This document shows, in pieces, positions 1 through 43,967 of a DNA stretch of 43,967 nt. Under the pieces are notes generated by a model, which was given only the letters and a program-made list of their open reading frames with translations, made no database searches and had not been told where the DNA came from. The stretch comes from Acetobacterium malicum subsp. dehalogenans DSM 11527 (GTDB lineage Bacteria > Bacillota > Clostridia > Eubacteriales > Eubacteriaceae). The position numbers and the translations under genes are program-made. Numbering within the stretch: the stretch's first letter is position 1; every line of letters begins with the position of its first letter. The DNA lies in the NCBI RefSeq assembly GCF_000472665.1, contig NZ_AXAC01000038.1, positions 1-43,967 on the forward strand. The letters run 5' to 3'.

Positions 1-218
1 CGAAGCTCTTTTTCGAGCTGTTTTAAACGATTGGGATCTGTTATTGGGATATTCCCTGGATTATCACAATAACCAACCTTTCCGGTTTTAGCTTTGCTGA
101 TCCACGTGTACAAGGTATCGAGCTTTATACCTAATCGCTCTGCAGCCGCTTTGTTGCCGATCTCATTTGCCAGTTTCAACGCTTCATAGCGTTCTTCGGC
201 ACTATATACTTTTTTCAT
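1..218 (-). CDS. IS3-family transposase OrfA, 3' end outside the window
   Basis: The 72 visible residues start MKKVYSAEERYEALKLANE. They contain a helix-turn-helix (NKAAAERLGIKLDTLYTWI) typical of the InsE/OrfA DNA-binding subunit of IS3-family transposases. The following stretch ends in DPNRLKQLEKEL, the start of the leucine-zipper region through which OrfA dimerises. In the family OrfA is usually about 90-110 residues, and the catalytic DDE part sits in an overlapping OrfB made by -1 frameshifting. OrfB would lie left of the window. The start is the ATG at 218-216. The family call is firm; the IS subgroup is not. Confidence 0.8.
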   Translation of the reverse strand, partial: MKKVYSAEERYEALKLANEIGNKAAAERLGIKLDTLYTWISKAKTGKVGYCDNPGNIPITDPNRLKQLEKEL

Positions 219-276
219 CACTAGTCAGTCCTTTTTATTTTTATTTTACCTCATTTCCTTGCAATTTGGGACTGCA
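1..276 (-). mobile_element. End of an IS3-type insertion sequence (partial)
   Basis: The window opens inside an insertion sequence whose orfA reads leftwards off the edge. Read on the minus strand, about 58 bases separate the outer sequence TGCAGTCCCAAATTGCAAGG (257-276) from the orfA start codon. This fits the usual layout of an IS3 terminal inverted repeat followed by a short leader. The exact boundary at 276 is inferred from the terminal TG, because the other end is outside the window. Confidence 0.55.
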
Positions 277-396
277 CTTTTATGATAACACTCCAAATCC
301 CATTATCGATCTTTGTATACGTTCACATAGACCAAATCTTTACACGTCTAAATTAAGTCGACTGTTCATTTTGAACAATTGATAAAGGAGTTTGTC

Positions 397-1874
397 ATGA
401 AATTGAGTTTGTATATTTTGAAGGACTGGTTTGACGCAAAGGGGGTTAAAATCCTCGCATCAAAAATGGAAGATGAAACTTCAGAACCTGGTATAACAGG
501 TATCCGGTTAAAAGATAAAGAGCGACCAGAATTAGCAGATGTTTTCTTATACATCACTGAATCAACAGATTTAGAATCAGAAATTAGCCCCGTTCTGAAC
601 ACCAATCGATGTGTTGTCTGTGTCTATAAATCTTTTATCTTGCGGTTGAAGGAAATGTTATTTCGATATTTAATGAATCGCTCGCTGCTTATGAATTCTT
701 TCAGTTATGGGAGTCTTCGCTGAAAGATACTGTTTATTTAAATTCATCTTTGCAGGATCTTGTCGACCTTGCTGTTCCGGTTTTCCGGAATCCTATTTTT
801 ATCGCTAATTGGCAGGGTCGCGTTTTTGCTTTTTCCCGCGAATATCAAAATGACTATGTTCGGGGAACTTGGCAGCACATCGTCAAATCTGGACGGGTTC
901 CACTTTACTCAATCCAAATGTTGCGAAAATCGGATAATTACTCAGTTGTTTTACAAGGTACCAAGGCTGCCCTGTTATCATTTGGCGAACTATCTCACCG
1001 CTGTATCGGTGGCACCTTAAAACAGGCTAATGACATGCATTTACACATCCAAATCATGGAATACCAAACCGTTGTGACAACCGGGCACTGTCAATTGGCG
1101 GATATATTTCTTAAAATTGTATCATTTACCCATTTTCCAGGACTATCCACCTATGCGCAGTCCATGTCTAAAATATTTTGTGAACTGTTAAATAGAAAAA
1201 CAGTCCCAAAAGAAGAATTGGATTGGGTACTCTTGGCATTGGGTTGGGAAAATAAAGTTCCCTGTGTTTTATTATTGTTTGTGAATAACCATGAGCAACT
1301 GACAAAGGAATCGTTAAATGGTTTGCTTGATCAGTATATTCCCCAGGGTAAGCGTCTTGTCTACGAGAATGAAACCTTATTACTGCTGTTAAAATCGGAA
1401 TTTGATACCCTGGTTGATGAATTAACAAACCTCATTCAACCGCTTGATTTTATCTGTGGTGTTTCCCTGCCTTTTGCAGAGTGGGATACCTTGGCTGAGC
1501 GCCTGAATCAAGCTAAACTGGCGATCCACTATGGTAAATCCGCAAATACCTGTATCCGTCGTTGCGAAGATTTCACAACCTCCTATATCCATGATTCTCT
1601 GCTAAAAACAACCAAAGATCTCTGTCTGTGTCATCCAGCCATTTTGATACTAAACGCCTATGATCGGGAAAACGAAGCAGACCTTTGCTTTACAATGTTT
1701 CAGTACCTGAGATGTGAAAGAAACAGCACCATTACATCGGAATGCTTATACATTCATCGCAATACGCTTCAATACCGCCTGAAAAAAATCTATGAGCTGA
1801 TCCAAGTGGACATGAATAATCCAGATATCCGGGAACATTTAATGTTGTCTTATGAAATGATTGTAAAAAACTAA
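397..1874 (+). pseudogene. PucR-type transcriptional regulator, split by a -1 frameshift
   Basis: Two reading frames together match the intact paralogue at 9549-11024 over its whole length. The first frame (ATG 397 behind AAGGAG at 385-390) holds the N-terminal part. It then runs out of frame near 640-645 and stops at 723. The second frame resumes immediately at about 642 (AVEGNVISIFNES) and continues to 1874. Aligning FIL-AVEGN with FIL-DEIYL of the paralogue places the break within a few bases, consistent with one missing base. The C-terminal half keeps FRNPIFIANWQG and the PucR C-terminal helix-turn-helix (YIHRNTLQYRLKKIYEL). No slippery heptamer is visible, so programmed frameshifting is unlikely. 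Either the gene is broken or there is a sequencing error. The C-terminal part could still be translated from the TTG at 750. Confidence 0.75.
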
Positions 1875-1994
1875 AATAATACCAGTACCGAAAGCTTTTC
1901 TTCCATTAGATTATCTGGCTATGCACTGTTGTCATTTTTATGTTTTCCGCTACAAGACTGCAATCGATTTACTCACTTCAAAAAAATTCGCCAC

Positions 1995-2033
1995 AAAAAG
2001 ACATGTTGCTTTTTAATTGCGACATGTCTTTTT
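1995..2033. terminator. Bidirectional rho-independent terminator
   Basis: AAAAAGACATGT (1995-2006) and its exact complement ACATGTCTTTTT (2022-2033) form a 12-bp stem with a 15-base loop and A/T tails on both sides. It lies between the convergent regulator and chemotaxis genes and can serve both. Confidence 0.8.
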
Positions 2034-2057
2034 AAGACAATAAGAATCATTATCGTC

Positions 2058-4280
2058 TCACTTCTTCTTTAATTCAAACAAACCAACCATTTTCTTAAGC
2101 ATTTGAGCCTGACTGGATAATTCTTGACTGGCTGCCGCGCTTTCCTCTGCGGTGGCCGAATTGGTTTGAACAACGCTTGAAACCTGTTCGATACCAATGG
2201 TAATCTGTGAAATTTCCGAGGCCTGATCATTGGATGCTCTGGCTATTTCTGCCACCAGACCAGCTACCATTTCAATATCACTTAAAATTACCATTAGACT
2301 TTCAGATGTATCACCAGCAATCGCTGTGCCATCTTCCACTTTTTCGATGGAACCTTCAATTAGTGCGGTAGTTTCCTTAACGGCTTCAGCACTCCGAGCC
2401 GCCAGAGTTCTTACTTCTTCGGCCACAACCGCAAATCCCTTTCCATGCTGACCAGCTCTGGCCGCTTCCACAGCTGCGTTTAATGCCAGAATATTAGTTT
2501 GAAAGGCAATGTCGTCGATTACCTTTATAATTTTCGAAATATTATTGGATGAAGCATTGATTTCTGTCATGGCCCGAACCATTTTCACCATTTGATTATT
2601 ACCTTTCTGGGCATTTTCACGAACCTGTTCCGTAAGAGCATTGGCTTTGTTGGCATTATTCGCATTGCGTTTGGTTTCCCCGGCCACTTCTTCAATCGAA
2701 GCACTTAATTCCTGAATGGAACTGGCCTGCTCTGTCGTTCCCTGAGCCACCGCCTGTCCCCCAGCCGAAAGCTGCTGCGCACCGGAATCTACCTGTTCGG
2801 CAGTATTGCTGATATCTTTCATGGTTTCGCTCAAACTTTTTGCAATGCCGTTGAGTGAAGTTTTAATTTCCATAAAGTCACCCAAGTACTCGGTGGTGAT
2901 TTCCTGATCAAGATTTCCCCGACTGATCGCCGCCAGAGTTTTCGAGATTTCACTGACATAAACGTTCAAAAACTCGATAGTTTTGTTCATATCATTCTTG
3001 ATTTTTCCATTTTCCCCCTTGTAACTCCCGACCATAGCGGCGCTGAGATTTCCCTGTGACAAGTCATTAAGAACCGCGGAAGCTTCCTGCATGGGGGCTG
3101 CGAGAGCATCCAACGCATTATTAAAACCGGCAATCACCTGAGCATACTCGCCTGAGAAGCGACTTAAATCGCCACGGTTATCCAAATTACCTTCGATGGC
3201 ATAATCAGCGATTTGTCCAGTCTCCTGTACCAGCATGGAGATGTTTTCAGCCAGGGCAATCATACTCGGAAGAAATTCGTCATTCTCGCTTAGTTGACCA
3301 TGTTGCTTCATCATTTCAAGCTCATTTTTAAATTTACCAGCGGCAATTGCCTTATTAATCTCAACTACTTTAATAATAGTTTCTCTGACACTATTGACTG
3401 ATACTGCAATTTCCCCATAAATACCGGGATAATTCCCTTCAATCTTCTGGGTGAAATCGTTGATGCACATCATTCTTAAAACTTTATTTCCTTCTCCCAA
3501 GGCCCCTAATCCATCAACTCCGGAATTAATAAAATTAATGATCTTCTGATAATTACCGGGATATGTTTCTTCAATTCTATCTGGTACCACCCCTGCTCCG
3601 ATTTGCGCAATATATCTGCCGGCGAGACTTACAATGGTTGAAAGATTCTCATAACCCTTTTTAATGCTGATCATAAATTGCTGGTACGATCCCGAATAAC
3701 CGACATTCTCAGTTGTTACATCAACCTTCCTGCCAGCAGTGGCTTCCTCTCCCAAATATGTCAGTTCCTCGGAAACATGATTCAGGGTGCTCACCAGACT
3801 GATCAACGCATGAGAAAGAACATCTTCGCTGGACTGAGGTATAATCTTCACTTGCAGATTGCCTTTTGCTAACTCCTGAACAATTTCTGCCTGACTTTTG
3901 CGGATATCGACCATCCGTTTAAAAGATTGCGCCAGCTGCCCAAATTCATCTTTGGTTTTTACTTCCGGTATTTCCATCGATACATCACCCTTAGCCAATC
4001 GATCTAAGGTGTCCTTATACGCTGACATGGGACCAATAATTTTATTAGCTGCAACACAGGCTGCAACACATCCAAGTATAAGCACACCAAGCGTAAGAAC
4101 AAGAATGATATTTTTGGGCGCTCCATAGTAAGCCAGTATACCTAGTGGAATCACCGCTAATGAAAGCAATGTCACTGTAAACACTGCCATTTTAGTGGTC
4201 AAGCGGATTTTCACCTTGACATCATCAAGAGAAACTGTCATATTATCTGAAAAAATGTTTGCTTTTTGATTATTATTCAT
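2058..4280 (-). CDS. Methyl-accepting chemotaxis protein without an extracellular sensor domain
   Basis: This 740-residue protein has two membrane segments (about 31-51 and 57-79) separated by only a few residues, so the usual periplasmic ligand-binding domain is absent. A HAMP domain follows at about 80-132. A long cytoplasmic stretch then carries several HAMP-like repeats. The C-terminal MCP signalling domain has the conserved hairpin tip ([20 protein letters not shown] and [15 protein letters not shown], about 590-625), which binds CheA/CheW in this family. There is no C-terminal CheR-tethering pentapeptide; the protein ends FELKKK. Sensing must occur in the membrane or cytoplasm, perhaps of redox or energy state. 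The gene lies downstream of lpdA in the same direction, but about 200 bases containing an inverted repeat separate them. Confidence 0.9.
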
Positions 4281-4311
4281 ATCCTAATCCTATTTCTTTT
4301 TATTTATCACA

Positions 4312-4412
4312 CAAACTTCGCACATAAATCATCGACTGCGTGTATGAGCCAATATTTTCAAACAGAAAAGCTCTTCACAGTGAATTAATTCATTATTTAA
4401 TGTGCGAAGTTT
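4312..4412. repeat. 101-bp segment bounded by 14-bp perfect inverted repeats
   Basis: CAAACTTCGCACAT (4312-4325) is the exact reverse complement of ATGTGCGAAGTTTG (4399-4412), with 73 bases between. The segment lies just upstream of the chemotaxis gene and downstream of lpdA. It could be a miniature inverted-repeat element or a long-range stem in the untranslated RNA. No clear target-site duplication is visible, and the minus-strand side lacks a strong U-tract. Confidence 0.5.
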
Positions 4413-4488
4413 GAGTAAATAATTATTTAATTGAGAGTGTAACGCTGGTATGAAATACGGACTGCCAGAAAAAATTAAATACCAAAGA

Positions 4489-5868
4489 TCAGGCTTTATG
4501 TACACACATCCCATGGACATCATGGGCTGCTTCCATAATTGCTTCTGATAACGTTGGATGGGCATGAATGCAATCCCCAATCTGTTCTGCCGTCAATCCC
4601 AGGTGTACTGCCAGCGAAAGTTCTGCCAGGAGATCGGTGGCATGAGCACCGACAACCGCGGCACCAATGATGACATCTTTGGAATCAACAATAATTTTAA
4701 CAAACCCCTGAATTTTACCCATTGCCTGCGCTTTGCCAAGGGCTCTGAAATCAAATTGTCCGACTTTATAGGCAATCCCCTGGGCTACGCATTCCAGTTC
4801 GGTCAAACCGACCCCTGCCACTTCCGGTTCAGTGTAGACACAGCGGGGTACAGCTTGATATGCTACTGTTTTTCCGGCATCTTTTACGGCATTGTAAGCT
4901 GCGACGATCCCTTCTTTAGAGGCCACATGGGCCAGCAATGGTGTCGCAACGATATCGCCAATGGCATAAATGCCTGGGACATTGGTTTCCATTTTATGGT
5001 TAACGTTAATGCGTCCGCGTTCATCAACGGCAACACCAATGCTCTGGGCATTCAGGTTATCAAGGTAACTGCGACGTCCAATAGCAACCAGCATTGATTC
5101 AGCTTCAACGGATTTACCATTGGCAAGATTTACTTGTACACCGGTTTCGGTCACTTCAACACTGGCAATGCCATTCCCAGTCAGGACTTTTAGCTTATCT
5201 TTTTTAAATTGACGCGCCAGTTGTTTGGCTGTTTCAGCATCTTCTAACGGAAGAATCTGATCAGCCATCTCAACAATCGTAATCTGGGTTCCCATGCGAC
5301 TGAGGAACTGACCAATTTCACAGCCGATGACCCCACCGCCCGTGATGATCATTGATTTTGGCAATTCCTGAAGCTCCAGCACCTCATCACTGCTGATGAT
5401 TTTTTTTCCATCAAATTGGAACATGGCCGGAACAATTGGTACGGATCCTGTTGCCAGAATAATCTTATCTGCTTTAATGGTTACCGTTGTTCCATCGTCT
5501 TTTGATACTGTGACGGTATTTTTATCTACCAGCGTTCCCGTTCCTTTGATCATAGTCACATTGTTTGTGTTAAAAAGATATTCAATTCCCTTCACCAGGC
5601 CACTAACCACCTTGGCTTTACGCTCCATAATCGCTTTAAAATCCGGTGCGACAGTGCCGTCCACATTGATACCGAACGCTTTGGCATTATGAATGGTTTT
5701 CAACGCATCTGCACTCGCCAACAGCGCTTTTGTCGGGATACAGCCGCGGTTCAAACAGGTTCCGCCGAGCGAATTTTTTTCAATAATTGTTACTTCAGCA
5801 CCTAGTTTTGCCGCCATAATGGCCGCTTCATAACCGCCCGGACCTGCTCCAATAACGGTTATCTGCAT
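4489..5868 (-). CDS. lpdA: Dihydrolipoamide dehydrogenase (E3 / L-protein)
   Basis: This 459-residue flavoprotein reoxidises dihydrolipoyl groups and passes the electrons to NAD+. It has the N-terminal FAD-binding GAGPGGYEAA motif, the redox disulfide in GGTCLNRGCIP (C38 and C43), a central NAD-binding GGGVIGCEIG motif and the second FAD motif YAIGDI. The C-terminal HAHPTLSE supplies the catalytic pair H437 and E442. All features of an active enzyme are present and the length is standard. No 2-oxoacid dehydrogenase or glycine decarboxylase genes are nearby. The only lipoyl carrier in sight is the GcvH-like protein upstream on the same strand. The ATG at 5868 overlaps the end of a small ORF (5859-5990), and its own ribosome-binding site is weak (GTCAGG). 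Confidence 0.93.
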   Translation of the reverse strand: MQITVIGAGPGGYEAAIMAAKLGAEVTIIEKNSLGGTCLNRGCIPTKALLASADALKTIHNAKAFGINVDGTVAPDFKAIMERKAKVVSGLVKGIEYLFNTNNVTMIKGTGTLVDKNTVTVSKDDGTTVTIKADKIILATGSVPIVPAMFQFDGKKIISSDEVLELQELPKSMIITGGGVIGCEIGQFLSRMGTQITIVEMADQILPLEDAETAKQLARQFKKDKLKVLTGNGIASVEVTETGVQVNLANGKSVEAESMLVAIGRRSYLDNLNAQSIGVAVDERGRINVNHKMETNVPGIYAIGDIVATPLLAHVASKEGIVAAYNAVKDAGKTVAYQAVPRCVYTEPEVAGVGLTELECVAQGIAYKVGQFDFRALGKAQAMGKIQGFVKIIVDSKDVIIGAAVVGAHATDLLAELSLAVHLGLTAEQIGDCIHAHPTLSEAIMEAAHDVHGMCVHKA

Positions 5869-5990
5869 CCTGACACCAACCTTCGCCAGGCAGCAATACT
5901 CATGATTTGCGGTACGTTTTCTGTTGCTATTTTGTCTGCAGTTGCGGCAAATCGGCCAGCTTCTATTTTTTTTAGTAATGAACTTTTCAT
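5859..5990 (-). CDS. Possible 43-residue protein overlapping the lpdA start
   Basis: The ORF runs from ATG 5990 to TAA 5859 and overlaps the first 10 bases of lpdA in another frame, a layout typical of translational coupling. The peptide starts MKSSLLKKIEAGRFAATADK and ends WRRLVSGCR. It is basic, with alternating helical character and ordinary codon use. A possible ribosome-binding site (AAAGGA) lies about 12 bases upstream, farther than ideal. I recognise no family. It may be a genuine small protein, a leader peptide for lpdA or the remnant of a longer gene. The rest of the gap up to the gcvH-like gene (5991-6205) is AT-rich, with a 7-bp inverted repeat GTCATAT/ATATGAC at 6093-6114 and no other gene. 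Confidence 0.4.
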   Translation of the reverse strand: MKSSLLKKIEAGRFAATADKIATENVPQIMSIAAWRRLVSGCR

Positions 5991-6205
5991 TATTATTTTT
6001 TGTCCTTTCTTTGGCTGTTATTCTTAATTCAATCGTTTTTGTGAGCGACTTTTACCAATCGGGTATTTTTTTATCGTACCTAACCAGAAAATGTCATATA
6101 AATAGTAATATGACTCAAACCAGAAAAAAGACGAAGCTCTATGATAATCAATTGAACTGCATCTTTAAATTTCTGGATTAATTCATCTGATTACTGTTGA
6201 ATTAA

Positions 6206-6613
6206 TTAACTCGTTTTTTCTTTAATGAGCAATTTATATGCATCAGCGCTGAGCAAATTCTTAAGTTCTTCTTCCAGATTCGATGGTGTGATCGCAATAA
6301 TCCAACCGGCGTCATAAGGATCCCGATTAATAATCTCCGGATCATCCATAAGATCTTCATTTACCGCTTCAACGATTCCACTGATTGGGGAGAAAATATC
6401 TGAAACAGATTTGGACGACTCAACGGTTCCTAAAGACTCCATTTGTACAACTTTGCTCCCAACTTCGGGAAAATCCACATAGGTAATCTCATTGAGCATC
6501 TTCTGAGCATAATCAGTAATACCCACCTTAACGTTCCCGTCACCCATTACCTTTACCCAGGTATCTTCCTGAGTATAGGATGGTATTCCTCTTACTTCAT
6601 ATTCTTCTGCCAT
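6206..6613 (-). CDS. GcvH-like lipoyl carrier protein
   Basis: This 135-residue protein resembles the glycine cleavage H protein, a small domain that carries lipoate on a lysine. The lipoylation site is K68 in GTVESSKSVSD, followed by the typical SPISGIVEAVNE turn. The C-terminal part (NRDPYDAGWIIAI) is also as in GcvH. The start is supported by AAGGGG upstream. It follows the iron-sulfur gene by 18 bases and is clearly in that operon. GcvP and GcvT are absent, so a role as electron or acyl carrier for the flavoprotein/iron-sulfur pair is more likely than glycine cleavage. This resembles the lipoate-binding proteins that accompany heterodisulfide-reductase-like complexes in sulfur oxidisers. 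The true partner is inferred. Confidence 0.85.
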   Translation of the reverse strand: MAEEYEVRGIPSYTQEDTWVKVMGDGNVKVGITDYAQKMLNEITYVDFPEVGSKVVQMESLGTVESSKSVSDIFSPISGIVEAVNEDLMDDPEIINRDPYDAGWIIAITPSNLEEELKNLLSADAYKLLIKEKTS

Positions 6614-6631
6614 ATTTGTTACGCCCCTTTC

Positions 6632-7801
6632 TTAAATCTGCAAACCCATGGCATTGGCCACAAGTACAGACAGATCGATTACTTCAATTTTTAATTTCCG
6701 GGCTGCTGCATTCAGTCCATTTTCGCAGGAAGGACAAGCTGAAACAATCATTTCTGCCGATGTCCCTTTCGCTTCGGCAACTCGGCCGGCGGCAATCTCA
6801 TTTGATATTTCCGGGAACGCCGTCGAAACCACCGAACCGCCACCGCAACACCAGGCATTTGCTTTGTTTCTCGGCATTTCAACAAAGCTTGCCCCTTTAA
6901 TCGCATTCAGCACTTTTCTTGGCTGTTCATAGACATTTTCATGTCTTCCAAGATGACAGGGATCATGATAAGTAAAGGTCTTTTCAATTTCTGTGTCAAG
7001 ACTGATTTTCCCATTATCAATCAATTCGACAATCACTTCACTGCTATGGACAATTTCAAAGGGCAGTTTACCGATAATCTCAGGGTATTCTGTTTTTAAC
7101 GCATGGAAGCAACCGGCACAGGATGTGATAACTTTTTTTACGCCTGAAGCTTTAAGCGCTTCTACATTATGCTGAATTAATTCTTCAGCCAACCCGATAT
7201 TGCCATCTGCTAATTGGGGAACACCGCAACACCATTCATCCTCACCCAGGTACGCCACATCAACACCGCCAGCCTTGAGCACAGCTACGGTTGCTTTAGG
7301 AATTTTCGTATTTCTATAAGAAGCATAGCAACCAGCAAAATAAACCGTGTCTCCTTGCTTTGGTAAACCAAGTCCATCAGCCCACTTTATCCGTTTTTCG
7401 ATGGGTTCGCCAAATACGTTATGTTTTGATTGCACCCCGGCATCCACACTTTTTAGCGCTTCTGGAGGGCCAAAACCGGCTTTCACAAGGTCAACTCTTA
7501 AGGCATTGGTGAGTTTGGTTTCATCAATGATATTTTTTTCTCCGGTTAGGGGATCCATTCTCGTGCACTGTTCATGACAACTGTTGCAGCCAAGACAGGT
7601 AAATGTGCTTTCCATCAGTTCTTCACTGTATTCTAATTCACCATTCAGAATTGCTTTTGCAATTTGATTACGGCCCCGCGCTGCATACTGATCAAATCCT
7701 CCGGTATGTTGCTGAATCGGGCAGATATAACCTGCTTCTCCGACAATGCACATGCCGCAGCGACTGCATCCAAATGCCATTTTTTTATATTTATCTAACA
7801 T
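6632..7801 (-). CDS. (Fe-S)-binding protein with two ferredoxin motifs and two CCG domains
   Basis: This 389-residue protein is of the GlcF/LutA/HdrD type. An N-terminal ferredoxin-like part has two [4Fe-4S] motifs: C12-C15-C18-C27 and C69-C72-C75-C79. Two complete CCG modules follow: C158, C191-C192, C228, C231 and C282, C318-C319, C356, C359. In HdrB/HdrD such modules bind noncubane clusters that cleave disulfides. In GlcF-type proteins they carry electrons from a flavoprotein. It lies 17 bases after the GlcD-like gene, 18 bases before the lipoyl carrier, and has AGGAGAGGAG before the ATG. The inferred role is to move electrons between the flavoprotein and the lipoyl disulfide. A GlcF-like role with another acceptor remains possible. 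Confidence 0.88.
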   Translation of the reverse strand: MLDKYKKMAFGCSRCGMCIVGEAGYICPIQQHTGGFDQYAARGRNQIAKAILNGELEYSEELMESTFTCLGCNSCHEQCTRMDPLTGEKNIIDETKLTNALRVDLVKAGFGPPEALKSVDAGVQSKHNVFGEPIEKRIKWADGLGLPKQGDTVYFAGCYASYRNTKIPKATVAVLKAGGVDVAYLGEDEWCCGVPQLADGNIGLAEELIQHNVEALKASGVKKVITSCAGCFHALKTEYPEIIGKLPFEIVHSSEVIVELIDNGKISLDTEIEKTFTYHDPCHLGRHENVYEQPRKVLNAIKGASFVEMPRNKANAWCCGGGSVVSTAFPEISNEIAAGRVAEAKGTSAEMIVSACPSCENGLNAAARKLKIEVIDLSVLVANAMGLQI

Positions 7802-7818
7802 GTTTTATAGCTCCTCTC

Positions 7819-9258
7819 CTAAAAATTCCAAAGTCCCGGACACATGATATTATTCGGATCAAGCACCTGCTTGATGGAATTCATCAACTTGGAGTGGTTT
7901 GGGGACCAGGATTCTGCAATAAAGTTCGAGTTTGTTCCTTGTGAATAGGTCGAACAGGTTCCAACCTTTCGCATGTACTCCTCGCCGACACGCCAGGTCT
8001 TTCGCAAATGTTCTTCCGCCTCGGGTGTTGAAAAACCACTTCTGATGGTTATGCCAGTCAAAAAGATATGTCCCATGGGAACCAGATAAAGACCGGCTGC
8101 CGTGGCGTTTTCCCGGTGGCCTTCCACACTTTTAAAGGCATCTTGCAATCCCTTAGTGAATTCAAGGGATTTTGAACGAGGAAACATGGATTCCCAAGTC
8201 ATAAACGGACAGGAATTCGACGGAACATCACGAACCATTTCCAATGTTCCGGTAGTGCCCGTCATCGCAAAGTGATCCATTTTCTCATTTCCGTGAACGG
8301 CTCCATGCTTTTCACACACTTCCGAAATCTCTTTAATTCTGCTGTCGATATCGGCTTCGTCATCCGCTTCTACTGCATAAAAAATAGCACCATAACCTTC
8401 AATCCCATCAGCAATTGCCTTCACCATGTAGTTGGTCATTTCAAACATAATGGTGTTGGTGTAGGGGACGCGCTCTTTAGCACTCAGTTCCAGTTGAATC
8501 GCCCATGTGACTTCCATCGAAGGGGTTACATAGCTGATTGCCTTCATATGCTTTGGTATCGGTAATGTTCGATAAACCACCTCGGTTATTAATCCAAATG
8601 CGCCGCCGCTTCCAACAAACAAATCGGTTAAATCCGGACCGGTTACTTCTCTGAAGTAGATGTCTTCCCGATGGACATTTGAATCCGGACCGGCACCAGT
8701 CGTAATAATATCACCATTGGGAAGCACAACTTTTAAACCCAGCACAAAGCTCCAATTACATCCCAAACTCGCCACATTTTTACCAAATCCGGCACCGGCG
8801 ATGCCGCTAGTAAGTCCACCAGCGGTTGCAGTGTAGTAAGGCCCAATCACGGTATTGATGAAATGATCATGGGGTCTCAGGGCATCATCAATGGTGCTTA
8901 AACGGGAGCCGGCACCGGCAATTACCCTTGAATTCTCGATATCAACCTTGATTGCATCCATACGACCCATATCAATCATGATGTTCCGTGTTGCCTCACC
9001 TTTAGTGACCCCGCCACCGGCTTGACCGCCGCCTTTTACCGTAATGGGATAGCCCGTGCGATTCGCCAGCTTCACAATTTCCGCCAATTCTTCAGAAGTC
9101 TTGGGCCGTACAACAATACCAGGCATTACTCCGGGAAATGTGCTAATATCTCTTGCATATGGGATCAGTGCAAAATAATCATCAGTCACATATTTGGGTC
9201 CGACAATCGCCGCAATAGCCTTTTTCAATTCATGACCATTTTTCATTTCTTGTTTCAT
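7819..9258 (-). CDS. GlcD-like FAD-linked 2-hydroxyacid dehydrogenase
   Basis: This FAD-dependent oxidoreductase of the glycolate/D-lactate dehydrogenase family has an N-terminal PCMH-type FAD-binding domain (VRPKTSEELAEIVKLAN, then KGGGQAGGGV and SGIAGAGFGKN) and a C-terminal FAD-oxidase domain ending VLDPNNIMCPG. The substrate is probably a 2-hydroxyacid such as lactate or glycolate, or a related alcohol; the sequence does not decide. I chose the ATG at 9258 (479 residues), because AGGAG lies five bases upstream. An in-frame ATG at 9306 would add 16 residues but has no ribosome-binding site. It is the first gene of the operon with the CCG iron-sulfur and lipoyl genes, divergent from the PucR-type regulator. 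Confidence 0.85.
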   Translation of the reverse strand: MKQEMKNGHELKKAIAAIVGPKYVTDDYFALIPYARDISTFPGVMPGIVVRPKTSEELAEIVKLANRTGYPITVKGGGQAGGGVTKGEATRNIMIDMGRMDAIKVDIENSRVIAGAGSRLSTIDDALRPHDHFINTVIGPYYTATAGGLTSGIAGAGFGKNVASLGCNWSFVLGLKVVLPNGDIITTGAGPDSNVHREDIYFREVTGPDLTDLFVGSGGAFGLITEVVYRTLPIPKHMKAISYVTPSMEVTWAIQLELSAKERVPYTNTIMFEMTNYMVKAIADGIEGYGAIFYAVEADDEADIDSRIKEISEVCEKHGAVHGNEKMDHFAMTGTTGTLEMVRDVPSNSCPFMTWESMFPRSKSLEFTKGLQDAFKSVEGHRENATAAGLYLVPMGHIFLTGITIRSGFSTPEAEEHLRKTWRVGEEYMRKVGTCSTYSQGTNSNFIAESWSPNHSKLMNSIKQVLDPNNIMCPGLWNF

Positions 9259-9374
9259 TAGATCTCCTCTCTTTTCTGCCAACTCTTTGGAAAATGCCGG
9301 TTTCATATCTATTTAAACAGGCAATCCAGAAATTTTGTACACTCTGCCCACTGGATATTTAGACCGTTCAGCCT

Positions 9375-9400
9375 ATTATATAGCTAAGAACTACCCTCAA
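9375..9400 (-). promoter_or_regulatory. Candidate activated promoter of the flavoprotein/iron-sulfur/lipoyl operon
   Basis: On the minus strand a perfect TATAAT (9380-9375) lies 14 bases downstream of TTGAGGGTAGTT (9400-9389). The short spacing suggests the TTGAGG box is not a normal -35 but an activator site. The same 12-mer recurs at 11098-11109, just after the PucR-type regulator gene. The leader to the chosen start would be about 110 bases. Confidence 0.45.
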
Positions 9401-9416
9401 CATTTGTACATTGCTG

Positions 9417-9446
9417 TTGACTTTGCTATGCATCTAGTTATATTAT
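9417..9446 (+). promoter_or_regulatory. Candidate promoter of the PucR-type regulator gene
   Basis: TTGACT (9417-9422) and TATTAT (9441-9446) are 18 bases apart, a good sigma-A match about 100 bases before the regulator start. It is flanked by an 8-bp inverted repeat GTACATTG (9406-9413) / CAATGTAC (9467-9474), which could be an autoregulatory operator. Confidence 0.5.
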
Positions 9447-9548
9447 ACATAGTGTTAAAACGATAACAATGTACGGAGTGAATAACAATTCGCTCTCCGC
9501 ATCTCAATAATTTGTGCGTATCGCACAACTAATGTAAAGGATATTACA

Positions 9549-11024
9549 ATGGATATTTCAGTTGCTATGATCAAGGAACGTTTTATTTCTCAAGGCTGTA
9601 CCGTACTACGAGAATCCGGTAAAAAAAACACGCCTCTTGATGGCGTTCGATTGTTCGATGGTGAATTTTTACCAAATCACCTTAATATTGGCTTCTGTGG
9701 TGAACTTGCGCTATCTCTGGGAGACGTTTTTGGAACCTTGCCGGAAGAAAACAAACTGGTGATGTGTGTTTCGCAAGATATGTTTTTTATTCTCGACGAA
9801 ATTTATCTTCCTAAAATTCTCAATATGGCTATAGATGTATTAGAATACTATCGCGACTTTGAAAATCGGCTCATGAACGCAGTTTATAAGGGCGCCGACA
9901 TGCAGGAACTCCTTGATCTGACCGAACCTTATTTTAAAAATCCTGCCTTTATTGCAAACTGGCATGGCGAAGTTTTTGCCTTTACAAAAGCTTATGCAAA
10001 CGATTATTTTCGTTCTGCCTGGAGCCATATTGTAAAAAAACGAAGGCTCCCATTGTCTTCAGTTCAGACCTTGCGCAATTCACCTAATTATTATACCGTT
10101 ACCCATAAAAATACCACTGCTATATTTGAATTTCCCGATAATGACTTCACGTGCATCATTGGCAAGGTGGATAGCCCGCTGGATTACCATTTATATCTGC
10201 AGATCATGCAATATAAAACACCAGTCACCGATACAACCTGTGTTCTGGCTACTACGCTTCTTTCTGCCTTGGAAAGCATAAACCCGCCTCAAGAGGCAAC
10301 CTCACTTTCTGAATTGTTCTGTGATCTGCTCGACAAAAAAGCAGTCGATAGAGAAAAGCTGAACTGGGTACTGCTTACACTGGGCTGGGAAGAATGCGAT
10401 CATTTTCTGCTCTTGAGTTTTTGGAATAACGAAGGCTCACTCGCCGCAGAGGCACTTTGCGGTGAACTTAAAAATTCATTAGTACGGGGACAAATGTTTA
10501 TCTGGAACGAACAACCCCTCATGCTGATCTGCGAATCCGACTTTGCCGAAGTAAAGGTGCAAATCGAACAATTAGTCAATGAACTTTCCTTTATTTGCGG
10601 TGTTTCAATGCCTTTTTCCCGTTGGGATATGCTTTCTGTTCAATTCAAGCAAACCGAAACAGCAATCCGATACTGTGAGCAAAATAGCCGTATCAGTTTG
10701 TGTATCGATCATATTTGGGAATACTTATTTGATCAACTGGAGGATATGGTTAATATTTCACAGCTTTTTCACCCTGCCATTATTACCCTTGCCGACTATG
10801 ACCGTAAAAAAAACGCACAGCTCTTACTGACGCTGTACGTCTATTTATCAAACGAACGCAGTCTTTCTCTGTCCGCAGACAAACTTTTTGTTCATCGAAA
10901 TACATTGCTTTATCGGCTGCACCGTATTAATGAGTTAGTAGATGTAGATTTAACTAACGAAGAAGTTCGGGAACATATTATACTTTCATACCGAATGATG
11001 AAAAACGCTGATAATCTTACTTAG
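9549..11024 (+). CDS. PucR-type transcriptional regulator
   Basis: This 491-residue protein has the PucR C-terminal helix-turn-helix (LFVHRNTLLYRLHRINELVDV, about residues 450-470). A GGDEF-like/PucR middle region precedes it and includes FICGVSMPFSRWD. The N-terminal part is unclassified. Such regulators in clostridia usually activate adjacent catabolic operons in response to the substrate. The divergent position next to the flavoprotein/iron-sulfur/lipoyl operon makes that operon the likely target. It is a full-length paralogue of the broken gene at 397-1874. The ATG at 9549 has AAAGGAT upstream. DNA-binding specificity and inducer are unknown. Confidence 0.85.
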   Translation: MDISVAMIKERFISQGCTVLRESGKKNTPLDGVRLFDGEFLPNHLNIGFCGELALSLGDVFGTLPEENKLVMCVSQDMFFILDEIYLPKILNMAIDVLEYYRDFENRLMNAVYKGADMQELLDLTEPYFKNPAFIANWHGEVFAFTKAYANDYFRSAWSHIVKKRRLPLSSVQTLRNSPNYYTVTHKNTTAIFEFPDNDFTCIIGKVDSPLDYHLYLQIMQYKTPVTDTTCVLATTLLSALESINPPQEATSLSELFCDLLDKKAVDREKLNWVLLTLGWEECDHFLLLSFWNNEGSLAAEALCGELKNSLVRGQMFIWNEQPLMLICESDFAEVKVQIEQLVNELSFICGVSMPFSRWDMLSVQFKQTETAIRYCEQNSRISLCIDHIWEYLFDQLEDMVNISQLFHPAIITLADYDRKKNAQLLLTLYVYLSNERSLSLSADKLFVHRNTLLYRLHRINELVDVDLTNEEVREHIILSYRMMKNADNLT

Positions 11025-11490
11025 TCCTTACTAATTACATTTTGATTTGCTTTGATATTTAGAATAACTTACTATTATCAACTATTGTTGTACATACAAC
11101 TACCCTCAAAATCTCTATTTATATTGCCCGCTCGTAAGAATTCCAGATGGTTCCCTGTAAATTGGAATACTCATTTCAATCCCCAACCAGATGACTGCGC
11201 ATTGCATTAACCTGAGCGACTTCCATACCACCTTGAAGAAAGTGTCCTGAGAGTCAATCCAATGCTGGATTTTTTTGAGTAGACTTTTTTAATTCTTCGG
11301 AATTCGCATTTCTAATTCAGCCCACAAAAAAAGGAGCTACTCATCATAGCCCATTATTCACTATTCTTGCAAAAGCTTCTTTTTCTATTCTATTTATCAA
11401 AACTCATAATGCGACTACATATTAATACTATATCGATCCATTATTTGTGATGACCAACACCTCCCCAAGGCAAGCCAATAAACTGCCATC
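11025..11490. other. 466-base intergenic region between convergent transcription units
   Basis: I see no gene here. It holds a second copy of AACTACCCTCAA (11098-11109) next to TTGTACAT (11088-11095), as in the region upstream of the regulator. There is also a weak plus-strand terminator-like hairpin AATCCA/TGGATT with a T-run (11256-11276). The rest is AT-rich and without clear structure. It may contain decayed sequence. Confidence 0.5.
11256..11276 (+). terminator. Weak rho-independent terminator after the PucR-type regulator
   Basis: A 6-bp stem AATCCA (11256-11261) / TGGATT (11266-11271) with a 4-base loop is followed by a run of Ts. It is about 230 bases after the regulator stop, and the stem is short. 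Confidence 0.4.
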
Positions 11491-11520
11491 AAAAAAACTG
11501 ACGATGATTCACATCGTCAG
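11491..11520 (-). terminator. Rho-independent terminator of the acid-sugar operon
   Basis: CTGACGATG (11498-11506) and CATCGTCAG (11512-11520) form a perfect 9-bp stem with a 5-base loop. On the minus strand it is followed by seven Us. It lies 21 bases after the cyclase-family gene. Confidence 0.92.
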
Positions 11521-11541
11521 CAAGTAATTCTATTCTCTTTT

Positions 11542-12216
11542 TTAATCTTCAATATCAGCAATGACGCTGACCTGGCTGCTGTCCAAACCGACAATCCGCA
11601 GTGGCGCAGCAGTAATTGAATTAATTTTCTTATTCCCCATCACCTCCAGATGCATGTCTTCAATGGCGGTAATAAATTTTTCGGTATTGAATCCCAATAG
11701 ATTCTGATGGGCTGGAGCGGCTAAATCATTACAGGGCGAACCAATCGCCAGGAAGTCAAAGCCTACCGTTTTGAGATCTTTAAAGGTATTTACCATATAC
11801 AGACAGGTTTCCGGGGTCAGGAAAGGTCCTTCCATTTGATAGGTTTCCGGCGATAATTTTCGCACCTTGTCAAAGCCGGTTCGAATCAGAAGCAGATCTG
11901 CTTTTTGAATTGCTGCTTCATGAGTTTTGAGATCTTCCACCGTCACACCCTCACAGGCTTTTTTGGGAATATCCAAAAGCAATACATTTTTAAAGACAAA
12001 GTATTCCATCGGTAATTCGTTGATGCTTGGGCCATCGGGATTAAAGTGTTTTGGGGCATCATAGTGGGTGCCGCAGTGGTTGGGCAATTCGCTCATAAAA
12101 CTGTTAAAGGGAAGACCATCAACGCCAATTTGGGTTGCTTGACGCACCTTAACGGTTGGTTCTCCTGGCCAGGCCAGATCCTTCGGGTCCAATGGGTATG
12201 ATAAAAAAATGTTCAT
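11542..12216 (-). CDS. Cyclase-family (kynurenine formamidase-like) metal hydrolase
   Basis: This 224-residue member of the cyclase family (PF04199) has the metal-binding signature H47-C48-G49-T50-H51-Y-D53 followed by APKHF (H57). Known members hydrolyse formylkynurenine, isatin or other amides and lactone-like rings. The substrate here is not predictable, but last place in an acid-sugar kinase/aldolase operon suggests a ring-opening or lactonase-like step. The ATG at 12216 has AAAGGTG upstream. A GTG three codons earlier is less likely. About 90 bases separate it from the aldolase, with no terminator between, so it is probably cotranscribed. Confidence 0.85.
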   Translation of the reverse strand: MNIFLSYPLDPKDLAWPGEPTVKVRQATQIGVDGLPFNSFMSELPNHCGTHYDAPKHFNPDGPSINELPMEYFVFKNVLLLDIPKKACEGVTVEDLKTHEAAIQKADLLLIRTGFDKVRKLSPETYQMEGPFLTPETCLYMVNTFKDLKTVGFDFLAIGSPCNDLAAPAHQNLLGFNTEKFITAIEDMHLEVMGNKKINSITAAPLRIVGLDSSQVSVIADIED

Positions 12217-12305
12217 AATTTTCACCTTTCACTGATTAATCTTTATTTTTAATTTTTAAATCTATATCTTTAGGAAAGCCCTGCAGTGATTTCCCATTCA
12301 GATCG

Positions 12306-13160
12306 TTAGTTGCTTGTTAGTTTTAGATATTCTTCAATCAGCAGAACCAGATCCGCTTTTGTTTGACGTATCAATTTTTCGTAACGCAATGAATTGACTT
12401 CGGGGCTTATTTTAATACTTCGCCGGATGCTTTCGACCGCTCCCAATGCCAGTTCAGTATTGACATTGATCTTACAAATACCAAGATTGATGGCTTTTTT
12501 AATCTGTTCCGCGGGGATTCCCGAGGACCCGTGCAGCACCAGTGGTATATCGGTGAGTGCTGCAATTTCCGCCAACACTGAATACTCCAAGTGCGGCTCG
12601 CCCCGATACAGACCATGAGCATTGCCGATGGCAATAGCCAGGGCATCAACCTCAGTTTCAGTGACGTATTTTAGCGCCAGCTCTGGCCGGGTAAACTCCG
12701 AAGTCTCAGCACTGCTGGGTTCATCATTTTGAGAACCATCTTCAGGGTTCATATAGCCCAGTTCCCCTTCAACACTGACCTTGGCTTCCCGGGCAATTTC
12801 AACCACTGCCCGGGTATTTTTAATGTTTTCTTCGATTCTTAAATGTGAACCGTCATACATTACCGAGGTAAATCCACAGTCAATCGCTCTTGTAATGGTT
12901 GACATATTTTTGGCGTGATCCAAATGCAAGACCATCGGCTGCTGTGAGCGTTCAGCCAGAAACCGAATGTTTAGGGCTATTAATTCTAGTGGTAGATCAT
13001 CGAGATAGCTTTCGCCAAATGAAAAGATGACCGGGCGATTCAAATTATTTGCTGCCTGATTAACAGACAGAATGGTTTCTAAATTATATACATTAAAAGC
13101 CGGAATAGCTGTTTTGTTTTTTTTGCATTGATTCAGTAATTCCTTCAAACTAACCAGCAC
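12306..13160 (-). CDS. Class II (zinc) ketose-bisphosphate-type aldolase
   Basis: This class II aldolase is of the FbaA/GatY/KbaY family. In the 284-residue form the zinc and catalytic residues are D81-H82 (LHLDHAK), the glutamates of VEGELGY, H182 (GNAHGLYRG) and H210 (LHGSSG). The GTG at 13160 gives the family-typical N-terminus MLVSLKELLNQ and has GGGTGA upstream. A GTG at 13169 would overlap the kinase gene. Fructose-bisphosphate specificity is unlikely in this context. It more likely cleaves the phosphorylated product of the neighbouring acid-sugar kinase into two small fragments. Confidence 0.88.
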   Translation of the reverse strand: MLVSLKELLNQCKKNKTAIPAFNVYNLETILSVNQAANNLNRPVIFSFGESYLDDLPLELIALNIRFLAERSQQPMVLHLDHAKNMSTITRAIDCGFTSVMYDGSHLRIEENIKNTRAVVEIAREAKVSVEGELGYMNPEDGSQNDEPSSAETSEFTRPELALKYVTETEVDALAIAIGNAHGLYRGEPHLEYSVLAEIAALTDIPLVLHGSSGIPAEQIKKAINLGICKINVNTELALGAVESIRRSIKISPEVNSLRYEKLIRQTKADLVLLIEEYLKLTSN

Positions 13161-13161
13161 G

Positions 13162-14604
13162 TTATTCACCCATCAGCACTTCAACTGCTTCTTTCAGGGT
13201 TGTTTCGGTCCCGACATTACCAGGGAAGATAACATAGGGCAATCCCGGGAACTTGCTTTCCTCACCGGTCGTCCAAACGGGAATGCCCGGTTTGATCTGA
13301 CCCATCACCATCGCTTTCTGGACGGTCAAGCCTTTGGTACCAATGTCACTGGAGGTAATCCCGCCTTTTGCCACAATAAAGTTTGGCCGCACTGTCAGTT
13401 TAGAAATGATACTGGTGACTGCATCAGAAATCTCTACTGAAACCCGGAGTTGGGCATCTTTATCATCAGTATCCAGATCAAACCGCTCACGTTTAGTGTA
13501 AACAGCCACAGTTTTTCCCGATTTGATATAATCTTCAACCAAGGCCACCACGCGTTTGACTTCTTTAGCCAATCCGCCGGCTTCTAAAACCAGATGTTGA
13601 TTGAATTCAACAAATTGGATGTCCTTTTCTGAACTTTTCAAATTTTCCAACTGAACCGTTGTTTTATTGACATGGGAACCGACTACAATAATTCCGCCAT
13701 TTTTATTCTCGGTCAGGATCAATTCGTCATGCGTTAATAGTTGTTTATCCGGAACTCCTCCCAGTACTTTGGTGATAGCAGCTGCTGAGCGGAAGATAAA
13801 TGTCTTGCCTCGTTTTATTGCTTCGACAAAGGCAATCGTAAAGATTTTTACATCAACATAATCAATGGCATTGACAACTATTTTATTAAAATTCTCGACC
13901 TTACAAAGCTGATCAGTAATTTTATCGAACTCGATTTTTCTTAAATCGTCAAGGGCAATAAAGGTGACCGTTTCGGCCTGATAGGCTCCGCCTGATTTTT
14001 CTTCACACCATTCGCCCAAATGGGAAGACGTATATCCGAAAGATTTGTCGTTGGCAAATTCAGTTTCTCCTGCCGGTACCAGAACATCCCCTTCCTGAAC
14101 ATAATGGATATTGTTGATGGTAAAGCGTCCGCCTTCTTTAAAGAAGGGAAAAATGATTTCGCCGTCGATTTTTTGATCCGAACCGGATTCAACGGTTTCC
14201 TTCAACAACTTTGTTTCCAGCGGATAATGTCCCCGCAAGGTGGAATCACTGCGACTGATCAGAATAAACTCTTTTCCAGTCTTTTTTGAAACCGCTAAAA
14301 TCCGCTCGGCGATCGCCTGATGAACAGCAGATGTTTCTTCGACTGTCAAGCCCCGAGAATTGGTGAGAATAAAAAACATGCTGTTATCCTCAGCGAATCC
14401 TTTTTCGATACTATCCACACTCCAGTCCGTGTAAACTGAAATATCGTGAACCGTTTGAACTCCCGTGGGGTCATCGTCTAAAACCACTACTTTTTTATTC
14501 AAGGTCTTGAGTGCTTCATTCAACCGGTTGGTGACTATTTTTTCATCTACGTTTTTAAATGAATTCAGGATTGAAGAATCTATTCTATCAACTGTGCGCA
14601 TCAT
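13162..14604 (-). CDS. Four-carbon acid sugar kinase (DUF1537 / OtnK-like)
   Basis: This 480-residue member of the DUF1537 family phosphorylates acid sugars such as 3-oxo-tetronate or erythronate in known cases. The N-terminal domain has VVLDDDPTGVQTVHD and RSDSTLRGHYP. The C-terminal nucleotide-binding domain has FIVAKGGITSSDIGTKG, VWTTGEESKFPGLP and FPGNVG. The ATG at 14604 shares one base with the dehydrogenase stop (TGATG), and the AAAGGG before it is inside that gene. A GTG at 14607 is the alternative. One base separates the kinase stop from the aldolase start. Coupling to both neighbours supports one pathway: oxidation, phosphorylation, cleavage. Confidence 0.9.
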   Translation of the reverse strand: MMRTVDRIDSSILNSFKNVDEKIVTNRLNEALKTLNKKVVVLDDDPTGVQTVHDISVYTDWSVDSIEKGFAEDNSMFFILTNSRGLTVEETSAVHQAIAERILAVSKKTGKEFILISRSDSTLRGHYPLETKLLKETVESGSDQKIDGEIIFPFFKEGGRFTINNIHYVQEGDVLVPAGETEFANDKSFGYTSSHLGEWCEEKSGGAYQAETVTFIALDDLRKIEFDKITDQLCKVENFNKIVVNAIDYVDVKIFTIAFVEAIKRGKTFIFRSAAAITKVLGGVPDKQLLTHDELILTENKNGGIIVVGSHVNKTTVQLENLKSSEKDIQFVEFNQHLVLEAGGLAKEVKRVVALVEDYIKSGKTVAVYTKRERFDLDTDDKDAQLRVSVEISDAVTSIISKLTVRPNFIVAKGGITSSDIGTKGLTVQKAMVMGQIKPGIPVWTTGEESKFPGLPYVIFPGNVGTETTLKEAVEVLMGE

Positions 14605-15500
14605 CACTCACCCTTTCTTCTTACTTCCACCTTTGCCAGCTTTTCGAAATACTGGACAATTCCACCATGGTCGTCATTTAAATGACCGTCAACCTTGAGG
14701 GCCTGCATGATTTCCAGCAACTGACTGCTCATCGGCATGGGCACGTCAATTTCATGGGCAGTAGCCATAACATTTTTGATATCTTTTAAATTAATGGATA
14801 TTTTCCCCCCCGGCACAAAATTTCGGTCTATCATCAGCGACGCTTTAGCATCTAAAACCGTACTGCCGGCTAAACCACCGCGGATCGCTTGATAAACTAG
14901 CTCCGGATCAGCCCCAGCCTTGGTTGCCATCACCAGCGCTTCAGATACGGCCGCAATATTTAAGTTGACAATAACCTGATTAGCCAGCTTGGTCACTGAA
15001 CCACTTCCAGTGCCACCTATCAGCAAGGCCGACGATCCCATCATCTCGAAATATGGCATGATTCGATTAAACACTTCTTTCTTACCACCAACCATAAACG
15101 CCAGGGTGCCATCAATGGCCTTTGGTTCGCCTCCGCTAACCGGTGCATCCAGAAAATCAACCCCTAATTTTTCAAGTTTTTTTGCACAGGTTTGTGATTC
15201 CACGGGTGTTACCGAGCTCATATCAATAATAGTGCTACCCACCTTGATAGTGTCACAAACTTCACCACGATTAAATAAAACAGCTTGAACGATACTACCA
15301 TTTGGCAAAATTGTAAAGATAACTTCACATTGTTCCCCAATTTCAGAAAGAGATCCTGAAATCGCCCCCAATACGACCAGTTCATTCACTGCACTGGTAT
15401 CCAAATCATTGACCATCAACGGACAACCGCTTTTTAACAGACATTTAGCCATGGGTTTTCCCATAATGCCTAGCCCTATAAAACCTGTTAATTTATTCAT
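14604..15500 (-). CDS. NAD(P)-dependent beta-hydroxyacid dehydrogenase (LtnD / tartronate-semialdehyde reductase type)
   Basis: This 298-residue protein belongs to the 3-hydroxyisobutyrate dehydrogenase family. It has the N-terminal Rossmann motif FIGLGIMGKPMA, the substrate-binding DAPVSGGEPKA and the catalytic lysine K171 in GSVTKLANQ, followed by the helical C-terminal domain. In DUF1537 operons the homologue usually oxidises L-threonate or D-erythronate to the oxo acid. Glyoxylate-carboligase-type tartronate semialdehyde reduction is less likely, since no such genes are near. It is the first gene of the operon, with AAGGGT before the ATG at 15500 and a good promoter about 40 bases upstream. 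Confidence 0.88.
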   Translation of the reverse strand: MNKLTGFIGLGIMGKPMAKCLLKSGCPLMVNDLDTSAVNELVVLGAISGSLSEIGEQCEVIFTILPNGSIVQAVLFNRGEVCDTIKVGSTIIDMSSVTPVESQTCAKKLEKLGVDFLDAPVSGGEPKAIDGTLAFMVGGKKEVFNRIMPYFEMMGSSALLIGGTGSGSVTKLANQVIVNLNIAAVSEALVMATKAGADPELVYQAIRGGLAGSTVLDAKASLMIDRNFVPGGKISINLKDIKNVMATAHEIDVPMPMSSQLLEIMQALKVDGHLNDDHGGIVQYFEKLAKVEVRRKGE

Positions 15501-15518
15501 CGCTAACCCTTCATTTTA

Positions 15519-15569
15519 GTAGGTCATCCTACCTTTAATTATTTTAAAAAAAATATCCAAACTGTACAA
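15519..15569 (-). promoter_or_regulatory. Promoter and operator-like repeat of the acid-sugar operon
   Basis: On the minus strand TTGTAC (15569-15564) and TAAAAT (15546-15541) are 17 bases apart. The inverted repeat GTAGG-TCAT-CCTAC (15519-15532) covers the expected transcription start. A further GTAGGA lies upstream near 15580. The arrangement suggests repressor binding, but no regulator gene is adjacent. Confidence 0.55.
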
Positions 15570-15675
15570 ACAGATAACGTCCTACATTTGGAACCCTTTA
15601 CACTTATAATATGAGCTTTTTAACCTTTTGTCAAGCAAAATATATTCAAAAATATTCATTCCATTTTTTGTATTT

Positions 15676-15710
15676 AAAAAGCAGCTCCGGTTCTTCTCAC
15701 CCGAGCTGCT
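15676..15710 (-). terminator. Rho-independent terminator of the DUF308 gene
   Basis: AGCAGCTCCGG (15680-15690) pairs with CCCGAGCTGCT (15700-15710) with one mismatch. On the minus strand it is followed by a U-tract. It lies 27 bases after the DUF308 gene stop. Confidence 0.88.
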
Positions 15711-15736
15711 CAATAGTTCGCTATTATTTCGCCATA

Positions 15737-16351
15737 TTATTCAATATGATAGTCCTCATAACCTCTTTTGACTTTTTTGATTTGGGTATAGGTTCGTTTC
15801 ATACCAATCGACTGGATCACTAAAAACAAACCGAATATACCAAAAGCAACACCAACAAGCATAACAATAATGGTTGCCGGGCCCATGGGATTAATAAAAG
15901 CGTAGATGCCAAACCCAATCAATGCCACGCCCATGACGATTTTAACAATTCTGCCCACGTTCCCGGAATTTGCCGAAACAATCAATAGAAAAATTCCGGT
16001 AATGATGGCCCAGATGCCGATGATAATGATGAAAAATGCTACAATCACATTGGGTACCAGTAAGAAAATTGCGCAAATGATCAGATCAAAGATTCCTCTT
16101 CCCATACTGAAACCCATCTCGGCACCATATTTGTAACGCATCACCAATGCCGAAACAATATAAATGATACCCATGATTCCCCGATAGACACCAAAAATAA
16201 AAACCAGCAAGGTTATGGCCTGGTTACTGAAGAAGATCGCAAATATGCTTAGGGCAATAAAACACAACCCGTCCAGCAACATCAGCCACCACTTGCCATA
16301 AGACCGTTCCAGCATATCAATGCCCAGGGATTTTGCTTCACTTTGATTCAT
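15737..16351 (-). CDS. DUF308 / HdeD-family membrane protein
   Basis: This 204-residue protein has six predicted membrane helices in three similar pairs, the layout of HdeD/DUF308 proteins (for example WWLMLLDGLCFIALSIFAIF, LLVFIFGVYRGIMGIIYI, MVGVALIGFGIYAF). The E. coli homologue is linked to acid resistance, but the biochemical role is unknown. The tail is positively charged and cytoplasmic. It starts at ATG 16351, 39 bases after the C_GCAxxG_C_C gene, and probably shares its transcript. Confidence 0.8.
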   Translation of the reverse strand: MNQSEAKSLGIDMLERSYGKWWLMLLDGLCFIALSIFAIFFSNQAITLLVFIFGVYRGIMGIIYIVSALVMRYKYGAEMGFSMGRGIFDLIICAIFLLVPNVIVAFFIIIIGIWAIITGIFLLIVSANSGNVGRIVKIVMGVALIGFGIYAFINPMGPATIIVMLVGVAFGIFGLFLVIQSIGMKRTYTQIKKVKRGYEDYHIE

Positions 16352-16390
16352 ATGATAACCTCCATCATTTCTTTGTGGTTATTTTTATCA

Positions 16391-16825
16391 TTATTCTTTT
16401 TCCAGTGCTGCCACAACCCGATCAAAGACCTGACCGGCCCGCAGTTTAACCGGATTACAGGCGGCTACTTCATCGCGATGATGTTTTTTGATGTAATCAC
16501 AATCCAGACTGCCAAACTCTTTCTCGAATTCTTCGACTAAAAGCTTTGCTGCTCGCGTCATTTTAGCCTGGTCTGATGGTCTTTCTTCAGTGTATAAAGC
16601 GCCCAGGGCCGCCAATGATCCCGAAAAGGCGCCACAGGTTTTCTCAGAATAAAATCCGGCCCCAAATCCCTGCAGCATCCGAAAGCTCTCCGGCGGCAGA
16701 TTTAAGTCATATTTTTCATTGGCCGAACGAAGCAGTACCTCGGCACAATTCATATGATACTGGGGTTGTTCTTCAATTGGTTTGTCTTTTCCAAAAGCAT
16801 TATAAATCTCAACATATTTTTCCAT
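16391..16825 (-). CDS. C_GCAxxG_C_C family protein
   Basis: This 144-residue protein has the family cysteine pattern: C27 (MNCAEVLL), C64 (TCGAFSGSLAALG), C109 and C123 (LDCDYI and AACNPVK). The spaced cysteines suggest redox or metal binding, but no function is proven. The start is the ATG at 16825 with GGAGG upstream. The open frame continues 26 codons further without a good ribosome-binding site. The 133 bases between it and metK hold no obvious terminator. Confidence 0.85.
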   Translation of the reverse strand: MEKYVEIYNAFGKDKPIEEQPQYHMNCAEVLLRSANEKYDLNLPPESFRMLQGFGAGFYSEKTCGAFSGSLAALGALYTEERPSDQAKMTRAAKLLVEEFEKEFGSLDCDYIKKHHRDEVAACNPVKLRAGQVFDRVVAALEKE

Positions 16826-16958
16826 CTTTTCCTCCACATCGTTTTTAGCGTTATAGCTGGGACACATCGTCGTTATACTTAAGATTATTTTACCACGATG
16901 CACCCCATTTAGCTAAACAAAATTGATGAGGCGGATGTATTTTTTGGTTTAATAAATT

Positions 16959-18137
16959 TTATAAACTGCTTTTCAGTTTTTCTACCATATCAAGTCGCTC
17001 CCAGGGCAGATCCACATCGGTTCGGCCAAAATGACCATAGGCTGCTGTTTGTTTGTAAATGGGTGCTCTTAAGCCCAGGTTCTTGATAATCGCAGCTGGC
17101 CGGAGATCAAAATGTTTTTCGATTAAAGCAATAATCTTGTCATCTTCAATTTTTCCGGTGCCAAAGGTGTCCACATAAATTGAAACGGGTTTGGCCACGC
17201 CGATGGCATAGGCTAATTCCACTTCGCATTTATCTGCCAGACCGGCGGCAACGATGTTTTTGGCTACGTGTCGGGCTGCATAGGCTCCGGAGCGATCCAC
17301 CTTTGTGGGATCTTTTCCCGAAAATGCCCCGCCACCATGACGGCCATAGCCACCATAGGTATCGACAATAATTTTACGACCGGTTAAACCACAATCGCCC
17401 TGAGGTCCGCCAATGACAAAACGTCCGGTGGGATTAATAAAGTATTTGGTTTCGGCATCCAATAATTTGGGATCAATCACTACTTTGATGACTTTTTCAA
17501 TCATATCTTTCTCAATCGTTTCTGACGTGACATCGGTGCTATGTTGGGTTGAGATAACCACCGTATCAATTCGGGTCGGTACCCCATCATCATACTCGAC
17601 GGTTACCTGGGTTTTACCATCCGGACGTAAATAGTCAACGATTTTTTCTTTGCGGATATCCGTCAGACGTTTAGCCAGCTGATGGGCCAACGAAATCGGT
17701 AACGGCATTAATTCCGGAGTTTCATTGCAGGCAAAACCAAACATCATCCCCTGATCGCCAGCACCGGTAGCCAGATCAGCTTCACTCGCTTCACCTTTTC
17801 GGGATTCCAGGCCTTCATCGACACCCATGGCAATATCGGCAGATTGTTCATCAATCGCAGTGATTACGGAACAGGTATCGCAGTCAAAACCATATTTTGC
17901 ACGGTCATAACCGATTTCTCGAACTGTTTCTCTGACCAACTTAGGAATGTCGACATAACAGGATGTGGTAATCTCGCCGGCAACCAGTACCAGGCCAGTT
18001 GTTACCAACGTTTCACAAGCAACCCGGGCCATCGGATCCTGTTCGAAAATCGCATCCAGAACGGCATCCGAAATCTGGTCACAAATTTTATCTGGATGGC
18101 CTTCGGTAACCGATTCTGAGGTAAATAATTTTTTCAT
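16959..18137 (-). CDS. metK: S-adenosylmethionine synthetase
   Basis: The enzyme makes S-adenosylmethionine from methionine and ATP. The 392 residues are full length and include [25 protein letters not shown], the hexapeptide-type loop [16 protein letters not shown] and the C-terminal TAAYGHFGR. The ATG at 18137 has AAGGAG upstream. A SAM-I riboswitch followed by a terminator lies in the leader, so the gene is switched off when S-adenosylmethionine is plentiful. It appears to be a single-gene unit. Confidence 0.97.
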
Positions 18138-18191
18138 TGTGTTCTCCTTTTTAATAGCGTAATGTCCATTTACCTGATAACCTTAATCACG

Positions 18192-18218
18192 AAAAAAGCC
18201 TCGTCTAACGACGAGGCT
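18192..18218 (-). terminator. Riboswitch-controlled terminator upstream of metK
   Basis: AGCCTCGTC (18197-18205) and GACGAGGCT (18210-18218) form a 9-bp stem with a 4-base loop and a six-U tail on the minus strand. It lies directly after the SAM-I aptamer and before metK, as expected for the expression platform. Confidence 0.93.
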
Positions 18219-18229
18219 AATGTTCTACA

Positions 18230-18335
18230 TTAAATCCCATCATTGCGAAAAATATCGCAGGTATTGGCACCATGCTTCATGCTGGTTGCCGGGTTTCATC
18301 GGGCCTGTCCCTCCACCTCTCTGGATAGGTAAATA
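18230..18335 (-). promoter_or_regulatory. SAM-I (S-box) riboswitch aptamer
   Basis: The minus strand carries the S-box core in order: CCAGAGAGGTGGAGGGA, then CAGGCCCGATGAAACCCGGC and AACC, a GGTGCCAATACCTGC stem and a closing GATGGG. GATGGG pairs with CCTATC at the 5' side to form P1. This is the standard ligand-binding arrangement for S-adenosylmethionine. With the adjacent terminator it controls metK by premature termination. Confidence 0.96.
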
Positions 18336-18453
18336 TTCAATTACTTTTTCTAAATCATACACATCATTTTTTTCTTTGTCAAGCATTTTATTCCGGACTA
18401 AAGTTTTCCGCAAGCATACCCTGGGCCAATCCCCAAACCACGTTTGAGAGAAG

Positions 18454-19635
18454 CTATAAAACCGTACATCCGCAGTCAGTAATCACCACATCATCTTCAA
18501 TCCGGATGCCGATGCCCAACTTTTCCAGATAGAGACCTGGTTCAACCGTCATCACCATCCCTGGTGCCAAAATCAGGTCACCGGCCGGCCGTAGATCATG
18601 GGTATCTAAACCCAGCGGGTGACCAATCCCATGATAATAAAACTCTGTGATATCATTATTGGCGGGAATAAAACCGGCGCTGCAGCATTTTTCCAGAAAC
18701 AGTTCCTTCGTCAGATTCTGCAGATCTTTCATTACTGCCCCCGGTTTGTAGGCTTTGAACATTTCCTCTTGGACTGCTGCAACAATTCCATAGAGTTTTT
18801 CCTGCGGGGGTGTCATTTCCCCGTTAACCGCAAAAGTTCGGCTGATATCGCCGCAATAGCCATCGACGCGAGCCCCCAGATCAAAAAGCACCAGATCACC
18901 TGATTTCAAGGAACAACGATTGGAGACATAATGCAAAGTGGTGGCATTCACTCCTGATGCGACAATGGTTTCAAAGGCCAACCCTTCGGTGCCTGCTTTT
19001 TTAACAAAATACTCAAAAAAAGCAGCCAGTTCATATTCGTAAGTGCCTGGTTTAATCAATGCCTGCATTTCGCTGATGGCTTGTTTGGTAACCGCATTGG
19101 CTCTGCCAATCGCCCTGATTTCTTCTGCCGTTTTGATCAGCCGCAACCCTGCCAAAATGGGATGCAGGTCATTAACTTCGCACTGCTTTAAGATTTTTTG
19201 AAGTCCTTCATCTTCAGTTTTAAAACTCTGATGTTGTGGCACTTTAAAATCAAAATACAATATTTGAAGCGATCCTGACCGGGCAATCTGCTGAGGTAGA
19301 TCTTTGATATAATAAACTTCATCAATACCCGAAACTGACTTTGCCTCTTCACGACTGATCTTTTTGCCGACCCATTTTTCTTTCAACGGGTCGGCGGCCT
19401 CGATAAAAAGTTTCCAGGACAGCTCGCCATAATGATCTTTGGTCATGGCAAGCACCACCTCCGGCTCGCGAATACCAGTCAGATAATAAAAATTATTGTT
19501 GGCAAAAAAAGGATAGTTCGCATCCTCCGTCATTGCTATTTCCCGGCCTGAAAATAGCAGGGTAAGACTGTTGTGTTCCAGTTGTTCCGCCATTTTTTTT
19601 CTGTTTTCCTGATAAAAACTTTGTGATAGTGCCAT
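18454..19635 (-). CDS. pepP: Aminopeptidase P family metallopeptidase (Xaa-Pro aminopeptidase)
   Basis: The enzyme removes an N-terminal residue preceding proline from peptides. The 393 residues have the aminopeptidase P N-terminal domain (about 1-150) and an M24 catalytic domain. The five metal ligands are all present: D252 (FDLGAR), D263 (GDISRTF), H339 (HGIGHPLGLD), E365 (EPGLY) and E380 (RIEDDV). The protein ends soon after the last ligand, a little shorter than E. coli PepP. ACAGGAG precedes the ATG. It follows the COG2426 gene by 15 bases. Confidence 0.92.
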   Translation of the reverse strand: MALSQSFYQENRKKMAEQLEHNSLTLLFSGREIAMTEDANYPFFANNNFYYLTGIREPEVVLAMTKDHYGELSWKLFIEAADPLKEKWVGKKISREEAKSVSGIDEVYYIKDLPQQIARSGSLQILYFDFKVPQHQSFKTEDEGLQKILKQCEVNDLHPILAGLRLIKTAEEIRAIGRANAVTKQAISEMQALIKPGTYEYELAAFFEYFVKKAGTEGLAFETIVASGVNATTLHYVSNRCSLKSGDLVLFDLGARVDGYCGDISRTFAVNGEMTPPQEKLYGIVAAVQEEMFKAYKPGAVMKDLQNLTKELFLEKCCSAGFIPANNDITEFYYHGIGHPLGLDTHDLRPAGDLILAPGMVMTVEPGLYLEKLGIGIRIEDDVVITDCGCTVL

Positions 19636-19650
19636 TACTACTCCTGTTAT

Positions 19651-20136
19651 CTAAAATAAAGACAGTCCGCCTGCCACCAAGGTAGTGACAATAATACCCG
19701 CCGTTGCCGATCCCAGGGTTACCGAGATCATACTGCGTTTAAAATCCAATCCGATCAGCGAGGCTGCCAGACAGCCTGTCCAAACCCCTGTTCCCGGCAA
19801 GGGAATAGCCACAAAAACAAACAAACCCCAAAACTCATACTGTGTCAGTTTATCCGATTTTTTCATTCCTTTTGCAATAATCCAGTTGGCCATTTTCCCA
19901 AACACTTTTGTTCCAGACATCCATTTGAGGATGGCTGGAATAAACATCAGGATAAACGGCGCCGGGATGATGCTCCCCAATACCCCCAACAAATATGCCT
20001 GTAAGTAGGGCATATCATAGGCTAGAATCGCCAATGGAATGGCACCTCTGAGTTCGACTACGGGGATGGCCGAAATAACAATAATCTCCAACCAATCTGG
20101 TAAAAATGCCAAAAAATTAATAATTGCCTGTTGCAT
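19651..20136 (-). CDS. COG2426 / small multidrug export-type membrane protein
   Basis: This 161-residue integral membrane protein of the PF06695 family has the conserved VVELRGAIPLAI motif (E28, R30) near the N-terminus and IPLPGTGVWTGCLAAS in the middle, with about five helices. The family name implies drug export, but evidence for that is thin and the re-entrant motif resembles DedA-like proteins. It shares a transcript with pepP and is divergent from the ttcA-like gene across 152 bases. Confidence 0.85.
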   Translation of the reverse strand: MQQAIINFLAFLPDWLEIIVISAIPVVELRGAIPLAILAYDMPYLQAYLLGVLGSIIPAPFILMFIPAILKWMSGTKVFGKMANWIIAKGMKKSDKLTQYEFWGLFVFVAIPLPGTGVWTGCLAASLIGLDFKRSMISVTLGSATAGIIVTTLVAGGLSLF

Positions 20137-20288
20137 ATAAACAAATCTCCTTTTAATCTCTCCGATTAAGTGTTAGAATGACTATAGAATGCCATTAAGA
20201 CTATATTGTACCTTTTATGAATGATTTTGACAAGCATCGGTTAAGGGACAGTTTCATTCGGCATCATGAATAAAAACAGGAGAACCCA

Positions 20289-20999
20289 ATGAAAAAAATT
20301 CTTGGCCCCCTTCGCCGGGGGGTTGAAAAATATCAAATGATCAAACCCGGAGACCGCATTGCCGTCGGACTGTCCGGCGGTAAAGACAGTACGGCACTAC
20401 TGGTCGCCATGAAGCGCTTCCAGTATTTTTCCCCAGTCCCTTTTGAACTGGAAGGAATTACCCTCGACATGGGCTTTGGCGGCATGGATTTGACCCCATT
20501 GATTGATTTGTGCGCCAGACTTGATATTCCCTATACCATCAAAAAAACCTTAATCGGCCCAATCGTTTTTGAGGAACGGCAGGAAAAAAATCCCTGCTCA
20601 CTCTGTGCCCGGATGAAACGCGGCGCCCTCCATGATCTGGCCATTGAGCGGGGTTGTCGAACCATTGCCCTGGGCCACCATGCTGACGACGCCATCGAGA
20701 CTTTTTTTCTGAGTCTGTTTTATGAAGGACGAATTAACACCTTTTCACCGGTTACCTATCTGGATCGAAAAGATATCACCCTGATCCGTCCCTTAATTTT
20801 CGTTAAGGAACGTGACATCATCGGGGATCCGGAAATGAAAGCACTACCGGTAATCCAAAGCACCTGTCCCGCCAATGGCTATACCAAACGCGAAGACATC
20901 AAAATCATGATTAAAAATCTCCGCAAAACCATGCCAGATCTGGATGATCGGGTTTTGGGAGCCATCCAAAACAAGGAACAATTAAATCTGTGGTTTTAA
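20289..20999 (+). CDS. ttcA: TtcA-like tRNA 2-thiocytidine synthetase (PP-loop ATPase)
   Basis: The 236 residues carry the PP-loop SGGKDST (29-35), the iron-sulfur CxxC in NPCSLCARMKRGAL, the ALGHHADD motif and a third cysteine in QSTCPANG. These mark the TtcA/TtuA group, which activates tRNA for sulfur transfer using a [4Fe-4S] cluster. It is shorter than proteobacterial TtcA (about 300), which is usual for Firmicute members. The gene symbol is by family; the exact modified base is not proven. ACAGGAG precedes the ATG. Confidence 0.82.
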   Translation: MKKILGPLRRGVEKYQMIKPGDRIAVGLSGGKDSTALLVAMKRFQYFSPVPFELEGITLDMGFGGMDLTPLIDLCARLDIPYTIKKTLIGPIVFEERQEKNPCSLCARMKRGALHDLAIERGCRTIALGHHADDAIETFFLSLFYEGRINTFSPVTYLDRKDITLIRPLIFVKERDIIGDPEMKALPVIQSTCPANGYTKREDIKIMIKNLRKTMPDLDDRVLGAIQNKEQLNLWF

Positions 21000-21040
21000 T
21001 ACTAGTTTATGATTTAGAACTGTAGATAAAGCACCACGTA

Positions 21041-21228
21041 GTACCGACAATTGTTACATCATGTTGTTTGCATCGGGGCGAACATGGCATAGCCTGTCCG
21101 AACCTGCGCGCAGGCAATGAGCCAATCACAAGCGCGCTTGTAGTTGGCGACTGCCCGCGACTTATGCGAAAGGAGCAAAGCGGATTTCGCATAGCGCAGC
21201 AAACAACAGATTAACAATTGATCGGTAC
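21041..21228. repeat. 188-bp GC-rich fold-back element
   Basis: The ends are imperfect inverted repeats of about 30 bases. GTACCGACAATTGTTA and GTTGTTTGC (21041-21071) pair with GCAAACAAC (21199-21207) and TTAACAATTGATCGGTAC (21211-21228). Inside are a 12-bp palindrome CCTGCGCGCAGG (21103-21114), a 28-bp near-palindrome centred on CAAGCGCGCTTG (21121-21148) and a hairpin TATGCGAAA/TTTCGCATA (21163-21193). The G+C content stands out from its surroundings. The only open frame across it (61 residues, minus strand) looks accidental. It may be a MITE/REP-like repeat or a structured RNA. Confidence 0.7.
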
Positions 21229-21301
21229 GGTAGCCTACCAGGAACTTAAAAAATTATTAATGGTTTTTTATTATAGTAACGTTAAGAAAGCAGGTACGAA
21301 A

Positions 21302-21988
21302 ATGAATGAAAAAATACTCGTTGTCGATGACGAAGCATCGATTGTTGATTTAATAAAACTGGAACTGGAATTTGAAGGGTATCAGGTGGAAACGGCCAGC
21401 GATGGCGTCGAAGCCGTCGAAAAAGCATTGGCAATTCACCCGGATCTGATTGTGTTGGATATTATGCTACCTAAGAAAAACGGTTATGATGTGTGTCGGG
21501 AGCTTTCGCCCCAATTGGGTGTTCCGATTATCCTCTTAACTGCAAAAACCGATATTATTGATAAGGTTCTGGGGCTGGAGCTGGGAGCGGATGATTACCT
21601 GACCAAACCCTTTGACAACCGCGAACTGCTAGCCCGGATCAAAGCCCACTTACGACGTTCAAGTATAACTATTGAGCCTCAGAAACAGGAATCGCTACTG
21701 AAAAATGGCGACTTAAGTATTTATGCCGACGAGCGAATGGTGATGCTGGATGGCAAAGAAATCCATCTCACCCCCAAAGAATTCGAATTGCTCTTTTTGC
21801 TGGCCTCCAACCTGGAACAGGTTTTTCCCCGGGATACACTGTTGGAAAAAATCTGGGGCTATGATTATTATGGGGATACCCGAACCGTCGATATGCATGT
21901 TCAGCGAATCCGCCGAAAAATTGACACCCAGGGTAATAAATACATCCAGACTGTTTTTGGAATTGGATATAAGATGAGGAAACTTTAA
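21302..21988 (+). CDS. OmpR/PhoB-family response regulator
   Basis: This 228-residue regulator has a receiver domain (acidic DD at 9-10, phosphoacceptor D53 in IVLDIMLP, LTAKT and the KPF motif) and a C-terminal winged-helix DNA-binding domain (HLTPKEFELLFLLA, WGYDYYGDTRTVDMHVQRIRRK). The start is the ATG at 21302; the open frame extends upstream into the fold-back element without support. Its stop overlaps the start of the histidine kinase by one base (TAATG), so the two form a two-component system. The target genes cannot be told from the sequence. Confidence 0.93.
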   Translation: MNEKILVVDDEASIVDLIKLELEFEGYQVETASDGVEAVEKALAIHPDLIVLDIMLPKKNGYDVCRELSPQLGVPIILLTAKTDIIDKVLGLELGADDYLTKPFDNRELLARIKAHLRRSSITIEPQKQESLLKNGDLSIYADERMVMLDGKEIHLTPKEFELLFLLASNLEQVFPRDTLLEKIWGYDYYGDTRTVDMHVQRIRRKIDTQGNKYIQTVFGIGYKMRKL

Positions 21989-23796
21989 TGCAACTAAGCT
22001 ATCGGGTTCGAATGATCTTATACAACATCCTGCTTTTTGCTTTTGCATTTTTAATTGTTGTATTTTGTGTTTTTCAGGGAACCTCCTACTACTATATTAA
22101 CCAAACAAAAGACGCCTTACAGAAAACAGCTCAGGACTCCACCTTGTTTATCAGTCAGGAATTAAAGAATATCCAGAGCCCGGACTCACTCAAAAACCGA
22201 TTTATTGCAAATAGTTTATATTTATCAAAAAGCATTTCTGAAAATGAAAACCATCGGGTCCTGCTTTTTGATACTGATGGAAATCGGATTGCGGACTCGG
22301 TTGAAGAAACCACGATAAATAACAGCCTTAAAGCCGAGCTCGACCTGTCACTGGCAGAGAATGCCCCGGTATTTACCTTAAAATCGATTAATGATGCCAG
22401 TATGGCCTATTTCACCGCCCCGGTTACCATTGACAATACCGTCGTTGGATATCTTGGTTTTATTTATTCAATGCATGAAATGGACACATTTTTGCGTGTT
22501 GCCGGGATCCTTTTTGGAATTGGCGGACTGCTTGGCCTGATCGTTCTGGTTTTTGTCACGATGTCCTTTTCCAAGCACTTTTTTCAGCCCATTAAAGATC
22601 TGACCAAGATCTCCAACGAAATCAATAACGGCAACTATAATTTAACTATTTATTATAAACATACCGATGAAATCGGGGATCTGACCCATGCGTTTAATGG
22701 CATGGTTACTAATATCAACAATGTCATTCTGCAGCTGGAATCCGAACGAAAACGGCTTGCCGGAGTCCTGGCTTCAATTGATGATGGGCTCCTGGCCATT
22801 GATAAAAACGGTAACATCATCACCTCAAACAGCTATATTAAGACTTATTTTAATGTCAGCAATCCCAAAACCATCTATGATTTTCAATATCAGTCCTTTT
22901 TGCGGGATATTTTTGACAGCCTGAAGAACGGTAAAGACCATATCTCTGAAGAAATTGACTGCAACAACCGAAATCTCTTGCTGATCGGCAGTCCCATCCG
23001 GGAAAAGGGTTTTGAAGAAAACTATATGATCATCATCCGTAACATGACCGCTGCCCGGCACATCCAGGAAGAACAACGAAAATTTATCAGCAGTGTTTCT
23101 CATGAGTTGCGGACCCCGCTAACCACCATTATCGGTTATACCGATATGCTCACCCGCCGGCAAGTGGCTGATCCAGAGATCCTCAACCGCTCTCTGAATA
23201 CCATTAACCGGGAAGGTCACCGGCTGTTACGACTGGTCGATAATCTTTTAAATGTGAATAAGTTTGACAAAGCCGAGTTTGATTTTAAGAAAACAAACCT
23301 GAATATCGTTCTGCTGCTCTCCGAAGTAGTTGAACAAATGCAGATTAAGGCCAGCCAGACCGACGTGGAGATTAACTATGTATCCGAAGAACTCCCGGAG
23401 ATTCTTGGTGATTATGACCGACTTCAGCAGGTCTTCATTAACATTATTCATAATGCCATCAAATATTCAAACCGCGGCGATATTATTGATGTTATTTCAG
23501 CTATTGAGGATAATCACATCGTCGTCTCGATCCGGGACTATGGTCCAGGTATTTCGGAAATCGAGCAAAAACGAATTTTCAACGCTTTTTATCGGGTTGA
23601 AGAGGATCGCTCCCGCGGCTATGATGAAGGTGGATCAGGACTGGGTCTTTATATTGTCAAACAGATTGTCGAAAAACACGACGGAAAAATTGATATCGTC
23701 AGCCAGGTTGGTGAAGGTACCAACATTATTGTCACCCTGCCGATCTTGTCGGTCTTAATTTATGGAGGTGATACAGATGAAAAAAACACCAAATAA
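21988..23796 (+). CDS. Membrane sensor histidine kinase (WalK/PhoR-like)
   Basis: The 602 residues have a membrane helix at about 11-33, an extracytoplasmic sensor of about 130 residues and a second helix near 170-193. Next come HAMP (about 194-247) and a PAS-like domain (about 253-360). HisKA has the phosphoacceptor H372 in SSVSHELRTP, and an ATPase domain follows with N-box HNAIKYS, RDYGPGIS and GGSGLGLYIVKQI. The order matches WalK/PhoR kinases. The signal is unknown. The downstream lipoprotein starts within the last 20 bases of this gene and may modulate the sensor. Confidence 0.92.
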   Translation: MQLSYRVRMILYNILLFAFAFLIVVFCVFQGTSYYYINQTKDALQKTAQDSTLFISQELKNIQSPDSLKNRFIANSLYLSKSISENENHRVLLFDTDGNRIADSVEETTINNSLKAELDLSLAENAPVFTLKSINDASMAYFTAPVTIDNTVVGYLGFIYSMHEMDTFLRVAGILFGIGGLLGLIVLVFVTMSFSKHFFQPIKDLTKISNEINNGNYNLTIYYKHTDEIGDLTHAFNGMVTNINNVILQLESERKRLAGVLASIDDGLLAIDKNGNIITSNSYIKTYFNVSNPKTIYDFQYQSFLRDIFDSLKNGKDHISEEIDCNNRNLLLIGSPIREKGFEENYMIIIRNMTAARHIQEEQRKFISSVSHELRTPLTTIIGYTDMLTRRQVADPEILNRSLNTINREGHRLLRLVDNLLNVNKFDKAEFDFKKTNLNIVLLLSEVVEQMQIKASQTDVEINYVSEELPEILGDYDRLQQVFINIIHNAIKYSNRGDIIDVISAIEDNHIVVSIRDYGPGISEIEQKRIFNAFYRVEEDRSRGYDEGGSGLGLYIVKQIVEKHDGKIDIVSQVGEGTNIIVTLPILSVLIYGGDTDEKNTK

Positions 23797-24907
23797 AGTA
23801 ATTTTCTTTTGTTTCATTGTGTTAACTCTGTTTATCAGCAGTGGTTGCCAGAATCTGTTTATTCCCACCAACGTACCCGTTGTTTTGCGTAATGATCCGG
23901 TCACAAAAGATCCATCACCTCAACAAGTCAGCATTCAATCCTATACCATGGCTTCCCCGGGGGTCGTTCAGGACATTACGAATAGCGGTAATAATCTGAT
24001 TCTTTTCACGTTTGGCACAACCTATAATATTGATACCTATAATACCGAAACCATGCAATTGTCTTCATTTGTCAATTCTGACAAAAAGGCCTTGAGTGCT
24101 CTCTATGATACCTTTGATACCGGAATTTATTATGCCGAAAAACTGATAGATCCGATCACTGGTAGTGTCGGTAGCCAGATTATCTGGTCGGATGTGAATC
24201 AAAATACCACCCGAGTCATTTCGCTGCCGGAAGAAAATGTCATCCAGCACTTTGGCATTGGCGATTCCGGCCAGGTCGTCTATGCCAATAACAACAATCA
24301 AATTGTTCTGGCCGACAGCGAAGGCAACCGTCAGGTATATAGTGTCCTTAACAACTATAACATCCTGGCCGTTGACTATATTAATCAAGAAAAAGGGGTC
24401 GTATTTATTGCGACCGATCCTCAAAATGAAGAACGCACCAATCTATACTACGCAAACATGAAAGCTGATTCTGCCGAGTTGGCCTCCACCCTGATCGCTG
24501 AAAATGTCAGCAGTTTTGATATTAACACCTTAACGAACCAAGTTGTCTTTATTAAAAACACCGGCGATTCTCAAACCATTCGCACCTGGAACACCAGTGC
24601 CAGCGCTACCAGCGGTATTGCCACTGGTAATTACGATTCTGCCCGCTTTACCCCAAATGGTGAACGGATTGTCTTTACCCAATCAACTCCCAATTCCGAT
24701 TCTCAAGTTAAGTCGATCTGGATTATGGATGCCAATGGGAAAAATTCGCTTCAACTCACTGCGCCACTGAATATCAACTCTGAGATCATTTGTCACCCTT
24801 ACAAATCGGTGCTGTTTTTCTCAGTTGAAAAAAGCTCTGATAGCATCAGTTCTGCGGATGAGCATACTCTTTCCCAAACCTACCAGCTTACATATAAAAT
24901 CGACTGA
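23777..24907 (+). CDS. Lipoprotein with TolB-like beta-propeller repeats
   Basis: This 376-residue protein has a lipoprotein signal peptide (lipobox FISSGC, C24). Repeated blade-like segments follow, of the kind found in WD40/TolB propellers (for example IWIMDANGKNSLQLTAP). It would be anchored outside the membrane. The start is the ATG at 23777 behind GGAGGTG, overlapping the kinase end, so translation is probably coupled. An accessory role for the sensor kinase is inferred from position only. Confidence 0.8.
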   Translation: MKKTPNKVIFFCFIVLTLFISSGCQNLFIPTNVPVVLRNDPVTKDPSPQQVSIQSYTMASPGVVQDITNSGNNLILFTFGTTYNIDTYNTETMQLSSFVNSDKKALSALYDTFDTGIYYAEKLIDPITGSVGSQIIWSDVNQNTTRVISLPEENVIQHFGIGDSGQVVYANNNNQIVLADSEGNRQVYSVLNNYNILAVDYINQEKGVVFIATDPQNEERTNLYYANMKADSAELASTLIAENVSSFDINTLTNQVVFIKNTGDSQTIRTWNTSASATSGIATGNYDSARFTPNGERIVFTQSTPNSDSQVKSIWIMDANGKNSLQLTAPLNINSEIICHPYKSVLFFSVEKSSDSISSADEHTLSQTYQLTYKID

Positions 24908-24911
24908 TCCC

Positions 24912-24959
24912 GCACATTAAAAAAGCGACCGCGTTAAAATAACGGTCGCTTTTTTGTGC
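24912..24959. terminator. Bidirectional rho-independent terminator
   Basis: AAAAAAGCGACCG (24919-24931) and CGGTCGCTTTTTT (24943-24955) form a 13-bp stem, extended by GCACA/TGTGC outside. It serves the lipoprotein gene on the plus strand and pyk on the minus strand. Confidence 0.93.
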
Positions 24960-24976
24960 TTAATTCATGAGACTTA

Positions 24977-26719
24977 TTACATCATTTGAACGCGGCCCTG
25001 ATAAACAACCCCACGTTTGGGATCAACCGAAATCAGTTTACCATGTTCCAGAATTTCCAGGGCTTTAACAACATTAACAATAACCGGAATATCATAGTGA
25101 AGCCCGGCAATCGCCCCTTCTGAACTAAGTCCGCCTTCTTCGGTAATAATTGCCGATGCCAGGGGTAAAATCTGATTTACCTCAGGTGTCAGGGTTTTTA
25201 CCACTAAGATATCACCTTCCTGAAAATCATCCAGATTAGCAGAGGTAATTAGTTTAGCATGACCTGTCACCGGTTTTTTACCAATTCCGACCCCATTAAT
25301 AATTGCATTTCCCACCGTATGCACCTTGATCATATTGGTATTTCCCTGAACGCCCAGAGGTACTCCAGCGGCAACGACAGCGAGATCGCCAAATTTAACA
25401 TAGCCCTGTTCGACCGCTTTTTTGACTGCATCCATAATCATGCTATCGGTATCACCAAATTCCGGGGTGTAAATACAATTGACGCCCCAAACCAGGGCCA
25501 GTCGACGAACGGTTGTCACTTTGTCGGTGACCGCCAGAATGCCGCAGTCCGGACGGTATTTGGATATCATCCGGGCGGTGTGACCCGATGATGTAGCAGC
25601 GATGATGGTTTGCGCATCAAGTTGCTCGGAAATCTGGCAAGCCCCTTCACTGACCGCATTAGTAATCGTTAATTCGCCATGATCCGGTTTTTTTCGACGG
25701 GCATATTCTTCAGAATCTTCGCTTTTTACCACAATATTAAACATCGTTTTGACGGATTCGACAGGATAGGATCCCGCCGCAGTTTCACCCGACAACATCA
25801 CCGCATCGGTACCATCAAATACAGCATTTGCCACATCGCCAACCTCAGCCCGAGTCGGTCTGGGGTTACGCATCATCGAATCCAGCATCTGAGTGGCCGT
25901 AATAACCGGTTTCCCAACTAGGTTACATTTTCTGATAATGCTCTTTTGAACCAACGGAACGTCTTCGGCGGGTATTTCCACCCCCAGATCCCCTCGGGCA
26001 ACCATGATTCCATCGGATACATTAAGAATCCGGTCGATGTTCTCAACACCTTCCTGATTTTCGATTTTAGAAATGATGTCAATGAGATCCCCGCCATTAC
26101 GTTCCAGAACTTTTCTGATTTCTAATACATCATGGGGTTTTCTGACAAATGATGCCGCCACGTAATCAACCTTTTGCTGGATCCCAAAAATAATATCGCT
26201 ACGGTCTTTCTCTGTTAATGCAGGTAATTCGATGCTCATACCAGGCAGGTTAATGCTTTTTTTACTGCCCAGGGTGCCGCCATTTAAAATGCTACAAACC
26301 ATCTCGTTATCAAAAACATCTTCCACTTCGAGTTGAATTAAACCATCGTCGATCAGAATACGACAGCCTGGGGACACTTCATTGGGAAGATTTTCATGAG
26401 AAATACTAAAGCGTTTTTCATCCCCTGAAATAATTTCGGTAGTCAGTGTTACCTTTTCTCCGGCAACTAGTTCTACTTTACCGGCACTCAGTTCTCCGGT
26501 TCTGATTTCCGGCCCCTTGGTATCCAACATAATGGCCACCGGAATACCCAGTTCTTTACGCACTTCTTTAATCCGCTGAATTCTTGCCGCATGTTCTTCA
26601 TGGCTCCCGTGAGAAAAGTTTAATCGTGCCACGTTCATTCCGTTGAGAATAAGTTCTCTTAATATTTCCTTTGTATCTGCTGCTGGTCCCAGTGTGCAAA
26701 CAATCTTTGTTTTTTTCAT
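24977..26719 (-). CDS. pyk: Pyruvate kinase with C-terminal PEP-utiliser-like domain
   Basis: The enzyme makes pyruvate and ATP from phosphoenolpyruvate in glycolysis. At 580 residues it is about 100 longer than the basic form. The core has CTLGPAADTKE, NFSHGSHEEHA, the lysine-containing IISKIENQEG, VARGDLGVEIP and TATQMLDSMMRNPRPTRAE. The extra C-terminal domain (about 480-580) resembles the mobile PEP-utiliser domain of Bacillus-type pyruvate kinases. However, it has EEGGLSSEGAIAG where active phosphotransferases have a TSH histidine, so it is probably structural or regulatory. It follows pfkA on the same strand after 190 bases. Confidence 0.95.
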   Translation of the reverse strand: MKKTKIVCTLGPAADTKEILRELILNGMNVARLNFSHGSHEEHAARIQRIKEVRKELGIPVAIMLDTKGPEIRTGELSAGKVELVAGEKVTLTTEIISGDEKRFSISHENLPNEVSPGCRILIDDGLIQLEVEDVFDNEMVCSILNGGTLGSKKSINLPGMSIELPALTEKDRSDIIFGIQQKVDYVAASFVRKPHDVLEIRKVLERNGGDLIDIISKIENQEGVENIDRILNVSDGIMVARGDLGVEIPAEDVPLVQKSIIRKCNLVGKPVITATQMLDSMMRNPRPTRAEVGDVANAVFDGTDAVMLSGETAAGSYPVESVKTMFNIVVKSEDSEEYARRKKPDHGELTITNAVSEGACQISEQLDAQTIIAATSSGHTARMISKYRPDCGILAVTDKVTTVRRLALVWGVNCIYTPEFGDTDSMIMDAVKKAVEQGYVKFGDLAVVAAGVPLGVQGNTNMIKVHTVGNAIINGVGIGKKPVTGHAKLITSANLDDFQEGDILVVKTLTPEVNQILPLASAIITEEGGLSSEGAIAGLHYDIPVIVNVVKALEILEHGKLISVDPKRGVVYQGRVQMM

Positions 26720-26909
26720 TTTCTACCTCTTTTCGTATTTAATTTCTATTTATAAAATAACCAATGCAGGAATTTTACTACTAACCCCCTGTTGCATCGT
26801 TATTGTTTATTGTTTCAGTATTCTGATTAACCAGATTATCATCTGTTTTTCATAATTTCTTAAGCTGCTGATTCAATTGCTGATCTCCCGGGAAATTTCC
26901 TGGTTTATT

Positions 26910-27866
26910 CTAAATGGATAGGACCGAGGCCATATCATAAATATCCTGGCGGAAGATCTTTGGCATTTGCAGAGCTTCTTCAATCGGAATGCCCAGATAG
27001 GATCCACAACGTTGGGCCATAACTGTTCCTGTTTCTTTCTTGACAATACTTAACACCGCATTATAACCCATAAAACTGGCCAGATTCCGGTCCATATTGG
27101 AGGGAGATCCCCCTCTTTGAATGTACCCCAGATTGGTGCCCTTGGTTGTTACTTGGGTTTTCTCTTCAATTTTGACACAATAATCCCGGTAATTACCGCA
27201 ACCCTCTGCCAGCATCACAATACTGTGAAGTTTGCCCCGGTCTTTACCCTGGAGCAACCGTAAACAGATGGCATCCAGATCCGTTTCAACCTCTGGCAGA
27301 ATTAATGCTTCGGCCCCACCGGACAATCCCGAAAAAAGGGCGATATCGCCGCATTTTCGGCCCATTACCTGAACCACATTGATGCGATTGTGGGAATAGG
27401 TCGTATCCCTGATTTTGCTAATAGCATCCAGGGCTGTCGTTACAGCGGTATCAAAGCCAATGGTATAATCGGTAAAGCCCAAGTCATTATCAATCGTGCC
27501 GGGAATCCCCACCACACTGACCCCCAGTTTCTGAAGCGCCAGGGCACCATTCATACTGCCGTCTCCACCGATGATGATCAGATGTTCAATTCCATATGCT
27601 TCCAAAACACCGGCACTTTGCCTGACCCCAGCATCGGTTGCAAAAAACTCGCTTCTGGAGGTTCGCAGGATAGTACCACCCCGCTGTAGAATATCCGCCA
27701 CCGAGTAGACACTAAACGGCGTTATATCCCCTTCCAGCAAACCTGAAAAACCCCGATTAATCCCATACACTTCTATCTTATTGTAAATTGCCGTCCGAAC
27801 AATGGCCCGGATACAGGCATTCATCCCGGGTGCATCGCCTCCACTGGTTAAAACTCCAATTCTCAT
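26910..27866 (-). CDS. pfkA: ATP-dependent 6-phosphofructokinase
   Basis: This 318-residue enzyme phosphorylates fructose 6-phosphate. It shows LTSGGDAPGMNACIR, GGDGSMNGA, the catalytic GIPGTIDNDL and VVQVMGRKCGDIAL with QRGGSPSNMDR. The ATG at 27866 has GGAGG upstream; the frame stays open 26 codons further into dnaE but that part is not PfkA-like. It begins two bases after the dnaE stop, so the two are cotranscribed. The dnaE-pfkA-pyk order is common in Firmicutes. Confidence 0.95.
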   Translation of the reverse strand: MRIGVLTSGGDAPGMNACIRAIVRTAIYNKIEVYGINRGFSGLLEGDITPFSVYSVADILQRGGTILRTSRSEFFATDAGVRQSAGVLEAYGIEHLIIIGGDGSMNGALALQKLGVSVVGIPGTIDNDLGFTDYTIGFDTAVTTALDAISKIRDTTYSHNRINVVQVMGRKCGDIALFSGLSGGAEALILPEVETDLDAICLRLLQGKDRGKLHSIVMLAEGCGNYRDYCVKIEEKTQVTTKGTNLGYIQRGGSPSNMDRNLASFMGYNAVLSIVKKETGTVMAQRCGSYLGIPIEEALQMPKIFRQDIYDMASVLSI

Positions 27867-27868
27867 TT

Positions 27869-30800
27869 TTATTTTACCTCCACATTTTTTATTCCTAAAA
27901 TTTGGCCTAATTCTGTGATCAGTGTTTCTCCGAGGGTAACCCATAAGTCTTTATTGGCCCCAAAATGTTTATCTTCGTTTTTAAGGTATAATACCACTGG
28001 CACTGGTCCTGGATACTTAATTAGAATCGATTTAACCGATTTTATCAAGGTCTTTTCTGTTAAATCCCCTAAACTCAAAACCAGCTTCTGGCGATTCTGT
28101 CCCCCGCCATTTATCTCATATGTTGTTTTGCTTTCTTTTACTTCATGGCTTTCTTTACCTTTGGGCGGCTCGCCGATGGGATAAATTTGGGCTGCAATCA
28201 CCGAGGTTCGCGCCTCTTCATTGTAATTGATCCGTCCTTTGATCACCACCGGCTGATCTGGCTTTAAATACCGGCGATATTCATCATAGGTCTTTGGAAA
28301 AATCACCACTTCGATTCGTCCGTACAAATCTTCCAGGGTCAGAAATGCCATCATTTGACCTTTTTTAGTCATCATGGTTTTCATTTCCACAATTAACCCG
28401 CCAATGCTGACCTGCTGTCCATCCCGGATACCGGCATCTTTTAAATCCTGATAGCTGTCGACAAGATTAGAAAACAAGGTGACTGTTTTCTTGAGGACGT
28501 CTTCATATTTTTCCAGCGGATGACCGGTAACGTAGAGGCCTAAAACCTCTTTTTCCAAGGCCAGCCGTTCCTCTTTGGAGAACGGCTGCTTTTGCGGGAA
28601 ATGATCTTCCTTCAAATTTATCAGTTCTTTTGAACCACCGAGTCCGGCCATATCCAACAGCGACATTTGTCCGGAGATACGATCCTTCTTTTCCCGCTGC
28701 ACCTGATCAACAATCAGTTCAGCAATAGCCAACATTTGCGCCCGGCTGCTACCGATAGCATCAAATGCACCGCCCTTGATAAGACTTTCAATGCTTCTCC
28801 GGTTCAGGGATTTCAAATCCACCCGCTCACAAAAATCCCGGAGATTCTGAAAATCGCCTTTGGTTTTGCGGGCTTCAATAATAGCAGCTATCGCATTTTT
28901 TCCCAACCCTTTAACGGCTCCCAATCCAAAACAAATGGAATTGCTGGAAACACTGAATTTCTCATAACTGGCATTAATACTGGGTGGTAATACATGAATA
29001 CCCATTTTTCGGCAATCTTCAATATATTTTGCCACTTTTTTCTCATCATCCATAATACTGGACATTAACGCGGCCATAAACTCGGTGGGATAATAACATT
29101 TCAGCCAGGCGGTCTGATAGGCGATAACCGCATAAGCCGCCGCATGGGATTTATTGAAGGCATACTTGGCAAAGTCTTTCATTTCATCAAAGATTTTTTT
29201 AGCAGCCGTTTCAGAAACCCCTCGTCGGATCGCACCTTCAACAATAACTTTACCAGTTTCATCGATTTCGCCATGAATAAAAACCTGACCCTCAGCCTCC
29301 ATCACGCTGGTCTTTTTCTTGGACATTGCCCGCCTGACCAGGTCACTGCGACCCATTGAAAAGCCAGCCACATCTCTGAAGATCTGCATAACCTGTTCCT
29401 GATAAACCATACAGCCATAGGTAACGTTAAGGATGTTCTCCAGAATGGGATGATCATAGGCAGCCAGGGACGGATTCTTCTTATTTTCAATGTAACGGGG
29501 GATCTGATCCATCGGCCCGGGCCGATAAAGCGAAATCCCGGCGATAATATCTTCAAAGCTGCCCGGCTGGAGTTCTTTAATAAACTGTTGCATGCCCCGG
29601 CTTTCCAATTGAAAAACACCGAGGGTATCACCTTTTGAGAGCATTTCATAAACCCTGGCATCATCCATTTCGAGACTGTCCAGATCCAGACGGTTGCCCG
29701 TGCTATGCTCAATATTTTCCAGCGCATCCCGGATCACCGTCAAGGTCCGCAGACCGAGAAAATCCATCTTGAGCAAGCCCAGATCTTCCAGTAAGCCCAT
29801 CGGAAACTGGGTTGTGATCACATCATTGTTTCGATAGAGGGGGATATACTCCACCAGCGGCAGATCCGAAATGACGACCCCAGCCGCATGGGTGGAGGCA
29901 TGACGGGATAACCCTTCAATGGATTGGGCGGTTTTAACCAGTTTGGCGATATCGGCATCGCTGTCTTCCATTTTTTTGAGCTCGGGGTTTTCTTTCAAGG
30001 CTTCTGCGATGGTGATATTGACCCCAGGATGAATGGGTATTTCTTTGGCGACCCGGTCGACCAGATTATAGGGCATATCCAAGGCTCGGCCAACATCCCG
30101 GAGCGCCCCCCGGGCGGCCATGGTTCCGAAGGTGATGATCTGAGCCACCCGGTCTTCCCCGTACTTGTTCACCACATAATCAATGACTTCCTGCCGCCGT
30201 TCGTAACAAAAATCCACGTCAATATCTGGCATCGTTACTCGCTCCGGGTTGAGAAAACGCTCAAACAGCAATTGATACTTAATCGGATCAATGGTGGTGA
30301 TCCCCAAACTGTAAGCAACCAGACTTCCGGCGGCACTTCCCCGTCCCGGCCCAACCATGATCTGATTGTCTTTGGCATACTTGATGAAATCCCAAACGAT
30401 CAGGAAGTAATCGTCAAAGCCCATATTGTGAATGGTTTCCAATTCATAGCTCAGACGATCCTGTAAATCTTTAGTCAGAATTTGGTATTTTTTTGCCATT
30501 CCGGCCATACAAAGACCTTTCAGGTAGTCTTCAGCCTTTTCCCCGGGAGGTAGTTCAAACTGGGGCAAATGAGTTTTTTCCAGATCAAAACTGACCTGAC
30601 AGCGTTTCGCAATACGATTAGAATTTTCAATCGCTTCCGGCAGATCAGCAAAAAGTTTGCTCATCTCCTCCTGGCTCTTTAAATAAAACTCATTGTTGGG
30701 AAAACGCATCCGTTTTTCTTCCGAAACGGTGGCAGCTGTTTGAATGCATAAAAGAATGTCATGGTTTTCACTGTCCTCTTTACGGACATAATGGACGTCG

Positions 30801-31417
30801 TTGGTAGCCACCAGCGGAATACCCATTTTTTTTGACAGTTGGATCATCCGCTCGTTGATCAAAGCTTCTTCCCTGAGGCAATGATCCTGAATTTCCAGAA
30901 AGAAATGATCTTTACCGAAAATGTTCTGATAAACAAGACAACGCTCTTCTGCTCCGGTCAGATCATTGTTTAAAATCATCTGCGGAATTTCTCCGGCAAT
31001 ACAGGCCGACAGACAGATAATCCCCTCACTATGAGCTCTTAAACAATCATGATCCACTCTGGGTTTATAATAGAATCCATCAATAAAACCTTTCGAGACA
31101 ATCTTCATGAGGTTTTTATACCCCAGGTTGCTCTCTGCTAACAAAATAAGATGCGCCCGTTCCTTGTCATAGACCGGATCCTTTTGTTCAAGGCCTCGTG
31201 GGGCCACATAAACTTCACACCCAATCACCGGATGGATTTTTTCATTGAGACAGGCCTTATAAAAATCAATGGCACCAAAAAGGACCCCATGATCAGTCAG
31301 CGCAACACTTTCCATGCCGTTTTGCGCCACCGCCTTGACCAGCTCATTGATACGCCCGAAACCATCCAACAGGCTATATTCACTATGTACATGTAGGTGA
31401 GTAAATTGTTTTTCCAT
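27869..31417 (-). CDS. dnaE: DNA polymerase III alpha subunit
   Basis: This replicative polymerase of about 1182 residues has an N-terminal PHP domain (THLHVHSEYSLLDGFGR), the polymerase core with active-site acidic residues in TMPDIDVDFCYERR and YRPGPMDQIPRYI, helix-hairpin-helix elements and a C-terminal OB fold (VSIGGLIVEMKTMMTKKGQ). No proofreading exonuclease domain is present, as is normal for DnaE. I prefer the ATG at 31417, which gives the usual MEKQFTHLHVH start. An ATG 12 codons earlier (31453) lacks a ribosome-binding site. The upstream region is shared with glpK. Confidence 0.96.
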   Translation of the reverse strand: MEKQFTHLHVHSEYSLLDGFGRINELVKAVAQNGMESVALTDHGVLFGAIDFYKACLNEKIHPVIGCEVYVAPRGLEQKDPVYDKERAHLILLAESNLGYKNLMKIVSKGFIDGFYYKPRVDHDCLRAHSEGIICLSACIAGEIPQMILNNDLTGAEERCLVYQNIFGKDHFFLEIQDHCLREEALINERMIQLSKKMGIPLVATNDVHYVRKEDSENHDILLCIQTAATVSEEKRMRFPNNEFYLKSQEEMSKLFADLPEAIENSNRIAKRCQVSFDLEKTHLPQFELPPGEKAEDYLKGLCMAGMAKKYQILTKDLQDRLSYELETIHNMGFDDYFLIVWDFIKYAKDNQIMVGPGRGSAAGSLVAYSLGITTIDPIKYQLLFERFLNPERVTMPDIDVDFCYERRQEVIDYVVNKYGEDRVAQIITFGTMAARGALRDVGRALDMPYNLVDRVAKEIPIHPGVNITIAEALKENPELKKMEDSDADIAKLVKTAQSIEGLSRHASTHAAGVVISDLPLVEYIPLYRNNDVITTQFPMGLLEDLGLLKMDFLGLRTLTVIRDALENIEHSTGNRLDLDSLEMDDARVYEMLSKGDTLGVFQLESRGMQQFIKELQPGSFEDIIAGISLYRPGPMDQIPRYIENKKNPSLAAYDHPILENILNVTYGCMVYQEQVMQIFRDVAGFSMGRSDLVRRAMSKKKTSVMEAEGQVFIHGEIDETGKVIVEGAIRRGVSETAAKKIFDEMKDFAKYAFNKSHAAAYAVIAYQTAWLKCYYPTEFMAALMSSIMDDEKKVAKYIEDCRKMGIHVLPPSINASYEKFSVSSNSICFGLGAVKGLGKNAIAAIIEARKTKGDFQNLRDFCERVDLKSLNRRSIESLIKGGAFDAIGSSRAQMLAIAELIVDQVQREKKDRISGQMSLLDMAGLGGSKELINLKEDHFPQKQPFSKEERLALEKEVLGLYVTGHPLEKYEDVLKKTVTLFSNLVDSYQDLKDAGIRDGQQVSIGGLIVEMKTMMTKKGQMMAFLTLEDLYGRIEVVIFPKTYDEYRRYLKPDQPVVIKGRINYNEEARTSVIAAQIYPIGEPPKGKESHEVKESKTTYEINGGGQNRQKLVLSLGDLTEKTLIKSVKSILIKYPGPVPVVLYLKNEDKHFGANKDLWVTLGETLITELGQILGIKNVEVK

Positions 31418-31681
31418 CTTTTCTTTCACTTTACTGTTAAAATTTAGTTTCATAATTTTCTGGTTATTTCCGATTTCTTTAGTTTTTATTATAACATAGA
31501 TTCTTAAAAATGGATAGATGTTTTGTCCCGGTCGGTTGAAATTGATCCCAGCACCTTATCTCCACTTTCTTTTCTTCATTATATACTATTTTTCGATGAT
31601 TATTAAACTTCATTTGAAATGATCCACTTTAATCTCAGATTAACCTGTTATTTTTTTAACGTTATTTTTTGCCGGTAATCC
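31418..31681. other. AT-rich region upstream of dnaE
   Basis: I see no gene here. A perfect 15-bp palindrome TTAATCTCAGATTAA at 31629-31643 could be a protein-binding site for dnaE or glpK. A dnaE promoter must lie in this stretch, but I cannot pick one confidently. Confidence 0.35.
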
Positions 31682-31742
31682 TTTACATTATTTCTGAATT
31701 ATGTTATCATATGCTCGTAAATAGTTTTGCGATTGTTTACGA
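31682..31742 (+). promoter_or_regulatory. Promoter and leader hairpin upstream of glpK
   Basis: TTTACA (31682-31687) and TATCAT (31705-31710) are exactly 17 bases apart. Transcription would start near 31717, at an inverted repeat TCGTAAA (31715-31721) / TTTACGA (31736-31742). No clear intrinsic terminator lies between here and glpK, in contrast to the leader at 34200-34260. Confidence 0.55.
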
Positions 31743-31776
31743 AAAGATTTAATAATTTCATATATTGGCAGGAGTT

Positions 31777-31908
31777 ATGGAGGGCCGTACTTTCGTTTTT
31801 ACATTAAGAGAATATGTAAATTTGTTAGTATGTGCTTTTTTTGTTTGCTTTTATTCATTTCCATATGGTTTCATTATGTTTTTCAAACATAATCAAATAA
31901 ATAATTAA
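31777..31908 (+). CDS. Possible 43-residue membrane peptide upstream of glpK
   Basis: The ORF starts with ATG 31777 behind GGCAGGAG at good spacing and ends 20 bases before glpK. The peptide begins MEGRTFVFTLREYVNLLVCA and has one hydrophobic helix rich in Phe (VCAFFVCFYSFPYGFIMFF). I recognise no family. It lies where many bacteria have glpF, but it is far too short for a glycerol facilitator and shows no NPA motifs. It could be a small membrane protein, a leader peptide or a remnant. Confidence 0.4.
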   Translation: MEGRTFVFTLREYVNLLVCAFFVCFYSFPYGFIMFFKHNQINN

Positions 31909-31916
31909 ATAAATAG

Positions 31917-33419
<1,503 letters not shown>

Positions 33420-33453
33420 TCGGATTCAATCTTAAAAATTCATGAATGATTCT

Positions 33454-33495
33454 ATTGTTGGGGTGTTTAAAACACCCCGGCAATTTAGATTTTAC
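33454..33495 (+). terminator. Rho-independent terminator after glpK
   Basis: GGGGTGTTT (33460-33468) and AAACACCCC (33470-33478), extended by wobble pairs ATTGTT/GGCAAT, form a long stem followed by a broken T-rich stretch. It separates glpK from the glpP promoter. Confidence 0.65.
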
Positions 33496-33519
33496 TCTTT
33501 CCTATTTTTGTGATTGTGT

Positions 33520-33525
33520 TATAAT
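33520..33525 (+). promoter_or_regulatory. Extended -10 promoter of glpP
   Basis: A perfect TATAAT is preceded by TGT, giving an extended -10 box, 36 bases before the glpP start. The -35 region 17 bases upstream is poor (CTTTCC). Confidence 0.6.
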
Positions 33526-33560
33526 GAATTTACAAATACGATCCTACCGGGAGGAGTTTT

Positions 33561-34172
33561 ATGTCGACGAGAAAATGTCTTCTCATGTTTCAGGACAACC
33601 CCATTATTGTCGCCGTTCGTAATCCTAAGGATATTTACGATGCTATTCACTCAAAATCGCAGATCATCTTTTTGCTGACCGGCAACGTCTATAATCTTAA
33701 AAAAATGGTAGAGCTTTGTACCAAAGCCGACAAACACGTGTTTACCCATTTAGATCTCATTAAAGGTTATTCCCAGGATAATTATTTTATTAAATATCTG
33801 AAAGACGAGATCAAACCAACGGGCATTATTACCACCAAAAACAATATTATCACTCGGGCCAAACAGGAAGGTCTTATGACTGTTCAGCGTCTATTTCTAT
33901 TGGATTCATCTGCCATGGATATTTCAATCAATTCGGCCAAAAAAATTAAGCCCGATGCCATCGAAATTCTGCCTGGCCTGGTTCCAAAGCTGATCGCAGC
34001 CGTTAAAAAAGAGGTCGATATTCCAATTGTTACCGGGGGATTCATAGAGACAGAAGAAGAAGTTCGTTCTTGTCTTGCTGCTGGTGCTTTATCGGCCAGC
34101 ACATCTCACAAGCCGTTGTGGGATAAAATAGAGCTTATTCGCAATGAACAGAGATTGTTACGCAACGAATAA
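33561..34172 (+). CDS. glpP: Glycerol-3-phosphate responsive antiterminator
   Basis: This 203-residue GlpP-family protein adopts a TIM-barrel-like fold. In Bacillus it binds glycerol 3-phosphate and then the mRNA leader of glp genes to prevent termination. Family stretches visible are FLLTGNVYNLKKMVE, VFTHLDLIKGYSQD, GIITTKNNIITRAKQ, RLFLLDSSA and PDAIEILPGLVPKLI. AGGAG precedes the ATG at good spacing. A large terminator hairpin follows within 30 bases, in the leader of the dehydrogenase operon, and is the probable target. Confidence 0.92.
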   Translation: MSTRKCLLMFQDNPIIVAVRNPKDIYDAIHSKSQIIFLLTGNVYNLKKMVELCTKADKHVFTHLDLIKGYSQDNYFIKYLKDEIKPTGIITTKNNIITRAKQEGLMTVQRLFLLDSSAMDISINSAKKIKPDAIEILPGLVPKLIAAVKKEVDIPIVTGGFIETEEEVRSCLAAGALSASTSHKPLWDKIELIRNEQRLLRNE

Positions 34173-34199
34173 GTTAAAATAAAATACAAGGCAACGGAG

Positions 34200-34260
34200 A
34201 GCCATACTGTTTTCTTAAATGAATCCTTATTTAAGAAAATCGTATGGCTTTTAATTTTTT
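34200..34260 (+). terminator. Leader terminator, probable GlpP antitermination target
   Basis: AGCCATAC (34200-34207) pairs with GTATGGCT (34242-34249). Within it TTTTCTTAAA (34210-34219) pairs with TTTAAGAAAA (34230-34239). A T-rich tail follows to 34260. The hairpin lies between glpP and the dehydrogenase genes with only 23 bases to the next start. This suits control by glycerol 3-phosphate through GlpP. It could also simply end the glpP transcript. Confidence 0.75.
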
Positions 34261-34283
34261 ATAGTTCTTAGGAGGAATAAATT

Positions 34284-35753
34284 ATGTATGATATCGCCAT
34301 TATTGGAGCTGGTATTGCCGGTTCCTACATTGCTCGGGAGTTAACCCGGTACAAACTGGACATCGTTTTGTTAGATGGAGAAAATGATGTTGGAAATCAG
34401 ATTACGATGGCCAATTCTGCCATCGTCCATGCTGGCTTTGATGCCCCAGCCTATAAATTGAAAGGAAAATTCAACGCCACTGGAAACCTGATGTACGATA
34501 AGGTTTGTGAGGATCTGGATGTTCCCTTTAAACGCTGCGGCTCGCTGGTTGTTGCCCATGACGAATATGAAATGGCAACCATTCATGAGCTTTACCAGAA
34601 TGGTTTGAAAAACGGTGTTCCGGGTTTAAAAATCTTATTTAAAGAAGAAGTCCATGCCATGGAACCCAATATTAACGAAGATATTTGCGGCGCTCTTTAT
34701 GCCCCCACCGCCGGGATTGTATCACCTTTTGAACTCTGTGTTCACGTGGCTGAAAACGCTGTCGACAATGGTGTCACCCTTAAACTGAATCACATGGTCA
34801 CTGCTATCGACAAGGCCGATGATCATTTCAAAATCACTACTAATGCTGGTGAAATCGAAGCCAAGTTTGTGATCAACGCCGCCGGTGTCTATGCCGATGA
34901 TATCTACGAGATGGTTGGCGAACCTTATTTCCAACTGTTGGCCCGAAAAGGTAACTACTTTATCTTCGATAAAGAAGCTGGTTCCCTCGTCAATAGTGTT
35001 GTTTTCCCCTGTCCATCAAAAAAAGGTAAAGGAATTCTGGTCGCTCCCACCGTCCATGGCAACCTGTTGATCGGCCCGGATGCCGAACCGGTTGATAAGG
35101 GCGATATTTCCACCACCACCGAACGATTGGATTATATTAAACAAAATGCACTGAAGAACTGTCCTTCCCTACCTTTTAATAAAATTATCCGATCCTATGC
35201 CGGGCTGCGAAATACCCCAATTAAGGATACCTTTACCACCACCGATGGTGATTTCATTATTGAAGAATCCCCGGTAAAAGGCTTTATTAATGTGGCTGGA
35301 TACGAATCACCAGGACTCACCTCAATTCCTGCGGTAGCTCACTATGTGGTCGAAGAACTTGTGAAACCGTTGATCCCGGATATTGAAGAAAATCACGACT
35401 ATAATCCCAAGGTTCGAAAACATCTACGCTTTGATGAAATGACTGAGGAAGAAAAAGTCGAAATTATCAAACAGGATCCCAAATACGGTAAGGTTATCTG
35501 TCGCTGTGAAACCATTACTGAAGGTGAAATTATTGATGTTATTCACCGCAGTGCTGGTGCCCGCACTGTCAAATCAGTAAAAAAACGCTGTCGCGCCGGA
35601 ATGGGTCGCTGTCAGGGTGGCTTCTGTTCACCCCGGGTGGTTGAGATTCTGGCTCGGGAACTGAATTGTTCATTGGATGATATTATGTACGATCAACAGG
35701 ATTCGACCTATATCCTTTCAGGTCACACGAAATCCGTTAAGGAGGAGGCGTAA
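34284..35753 (+). CDS. GlpA-like glycerol-3-phosphate dehydrogenase with BFD-type [2Fe-2S] domain
   Basis: This 489-residue flavoprotein has the FAD motif IIGAGIAGSYIARELTR, a DAO-type catalytic domain and a C-terminal bacterioferritin-associated-ferredoxin-like domain. In that domain VICRCETITEGE and CRAGMGRCQGGFC supply the [2Fe-2S] cysteines. Such GlpA-like enzymes oxidise glycerol 3-phosphate to dihydroxyacetone phosphate. Context fits: glpK, glpP and two partner genes in a tight operon. TAGGAGG precedes the ATG. A related 2-hydroxyglutarate-type oxidase activity is a lesser possibility. Confidence 0.88.
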   Translation: MYDIAIIGAGIAGSYIARELTRYKLDIVLLDGENDVGNQITMANSAIVHAGFDAPAYKLKGKFNATGNLMYDKVCEDLDVPFKRCGSLVVAHDEYEMATIHELYQNGLKNGVPGLKILFKEEVHAMEPNINEDICGALYAPTAGIVSPFELCVHVAENAVDNGVTLKLNHMVTAIDKADDHFKITTNAGEIEAKFVINAAGVYADDIYEMVGEPYFQLLARKGNYFIFDKEAGSLVNSVVFPCPSKKGKGILVAPTVHGNLLIGPDAEPVDKGDISTTTERLDYIKQNALKNCPSLPFNKIIRSYAGLRNTPIKDTFTTTDGDFIIEESPVKGFINVAGYESPGLTSIPAVAHYVVEELVKPLIPDIEENHDYNPKVRKHLRFDEMTEEEKVEIIKQDPKYGKVICRCETITEGEIIDVIHRSAGARTVKSVKKRCRAGMGRCQGGFCSPRVVEILARELNCSLDDIMYDQQDSTYILSGHTKSVKEEA

Positions 35754-35755
35754 TC

Positions 35756-37021
35756 ATGATTTATGATGTTGTTATTTTAGGTGGCGGACCAGCTGGTCTG
35801 GCTGCAGCAGTAGAAGCTAAAAATGATGGGGCTGAACAGGTCCTGATCCTTGAAAGAGACCGGGAATTAGGTGGCATTCTTAACCAGTGTATCCATAATG
35901 GTTTTGGTCTGCATACCTTTAACGAAGAATTAACCGGACCGGAATATGCCGAACGTTATATTCAGAAGGTTATCGATTTGAATATCCCCTATATGCTGGA
36001 TACCATGGTTCTGGATATGCATGATAACGGCGATCTCAAATCGATTCACGTTATCAATGAAGAAAACGGGTACATGATTATTGAAACTAAGGCTGTTGTG
36101 TTAACGATGGGATGTCGGGAACGAACCTCTGGAGCGATTGGGATCCCCGGATATCGCCCATCTGGTGTATTCACCGCTGGTACAGCTCAACGCTTTATTA
36201 ACATGGAAGGCTACATGCCTGGTAAAGAAGTGGTTATCCTCGGCTCCGGAGACATCGGACTGATCATGGCCCGCCGAATGACCCTGGAAGGCGCTCATGT
36301 TCAGGCTGTCTGTGAGCTGATGCCCTATTCCAATGGTTTAGTGCGAAACATTGTTCAGTGTCTGGATGATTATGATATTCCGTTAAAATTAAGCCATACC
36401 ATTACCTTTATCCATGGTAAGGATCGCTTAGAAGGGGTTACCGTTGCCAAGGTTGACGAGAAACTTAAAGTGATTCCTGGCACCGAAGAATATATTCCCT
36501 GTGATACCCTGCTGCTTTCCGTCGGATTAATCCCTGAGAATGAAATTACCCGTAATGCCGGTGTTGTGATGGATAACCGAACCAATGGCGCCATTGTCGG
36601 CGAACTGCGTCAGACCTCCATGCCTGGTGTTTTTGCCTGTGGTAATGTCGTACACGTTCATGACCTGGTGGATTTTGTTAGCGAAGAAGCGGTTCTTGCC
36701 GGTAAAGGTGCGGCCAAATACATCAAGGGCGATCTCGATACTGAGATCACCTTCACCACCACCAACGGCGACGGTATTGGCTATGTTGTTCCGCAACAGG
36801 TTGCCATGAAAAATGTGGAAGAAAAAGTTACCTTCTACATGCGGGTCCGTCAGGTCTTTCAGGACAAGGTGGTTAATGCCTATATCGGCGACCAGTTAAT
36901 CGCCACTAAAAAAGAAAAGAAATTACTGCCCGCAGAAATGGTGAATTTTAAAATTAGCAAAGATGTTTTAGCTCAATATCCTGCCGGAGAAATCCGATTT
37001 GTCGTAGAGGAGGCAAAATAA
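35756..37021 (+). CDS. NAD(P)/FAD-dependent oxidoreductase partner of the GlpA-like enzyme
   Basis: This 421-residue two-dinucleotide-domain flavoprotein has an FAD motif (ILGGGPAGLAAAVEA), GGILNQCIHNGFGL, GCRERTSGAIGIPGYRPSG and an NAD-type Rossmann motif (VVILGSGDIGLIMARR). It ends with a second FAD contact (GVFACGNVVHVHD). It lacks the usual CxxxxC disulfide of disulfide reductases. Two bases separate it from the GlpA-like gene, and it shares one base with the DUF1667 gene, so the three products probably form a complex. It may pass electrons to or from NAD(P). The acceptor is not known from the sequence. Confidence 0.85.
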   Translation: MIYDVVILGGGPAGLAAAVEAKNDGAEQVLILERDRELGGILNQCIHNGFGLHTFNEELTGPEYAERYIQKVIDLNIPYMLDTMVLDMHDNGDLKSIHVINEENGYMIIETKAVVLTMGCRERTSGAIGIPGYRPSGVFTAGTAQRFINMEGYMPGKEVVILGSGDIGLIMARRMTLEGAHVQAVCELMPYSNGLVRNIVQCLDDYDIPLKLSHTITFIHGKDRLEGVTVAKVDEKLKVIPGTEEYIPCDTLLLSVGLIPENEITRNAGVVMDNRTNGAIVGELRQTSMPGVFACGNVVHVHDLVDFVSEEAVLAGKGAAKYIKGDLDTEITFTTTNGDGIGYVVPQQVAMKNVEEKVTFYMRVRQVFQDKVVNAYIGDQLIATKKEKKLLPAEMVNFKISKDVLAQYPAGEIRFVVEEAK

Positions 37022-37383
37022 TGAAAAAAGATATGACTTGTATTGTTTGCCCCATCGGGTGCCAAATGACCATTGAAGAAAAAGCCGATGGTACCTACGA
37101 GGTTACCGGCAACACCTGTAAGCGTGGACCAAAATACGCGATCAATGAAATGACCAACCCCACCCGGGTTATTCCAACCACGGTGGTGATTAAGAACGCC
37201 ATGCTTCCCCGTCTGCCCGTCAAAACGGCAGAACCAATCCCCAAAGGCCAGATTTTTGATGCCATGGCCGTTATCAACCAGGTTGTTGTCGAAGCGCCCG
37301 TCAAAACCGGTGACGTTGTCATCAAAGATCTTCTAGGTCTCGGGATTGATGTGGTTGCCACCAGAACAATGGATAAATGCTAA
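37021..37383 (+). CDS. DUF1667 protein, small subunit of the glycerol-3-phosphate dehydrogenase set
   Basis: This 120-residue DUF1667 protein has CIVCPIGCQM (C7, C10, C14) and a fourth cysteine in TGNTCKRGPKYA, a likely iron-sulfur or zinc site. The rest includes the typical NPTRVIPTTV. The ATG overlaps the preceding stop (TAATG). In many anaerobes this family follows the GlpA-like and FAD oxidoreductase genes. Its biochemical role is unproven; an electron-transfer or structural subunit is likely. Confidence 0.87.
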   Translation: MKKDMTCIVCPIGCQMTIEEKADGTYEVTGNTCKRGPKYAINEMTNPTRVIPTTVVIKNAMLPRLPVKTAEPIPKGQIFDAMAVINQVVVEAPVKTGDVVIKDLLGLGIDVVATRTMDKC

Positions 37384-37407
37384 TGCCTTTGTTCTGAATC
37401 ATTTATT

Positions 37408-37460
37408 AACAGGATCTGAAAATAATCTCAACAATTATTTTCAGATCCTGTTTTTATTTT
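37408..37460 (+). terminator. Rho-independent terminator of the glycerol-3-phosphate dehydrogenase operon
   Basis: A perfect 19-bp stem joins 37408-37426 (starting AACAGGATCTG) to 37434-37452 (ending CAGATCCTGTT), with a 7-base loop and a T-tract. Confidence 0.95.
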
Positions 37461-37596
37461 CCATTTCTGTAAATCAAACTCGCTATCGAACTCGTAACGA
37501 CAAAATATTAATTTGTTACAAAACAGACATTGAATTACAACCATCTTTCATGATATGTTTAACTATACAAATTCTACTATATAAAGGTGCTACCCG

Positions 37597-38361
37597 ATGT
37601 TTGATAAAATAAAACAACATTTAAATAAAAACCTGATCCTTGCTATTCTTGTTCCCTGCATCATTATCATGATTACCTTGATTATTCACTATCAATCGGT
37701 CGCCAGAGAAAAAGCCAAACTGGACGAGGGAGTCCAGATTCTAACCGCCTTGGAAACCCGTGATCTCTACACAATGGAAGAAAAAATCGATTTTATGAAA
37801 CGTCAAGCCGTTGATTCCGGCGATTATTCCGCTTTATTTGGAACTGCCGTTGTTTTTGGTGATTCCATCGCCGAAGGACTCGGTTTATACGGTTTTTTAA
37901 GTCCGACCTCGCTGGTTGCTGTGATGGGCAAATCCACCGAAAACAGTCTGGAAGATGTGCCAAGTCTGGTTAATCTGGCACCGCGAAATGTTTTTTTTGA
38001 GTTGGGGCTTAATGATATCAGTCATCCTTACAATACCCTGGAATCCTATCTTAGTCATTACGAAAAAATCATCGATTCGGTTCGACTGCAATTGCCCAAT
38101 ACACAAATCTATATTTGCAGCATCTTCCCGGTTACCGATGAAGCGCTCAAAGAAAACCCGGAGTTCAGTCAGATCGAGAGCTATAATACCGCCCTGGCTG
38201 AAATGGCTAAACGAAAAAACGTCCATTATATTGACACCTATACCTTTTTAAAAAACAATCCTCAGTATCATGACGAGGACGGCATCCATGTGATCCGGGA
38301 ATTTTACCCCCTCTGGATGGATACCCTTGTTAATAACAGTGATCTGAAAAATTTATTATAG
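37597..38361 (+). CDS. Membrane-anchored SGNH/GDSL hydrolase
   Basis: This 254-residue protein has an N-terminal membrane helix (about 12-31) and an extracytoplasmic SGNH domain: S90 in VVFGDSIAEG, a glycine in block II (GKSTENS), N139 in GLND and D228/H231 in DEDGIHV. It probably adds or removes acyl groups on a surface polymer. It is the first gene of an operon with an MBOAT acyltransferase and a DHHW protein. AAAGGTG lies upstream of the ATG. Confidence 0.85.
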   Translation: MFDKIKQHLNKNLILAILVPCIIIMITLIIHYQSVAREKAKLDEGVQILTALETRDLYTMEEKIDFMKRQAVDSGDYSALFGTAVVFGDSIAEGLGLYGFLSPTSLVAVMGKSTENSLEDVPSLVNLAPRNVFFELGLNDISHPYNTLESYLSHYEKIIDSVRLQLPNTQIYICSIFPVTDEALKENPEFSQIESYNTALAEMAKRKNVHYIDTYTFLKNNPQYHDEDGIHVIREFYPLWMDTLVNNSDLKNLL

Positions 38362-38373
38362 AATTGGAAACTC

Positions 38374-38844
38374 ATGAAAAAATTTATTGTACCGCTGTTG
38401 ATTTTAATACTCACGCTGCCATTTTTTGGCTGTCGTTCTACTGAACAAGCGCCCTTATCCCAGGTGGAGACCGAACTACTGGCCACATCCCAAAATCTCA
38501 GTGGGATGGAGAAAGGCGATGGCAAAGCCTTGAAACGTTATTACGGACTCAATATCAACGACTATCAGGAAGCGCTGATTTACGTCCCGGCAAATTACAT
38601 GGATGTTCCCGAACTTCTGGTGATAAAAGTCGTGGATCCCGCCCAACTGGATCTGGTTGAAGCAGCTGTGGATACCCGTAACGCCATGCAGCAGGAAAGC
38701 TTTGGGGGTTACGGACCGGAGCAGGTTGCGCTGCTTGATAATTATGAGTTCAAAATTGTGGGAAACACTCTTTTTTATTGCGTATCACCTGATGCATCCA
38801 CATTAAAAGATACCTTTGTCAAAAGCATCAAAAATAATCAGTAA
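38374..38844 (+). CDS. DUF4358 lipoprotein
   Basis: This 156-residue protein has a lipoprotein signal (lipobox PFFGC, C20). A DUF4358-like domain follows, with regularly spaced segments such as INDYQEALIYVPANYMDVPELLVIK (shown in parts: NDYQEALIYVP, MDVPELLVIKV). The family is common in clostridial surface-polymer acylation operons and has no known activity. It is followed nine bases later by the MBOAT gene. Confidence 0.75.
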   Translation: MKKFIVPLLILILTLPFFGCRSTEQAPLSQVETELLATSQNLSGMEKGDGKALKRYYGLNINDYQEALIYVPANYMDVPELLVIKVVDPAQLDLVEAAVDTRNAMQQESFGGYGPEQVALLDNYEFKIVGNTLFYCVSPDASTLKDTFVKSIKNNQ

Positions 38845-38853
38845 GGAGTGGCC

Positions 38854-40254
38854 ATGGTTTTTAGTAGTATCTTGTTTATTTTTGCTTTTCTACCCATCGC
38901 ATTGGGTCTATATACCATTATCCCCAAACAGGGAAAAAATCTGATTCTGCTATTAGTCAGTCTATTTTTTTATGCCTGGGGCGAACCGGTTTATGTTTTC
39001 TTAATGCTTTTCACCATTGCCTTTGACTTTGGCATGGGGATTCTGATGGAAAAAAGGCCTCATTTAGTCCGAAAGCGGATTTTCATTTTTACTGTGATTG
39101 TGAATCTGGGGTTTTTATTCTTTTTTAAATACTGGGGCTTTCTGCTCGATACCATCAACCAGATCTTCAATCTGGGGATCCCCTATACCCCGCTGCCCTT
39201 ACCGATTGGGATTTCCTTTTATACCTTCCAGATCCTATCTTATGTCATCGATATCTATCTGGGGAAGGTCCCGGTCCAAAAGAATATTATTTACTTTGGT
39301 TTGTATGTAACCATGTTTCCCCAGTTGATCGCCGGGCCCATTGTTCGTTATAAGGATATTGATGACCAGCTTTCAACTCGGGTGATGAATCAGGAAAAAT
39401 TTGGCATCGGAGTCGAACGTTTTATCCAGGGGCTCGGCAAAAAAGTCCTGCTGGCCAATAATATTGGTTATATCTGGACTCTGATTTCGGCTATGAACGT
39501 CGGCGAACTATCGGTCCTCACTGCCTGGATCGGGATTATCGCCTTTACCTTCCAAATTTATTTCGACTTCAGCGGCTATTCGGATATGGCCATTGGTCTG
39601 GGGAAAATGTTCGGTTTTGAATTTCTGGAAAACTTCAACTATCCCTATATTTCCCGAAGCGTGTCCGAATTCTGGCGACGCTGGCATATTTCTCTGGGAA
39701 CCTGGTTCCGAGAATACCTCTATATCCCGTTGGGCGGAAACCGCGTCCCCATGCCCCGATTATTTTTAAACCTCGGTGTCGTCTGGTTATTAACCGGCCT
39801 CTGGCATGGTGCCAGCTGGAATTTTGTCATCTGGGGTGGTTATTATGGTCTGATCCTTTTTACCGAAAAATTATTCTTAAAAGATTTACTGGAAAAATTG
39901 CCAAAATTCATTCAGCACAGTTACACCCTGATTCTGGTCATGATCGGCTGGGTTTTCTTTGCCAGTCCGGATCTTGGTTTTGCCCTGTCTTACCTTCGAG
40001 TGATGTTTTTTACCGCCGGGGCATCTCTGGTCGATTCAACCGGACTATATTACTTGTACACGAGTCTCATCCTATTGGTTATTTGCGGGATCTGCTGCAC
40101 CCCGTTTGTCCATCAGCACTATAATAAACTGATCCACCAGGAAAAAAACTGGGTTGTTCCCTTTGGACTGGGGCTCAACAGCGTGATCATGTTTTTATCC
40201 GTCGCTTATTTAGTAACAGAAACATATAATCCCTTTTTATATTTTAGATTTTAG
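38854..40254 (+). CDS. MBOAT-family O-acyltransferase (AlgI/DltB-like)
   Basis: This 466-residue polytopic membrane protein moves acyl groups across the membrane to a surface polymer. The family features are FFYAWGEPVY, PLPIGISFYTFQILSYVIDIY, the YFDFSGYSDMAIGLGKMFG segment, FWRRWHISLGTWFREYLYIPLGG and the catalytic histidine in LTGLWHGASWNF. The ATG at 38854 has AAGGAG five bases upstream; an in-frame GTG at 38848 is inside that site. It pairs with the DHHW protein ten bases downstream, as AlgI pairs with AlgJ/AlgX. Confidence 0.93.
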   Translation: MVFSSILFIFAFLPIALGLYTIIPKQGKNLILLLVSLFFYAWGEPVYVFLMLFTIAFDFGMGILMEKRPHLVRKRIFIFTVIVNLGFLFFFKYWGFLLDTINQIFNLGIPYTPLPLPIGISFYTFQILSYVIDIYLGKVPVQKNIIYFGLYVTMFPQLIAGPIVRYKDIDDQLSTRVMNQEKFGIGVERFIQGLGKKVLLANNIGYIWTLISAMNVGELSVLTAWIGIIAFTFQIYFDFSGYSDMAIGLGKMFGFEFLENFNYPYISRSVSEFWRRWHISLGTWFREYLYIPLGGNRVPMPRLFLNLGVVWLLTGLWHGASWNFVIWGGYYGLILFTEKLFLKDLLEKLPKFIQHSYTLILVMIGWVFFASPDLGFALSYLRVMFFTAGASLVDSTGLYYLYTSLILLVICGICCTPFVHQHYNKLIHQEKNWVVPFGLGLNSVIMFLSVAYLVTETYNPFLYFRF

Positions 40255-40264
40255 GTGAAGCCTT

Positions 40265-41452
40265 ATGCGAAAACAAGATAACCACCGCGAACACGATCAA
40301 TACACCCATTCGCTGTTTTACAAAAAATACATCAATCTATTAGGCCTGCTTTTTATCGGGATCATCGTCTTTTTTCCACTGGCCTCACTACTCCTGCCAG
40401 ACACCAAACTGTCTGAGAACGAAAACCGGATTTTAACCCAATTCCCACGTTTTTCGGTAGATAGCATCATCGATGGCCGCTATATGAAAAAAATGCAGAA
40501 ATATACTGCCGATCAGTTAGTGGGCCGAAATTTCTGGATTTATACCAAAACCAGTACCGATCGGATGATCGGGAAAAATATCTCCAATGGGGTATACTTG
40601 GGTAAAAATTCCACCCTCCTTGAAAACTTTGATCCCTTGCCTGCTGATGCTGCCGAACAGACGAAAACTTCAATAAACGCCTTTGCTGAAAAATATCCCG
40701 ATCTTAACCACTTTTTTATGCTGGTTCCCAATGCCATCAGTATCACTGATGAAAAACTGCCGGCATATGCTCCGGTTTTGAACCAGAACGATTATATCAA
40801 TGGCTTTACTGGCGGATTAAATGAAAAAATAACGATCCTTGATCCCAGACCGATTCTGGAACAAAATCAGGACCAGCTATTGTATTATAAAACCGACCAT
40901 CACTGGACTACACTGGGTGCCTGGCTTTCTTTTCAGGGCGTTGCCGATGCCATGGGGATCAAACCAGACCCAGATGCCTATACTGTTTATCCGGTTACCC
41001 ACTCGTTTTCTGGCGCCCTGGTTTCTAAAAGCGGCTATCTGACCTTTACTAGCGATACGATTGATGTTTATATTCCTAAAAGCGAAGAGTCCTATTCGGT
41101 GGTCAATTATGTTGAAGAACAAAAAAAATCCTCATCCCTTTATAGTAGCGAACAATTAAAAGACAAAGACAAGTATACCGTTTTTCTGGAAGGTAACCAT
41201 CCGATAATTAAAATTAAAAATCCGGTTGCGAATGGCAAAAACCTGCTCGTCATCAAAGATTCTTATGCCAACGCCTTTATTCCTTTTCTAGCACCCTTTT
41301 ACAGCGAGATTACGGTGATTGATCCCCGTTACTACTATGACAGCATTGATGCCCTCATTGCCGATGCCCAGATCACTGACGTCTTATATCTCTTCAATGC
41401 CAATACCTTTTTTCGGGATACCACCCTGGAACCGGTTTTGAATGATGACTAA
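40265..41452 (+). CDS. DHHW-family (AlgJ/AlgX-like) O-acylation protein
   Basis: This 395-residue protein has an N-terminal membrane helix (about 24-45) and an extracytoplasmic SGNH-like domain of the DHHW family. The signature KTDHHWTTLGAW is present, and a later LVIKDSYANAFIPFL holds the nucleophilic serine. In alginate and related systems such proteins take the acyl group from the MBOAT partner and place it on the polysaccharide. It is the last gene of the operon and is followed by a terminator. Confidence 0.88.
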   Translation: MRKQDNHREHDQYTHSLFYKKYINLLGLLFIGIIVFFPLASLLLPDTKLSENENRILTQFPRFSVDSIIDGRYMKKMQKYTADQLVGRNFWIYTKTSTDRMIGKNISNGVYLGKNSTLLENFDPLPADAAEQTKTSINAFAEKYPDLNHFFMLVPNAISITDEKLPAYAPVLNQNDYINGFTGGLNEKITILDPRPILEQNQDQLLYYKTDHHWTTLGAWLSFQGVADAMGIKPDPDAYTVYPVTHSFSGALVSKSGYLTFTSDTIDVYIPKSEESYSVVNYVEEQKKSSSLYSSEQLKDKDKYTVFLEGNHPIIKIKNPVANGKNLLVIKDSYANAFIPFLAPFYSEITVIDPRYYYDSIDALIADAQITDVLYLFNANTFFRDTTLEPVLNDD

Positions 41453-41463
41453 CCGATTAATTT

Positions 41464-41504
41464 AAAAAATGGTTTCCGCCAAACCCGGCGAAAACCATTT
41501 TTTT
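41464..41504. terminator. Bidirectional rho-independent terminator
   Basis: AAAAAATGGTTT (41464-41475) pairs with AAACCATTTTTT (41492-41503, shifted by one A), and an inner CGCC/GGCG stem extends it. It lies between the convergent DHHW and methionine-synthase-activation genes and overlaps the stop of the latter. Confidence 0.88.
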
Positions 41505-42147
41505 ATTGATCAATATTTCGATATTCACAGCTAAGATTTGAACACATCTGACAGTCATGATCTTTTTCTGCCAGTTCGATATTTTTATCGGCACCATAGA
41601 CATAGCCCAGAGTTTTGACTGGATTATACATAAATCCGGCCGAAATCCCCACTGATAAAAGCGCTTCGCCATTGACATATTCCAGTATTTTTTTCTGTAC
41701 CTGGATCGGGATAATATTATCGTCTGGTGAGTAACGAAGCGTCAGCGCATAGCCCTGTTCTTCATAAACATCCTGTTTGACCGTGTCGTAATAATCGTTT
41801 GATGCATTAAACAGCAGGATATCGGCCATGGAGTCAATCATCAGACCGTTTAAAAAGTCTTTCGCAGCAAAATACGCCGTCGATTGTTCACTGATTTTAG
41901 GCCCCAGAGTCACCAGACAATAAACAATATGACTGACCTCGCACAGTCCCTTATGAATTTTTTCCTTTTCATCATTTGTTTTTAAAATATGGGTGGCCTG
42001 GATGTTCAGCAAGTCCGGCAACGACTCAAATAATTTTTGATAGTTTTTTTTGAACTTCTGATAATTTGGCCGATCCTTTGAAATGTGCATCCGTTCAAAT
42101 AACTCTTCACGATCAATGCGATGGGGGATTCGGGTAATTTTGTTCAC
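41503..42147 (-). CDS. Vitamin B12-dependent methionine synthase activation-domain protein
   Basis: This 214-residue protein resembles the SAM-binding activation domain of MetH, with GYALTLRYSPDDNIIPIQVQ in the place of the MetH RYSPGY motif and SVGISAGFMYNPVKTLGYVYG near the end. It ends with a cysteine cluster (CQMCSNLSC). Stand-alone versions are frequent in acetogens, where they may keep corrinoid methyltransferases reduced. The GTG at 42147 has GCAGGTG upstream. A GTG at 42162 has no ribosome-binding site. No methyltransferase gene lies nearby. Confidence 0.82.
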   Translation of the reverse strand: MNKITRIPHRIDREELFERMHISKDRPNYQKFKKNYQKLFESLPDLLNIQATHILKTNDEKEKIHKGLCEVSHIVYCLVTLGPKISEQSTAYFAAKDFLNGLMIDSMADILLFNASNDYYDTVKQDVYEEQGYALTLRYSPDDNIIPIQVQKKILEYVNGEALLSVGISAGFMYNPVKTLGYVYGADKNIELAEKDHDCQMCSNLSCEYRNIDQ

Positions 42148-42312
42148 TGATTTCACCTGCACTTAAAATTTTTTGGTATTTTCCCTGCTTTATTTAGATT
42201 TTAACACAAGCATCTCAGGATGAAAAGTCATAACAAATCACAGACAAACACTTTTTAATGGAAATTTATAGAAATATTTGAAAATAGTGTGTCAAGTTTT
42301 AGCTGAACGGGA

Positions 42313-42318
42313 TATAAT
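42313..42318 (+). promoter_or_regulatory. -10 box of the 83-residue unknown gene
   Basis: A perfect TATAAT lies 43 bases before the start codon. No convincing -35 lies at the right distance. Confidence 0.45.
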
Positions 42319-42360
42319 GTATATAGACAAATTTACAACAAATCTTAGGAGGATACGAAA

Positions 42361-42612
42361 ATGGGCTTAAGATACTCAAGCAAAGTTATTGACGGAAAAC
42401 TAAATATTAGAAATGATTATATCCAAACCGAGGGCGGTGATTTCCAGAAACTGACAAAAAATTGGATTATTAAGGCTTATCAAAAAGCTAAAGAATTGAA
42501 CGACTCCGAATCAATGGAAAAACTGGAAAATCTGAAAATCGATATATGGATACCTGGAGAAAATAATGAACTGGGCAAAAATGTAAGCTGGTGTTTAAAA
42601 GACGAATTATAA
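42361..42612 (+). CDS. Unknown 83-residue protein
   Basis: I do not recognise this protein. It begins MGLRYSSKVIDGKLNIRNDY, has a charged helix (KAYQKAKELNDSESMEKLENLK) and ends NVSWCLKDEL. It has no signal peptide or membrane segment. AGGAGG lies at ideal spacing from the ATG and TATAAT upstream, so it is very likely translated. It stands between the methionine-synthase-activation gene and the TM1266-like gene. About 100 bases separate it from the latter. Confidence 0.7.
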   Translation: MGLRYSSKVIDGKLNIRNDYIQTEGGDFQKLTKNWIIKAYQKAKELNDSESMEKLENLKIDIWIPGENNELGKNVSWCLKDEL

Positions 42613-42714
42613 ATAACCACCACCTGACCGCCGCTAAATTATTTTTCGGGCAATGGTTAACGCTCAATTAATTGGGTATTTTATAAAGATAAATACTTAT
42701 TAGGAGGGTTTTTT

Positions 42715-42963
42715 ATGAGACAAATTATGGGAATACAGGTTGGTAATCGCGAAAGCGAAGCGTTGAAGGTTCAGGAATTGTTAACTAAAAATGGTTGTAT
42801 TATTAAAACACGTCTTGGTTTGCATGAGTCTTCCGAAGAATTATGCAGCATAACCGGACTGATTATTTTGGAGTTTTTACCTGATAAAGAAAACGAAATC
42901 GCCGTCATGGAAAAAGATTTATCTGCCCTTAGTACAATCGTAGTTAAAAAAATGGTTTTCTAA
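42715..42963 (+). CDS. TM1266-like protein (iron-only hydrogenase system regulator family)
   Basis: This 82-residue ferredoxin-like-fold protein starts MGIQVGNRESEALKVQELL (after MRQI) and continues KTRLGLHE and GLIILEFLPDKENEIAVMEK. The pattern matches the TM1266 family, often encoded near [FeFe]-hydrogenase maturation genes and related to NikR-type ACT domains. No hydrogenase genes are in the window. It has AGGAGG before the ATG and its own terminator. Confidence 0.78.
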   Translation: MRQIMGIQVGNRESEALKVQELLTKNGCIIKTRLGLHESSEELCSITGLIILEFLPDKENEIAVMEKDLSALSTIVVKKMVF

Positions 42964-42976
42964 AATTCAGAATAAA

Positions 42977-43020
42977 GAAAGTTACTCGATTAAAACACAT
43001 AATTGAGTAGCTTTCTTTTA
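42977..43020 (+). terminator. Rho-independent terminator after the TM1266-like gene
   Basis: GAAAGTTACTCGAT (42977-42990) pairs with ATTGAGTAGCTTTC (43002-43015) with two wobble pairs, followed by a short T-tract. Confidence 0.85.
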
Positions 43021-43038
43021 TACTTAAGGAGCTAAAAA

Positions 43039-43419
43039 ATGATCGACTTTAAAGATTCCCGATTTATTATTACCGATAAAAAAAGCACTGCTTTGGTACA
43101 CAAGAGTATTCAAGGTATGTTGATTGATGACGAGCAGATCATTGAATTCTACATCGCTGATCGATTTCCGGTCCCTTCCGAGGTATTATTTACTTCGAAA
43201 CGGATTATCATTTGTACCTTTGAAGAACGGGACTTTCCTATTTTTACGTTTTTGCCCTATTCGAAGTTCATTGCTTTCTCAGTAAAAAATTCAAAAGATG
43301 ATAACATGGAAAATGAAATCGAGTTATACAATTATTATGTCGATAAGATTGCCTTCGAGTTTCCTGGCAAATATGACCTAAGCTTAATTATTAAACTGAT
43401 CGGCAATGCCATTGGCTAG
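43039..43419 (+). CDS. PH-like domain protein (YvbH/DUF1696-like)
   Basis: This 126-residue protein fits a bacterial PH-domain fold: DDEQIIEFYIADRFPVPSEV, then LFTSKRIIICTFEER, LPYSKFIAFSVKN and a C-terminal helix LSLIIKLIGNAIG. The family has no settled function and is often in stress or membrane contexts. AAGGAG precedes the ATG. It is on its own after the terminator of the TM1266-like gene. Confidence 0.75.
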   Translation: MIDFKDSRFIITDKKSTALVHKSIQGMLIDDEQIIEFYIADRFPVPSEVLFTSKRIIICTFEERDFPIFTFLPYSKFIAFSVKNSKDDNMENEIELYNYYVDKIAFEFPGKYDLSLIIKLIGNAIG

Positions 43420-43551
43420 TGAGTTGACTTCACGCCCCATACTGCTTATCACTTCACCTTAAGATCTTTTCGCCAAACCTGTCATGCGCTATTTTTCGCG
43501 ACTCATACTAATAAGTTTACCCTATTATTCTTTAATCGAAAGGAGCAGACG

Positions 43552-43722
43552 ATGCTAACTGAATTAAGCGTAACCATAGTAAGAGCCGGAGATCATCTTG
43601 AAATCCGTCAGGATGGCTTGATGGTGGCAAAAAGAGAAGCCATTCAAAATATTTTGAATAATGGCGAAATTGAAGATTTTTATGACAATTGGGTGTATCC
43701 CCTGGAACCTTGTTTATTGTAA
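43552..43722 (+). CDS. Unknown 56-residue protein
   Basis: The ORF begins MLTELSVTIVRAGDHLEIRQ, includes VAKREAIQNILNNGEIEDFY and ends YPLEPCLL. AAAGGAG is well placed before the ATG at 43552. It may be a genuine small protein; its stop is eight bases from the end of the neighbouring insertion sequence. No family is recognised. Insertion of the element might have shortened it. Confidence 0.55.
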   Translation: MLTELSVTIVRAGDHLEIRQDGLMVAKREAIQNILNNGEIEDFYDNWVYPLEPCLL

Positions 43723-43730
43723 AATAAAAA

Positions 43731-43967
43731 TGTAGAAAGTTGCAAAGCAAAAATCCATAGTATTGCAAGTTGGAAAATGCATAATATTGCAAAATCCATT
43801 GCGGGCAAAAATCAAATCAATTATCCTTGTATCTGACCAAAGAACAAGGAGGAAATGGAGAATGCTCACAATGGATCAAATACATGATATCAGATTTCGA
43901 TTTTATGAGAAAGGGGAAAATGTTTCACAAATCGCAGAAGCGCTACGACTTGATTGGCGTACGGTAC
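43731..43967 (+). mobile_element. Left end of an IS21-type insertion sequence (partial)
   Basis: The element appears to begin TGTAGAAAGTTGCAAAG (43731). It contains repeated ATA(G/A)TATTGCAA segments (about 43757-43768 and 43780-43791), like the multiple repeats at IS21 ends that bind IstA. The istA reading frame follows. The right end is outside the window, so the length is unknown. Confidence 0.65.
43862..43967 (+). CDS. istA: IS21-family transposase IstA, N-terminal fragment
   Basis: The 35 visible residues, MLTMDQIHDIRFRFYEKGEN followed by VSQIAEALRLDWRTV, match the helix-turn-helix start of IstA. AGGAGG lies about 10 bases before the ATG. The catalytic DDE part and istB would lie to the right of the window. 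Confidence 0.82.
   Translation, partial: MLTMDQIHDIRFRFYEKGENVSQIAEALRLDWRTV

What the first reader, a model, noticed from the sequence alone, without database searches (positions are those of the whole stretch)
4489..9258. Lipoyl-linked redox module: GlcD-like flavoprotein, double-CCG protein, GcvH-like carrier and Lpd
A 2-hydroxyacid-type flavoprotein and a protein with two complete CCG (HdrB/HdrD-like) modules are in one operon with a lipoyl carrier. Lpd follows in the same direction. P and T proteins of glycine cleavage are absent. CCG modules act on disulfides in heterodisulfide reductases, and lipoate is a disulfide. The proposed path is substrate to FAD to iron-sulfur clusters to lipoyl-K68 to Lpd to NAD+, or the reverse. 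A 2-hydroxyacid couple would be uphill to lipoamide, so another donor, a bifurcating partner or the reductive direction may be involved. Lipoate-binding proteins with Hdr-like complexes are known in sulfur oxidisers, but I know of no such set with GlcD.
Basis: partly seen in the sequence, partly recalled or inferred. Interest (0 to 1): 0.8.

Follow-up and report, generated by a model that had tools for sequence, protein, structure and literature searches.

The report
Lipoyl-coupled flavoprotein–iron-sulfur redox module
In an Acetobacterium genome, a flavoprotein, an iron-sulfur protein of the disulfide-reductase type, a lipoic-acid carrier and an NAD-linked dehydrogenase are encoded together, and separate versions of the same pairing in other anaerobes suggest that these enzymes use a lipoyl group as an electron carrier.

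Summary
The four genes are real, at the stated coordinates, and under purifying selection (dN/dS 0.03-0.14 against A. fimetarium). The genus is Acetobacterium. The order PucR | GlcD-CCG-GcvH-Lpd is kept in 3 of 19 genus genomes and, with a ligase inserted and a different Lpd, in one Eubacteriales MAG. The GcvH-like protein keeps lipoyl lysine K68 but is not a glycine-cleavage H protein: the genome has a complete cleavage system with its own H, and A. fimetarium keeps the operon without any GcvP match. In a 398-genome phylum sample, 11 of 16 other genomes with an unfused CCG homologue have GcvH-like genes beside it or within two genes, against 0 of 16 loci with a fused one; in 7 of the 11 the locus carries the genome's only E2 gene and no E3. 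The two main GlcD lineages are not one clade (p-AU 6.5e-6), so the pairing probably arose more than once. The 2-hydroxyacid label is not supported: the H/H/E/H motif is lost. Best reading: a lipoyl-dependent oxidoreductase joining an unknown flavoprotein substrate to NAD(H) through Lpd. Substrate and direction are unknown; no biochemistry.

The parts
7819..9258 (-). GlcD-like FAD flavoprotein (479 aa); ORF opens at 9306, likely start 9258
   Evidence: PF01565/PF02913; L040 orthologue has a stop in the extra stretch; dN/dS 0.034; H/H/E/H motif of canonical GlcD absent
6632..7801 (-). Iron-sulfur protein with N-terminal 4Fe-4S dicluster region and two complete CCG modules (HdrD/GlcF-like, 389 aa)
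   Evidence: PF13183 and two PF02754 stretches; Cys invariant or nearly so in 19 homologues; dN/dS 0.030
6206..6613 (-). GcvH-like lipoyl carrier (135 aa)
   Evidence: PF01597; outside the group of 15 glycine-cleavage H proteins in a tree; dN/dS 0.138
6410..6412 (-). Codon of K68, the predicted lipoyl-lysine
   Evidence: invariant in 21 of 21 aligned GcvH-like proteins; residue checked
4489..5868 (-). Dihydrolipoyl dehydrogenase (Lpd, 459 aa), one of four found in the genome
   Evidence: TIGR01350 532 bits; other three at C13, C24 and C5; dN/dS 0.130
9549..11024 (+). Divergent PucR-type regulator, probable regulator of the operon
   Evidence: PF13556; divergent gene kept in two other Acetobacterium genomes (89-91%) and in L041 (33%)
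9259..9548 (.). Divergent intergenic region, presumed promoters
   Evidence: position only; promoter-like matches in 4300-9700 about as many as in shuffles, 13 against 11.7
5862..5990 (-). Possible 43-aa ORF between gcvH and lpd, role unknown, may not be a gene
   Evidence: 60% identical in A. fimetarium, but dN/dS about 0.6
2058..4280 (-). Methyl-accepting chemotaxis protein downstream of lpd; membership uncertain
   Evidence: PF00015/HAMP; 94-95% in two other Acetobacterium genomes, not seen in L041

Best explanation
The operon encodes a lipoyl-dependent oxidoreductase. The GcvH-like protein, lipoylated at K68 by a ligase encoded elsewhere in the genome, is a small mobile dithiol/disulfide carrier. 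On one side it exchanges two electrons with the CCG protein, whose non-cubane iron-sulfur site makes or breaks the lipoyl disulfide as in HdrB/HdrD. Electrons run through the CCG protein's 4Fe-4S clusters to the FAD of the GlcD-like subunit, where an as yet unknown small molecule is converted. On the other side Lpd connects dihydrolipoyl-H with NAD(H). I lean, weakly, to the reductive direction (NADH to Lpd to dihydrolipoyl-H to CCG to FAD to acceptor): lipoamide is near -0.29 V, usual GlcD-type substrates are more positive, and no ETF gene is in the run. In the acetoin-type relatives too, electrons would start on dihydrolipoyl groups. Shown here: gene identity, conservation, linkage, separateness from glycine cleavage, GcvH pairing with two GlcD lineages. 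Inferred: lipoylation, CCG-lipoyl contact, direction. Unknown: the substrate.
For: Conserved order in 3 of 19 Acetobacterium genomes and one Eubacteriales MAG. The own and MAG Lpds are only 39% identical while GlcD and CCG are about 70%; the own Lpd is 60% identical to the genome's C5 Lpd, so Lpds seem to have been placed here more than once. Each of the genome's four Lpds lies beside or near a lipoyl-protein gene: C13 and C24 directly behind E2, C5 about 4 kb from a DGC-GcvH fusion, and ours. A. fimetarium (G016, rated 100% complete) has 0 GcvP matches but keeps the operon. 11 of 16 other genomes with an unfused CCG homologue have GcvH beside the pair or within two genes, against 0 of 16 fused loci (10-17 kb) and 0 of 10 further GlcD regions, 6 of which have a CCG partner. 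One clade for own-type and acetoin-type GlcD is rejected, p-AU 6.5e-6. In 7 of 7 acetoin-type genomes the single E2 lies in the locus and no Lpd does. A GcvH lipoyl group serving CCG-type proteins has precedent: sHdr-LbpA (PMC6067878, passages) and, as a proposal, GcvH-HdrB in Culexarchaeia (PMC9723716, passages).
Against: No biochemistry. Lpd is separated by 337 bp and could be a separate transcript. The CCG tree neither supports nor rejects one origin for the own and acetoin-type superclades (p-AU 0.47), so separate origin rests on GlcD. Own-type is very rare: 1 of 391 class genomes, the own one. Of the 16 genomes, three (G406, G446, G136) have GlcD-CCG without GcvH, G321 has GcvH about 14-16 kb away, and G253's contig is too short to judge. 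G174 has GcvH near a GlcD that keeps the canonical motif, so the motif loss is not tied to GcvH. Another same-genus GlcD-CCG pair (G013, L045) has no GcvH. The substrate is unknown and the direction argument uses recalled potentials. No LipA and no LipS1 were found in the genome, so lipoylation would depend on scavenged lipoate.
Confidence: 0.6

Rival explanations
1. Oxidative version: GlcD oxidises an unknown, strongly reducing substrate, and electrons flow CCG to lipoyl-H to Lpd to NAD+, giving a catabolic dehydrogenase with NADH as product.
For: A divergent PucR-type regulator and, in the Acetobacterium loci, a chemoreceptor downstream look catabolic. Lpd usually works toward NAD+ (recalled). 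The Pelobacter LarG proposal runs this way (PMC3543383, passages).
Against: Common 2-hydroxyacid couples are more positive than lipoamide (their potentials recalled; lipoamide -0.29 V from a passage of PMC6067878) and the canonical motif is absent. No energy-coupling partner was recognised in the run.
Confidence: 0.28
2. The GcvH-like protein is only a lipoyl/octanoyl relay or spare H protein, and GlcD-CCG is an ordinary dehydrogenase that passes electrons elsewhere.
For: In Bacillus GcvH is the octanoyl relay to E2 (LipM/LipL, PMC10332631, passages); 7 of the relatives' loci contain E2, and 10 of 11 hold at least one lipoate-assembly gene.
Against: The own run has no E2 and no assembly gene. 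Two acetoin-type-clade genomes, G102 and G107, have no E2 match at all yet keep H beside GlcD-CCG. The tight H/GlcD/CCG linkage occurs with two GlcD lineages. 0 of 16 fused loci and 0 of 10 further GlcD regions have GcvH nearby; G174, with a canonical GlcD and GcvH within two genes, is the one case outside the two lineages.
Confidence: 0.12
3. GlcD-CCG is a reductase for lipoate assembly (an electron source for sulfur insertion), not an energy-metabolism enzyme.
For: 8 of 11 GcvH-bearing loci outside the own type also hold LipS1- and LipS2-like genes, and LipT is itself thought to supply electrons (PMC10332631, section 8).
Against: The own genome has no LipA match; own, G015 and G016 have no LipS1 match (0 of 3); the operon persists there.
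Confidence: 0.08

Closest known systems
sHdr-LbpA system of sulfur oxidisers (Cao 2018 PMC6067878; Tanabe 2023 PMC10332631)
   Same: GcvH-like lipoyl protein linked to CCG-type iron-sulfur proteins; LipS1/LipS2/LipT/LplA-like genes beside many of the acetoin-type relatives; an Lpd gene is tied to the archaeal version
   Different: No HdrA/HdrB/HdrC set recognised; a GlcD-like FAD subunit and one fused dicluster-double-CCG protein instead; no sulfur-relay genes among the scanned neighbours
Proposed archaeal HdrD-GlcD complexes (Verstraetearchaeota, Bathyarchaeia, Korarchaeia: PMC6783470, PMC10667645, passages)
   Same: GlcD-like flavoprotein paired with an HdrD-like CCG protein, proposed to act on a disulfide
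   Different: There the proposed disulfide is CoM-S-S-CoB; here a lipoyl carrier and Lpd are encoded beside it
Culexarchaeia Ehe cluster (PMC9723716, passages)
   Same: GcvH suggested as the disulfide partner of HdrB
   Different: Hydrogenase complex with HdrBC, SdhA and CdhA; no GlcD or Lpd in the Ehe passages read
Pelobacter carbinolicus LarG + Lpd proposal (PMC3543383, passages)
   Same: GcvH-like lipoyl carrier plus Lpd proposed as an electron-to-NAD route; organism lacks glycine cleavage
   Different: Proposed electron source is the Act complex, not GlcD-CCG
GlcDEF / D-lactate dehydrogenase (GlcD with GlcF/LdhH)
   Same: FAD_binding_4 fold and CCG iron-sulfur partner
   Different: H/H/E/H motif lost in own-type and acetoin-type GlcD; lipoyl protein added
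Dihydrolipoyl dehydrogenase (E3)
   Same: The acetoin-type module occupies the place where E3 is expected
   Different: The own run contains a normal E3 as well; the GlcD flavoprotein is unrelated to Lpd

Membership tests
Glycine cleavage system H protein | Works with GcvP/GcvT encoded in the genome | tested here: not met
   By genome content only: own GCS at C76 has its own H; G016 = A. fimetarium has the operon but 0 GcvP matches at 1e-10
Glycine cleavage system H protein | Groups with H proteins of glycine cleavage; ESVK motif | tested here: not met
   15 of 15 GCS rows carry ESVK and group together (89/87); own, L040 and L041 fall outside with ESSK/ESTK. 141 columns, modest support
Glycine cleavage system H protein | H fold with lipoyl lysine | tested here: met
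   PF01597 139 bits, TIGR00527 139 over cut-off 116; K68 invariant
sHdr-LbpA | HdrA/HdrB/HdrC-like subunits beside LbpA | tested here: not met
   Of the ten neighbouring proteins scanned (750-14607) only the fused CCG protein is Hdr-like
sHdr-LbpA | LipS1/LipS2/sLplA maturation genes | tested here: not met
   LipS1 0 matches in own, G015, G016; LipS2 not searched in the own genome; the own genome has an LplA elsewhere. Met in 8 of 11 relatives' loci
GlcD / D-2-hydroxyacid dehydrogenase | Metal/substrate motif (H...H and E-H; residue roles recalled) | tested here: not met
   Own: H,G,T,Y at the four columns; full motif in 8 of 35 aligned GlcD rows, which form one other clade
GlcD / D-2-hydroxyacid dehydrogenase | NCBIfam equivalog score for GlcD | tested here: not met
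   TIGR00387 87 bits against cut-off 568
HdrD-type CCG protein | Dicluster ferredoxin part plus two full CCG modules | tested here: met
Dihydrolipoyl dehydrogenase (gene 4489-5868) | Equivalog score and CxxxxC disulfide | tested here: met
   TIGR01350 532 over 409; CLNRGC
Archaeal HdrD-GlcD complex | Reduces or forms CoM-S-S-CoB | not testable with these tools
   No biochemistry; archaeal clusters were not compared

The most novel reading that the evidence does not exclude
GlcD-CCG pairs are a second, flavin/iron-sulfur kind of lipoyl oxidoreductase, adopted at least twice in evolution. In acetoin-dehydrogenase-type operons of several Bacillota they replace E3 altogether: a GcvH lipoyl shuttle takes electrons from dihydrolipoyl-E2 to an acceptor other than NAD+. 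In Acetobacterium they couple such a shuttle to NAD(H) through Lpd. Lipoyl proteins may be the unidentified disulfide of GlcD-HdrD pairs in organisms without CoM/CoB.
Probability: 0.4. Interest if true: 0.85.

Novelty: new variant of a known kind. Interest (0 to 1): 0.64.

Why it matters
PMC6067878 (passages) counts five characterised lipoate-dependent complexes and adds sHdr-LbpA. A GlcD-CCG-lipoyl unit would be a further one, in which lipoate only carries electrons and which can perhaps stand in for dihydrolipoyl dehydrogenase. It would give a concrete, testable disulfide for GlcD-HdrD-like pairs whose partner is unknown (left open for Korarchaeia in PMC10667645), and a new route between NADH and a flavoprotein substrate in acetogens, whose energy budget depends on such steps.

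Tried and rejected
Glycine cleavage: rejected, since the genome's GCS has its own H and A. fimetarium has the operon without a GcvP match.

2-Hydroxyacid dehydrogenase: not supported, motif lost. PDB searches matched mainly the FAD domain (within about residues 10-320) and, weakly, the last 30-50 residues; best hits were D-2-hydroxyacid-type enzymes, 9ffk and cresol/vanillyl-type oxidases. The structure prediction of GlcD from three sequences failed (mean pLDDT 38.6), so no fold search was made and the second structure job was not used.

Ligase remnant between gcvH and lpd: none found (best tblastn E 0.42). Single origin of the GcvH association: rejected on GlcD (p 6.5e-6 for 14 rows, own type plus acetoin type with L051). 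On CCG it is rejected for the 13 GcvH rows alone (p 0.002) but not for own plus the acetoin superclade with L049 and L051 (p 0.47). All module GcvH proteins as one clade: not rejected (p 0.14).

I fetched 10-17 kb around all 15 genomes' fused loci plus the fused G098 locus, and found GcvH in 0 of 16.

Rows dropped. First CCG tree: L026, L032 and L039 as duplicates of L060, L058 and L040, and the partial L044. Second CCG tree: also L045, L078, L081, one L049 protein and 7 of 13 fused rows. GlcD tree: the same duplicates and all but 6 fused rows; G174 (L049) is labelled 'no' there although a GcvH lies within two genes. L044 (G253) has no GlcD, as its contig ends. The phage tblastn with GcvH found only genes under 60% identity in 17 records and was not pursued.

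Literature: 10 answered searches listed no paper that I recognised as describing GlcD + CCG + GcvH; of the listed papers I looked into six for passages (PMC10332631, also its section 8; PMC6067878; PMC9723716; PMC3543383; PMC6783470; PMC10667645). Two Geobacter genome papers looked up by DOI (PMC2996986, PMC2700814) held nothing relevant for the terms tried.
Full report
Observation. The window (G000:C29, the whole contig, 43,967 bases of a 4.05 Mb genome) carries on the minus strand, in order, a GlcD-like flavoprotein (7819-9258), a double-CCG iron-sulfur protein (6632-7801), a GcvH-like protein (6206-6613) and a dihydrolipoyl dehydrogenase (4489-5868). GlcD, CCG and GcvH are 17-18 bp apart. 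Lpd follows after 337 bp, in which no terminator-like site was found. A PucR-type regulator is divergent (9549-11024). Against A. fimetarium the four genes have dN/dS 0.034, 0.030, 0.138 and 0.130, so they are very probably working genes.

Organism and distribution. In the genus, 3 of 19 genomes searched, the own one included, have the CCG gene at 97% or more; some of the 19 are incomplete, and a 35% match in G013 is a different paralogue without GcvH nearby. A Eubacteriales MAG (L041) has PucR | GlcD (70%) - CCG (70%) - GcvH (56%) - lipoate-protein ligase - Lpd (39%), ligase and Lpd overlapping by 4 bp. The flavoprotein family is otherwise rare: with the L041 protein as query, 1 of 391 class genomes (the own one) matched at E <= 1e-35, and in 398 phylum genomes none of the other listed matches exceeded 39% identity. 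It looks like an accessory module.

Not glycine cleavage. The genome has a complete glycine cleavage system on contig C76 with its own gcvH. A. fimetarium, rated 100% complete, has no GcvP match but keeps the operon. In a tree of 37 GcvH-like proteins, the 15 taken as glycine-cleavage H proteins (14 found near GcvP genes, one second G098 copy labelled by similarity) group together (89/87) and all carry ESVK; the window protein and its two orthologues fall outside and carry ESSK or ESTK. That tree is short (141 columns) and does not reject all module proteins being one clade (p-AU 0.14). The lipoyl lysine K68 is invariant in 21 of 21 aligned proteins.

Lpd partners. Four Lpd genes were found in the genome at E <= 1e-60. 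Two stand directly behind E2 genes in ordinary E1-E2-Lpd operons (C13, C24), one lies about 4 kb from a DGC-GcvH fusion (C5), the fourth is ours. A third E2 (C9) has no such Lpd neighbour listed. Our Lpd is 60% identical to the C5 copy but only 39% to the Lpd in the L041 operon, whose GlcD and CCG are 70% identical. Different Lpds thus stand behind the same trio, as expected if Lpd belongs to the pathway.

Wider comparison. In 398 phylum genomes, 32 (own included) have a CCG match at E <= 1e-60: 15 only as a fused protein of about 1000 aa, and 16 others with an unfused gene. Of those 16, 11 have one or two GcvH-like genes beside the pair or within two genes of it (G102, G174, G098, G107, G130, G140, G213, G249, G168, G185, G355); three have none (G406, G446, G136); in G321 the GcvH gene is about 14-16 kb away, beside LipS1-, LplA- and LipS2-like genes; G253's contig is too short. 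Controls: 0 of 16 fused loci (10-17 kb around them) and 0 of 10 further GlcD regions (6 with a CCG partner) have a GcvH match. 10 of the 11 GcvH-bearing loci hold at least one lipoate-assembly gene and 8 hold both LipS1- and LipS2-like genes; G174 holds none that these queries find. I use the names LipS1, LipS2 and LipT after Tanabe 2023; they rest on Pfam class and neighbourhood.

E3 position. In G098, G130, G140, G249, G185, G355 and G168 the locus contains an E2 gene. E1 alpha, E1 beta and AcoX are seen with it in G130, G249 and G355; in G140, G168 and G185 an AcoX piece is seen; in G098 only E2, the region ending there. In 7 of 7 it is the only E2 match in the genome (E <= 1e-10), and in 7 of 7 no Lpd match (E <= 1e-60) lies in the locus; in 6 of 7 an Lpd lies within about 8 kb of glycine cleavage genes elsewhere. 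In the own genome the two ordinary operons read E1-E1-(AcoX)-E2-Lpd. So in these relatives H-GlcD-CCG takes the place where E3 is expected. This is an inference from position; the distant Lpd could still serve. G102 (rated 97% complete) has no Lpd and no E2 match at all.

More than one origin. A tree of 35 GlcD proteins puts the own type and the acetoin type far apart, and holding them together is rejected (p-AU 6.5e-6). The CCG tree is undecided (p-AU 0.47 for own plus the acetoin superclade). G174 may be a further case, with a canonical-motif GlcD. If GlcD is trusted, at least two flavoprotein lineages became operon partners of a lipoyl carrier separately, which is the strongest indirect evidence that the lipoyl group is the electron partner of such pairs.

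Substrate. Eight of 35 aligned GlcD rows have the full H/H/E/H motif of 2-hydroxyacid enzymes; the own row reads H/G/T/Y and the acetoin-type rows lack it too (the roles of these residues are recalled). The own protein matches solved structures mainly over the FAD domain. No substrate can be named.

Mechanism. Best reading: lipoyl-GcvH shuttles electron pairs between the CCG site and Lpd; the CCG protein's clusters connect to FAD on GlcD. With lipoamide at -0.29 V (PMC6067878, passage) and NAD at -0.32 V (recalled), flow from NADH to a more positive acceptor is the easier direction, while oxidation of lactate- or glycolate-like substrates would be uphill (potentials recalled); hence a weak lean to the reductive direction.

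Compared with the literature. sHdr-LbpA (PMC6067878, passages; PMC10332631, passages and section 8) is the closest working precedent. PMC10332631 mentions linkage of canonical lipoate genes with lipS1/S2 in Sporomusa, which may be some of the loci seen here, but the parts I read do not mention GlcD. HdrD-GlcD complexes (PMC6783470, PMC10667645, passages), the Culexarchaeia GcvH-HdrB idea (PMC9723716, passages) and the LarG-Lpd idea (PMC3543383, passages) are related proposals. My searches listed no paper that I recognised as describing this set (calls in Tried and rejected; most subscription journals are not held). The concept of a lipoyl protein serving a CCG enzyme is therefore known; the GlcD pairing, its repeated origin and the E3 position appear to be new.

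Noticed in passing
L005:9815-10663 (G000:C5), with Lpd at L005:4672-6057: A DGC-domain/GcvH fusion protein in one stretch with another Lpd, a class-V aminotransferase, a FeS-domain protein and an ArsA-type ATPase: perhaps a further lipoyl-protein module. A similar fusion-type H is in A. fimetarium (L107), and both branch beside the window's GcvH (91/83).
   Followed up: partly
window 11542-15500 (-): Putative cyclase, class II aldolase and DUF1537-type kinase and, by reading only, a hydroxyisobutyrate-dehydrogenase-like gene: looks like a sugar-acid pathway. No BLAST match to these in the A. fimetarium stretch around the operon.
   Followed up: no
window 750-1874 (+) and 9549-11024 (+): Two related PucR-type regulators flank the MCP-Lpd-GcvH-CCG-GlcD run (42% identical); the G015 relative also has a second one beyond the MCP.
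   Followed up: partly
L048:10009-12656 and L051:10051-12416: GlcD-CCG pairs preceded by a pyridine-nucleotide-disulfide-type flavoprotein and, by reading only, an aldehyde-oxidoreductase-like gene.
   Followed up: no
L049:6615-12851: A canonical-motif GlcD followed by three CCG proteins with a GcvH-like gene between the second and third.
   Followed up: partly
G102 (whole genome; module in L048): Rated 97% complete, with GcvP and two GcvH-like genes but no Lpd match at E <= 1e-60 and no E2, while it has GlcD-CCG-GcvH with LipS1/LipS2/LipT/LplA-like genes: a candidate organism in which GlcD-CCG could be the main lipoyl oxidoreductase.
   Followed up: partly
L091:4782-5477 (G000:C46): A LipB-like transferase although no LipA match was found in the genome.
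   Followed up: no
L040:3983-5722: IS66-type transposase beyond the PucR gene in A. fimetarium, in keeping with a mobile module.
   Followed up: no
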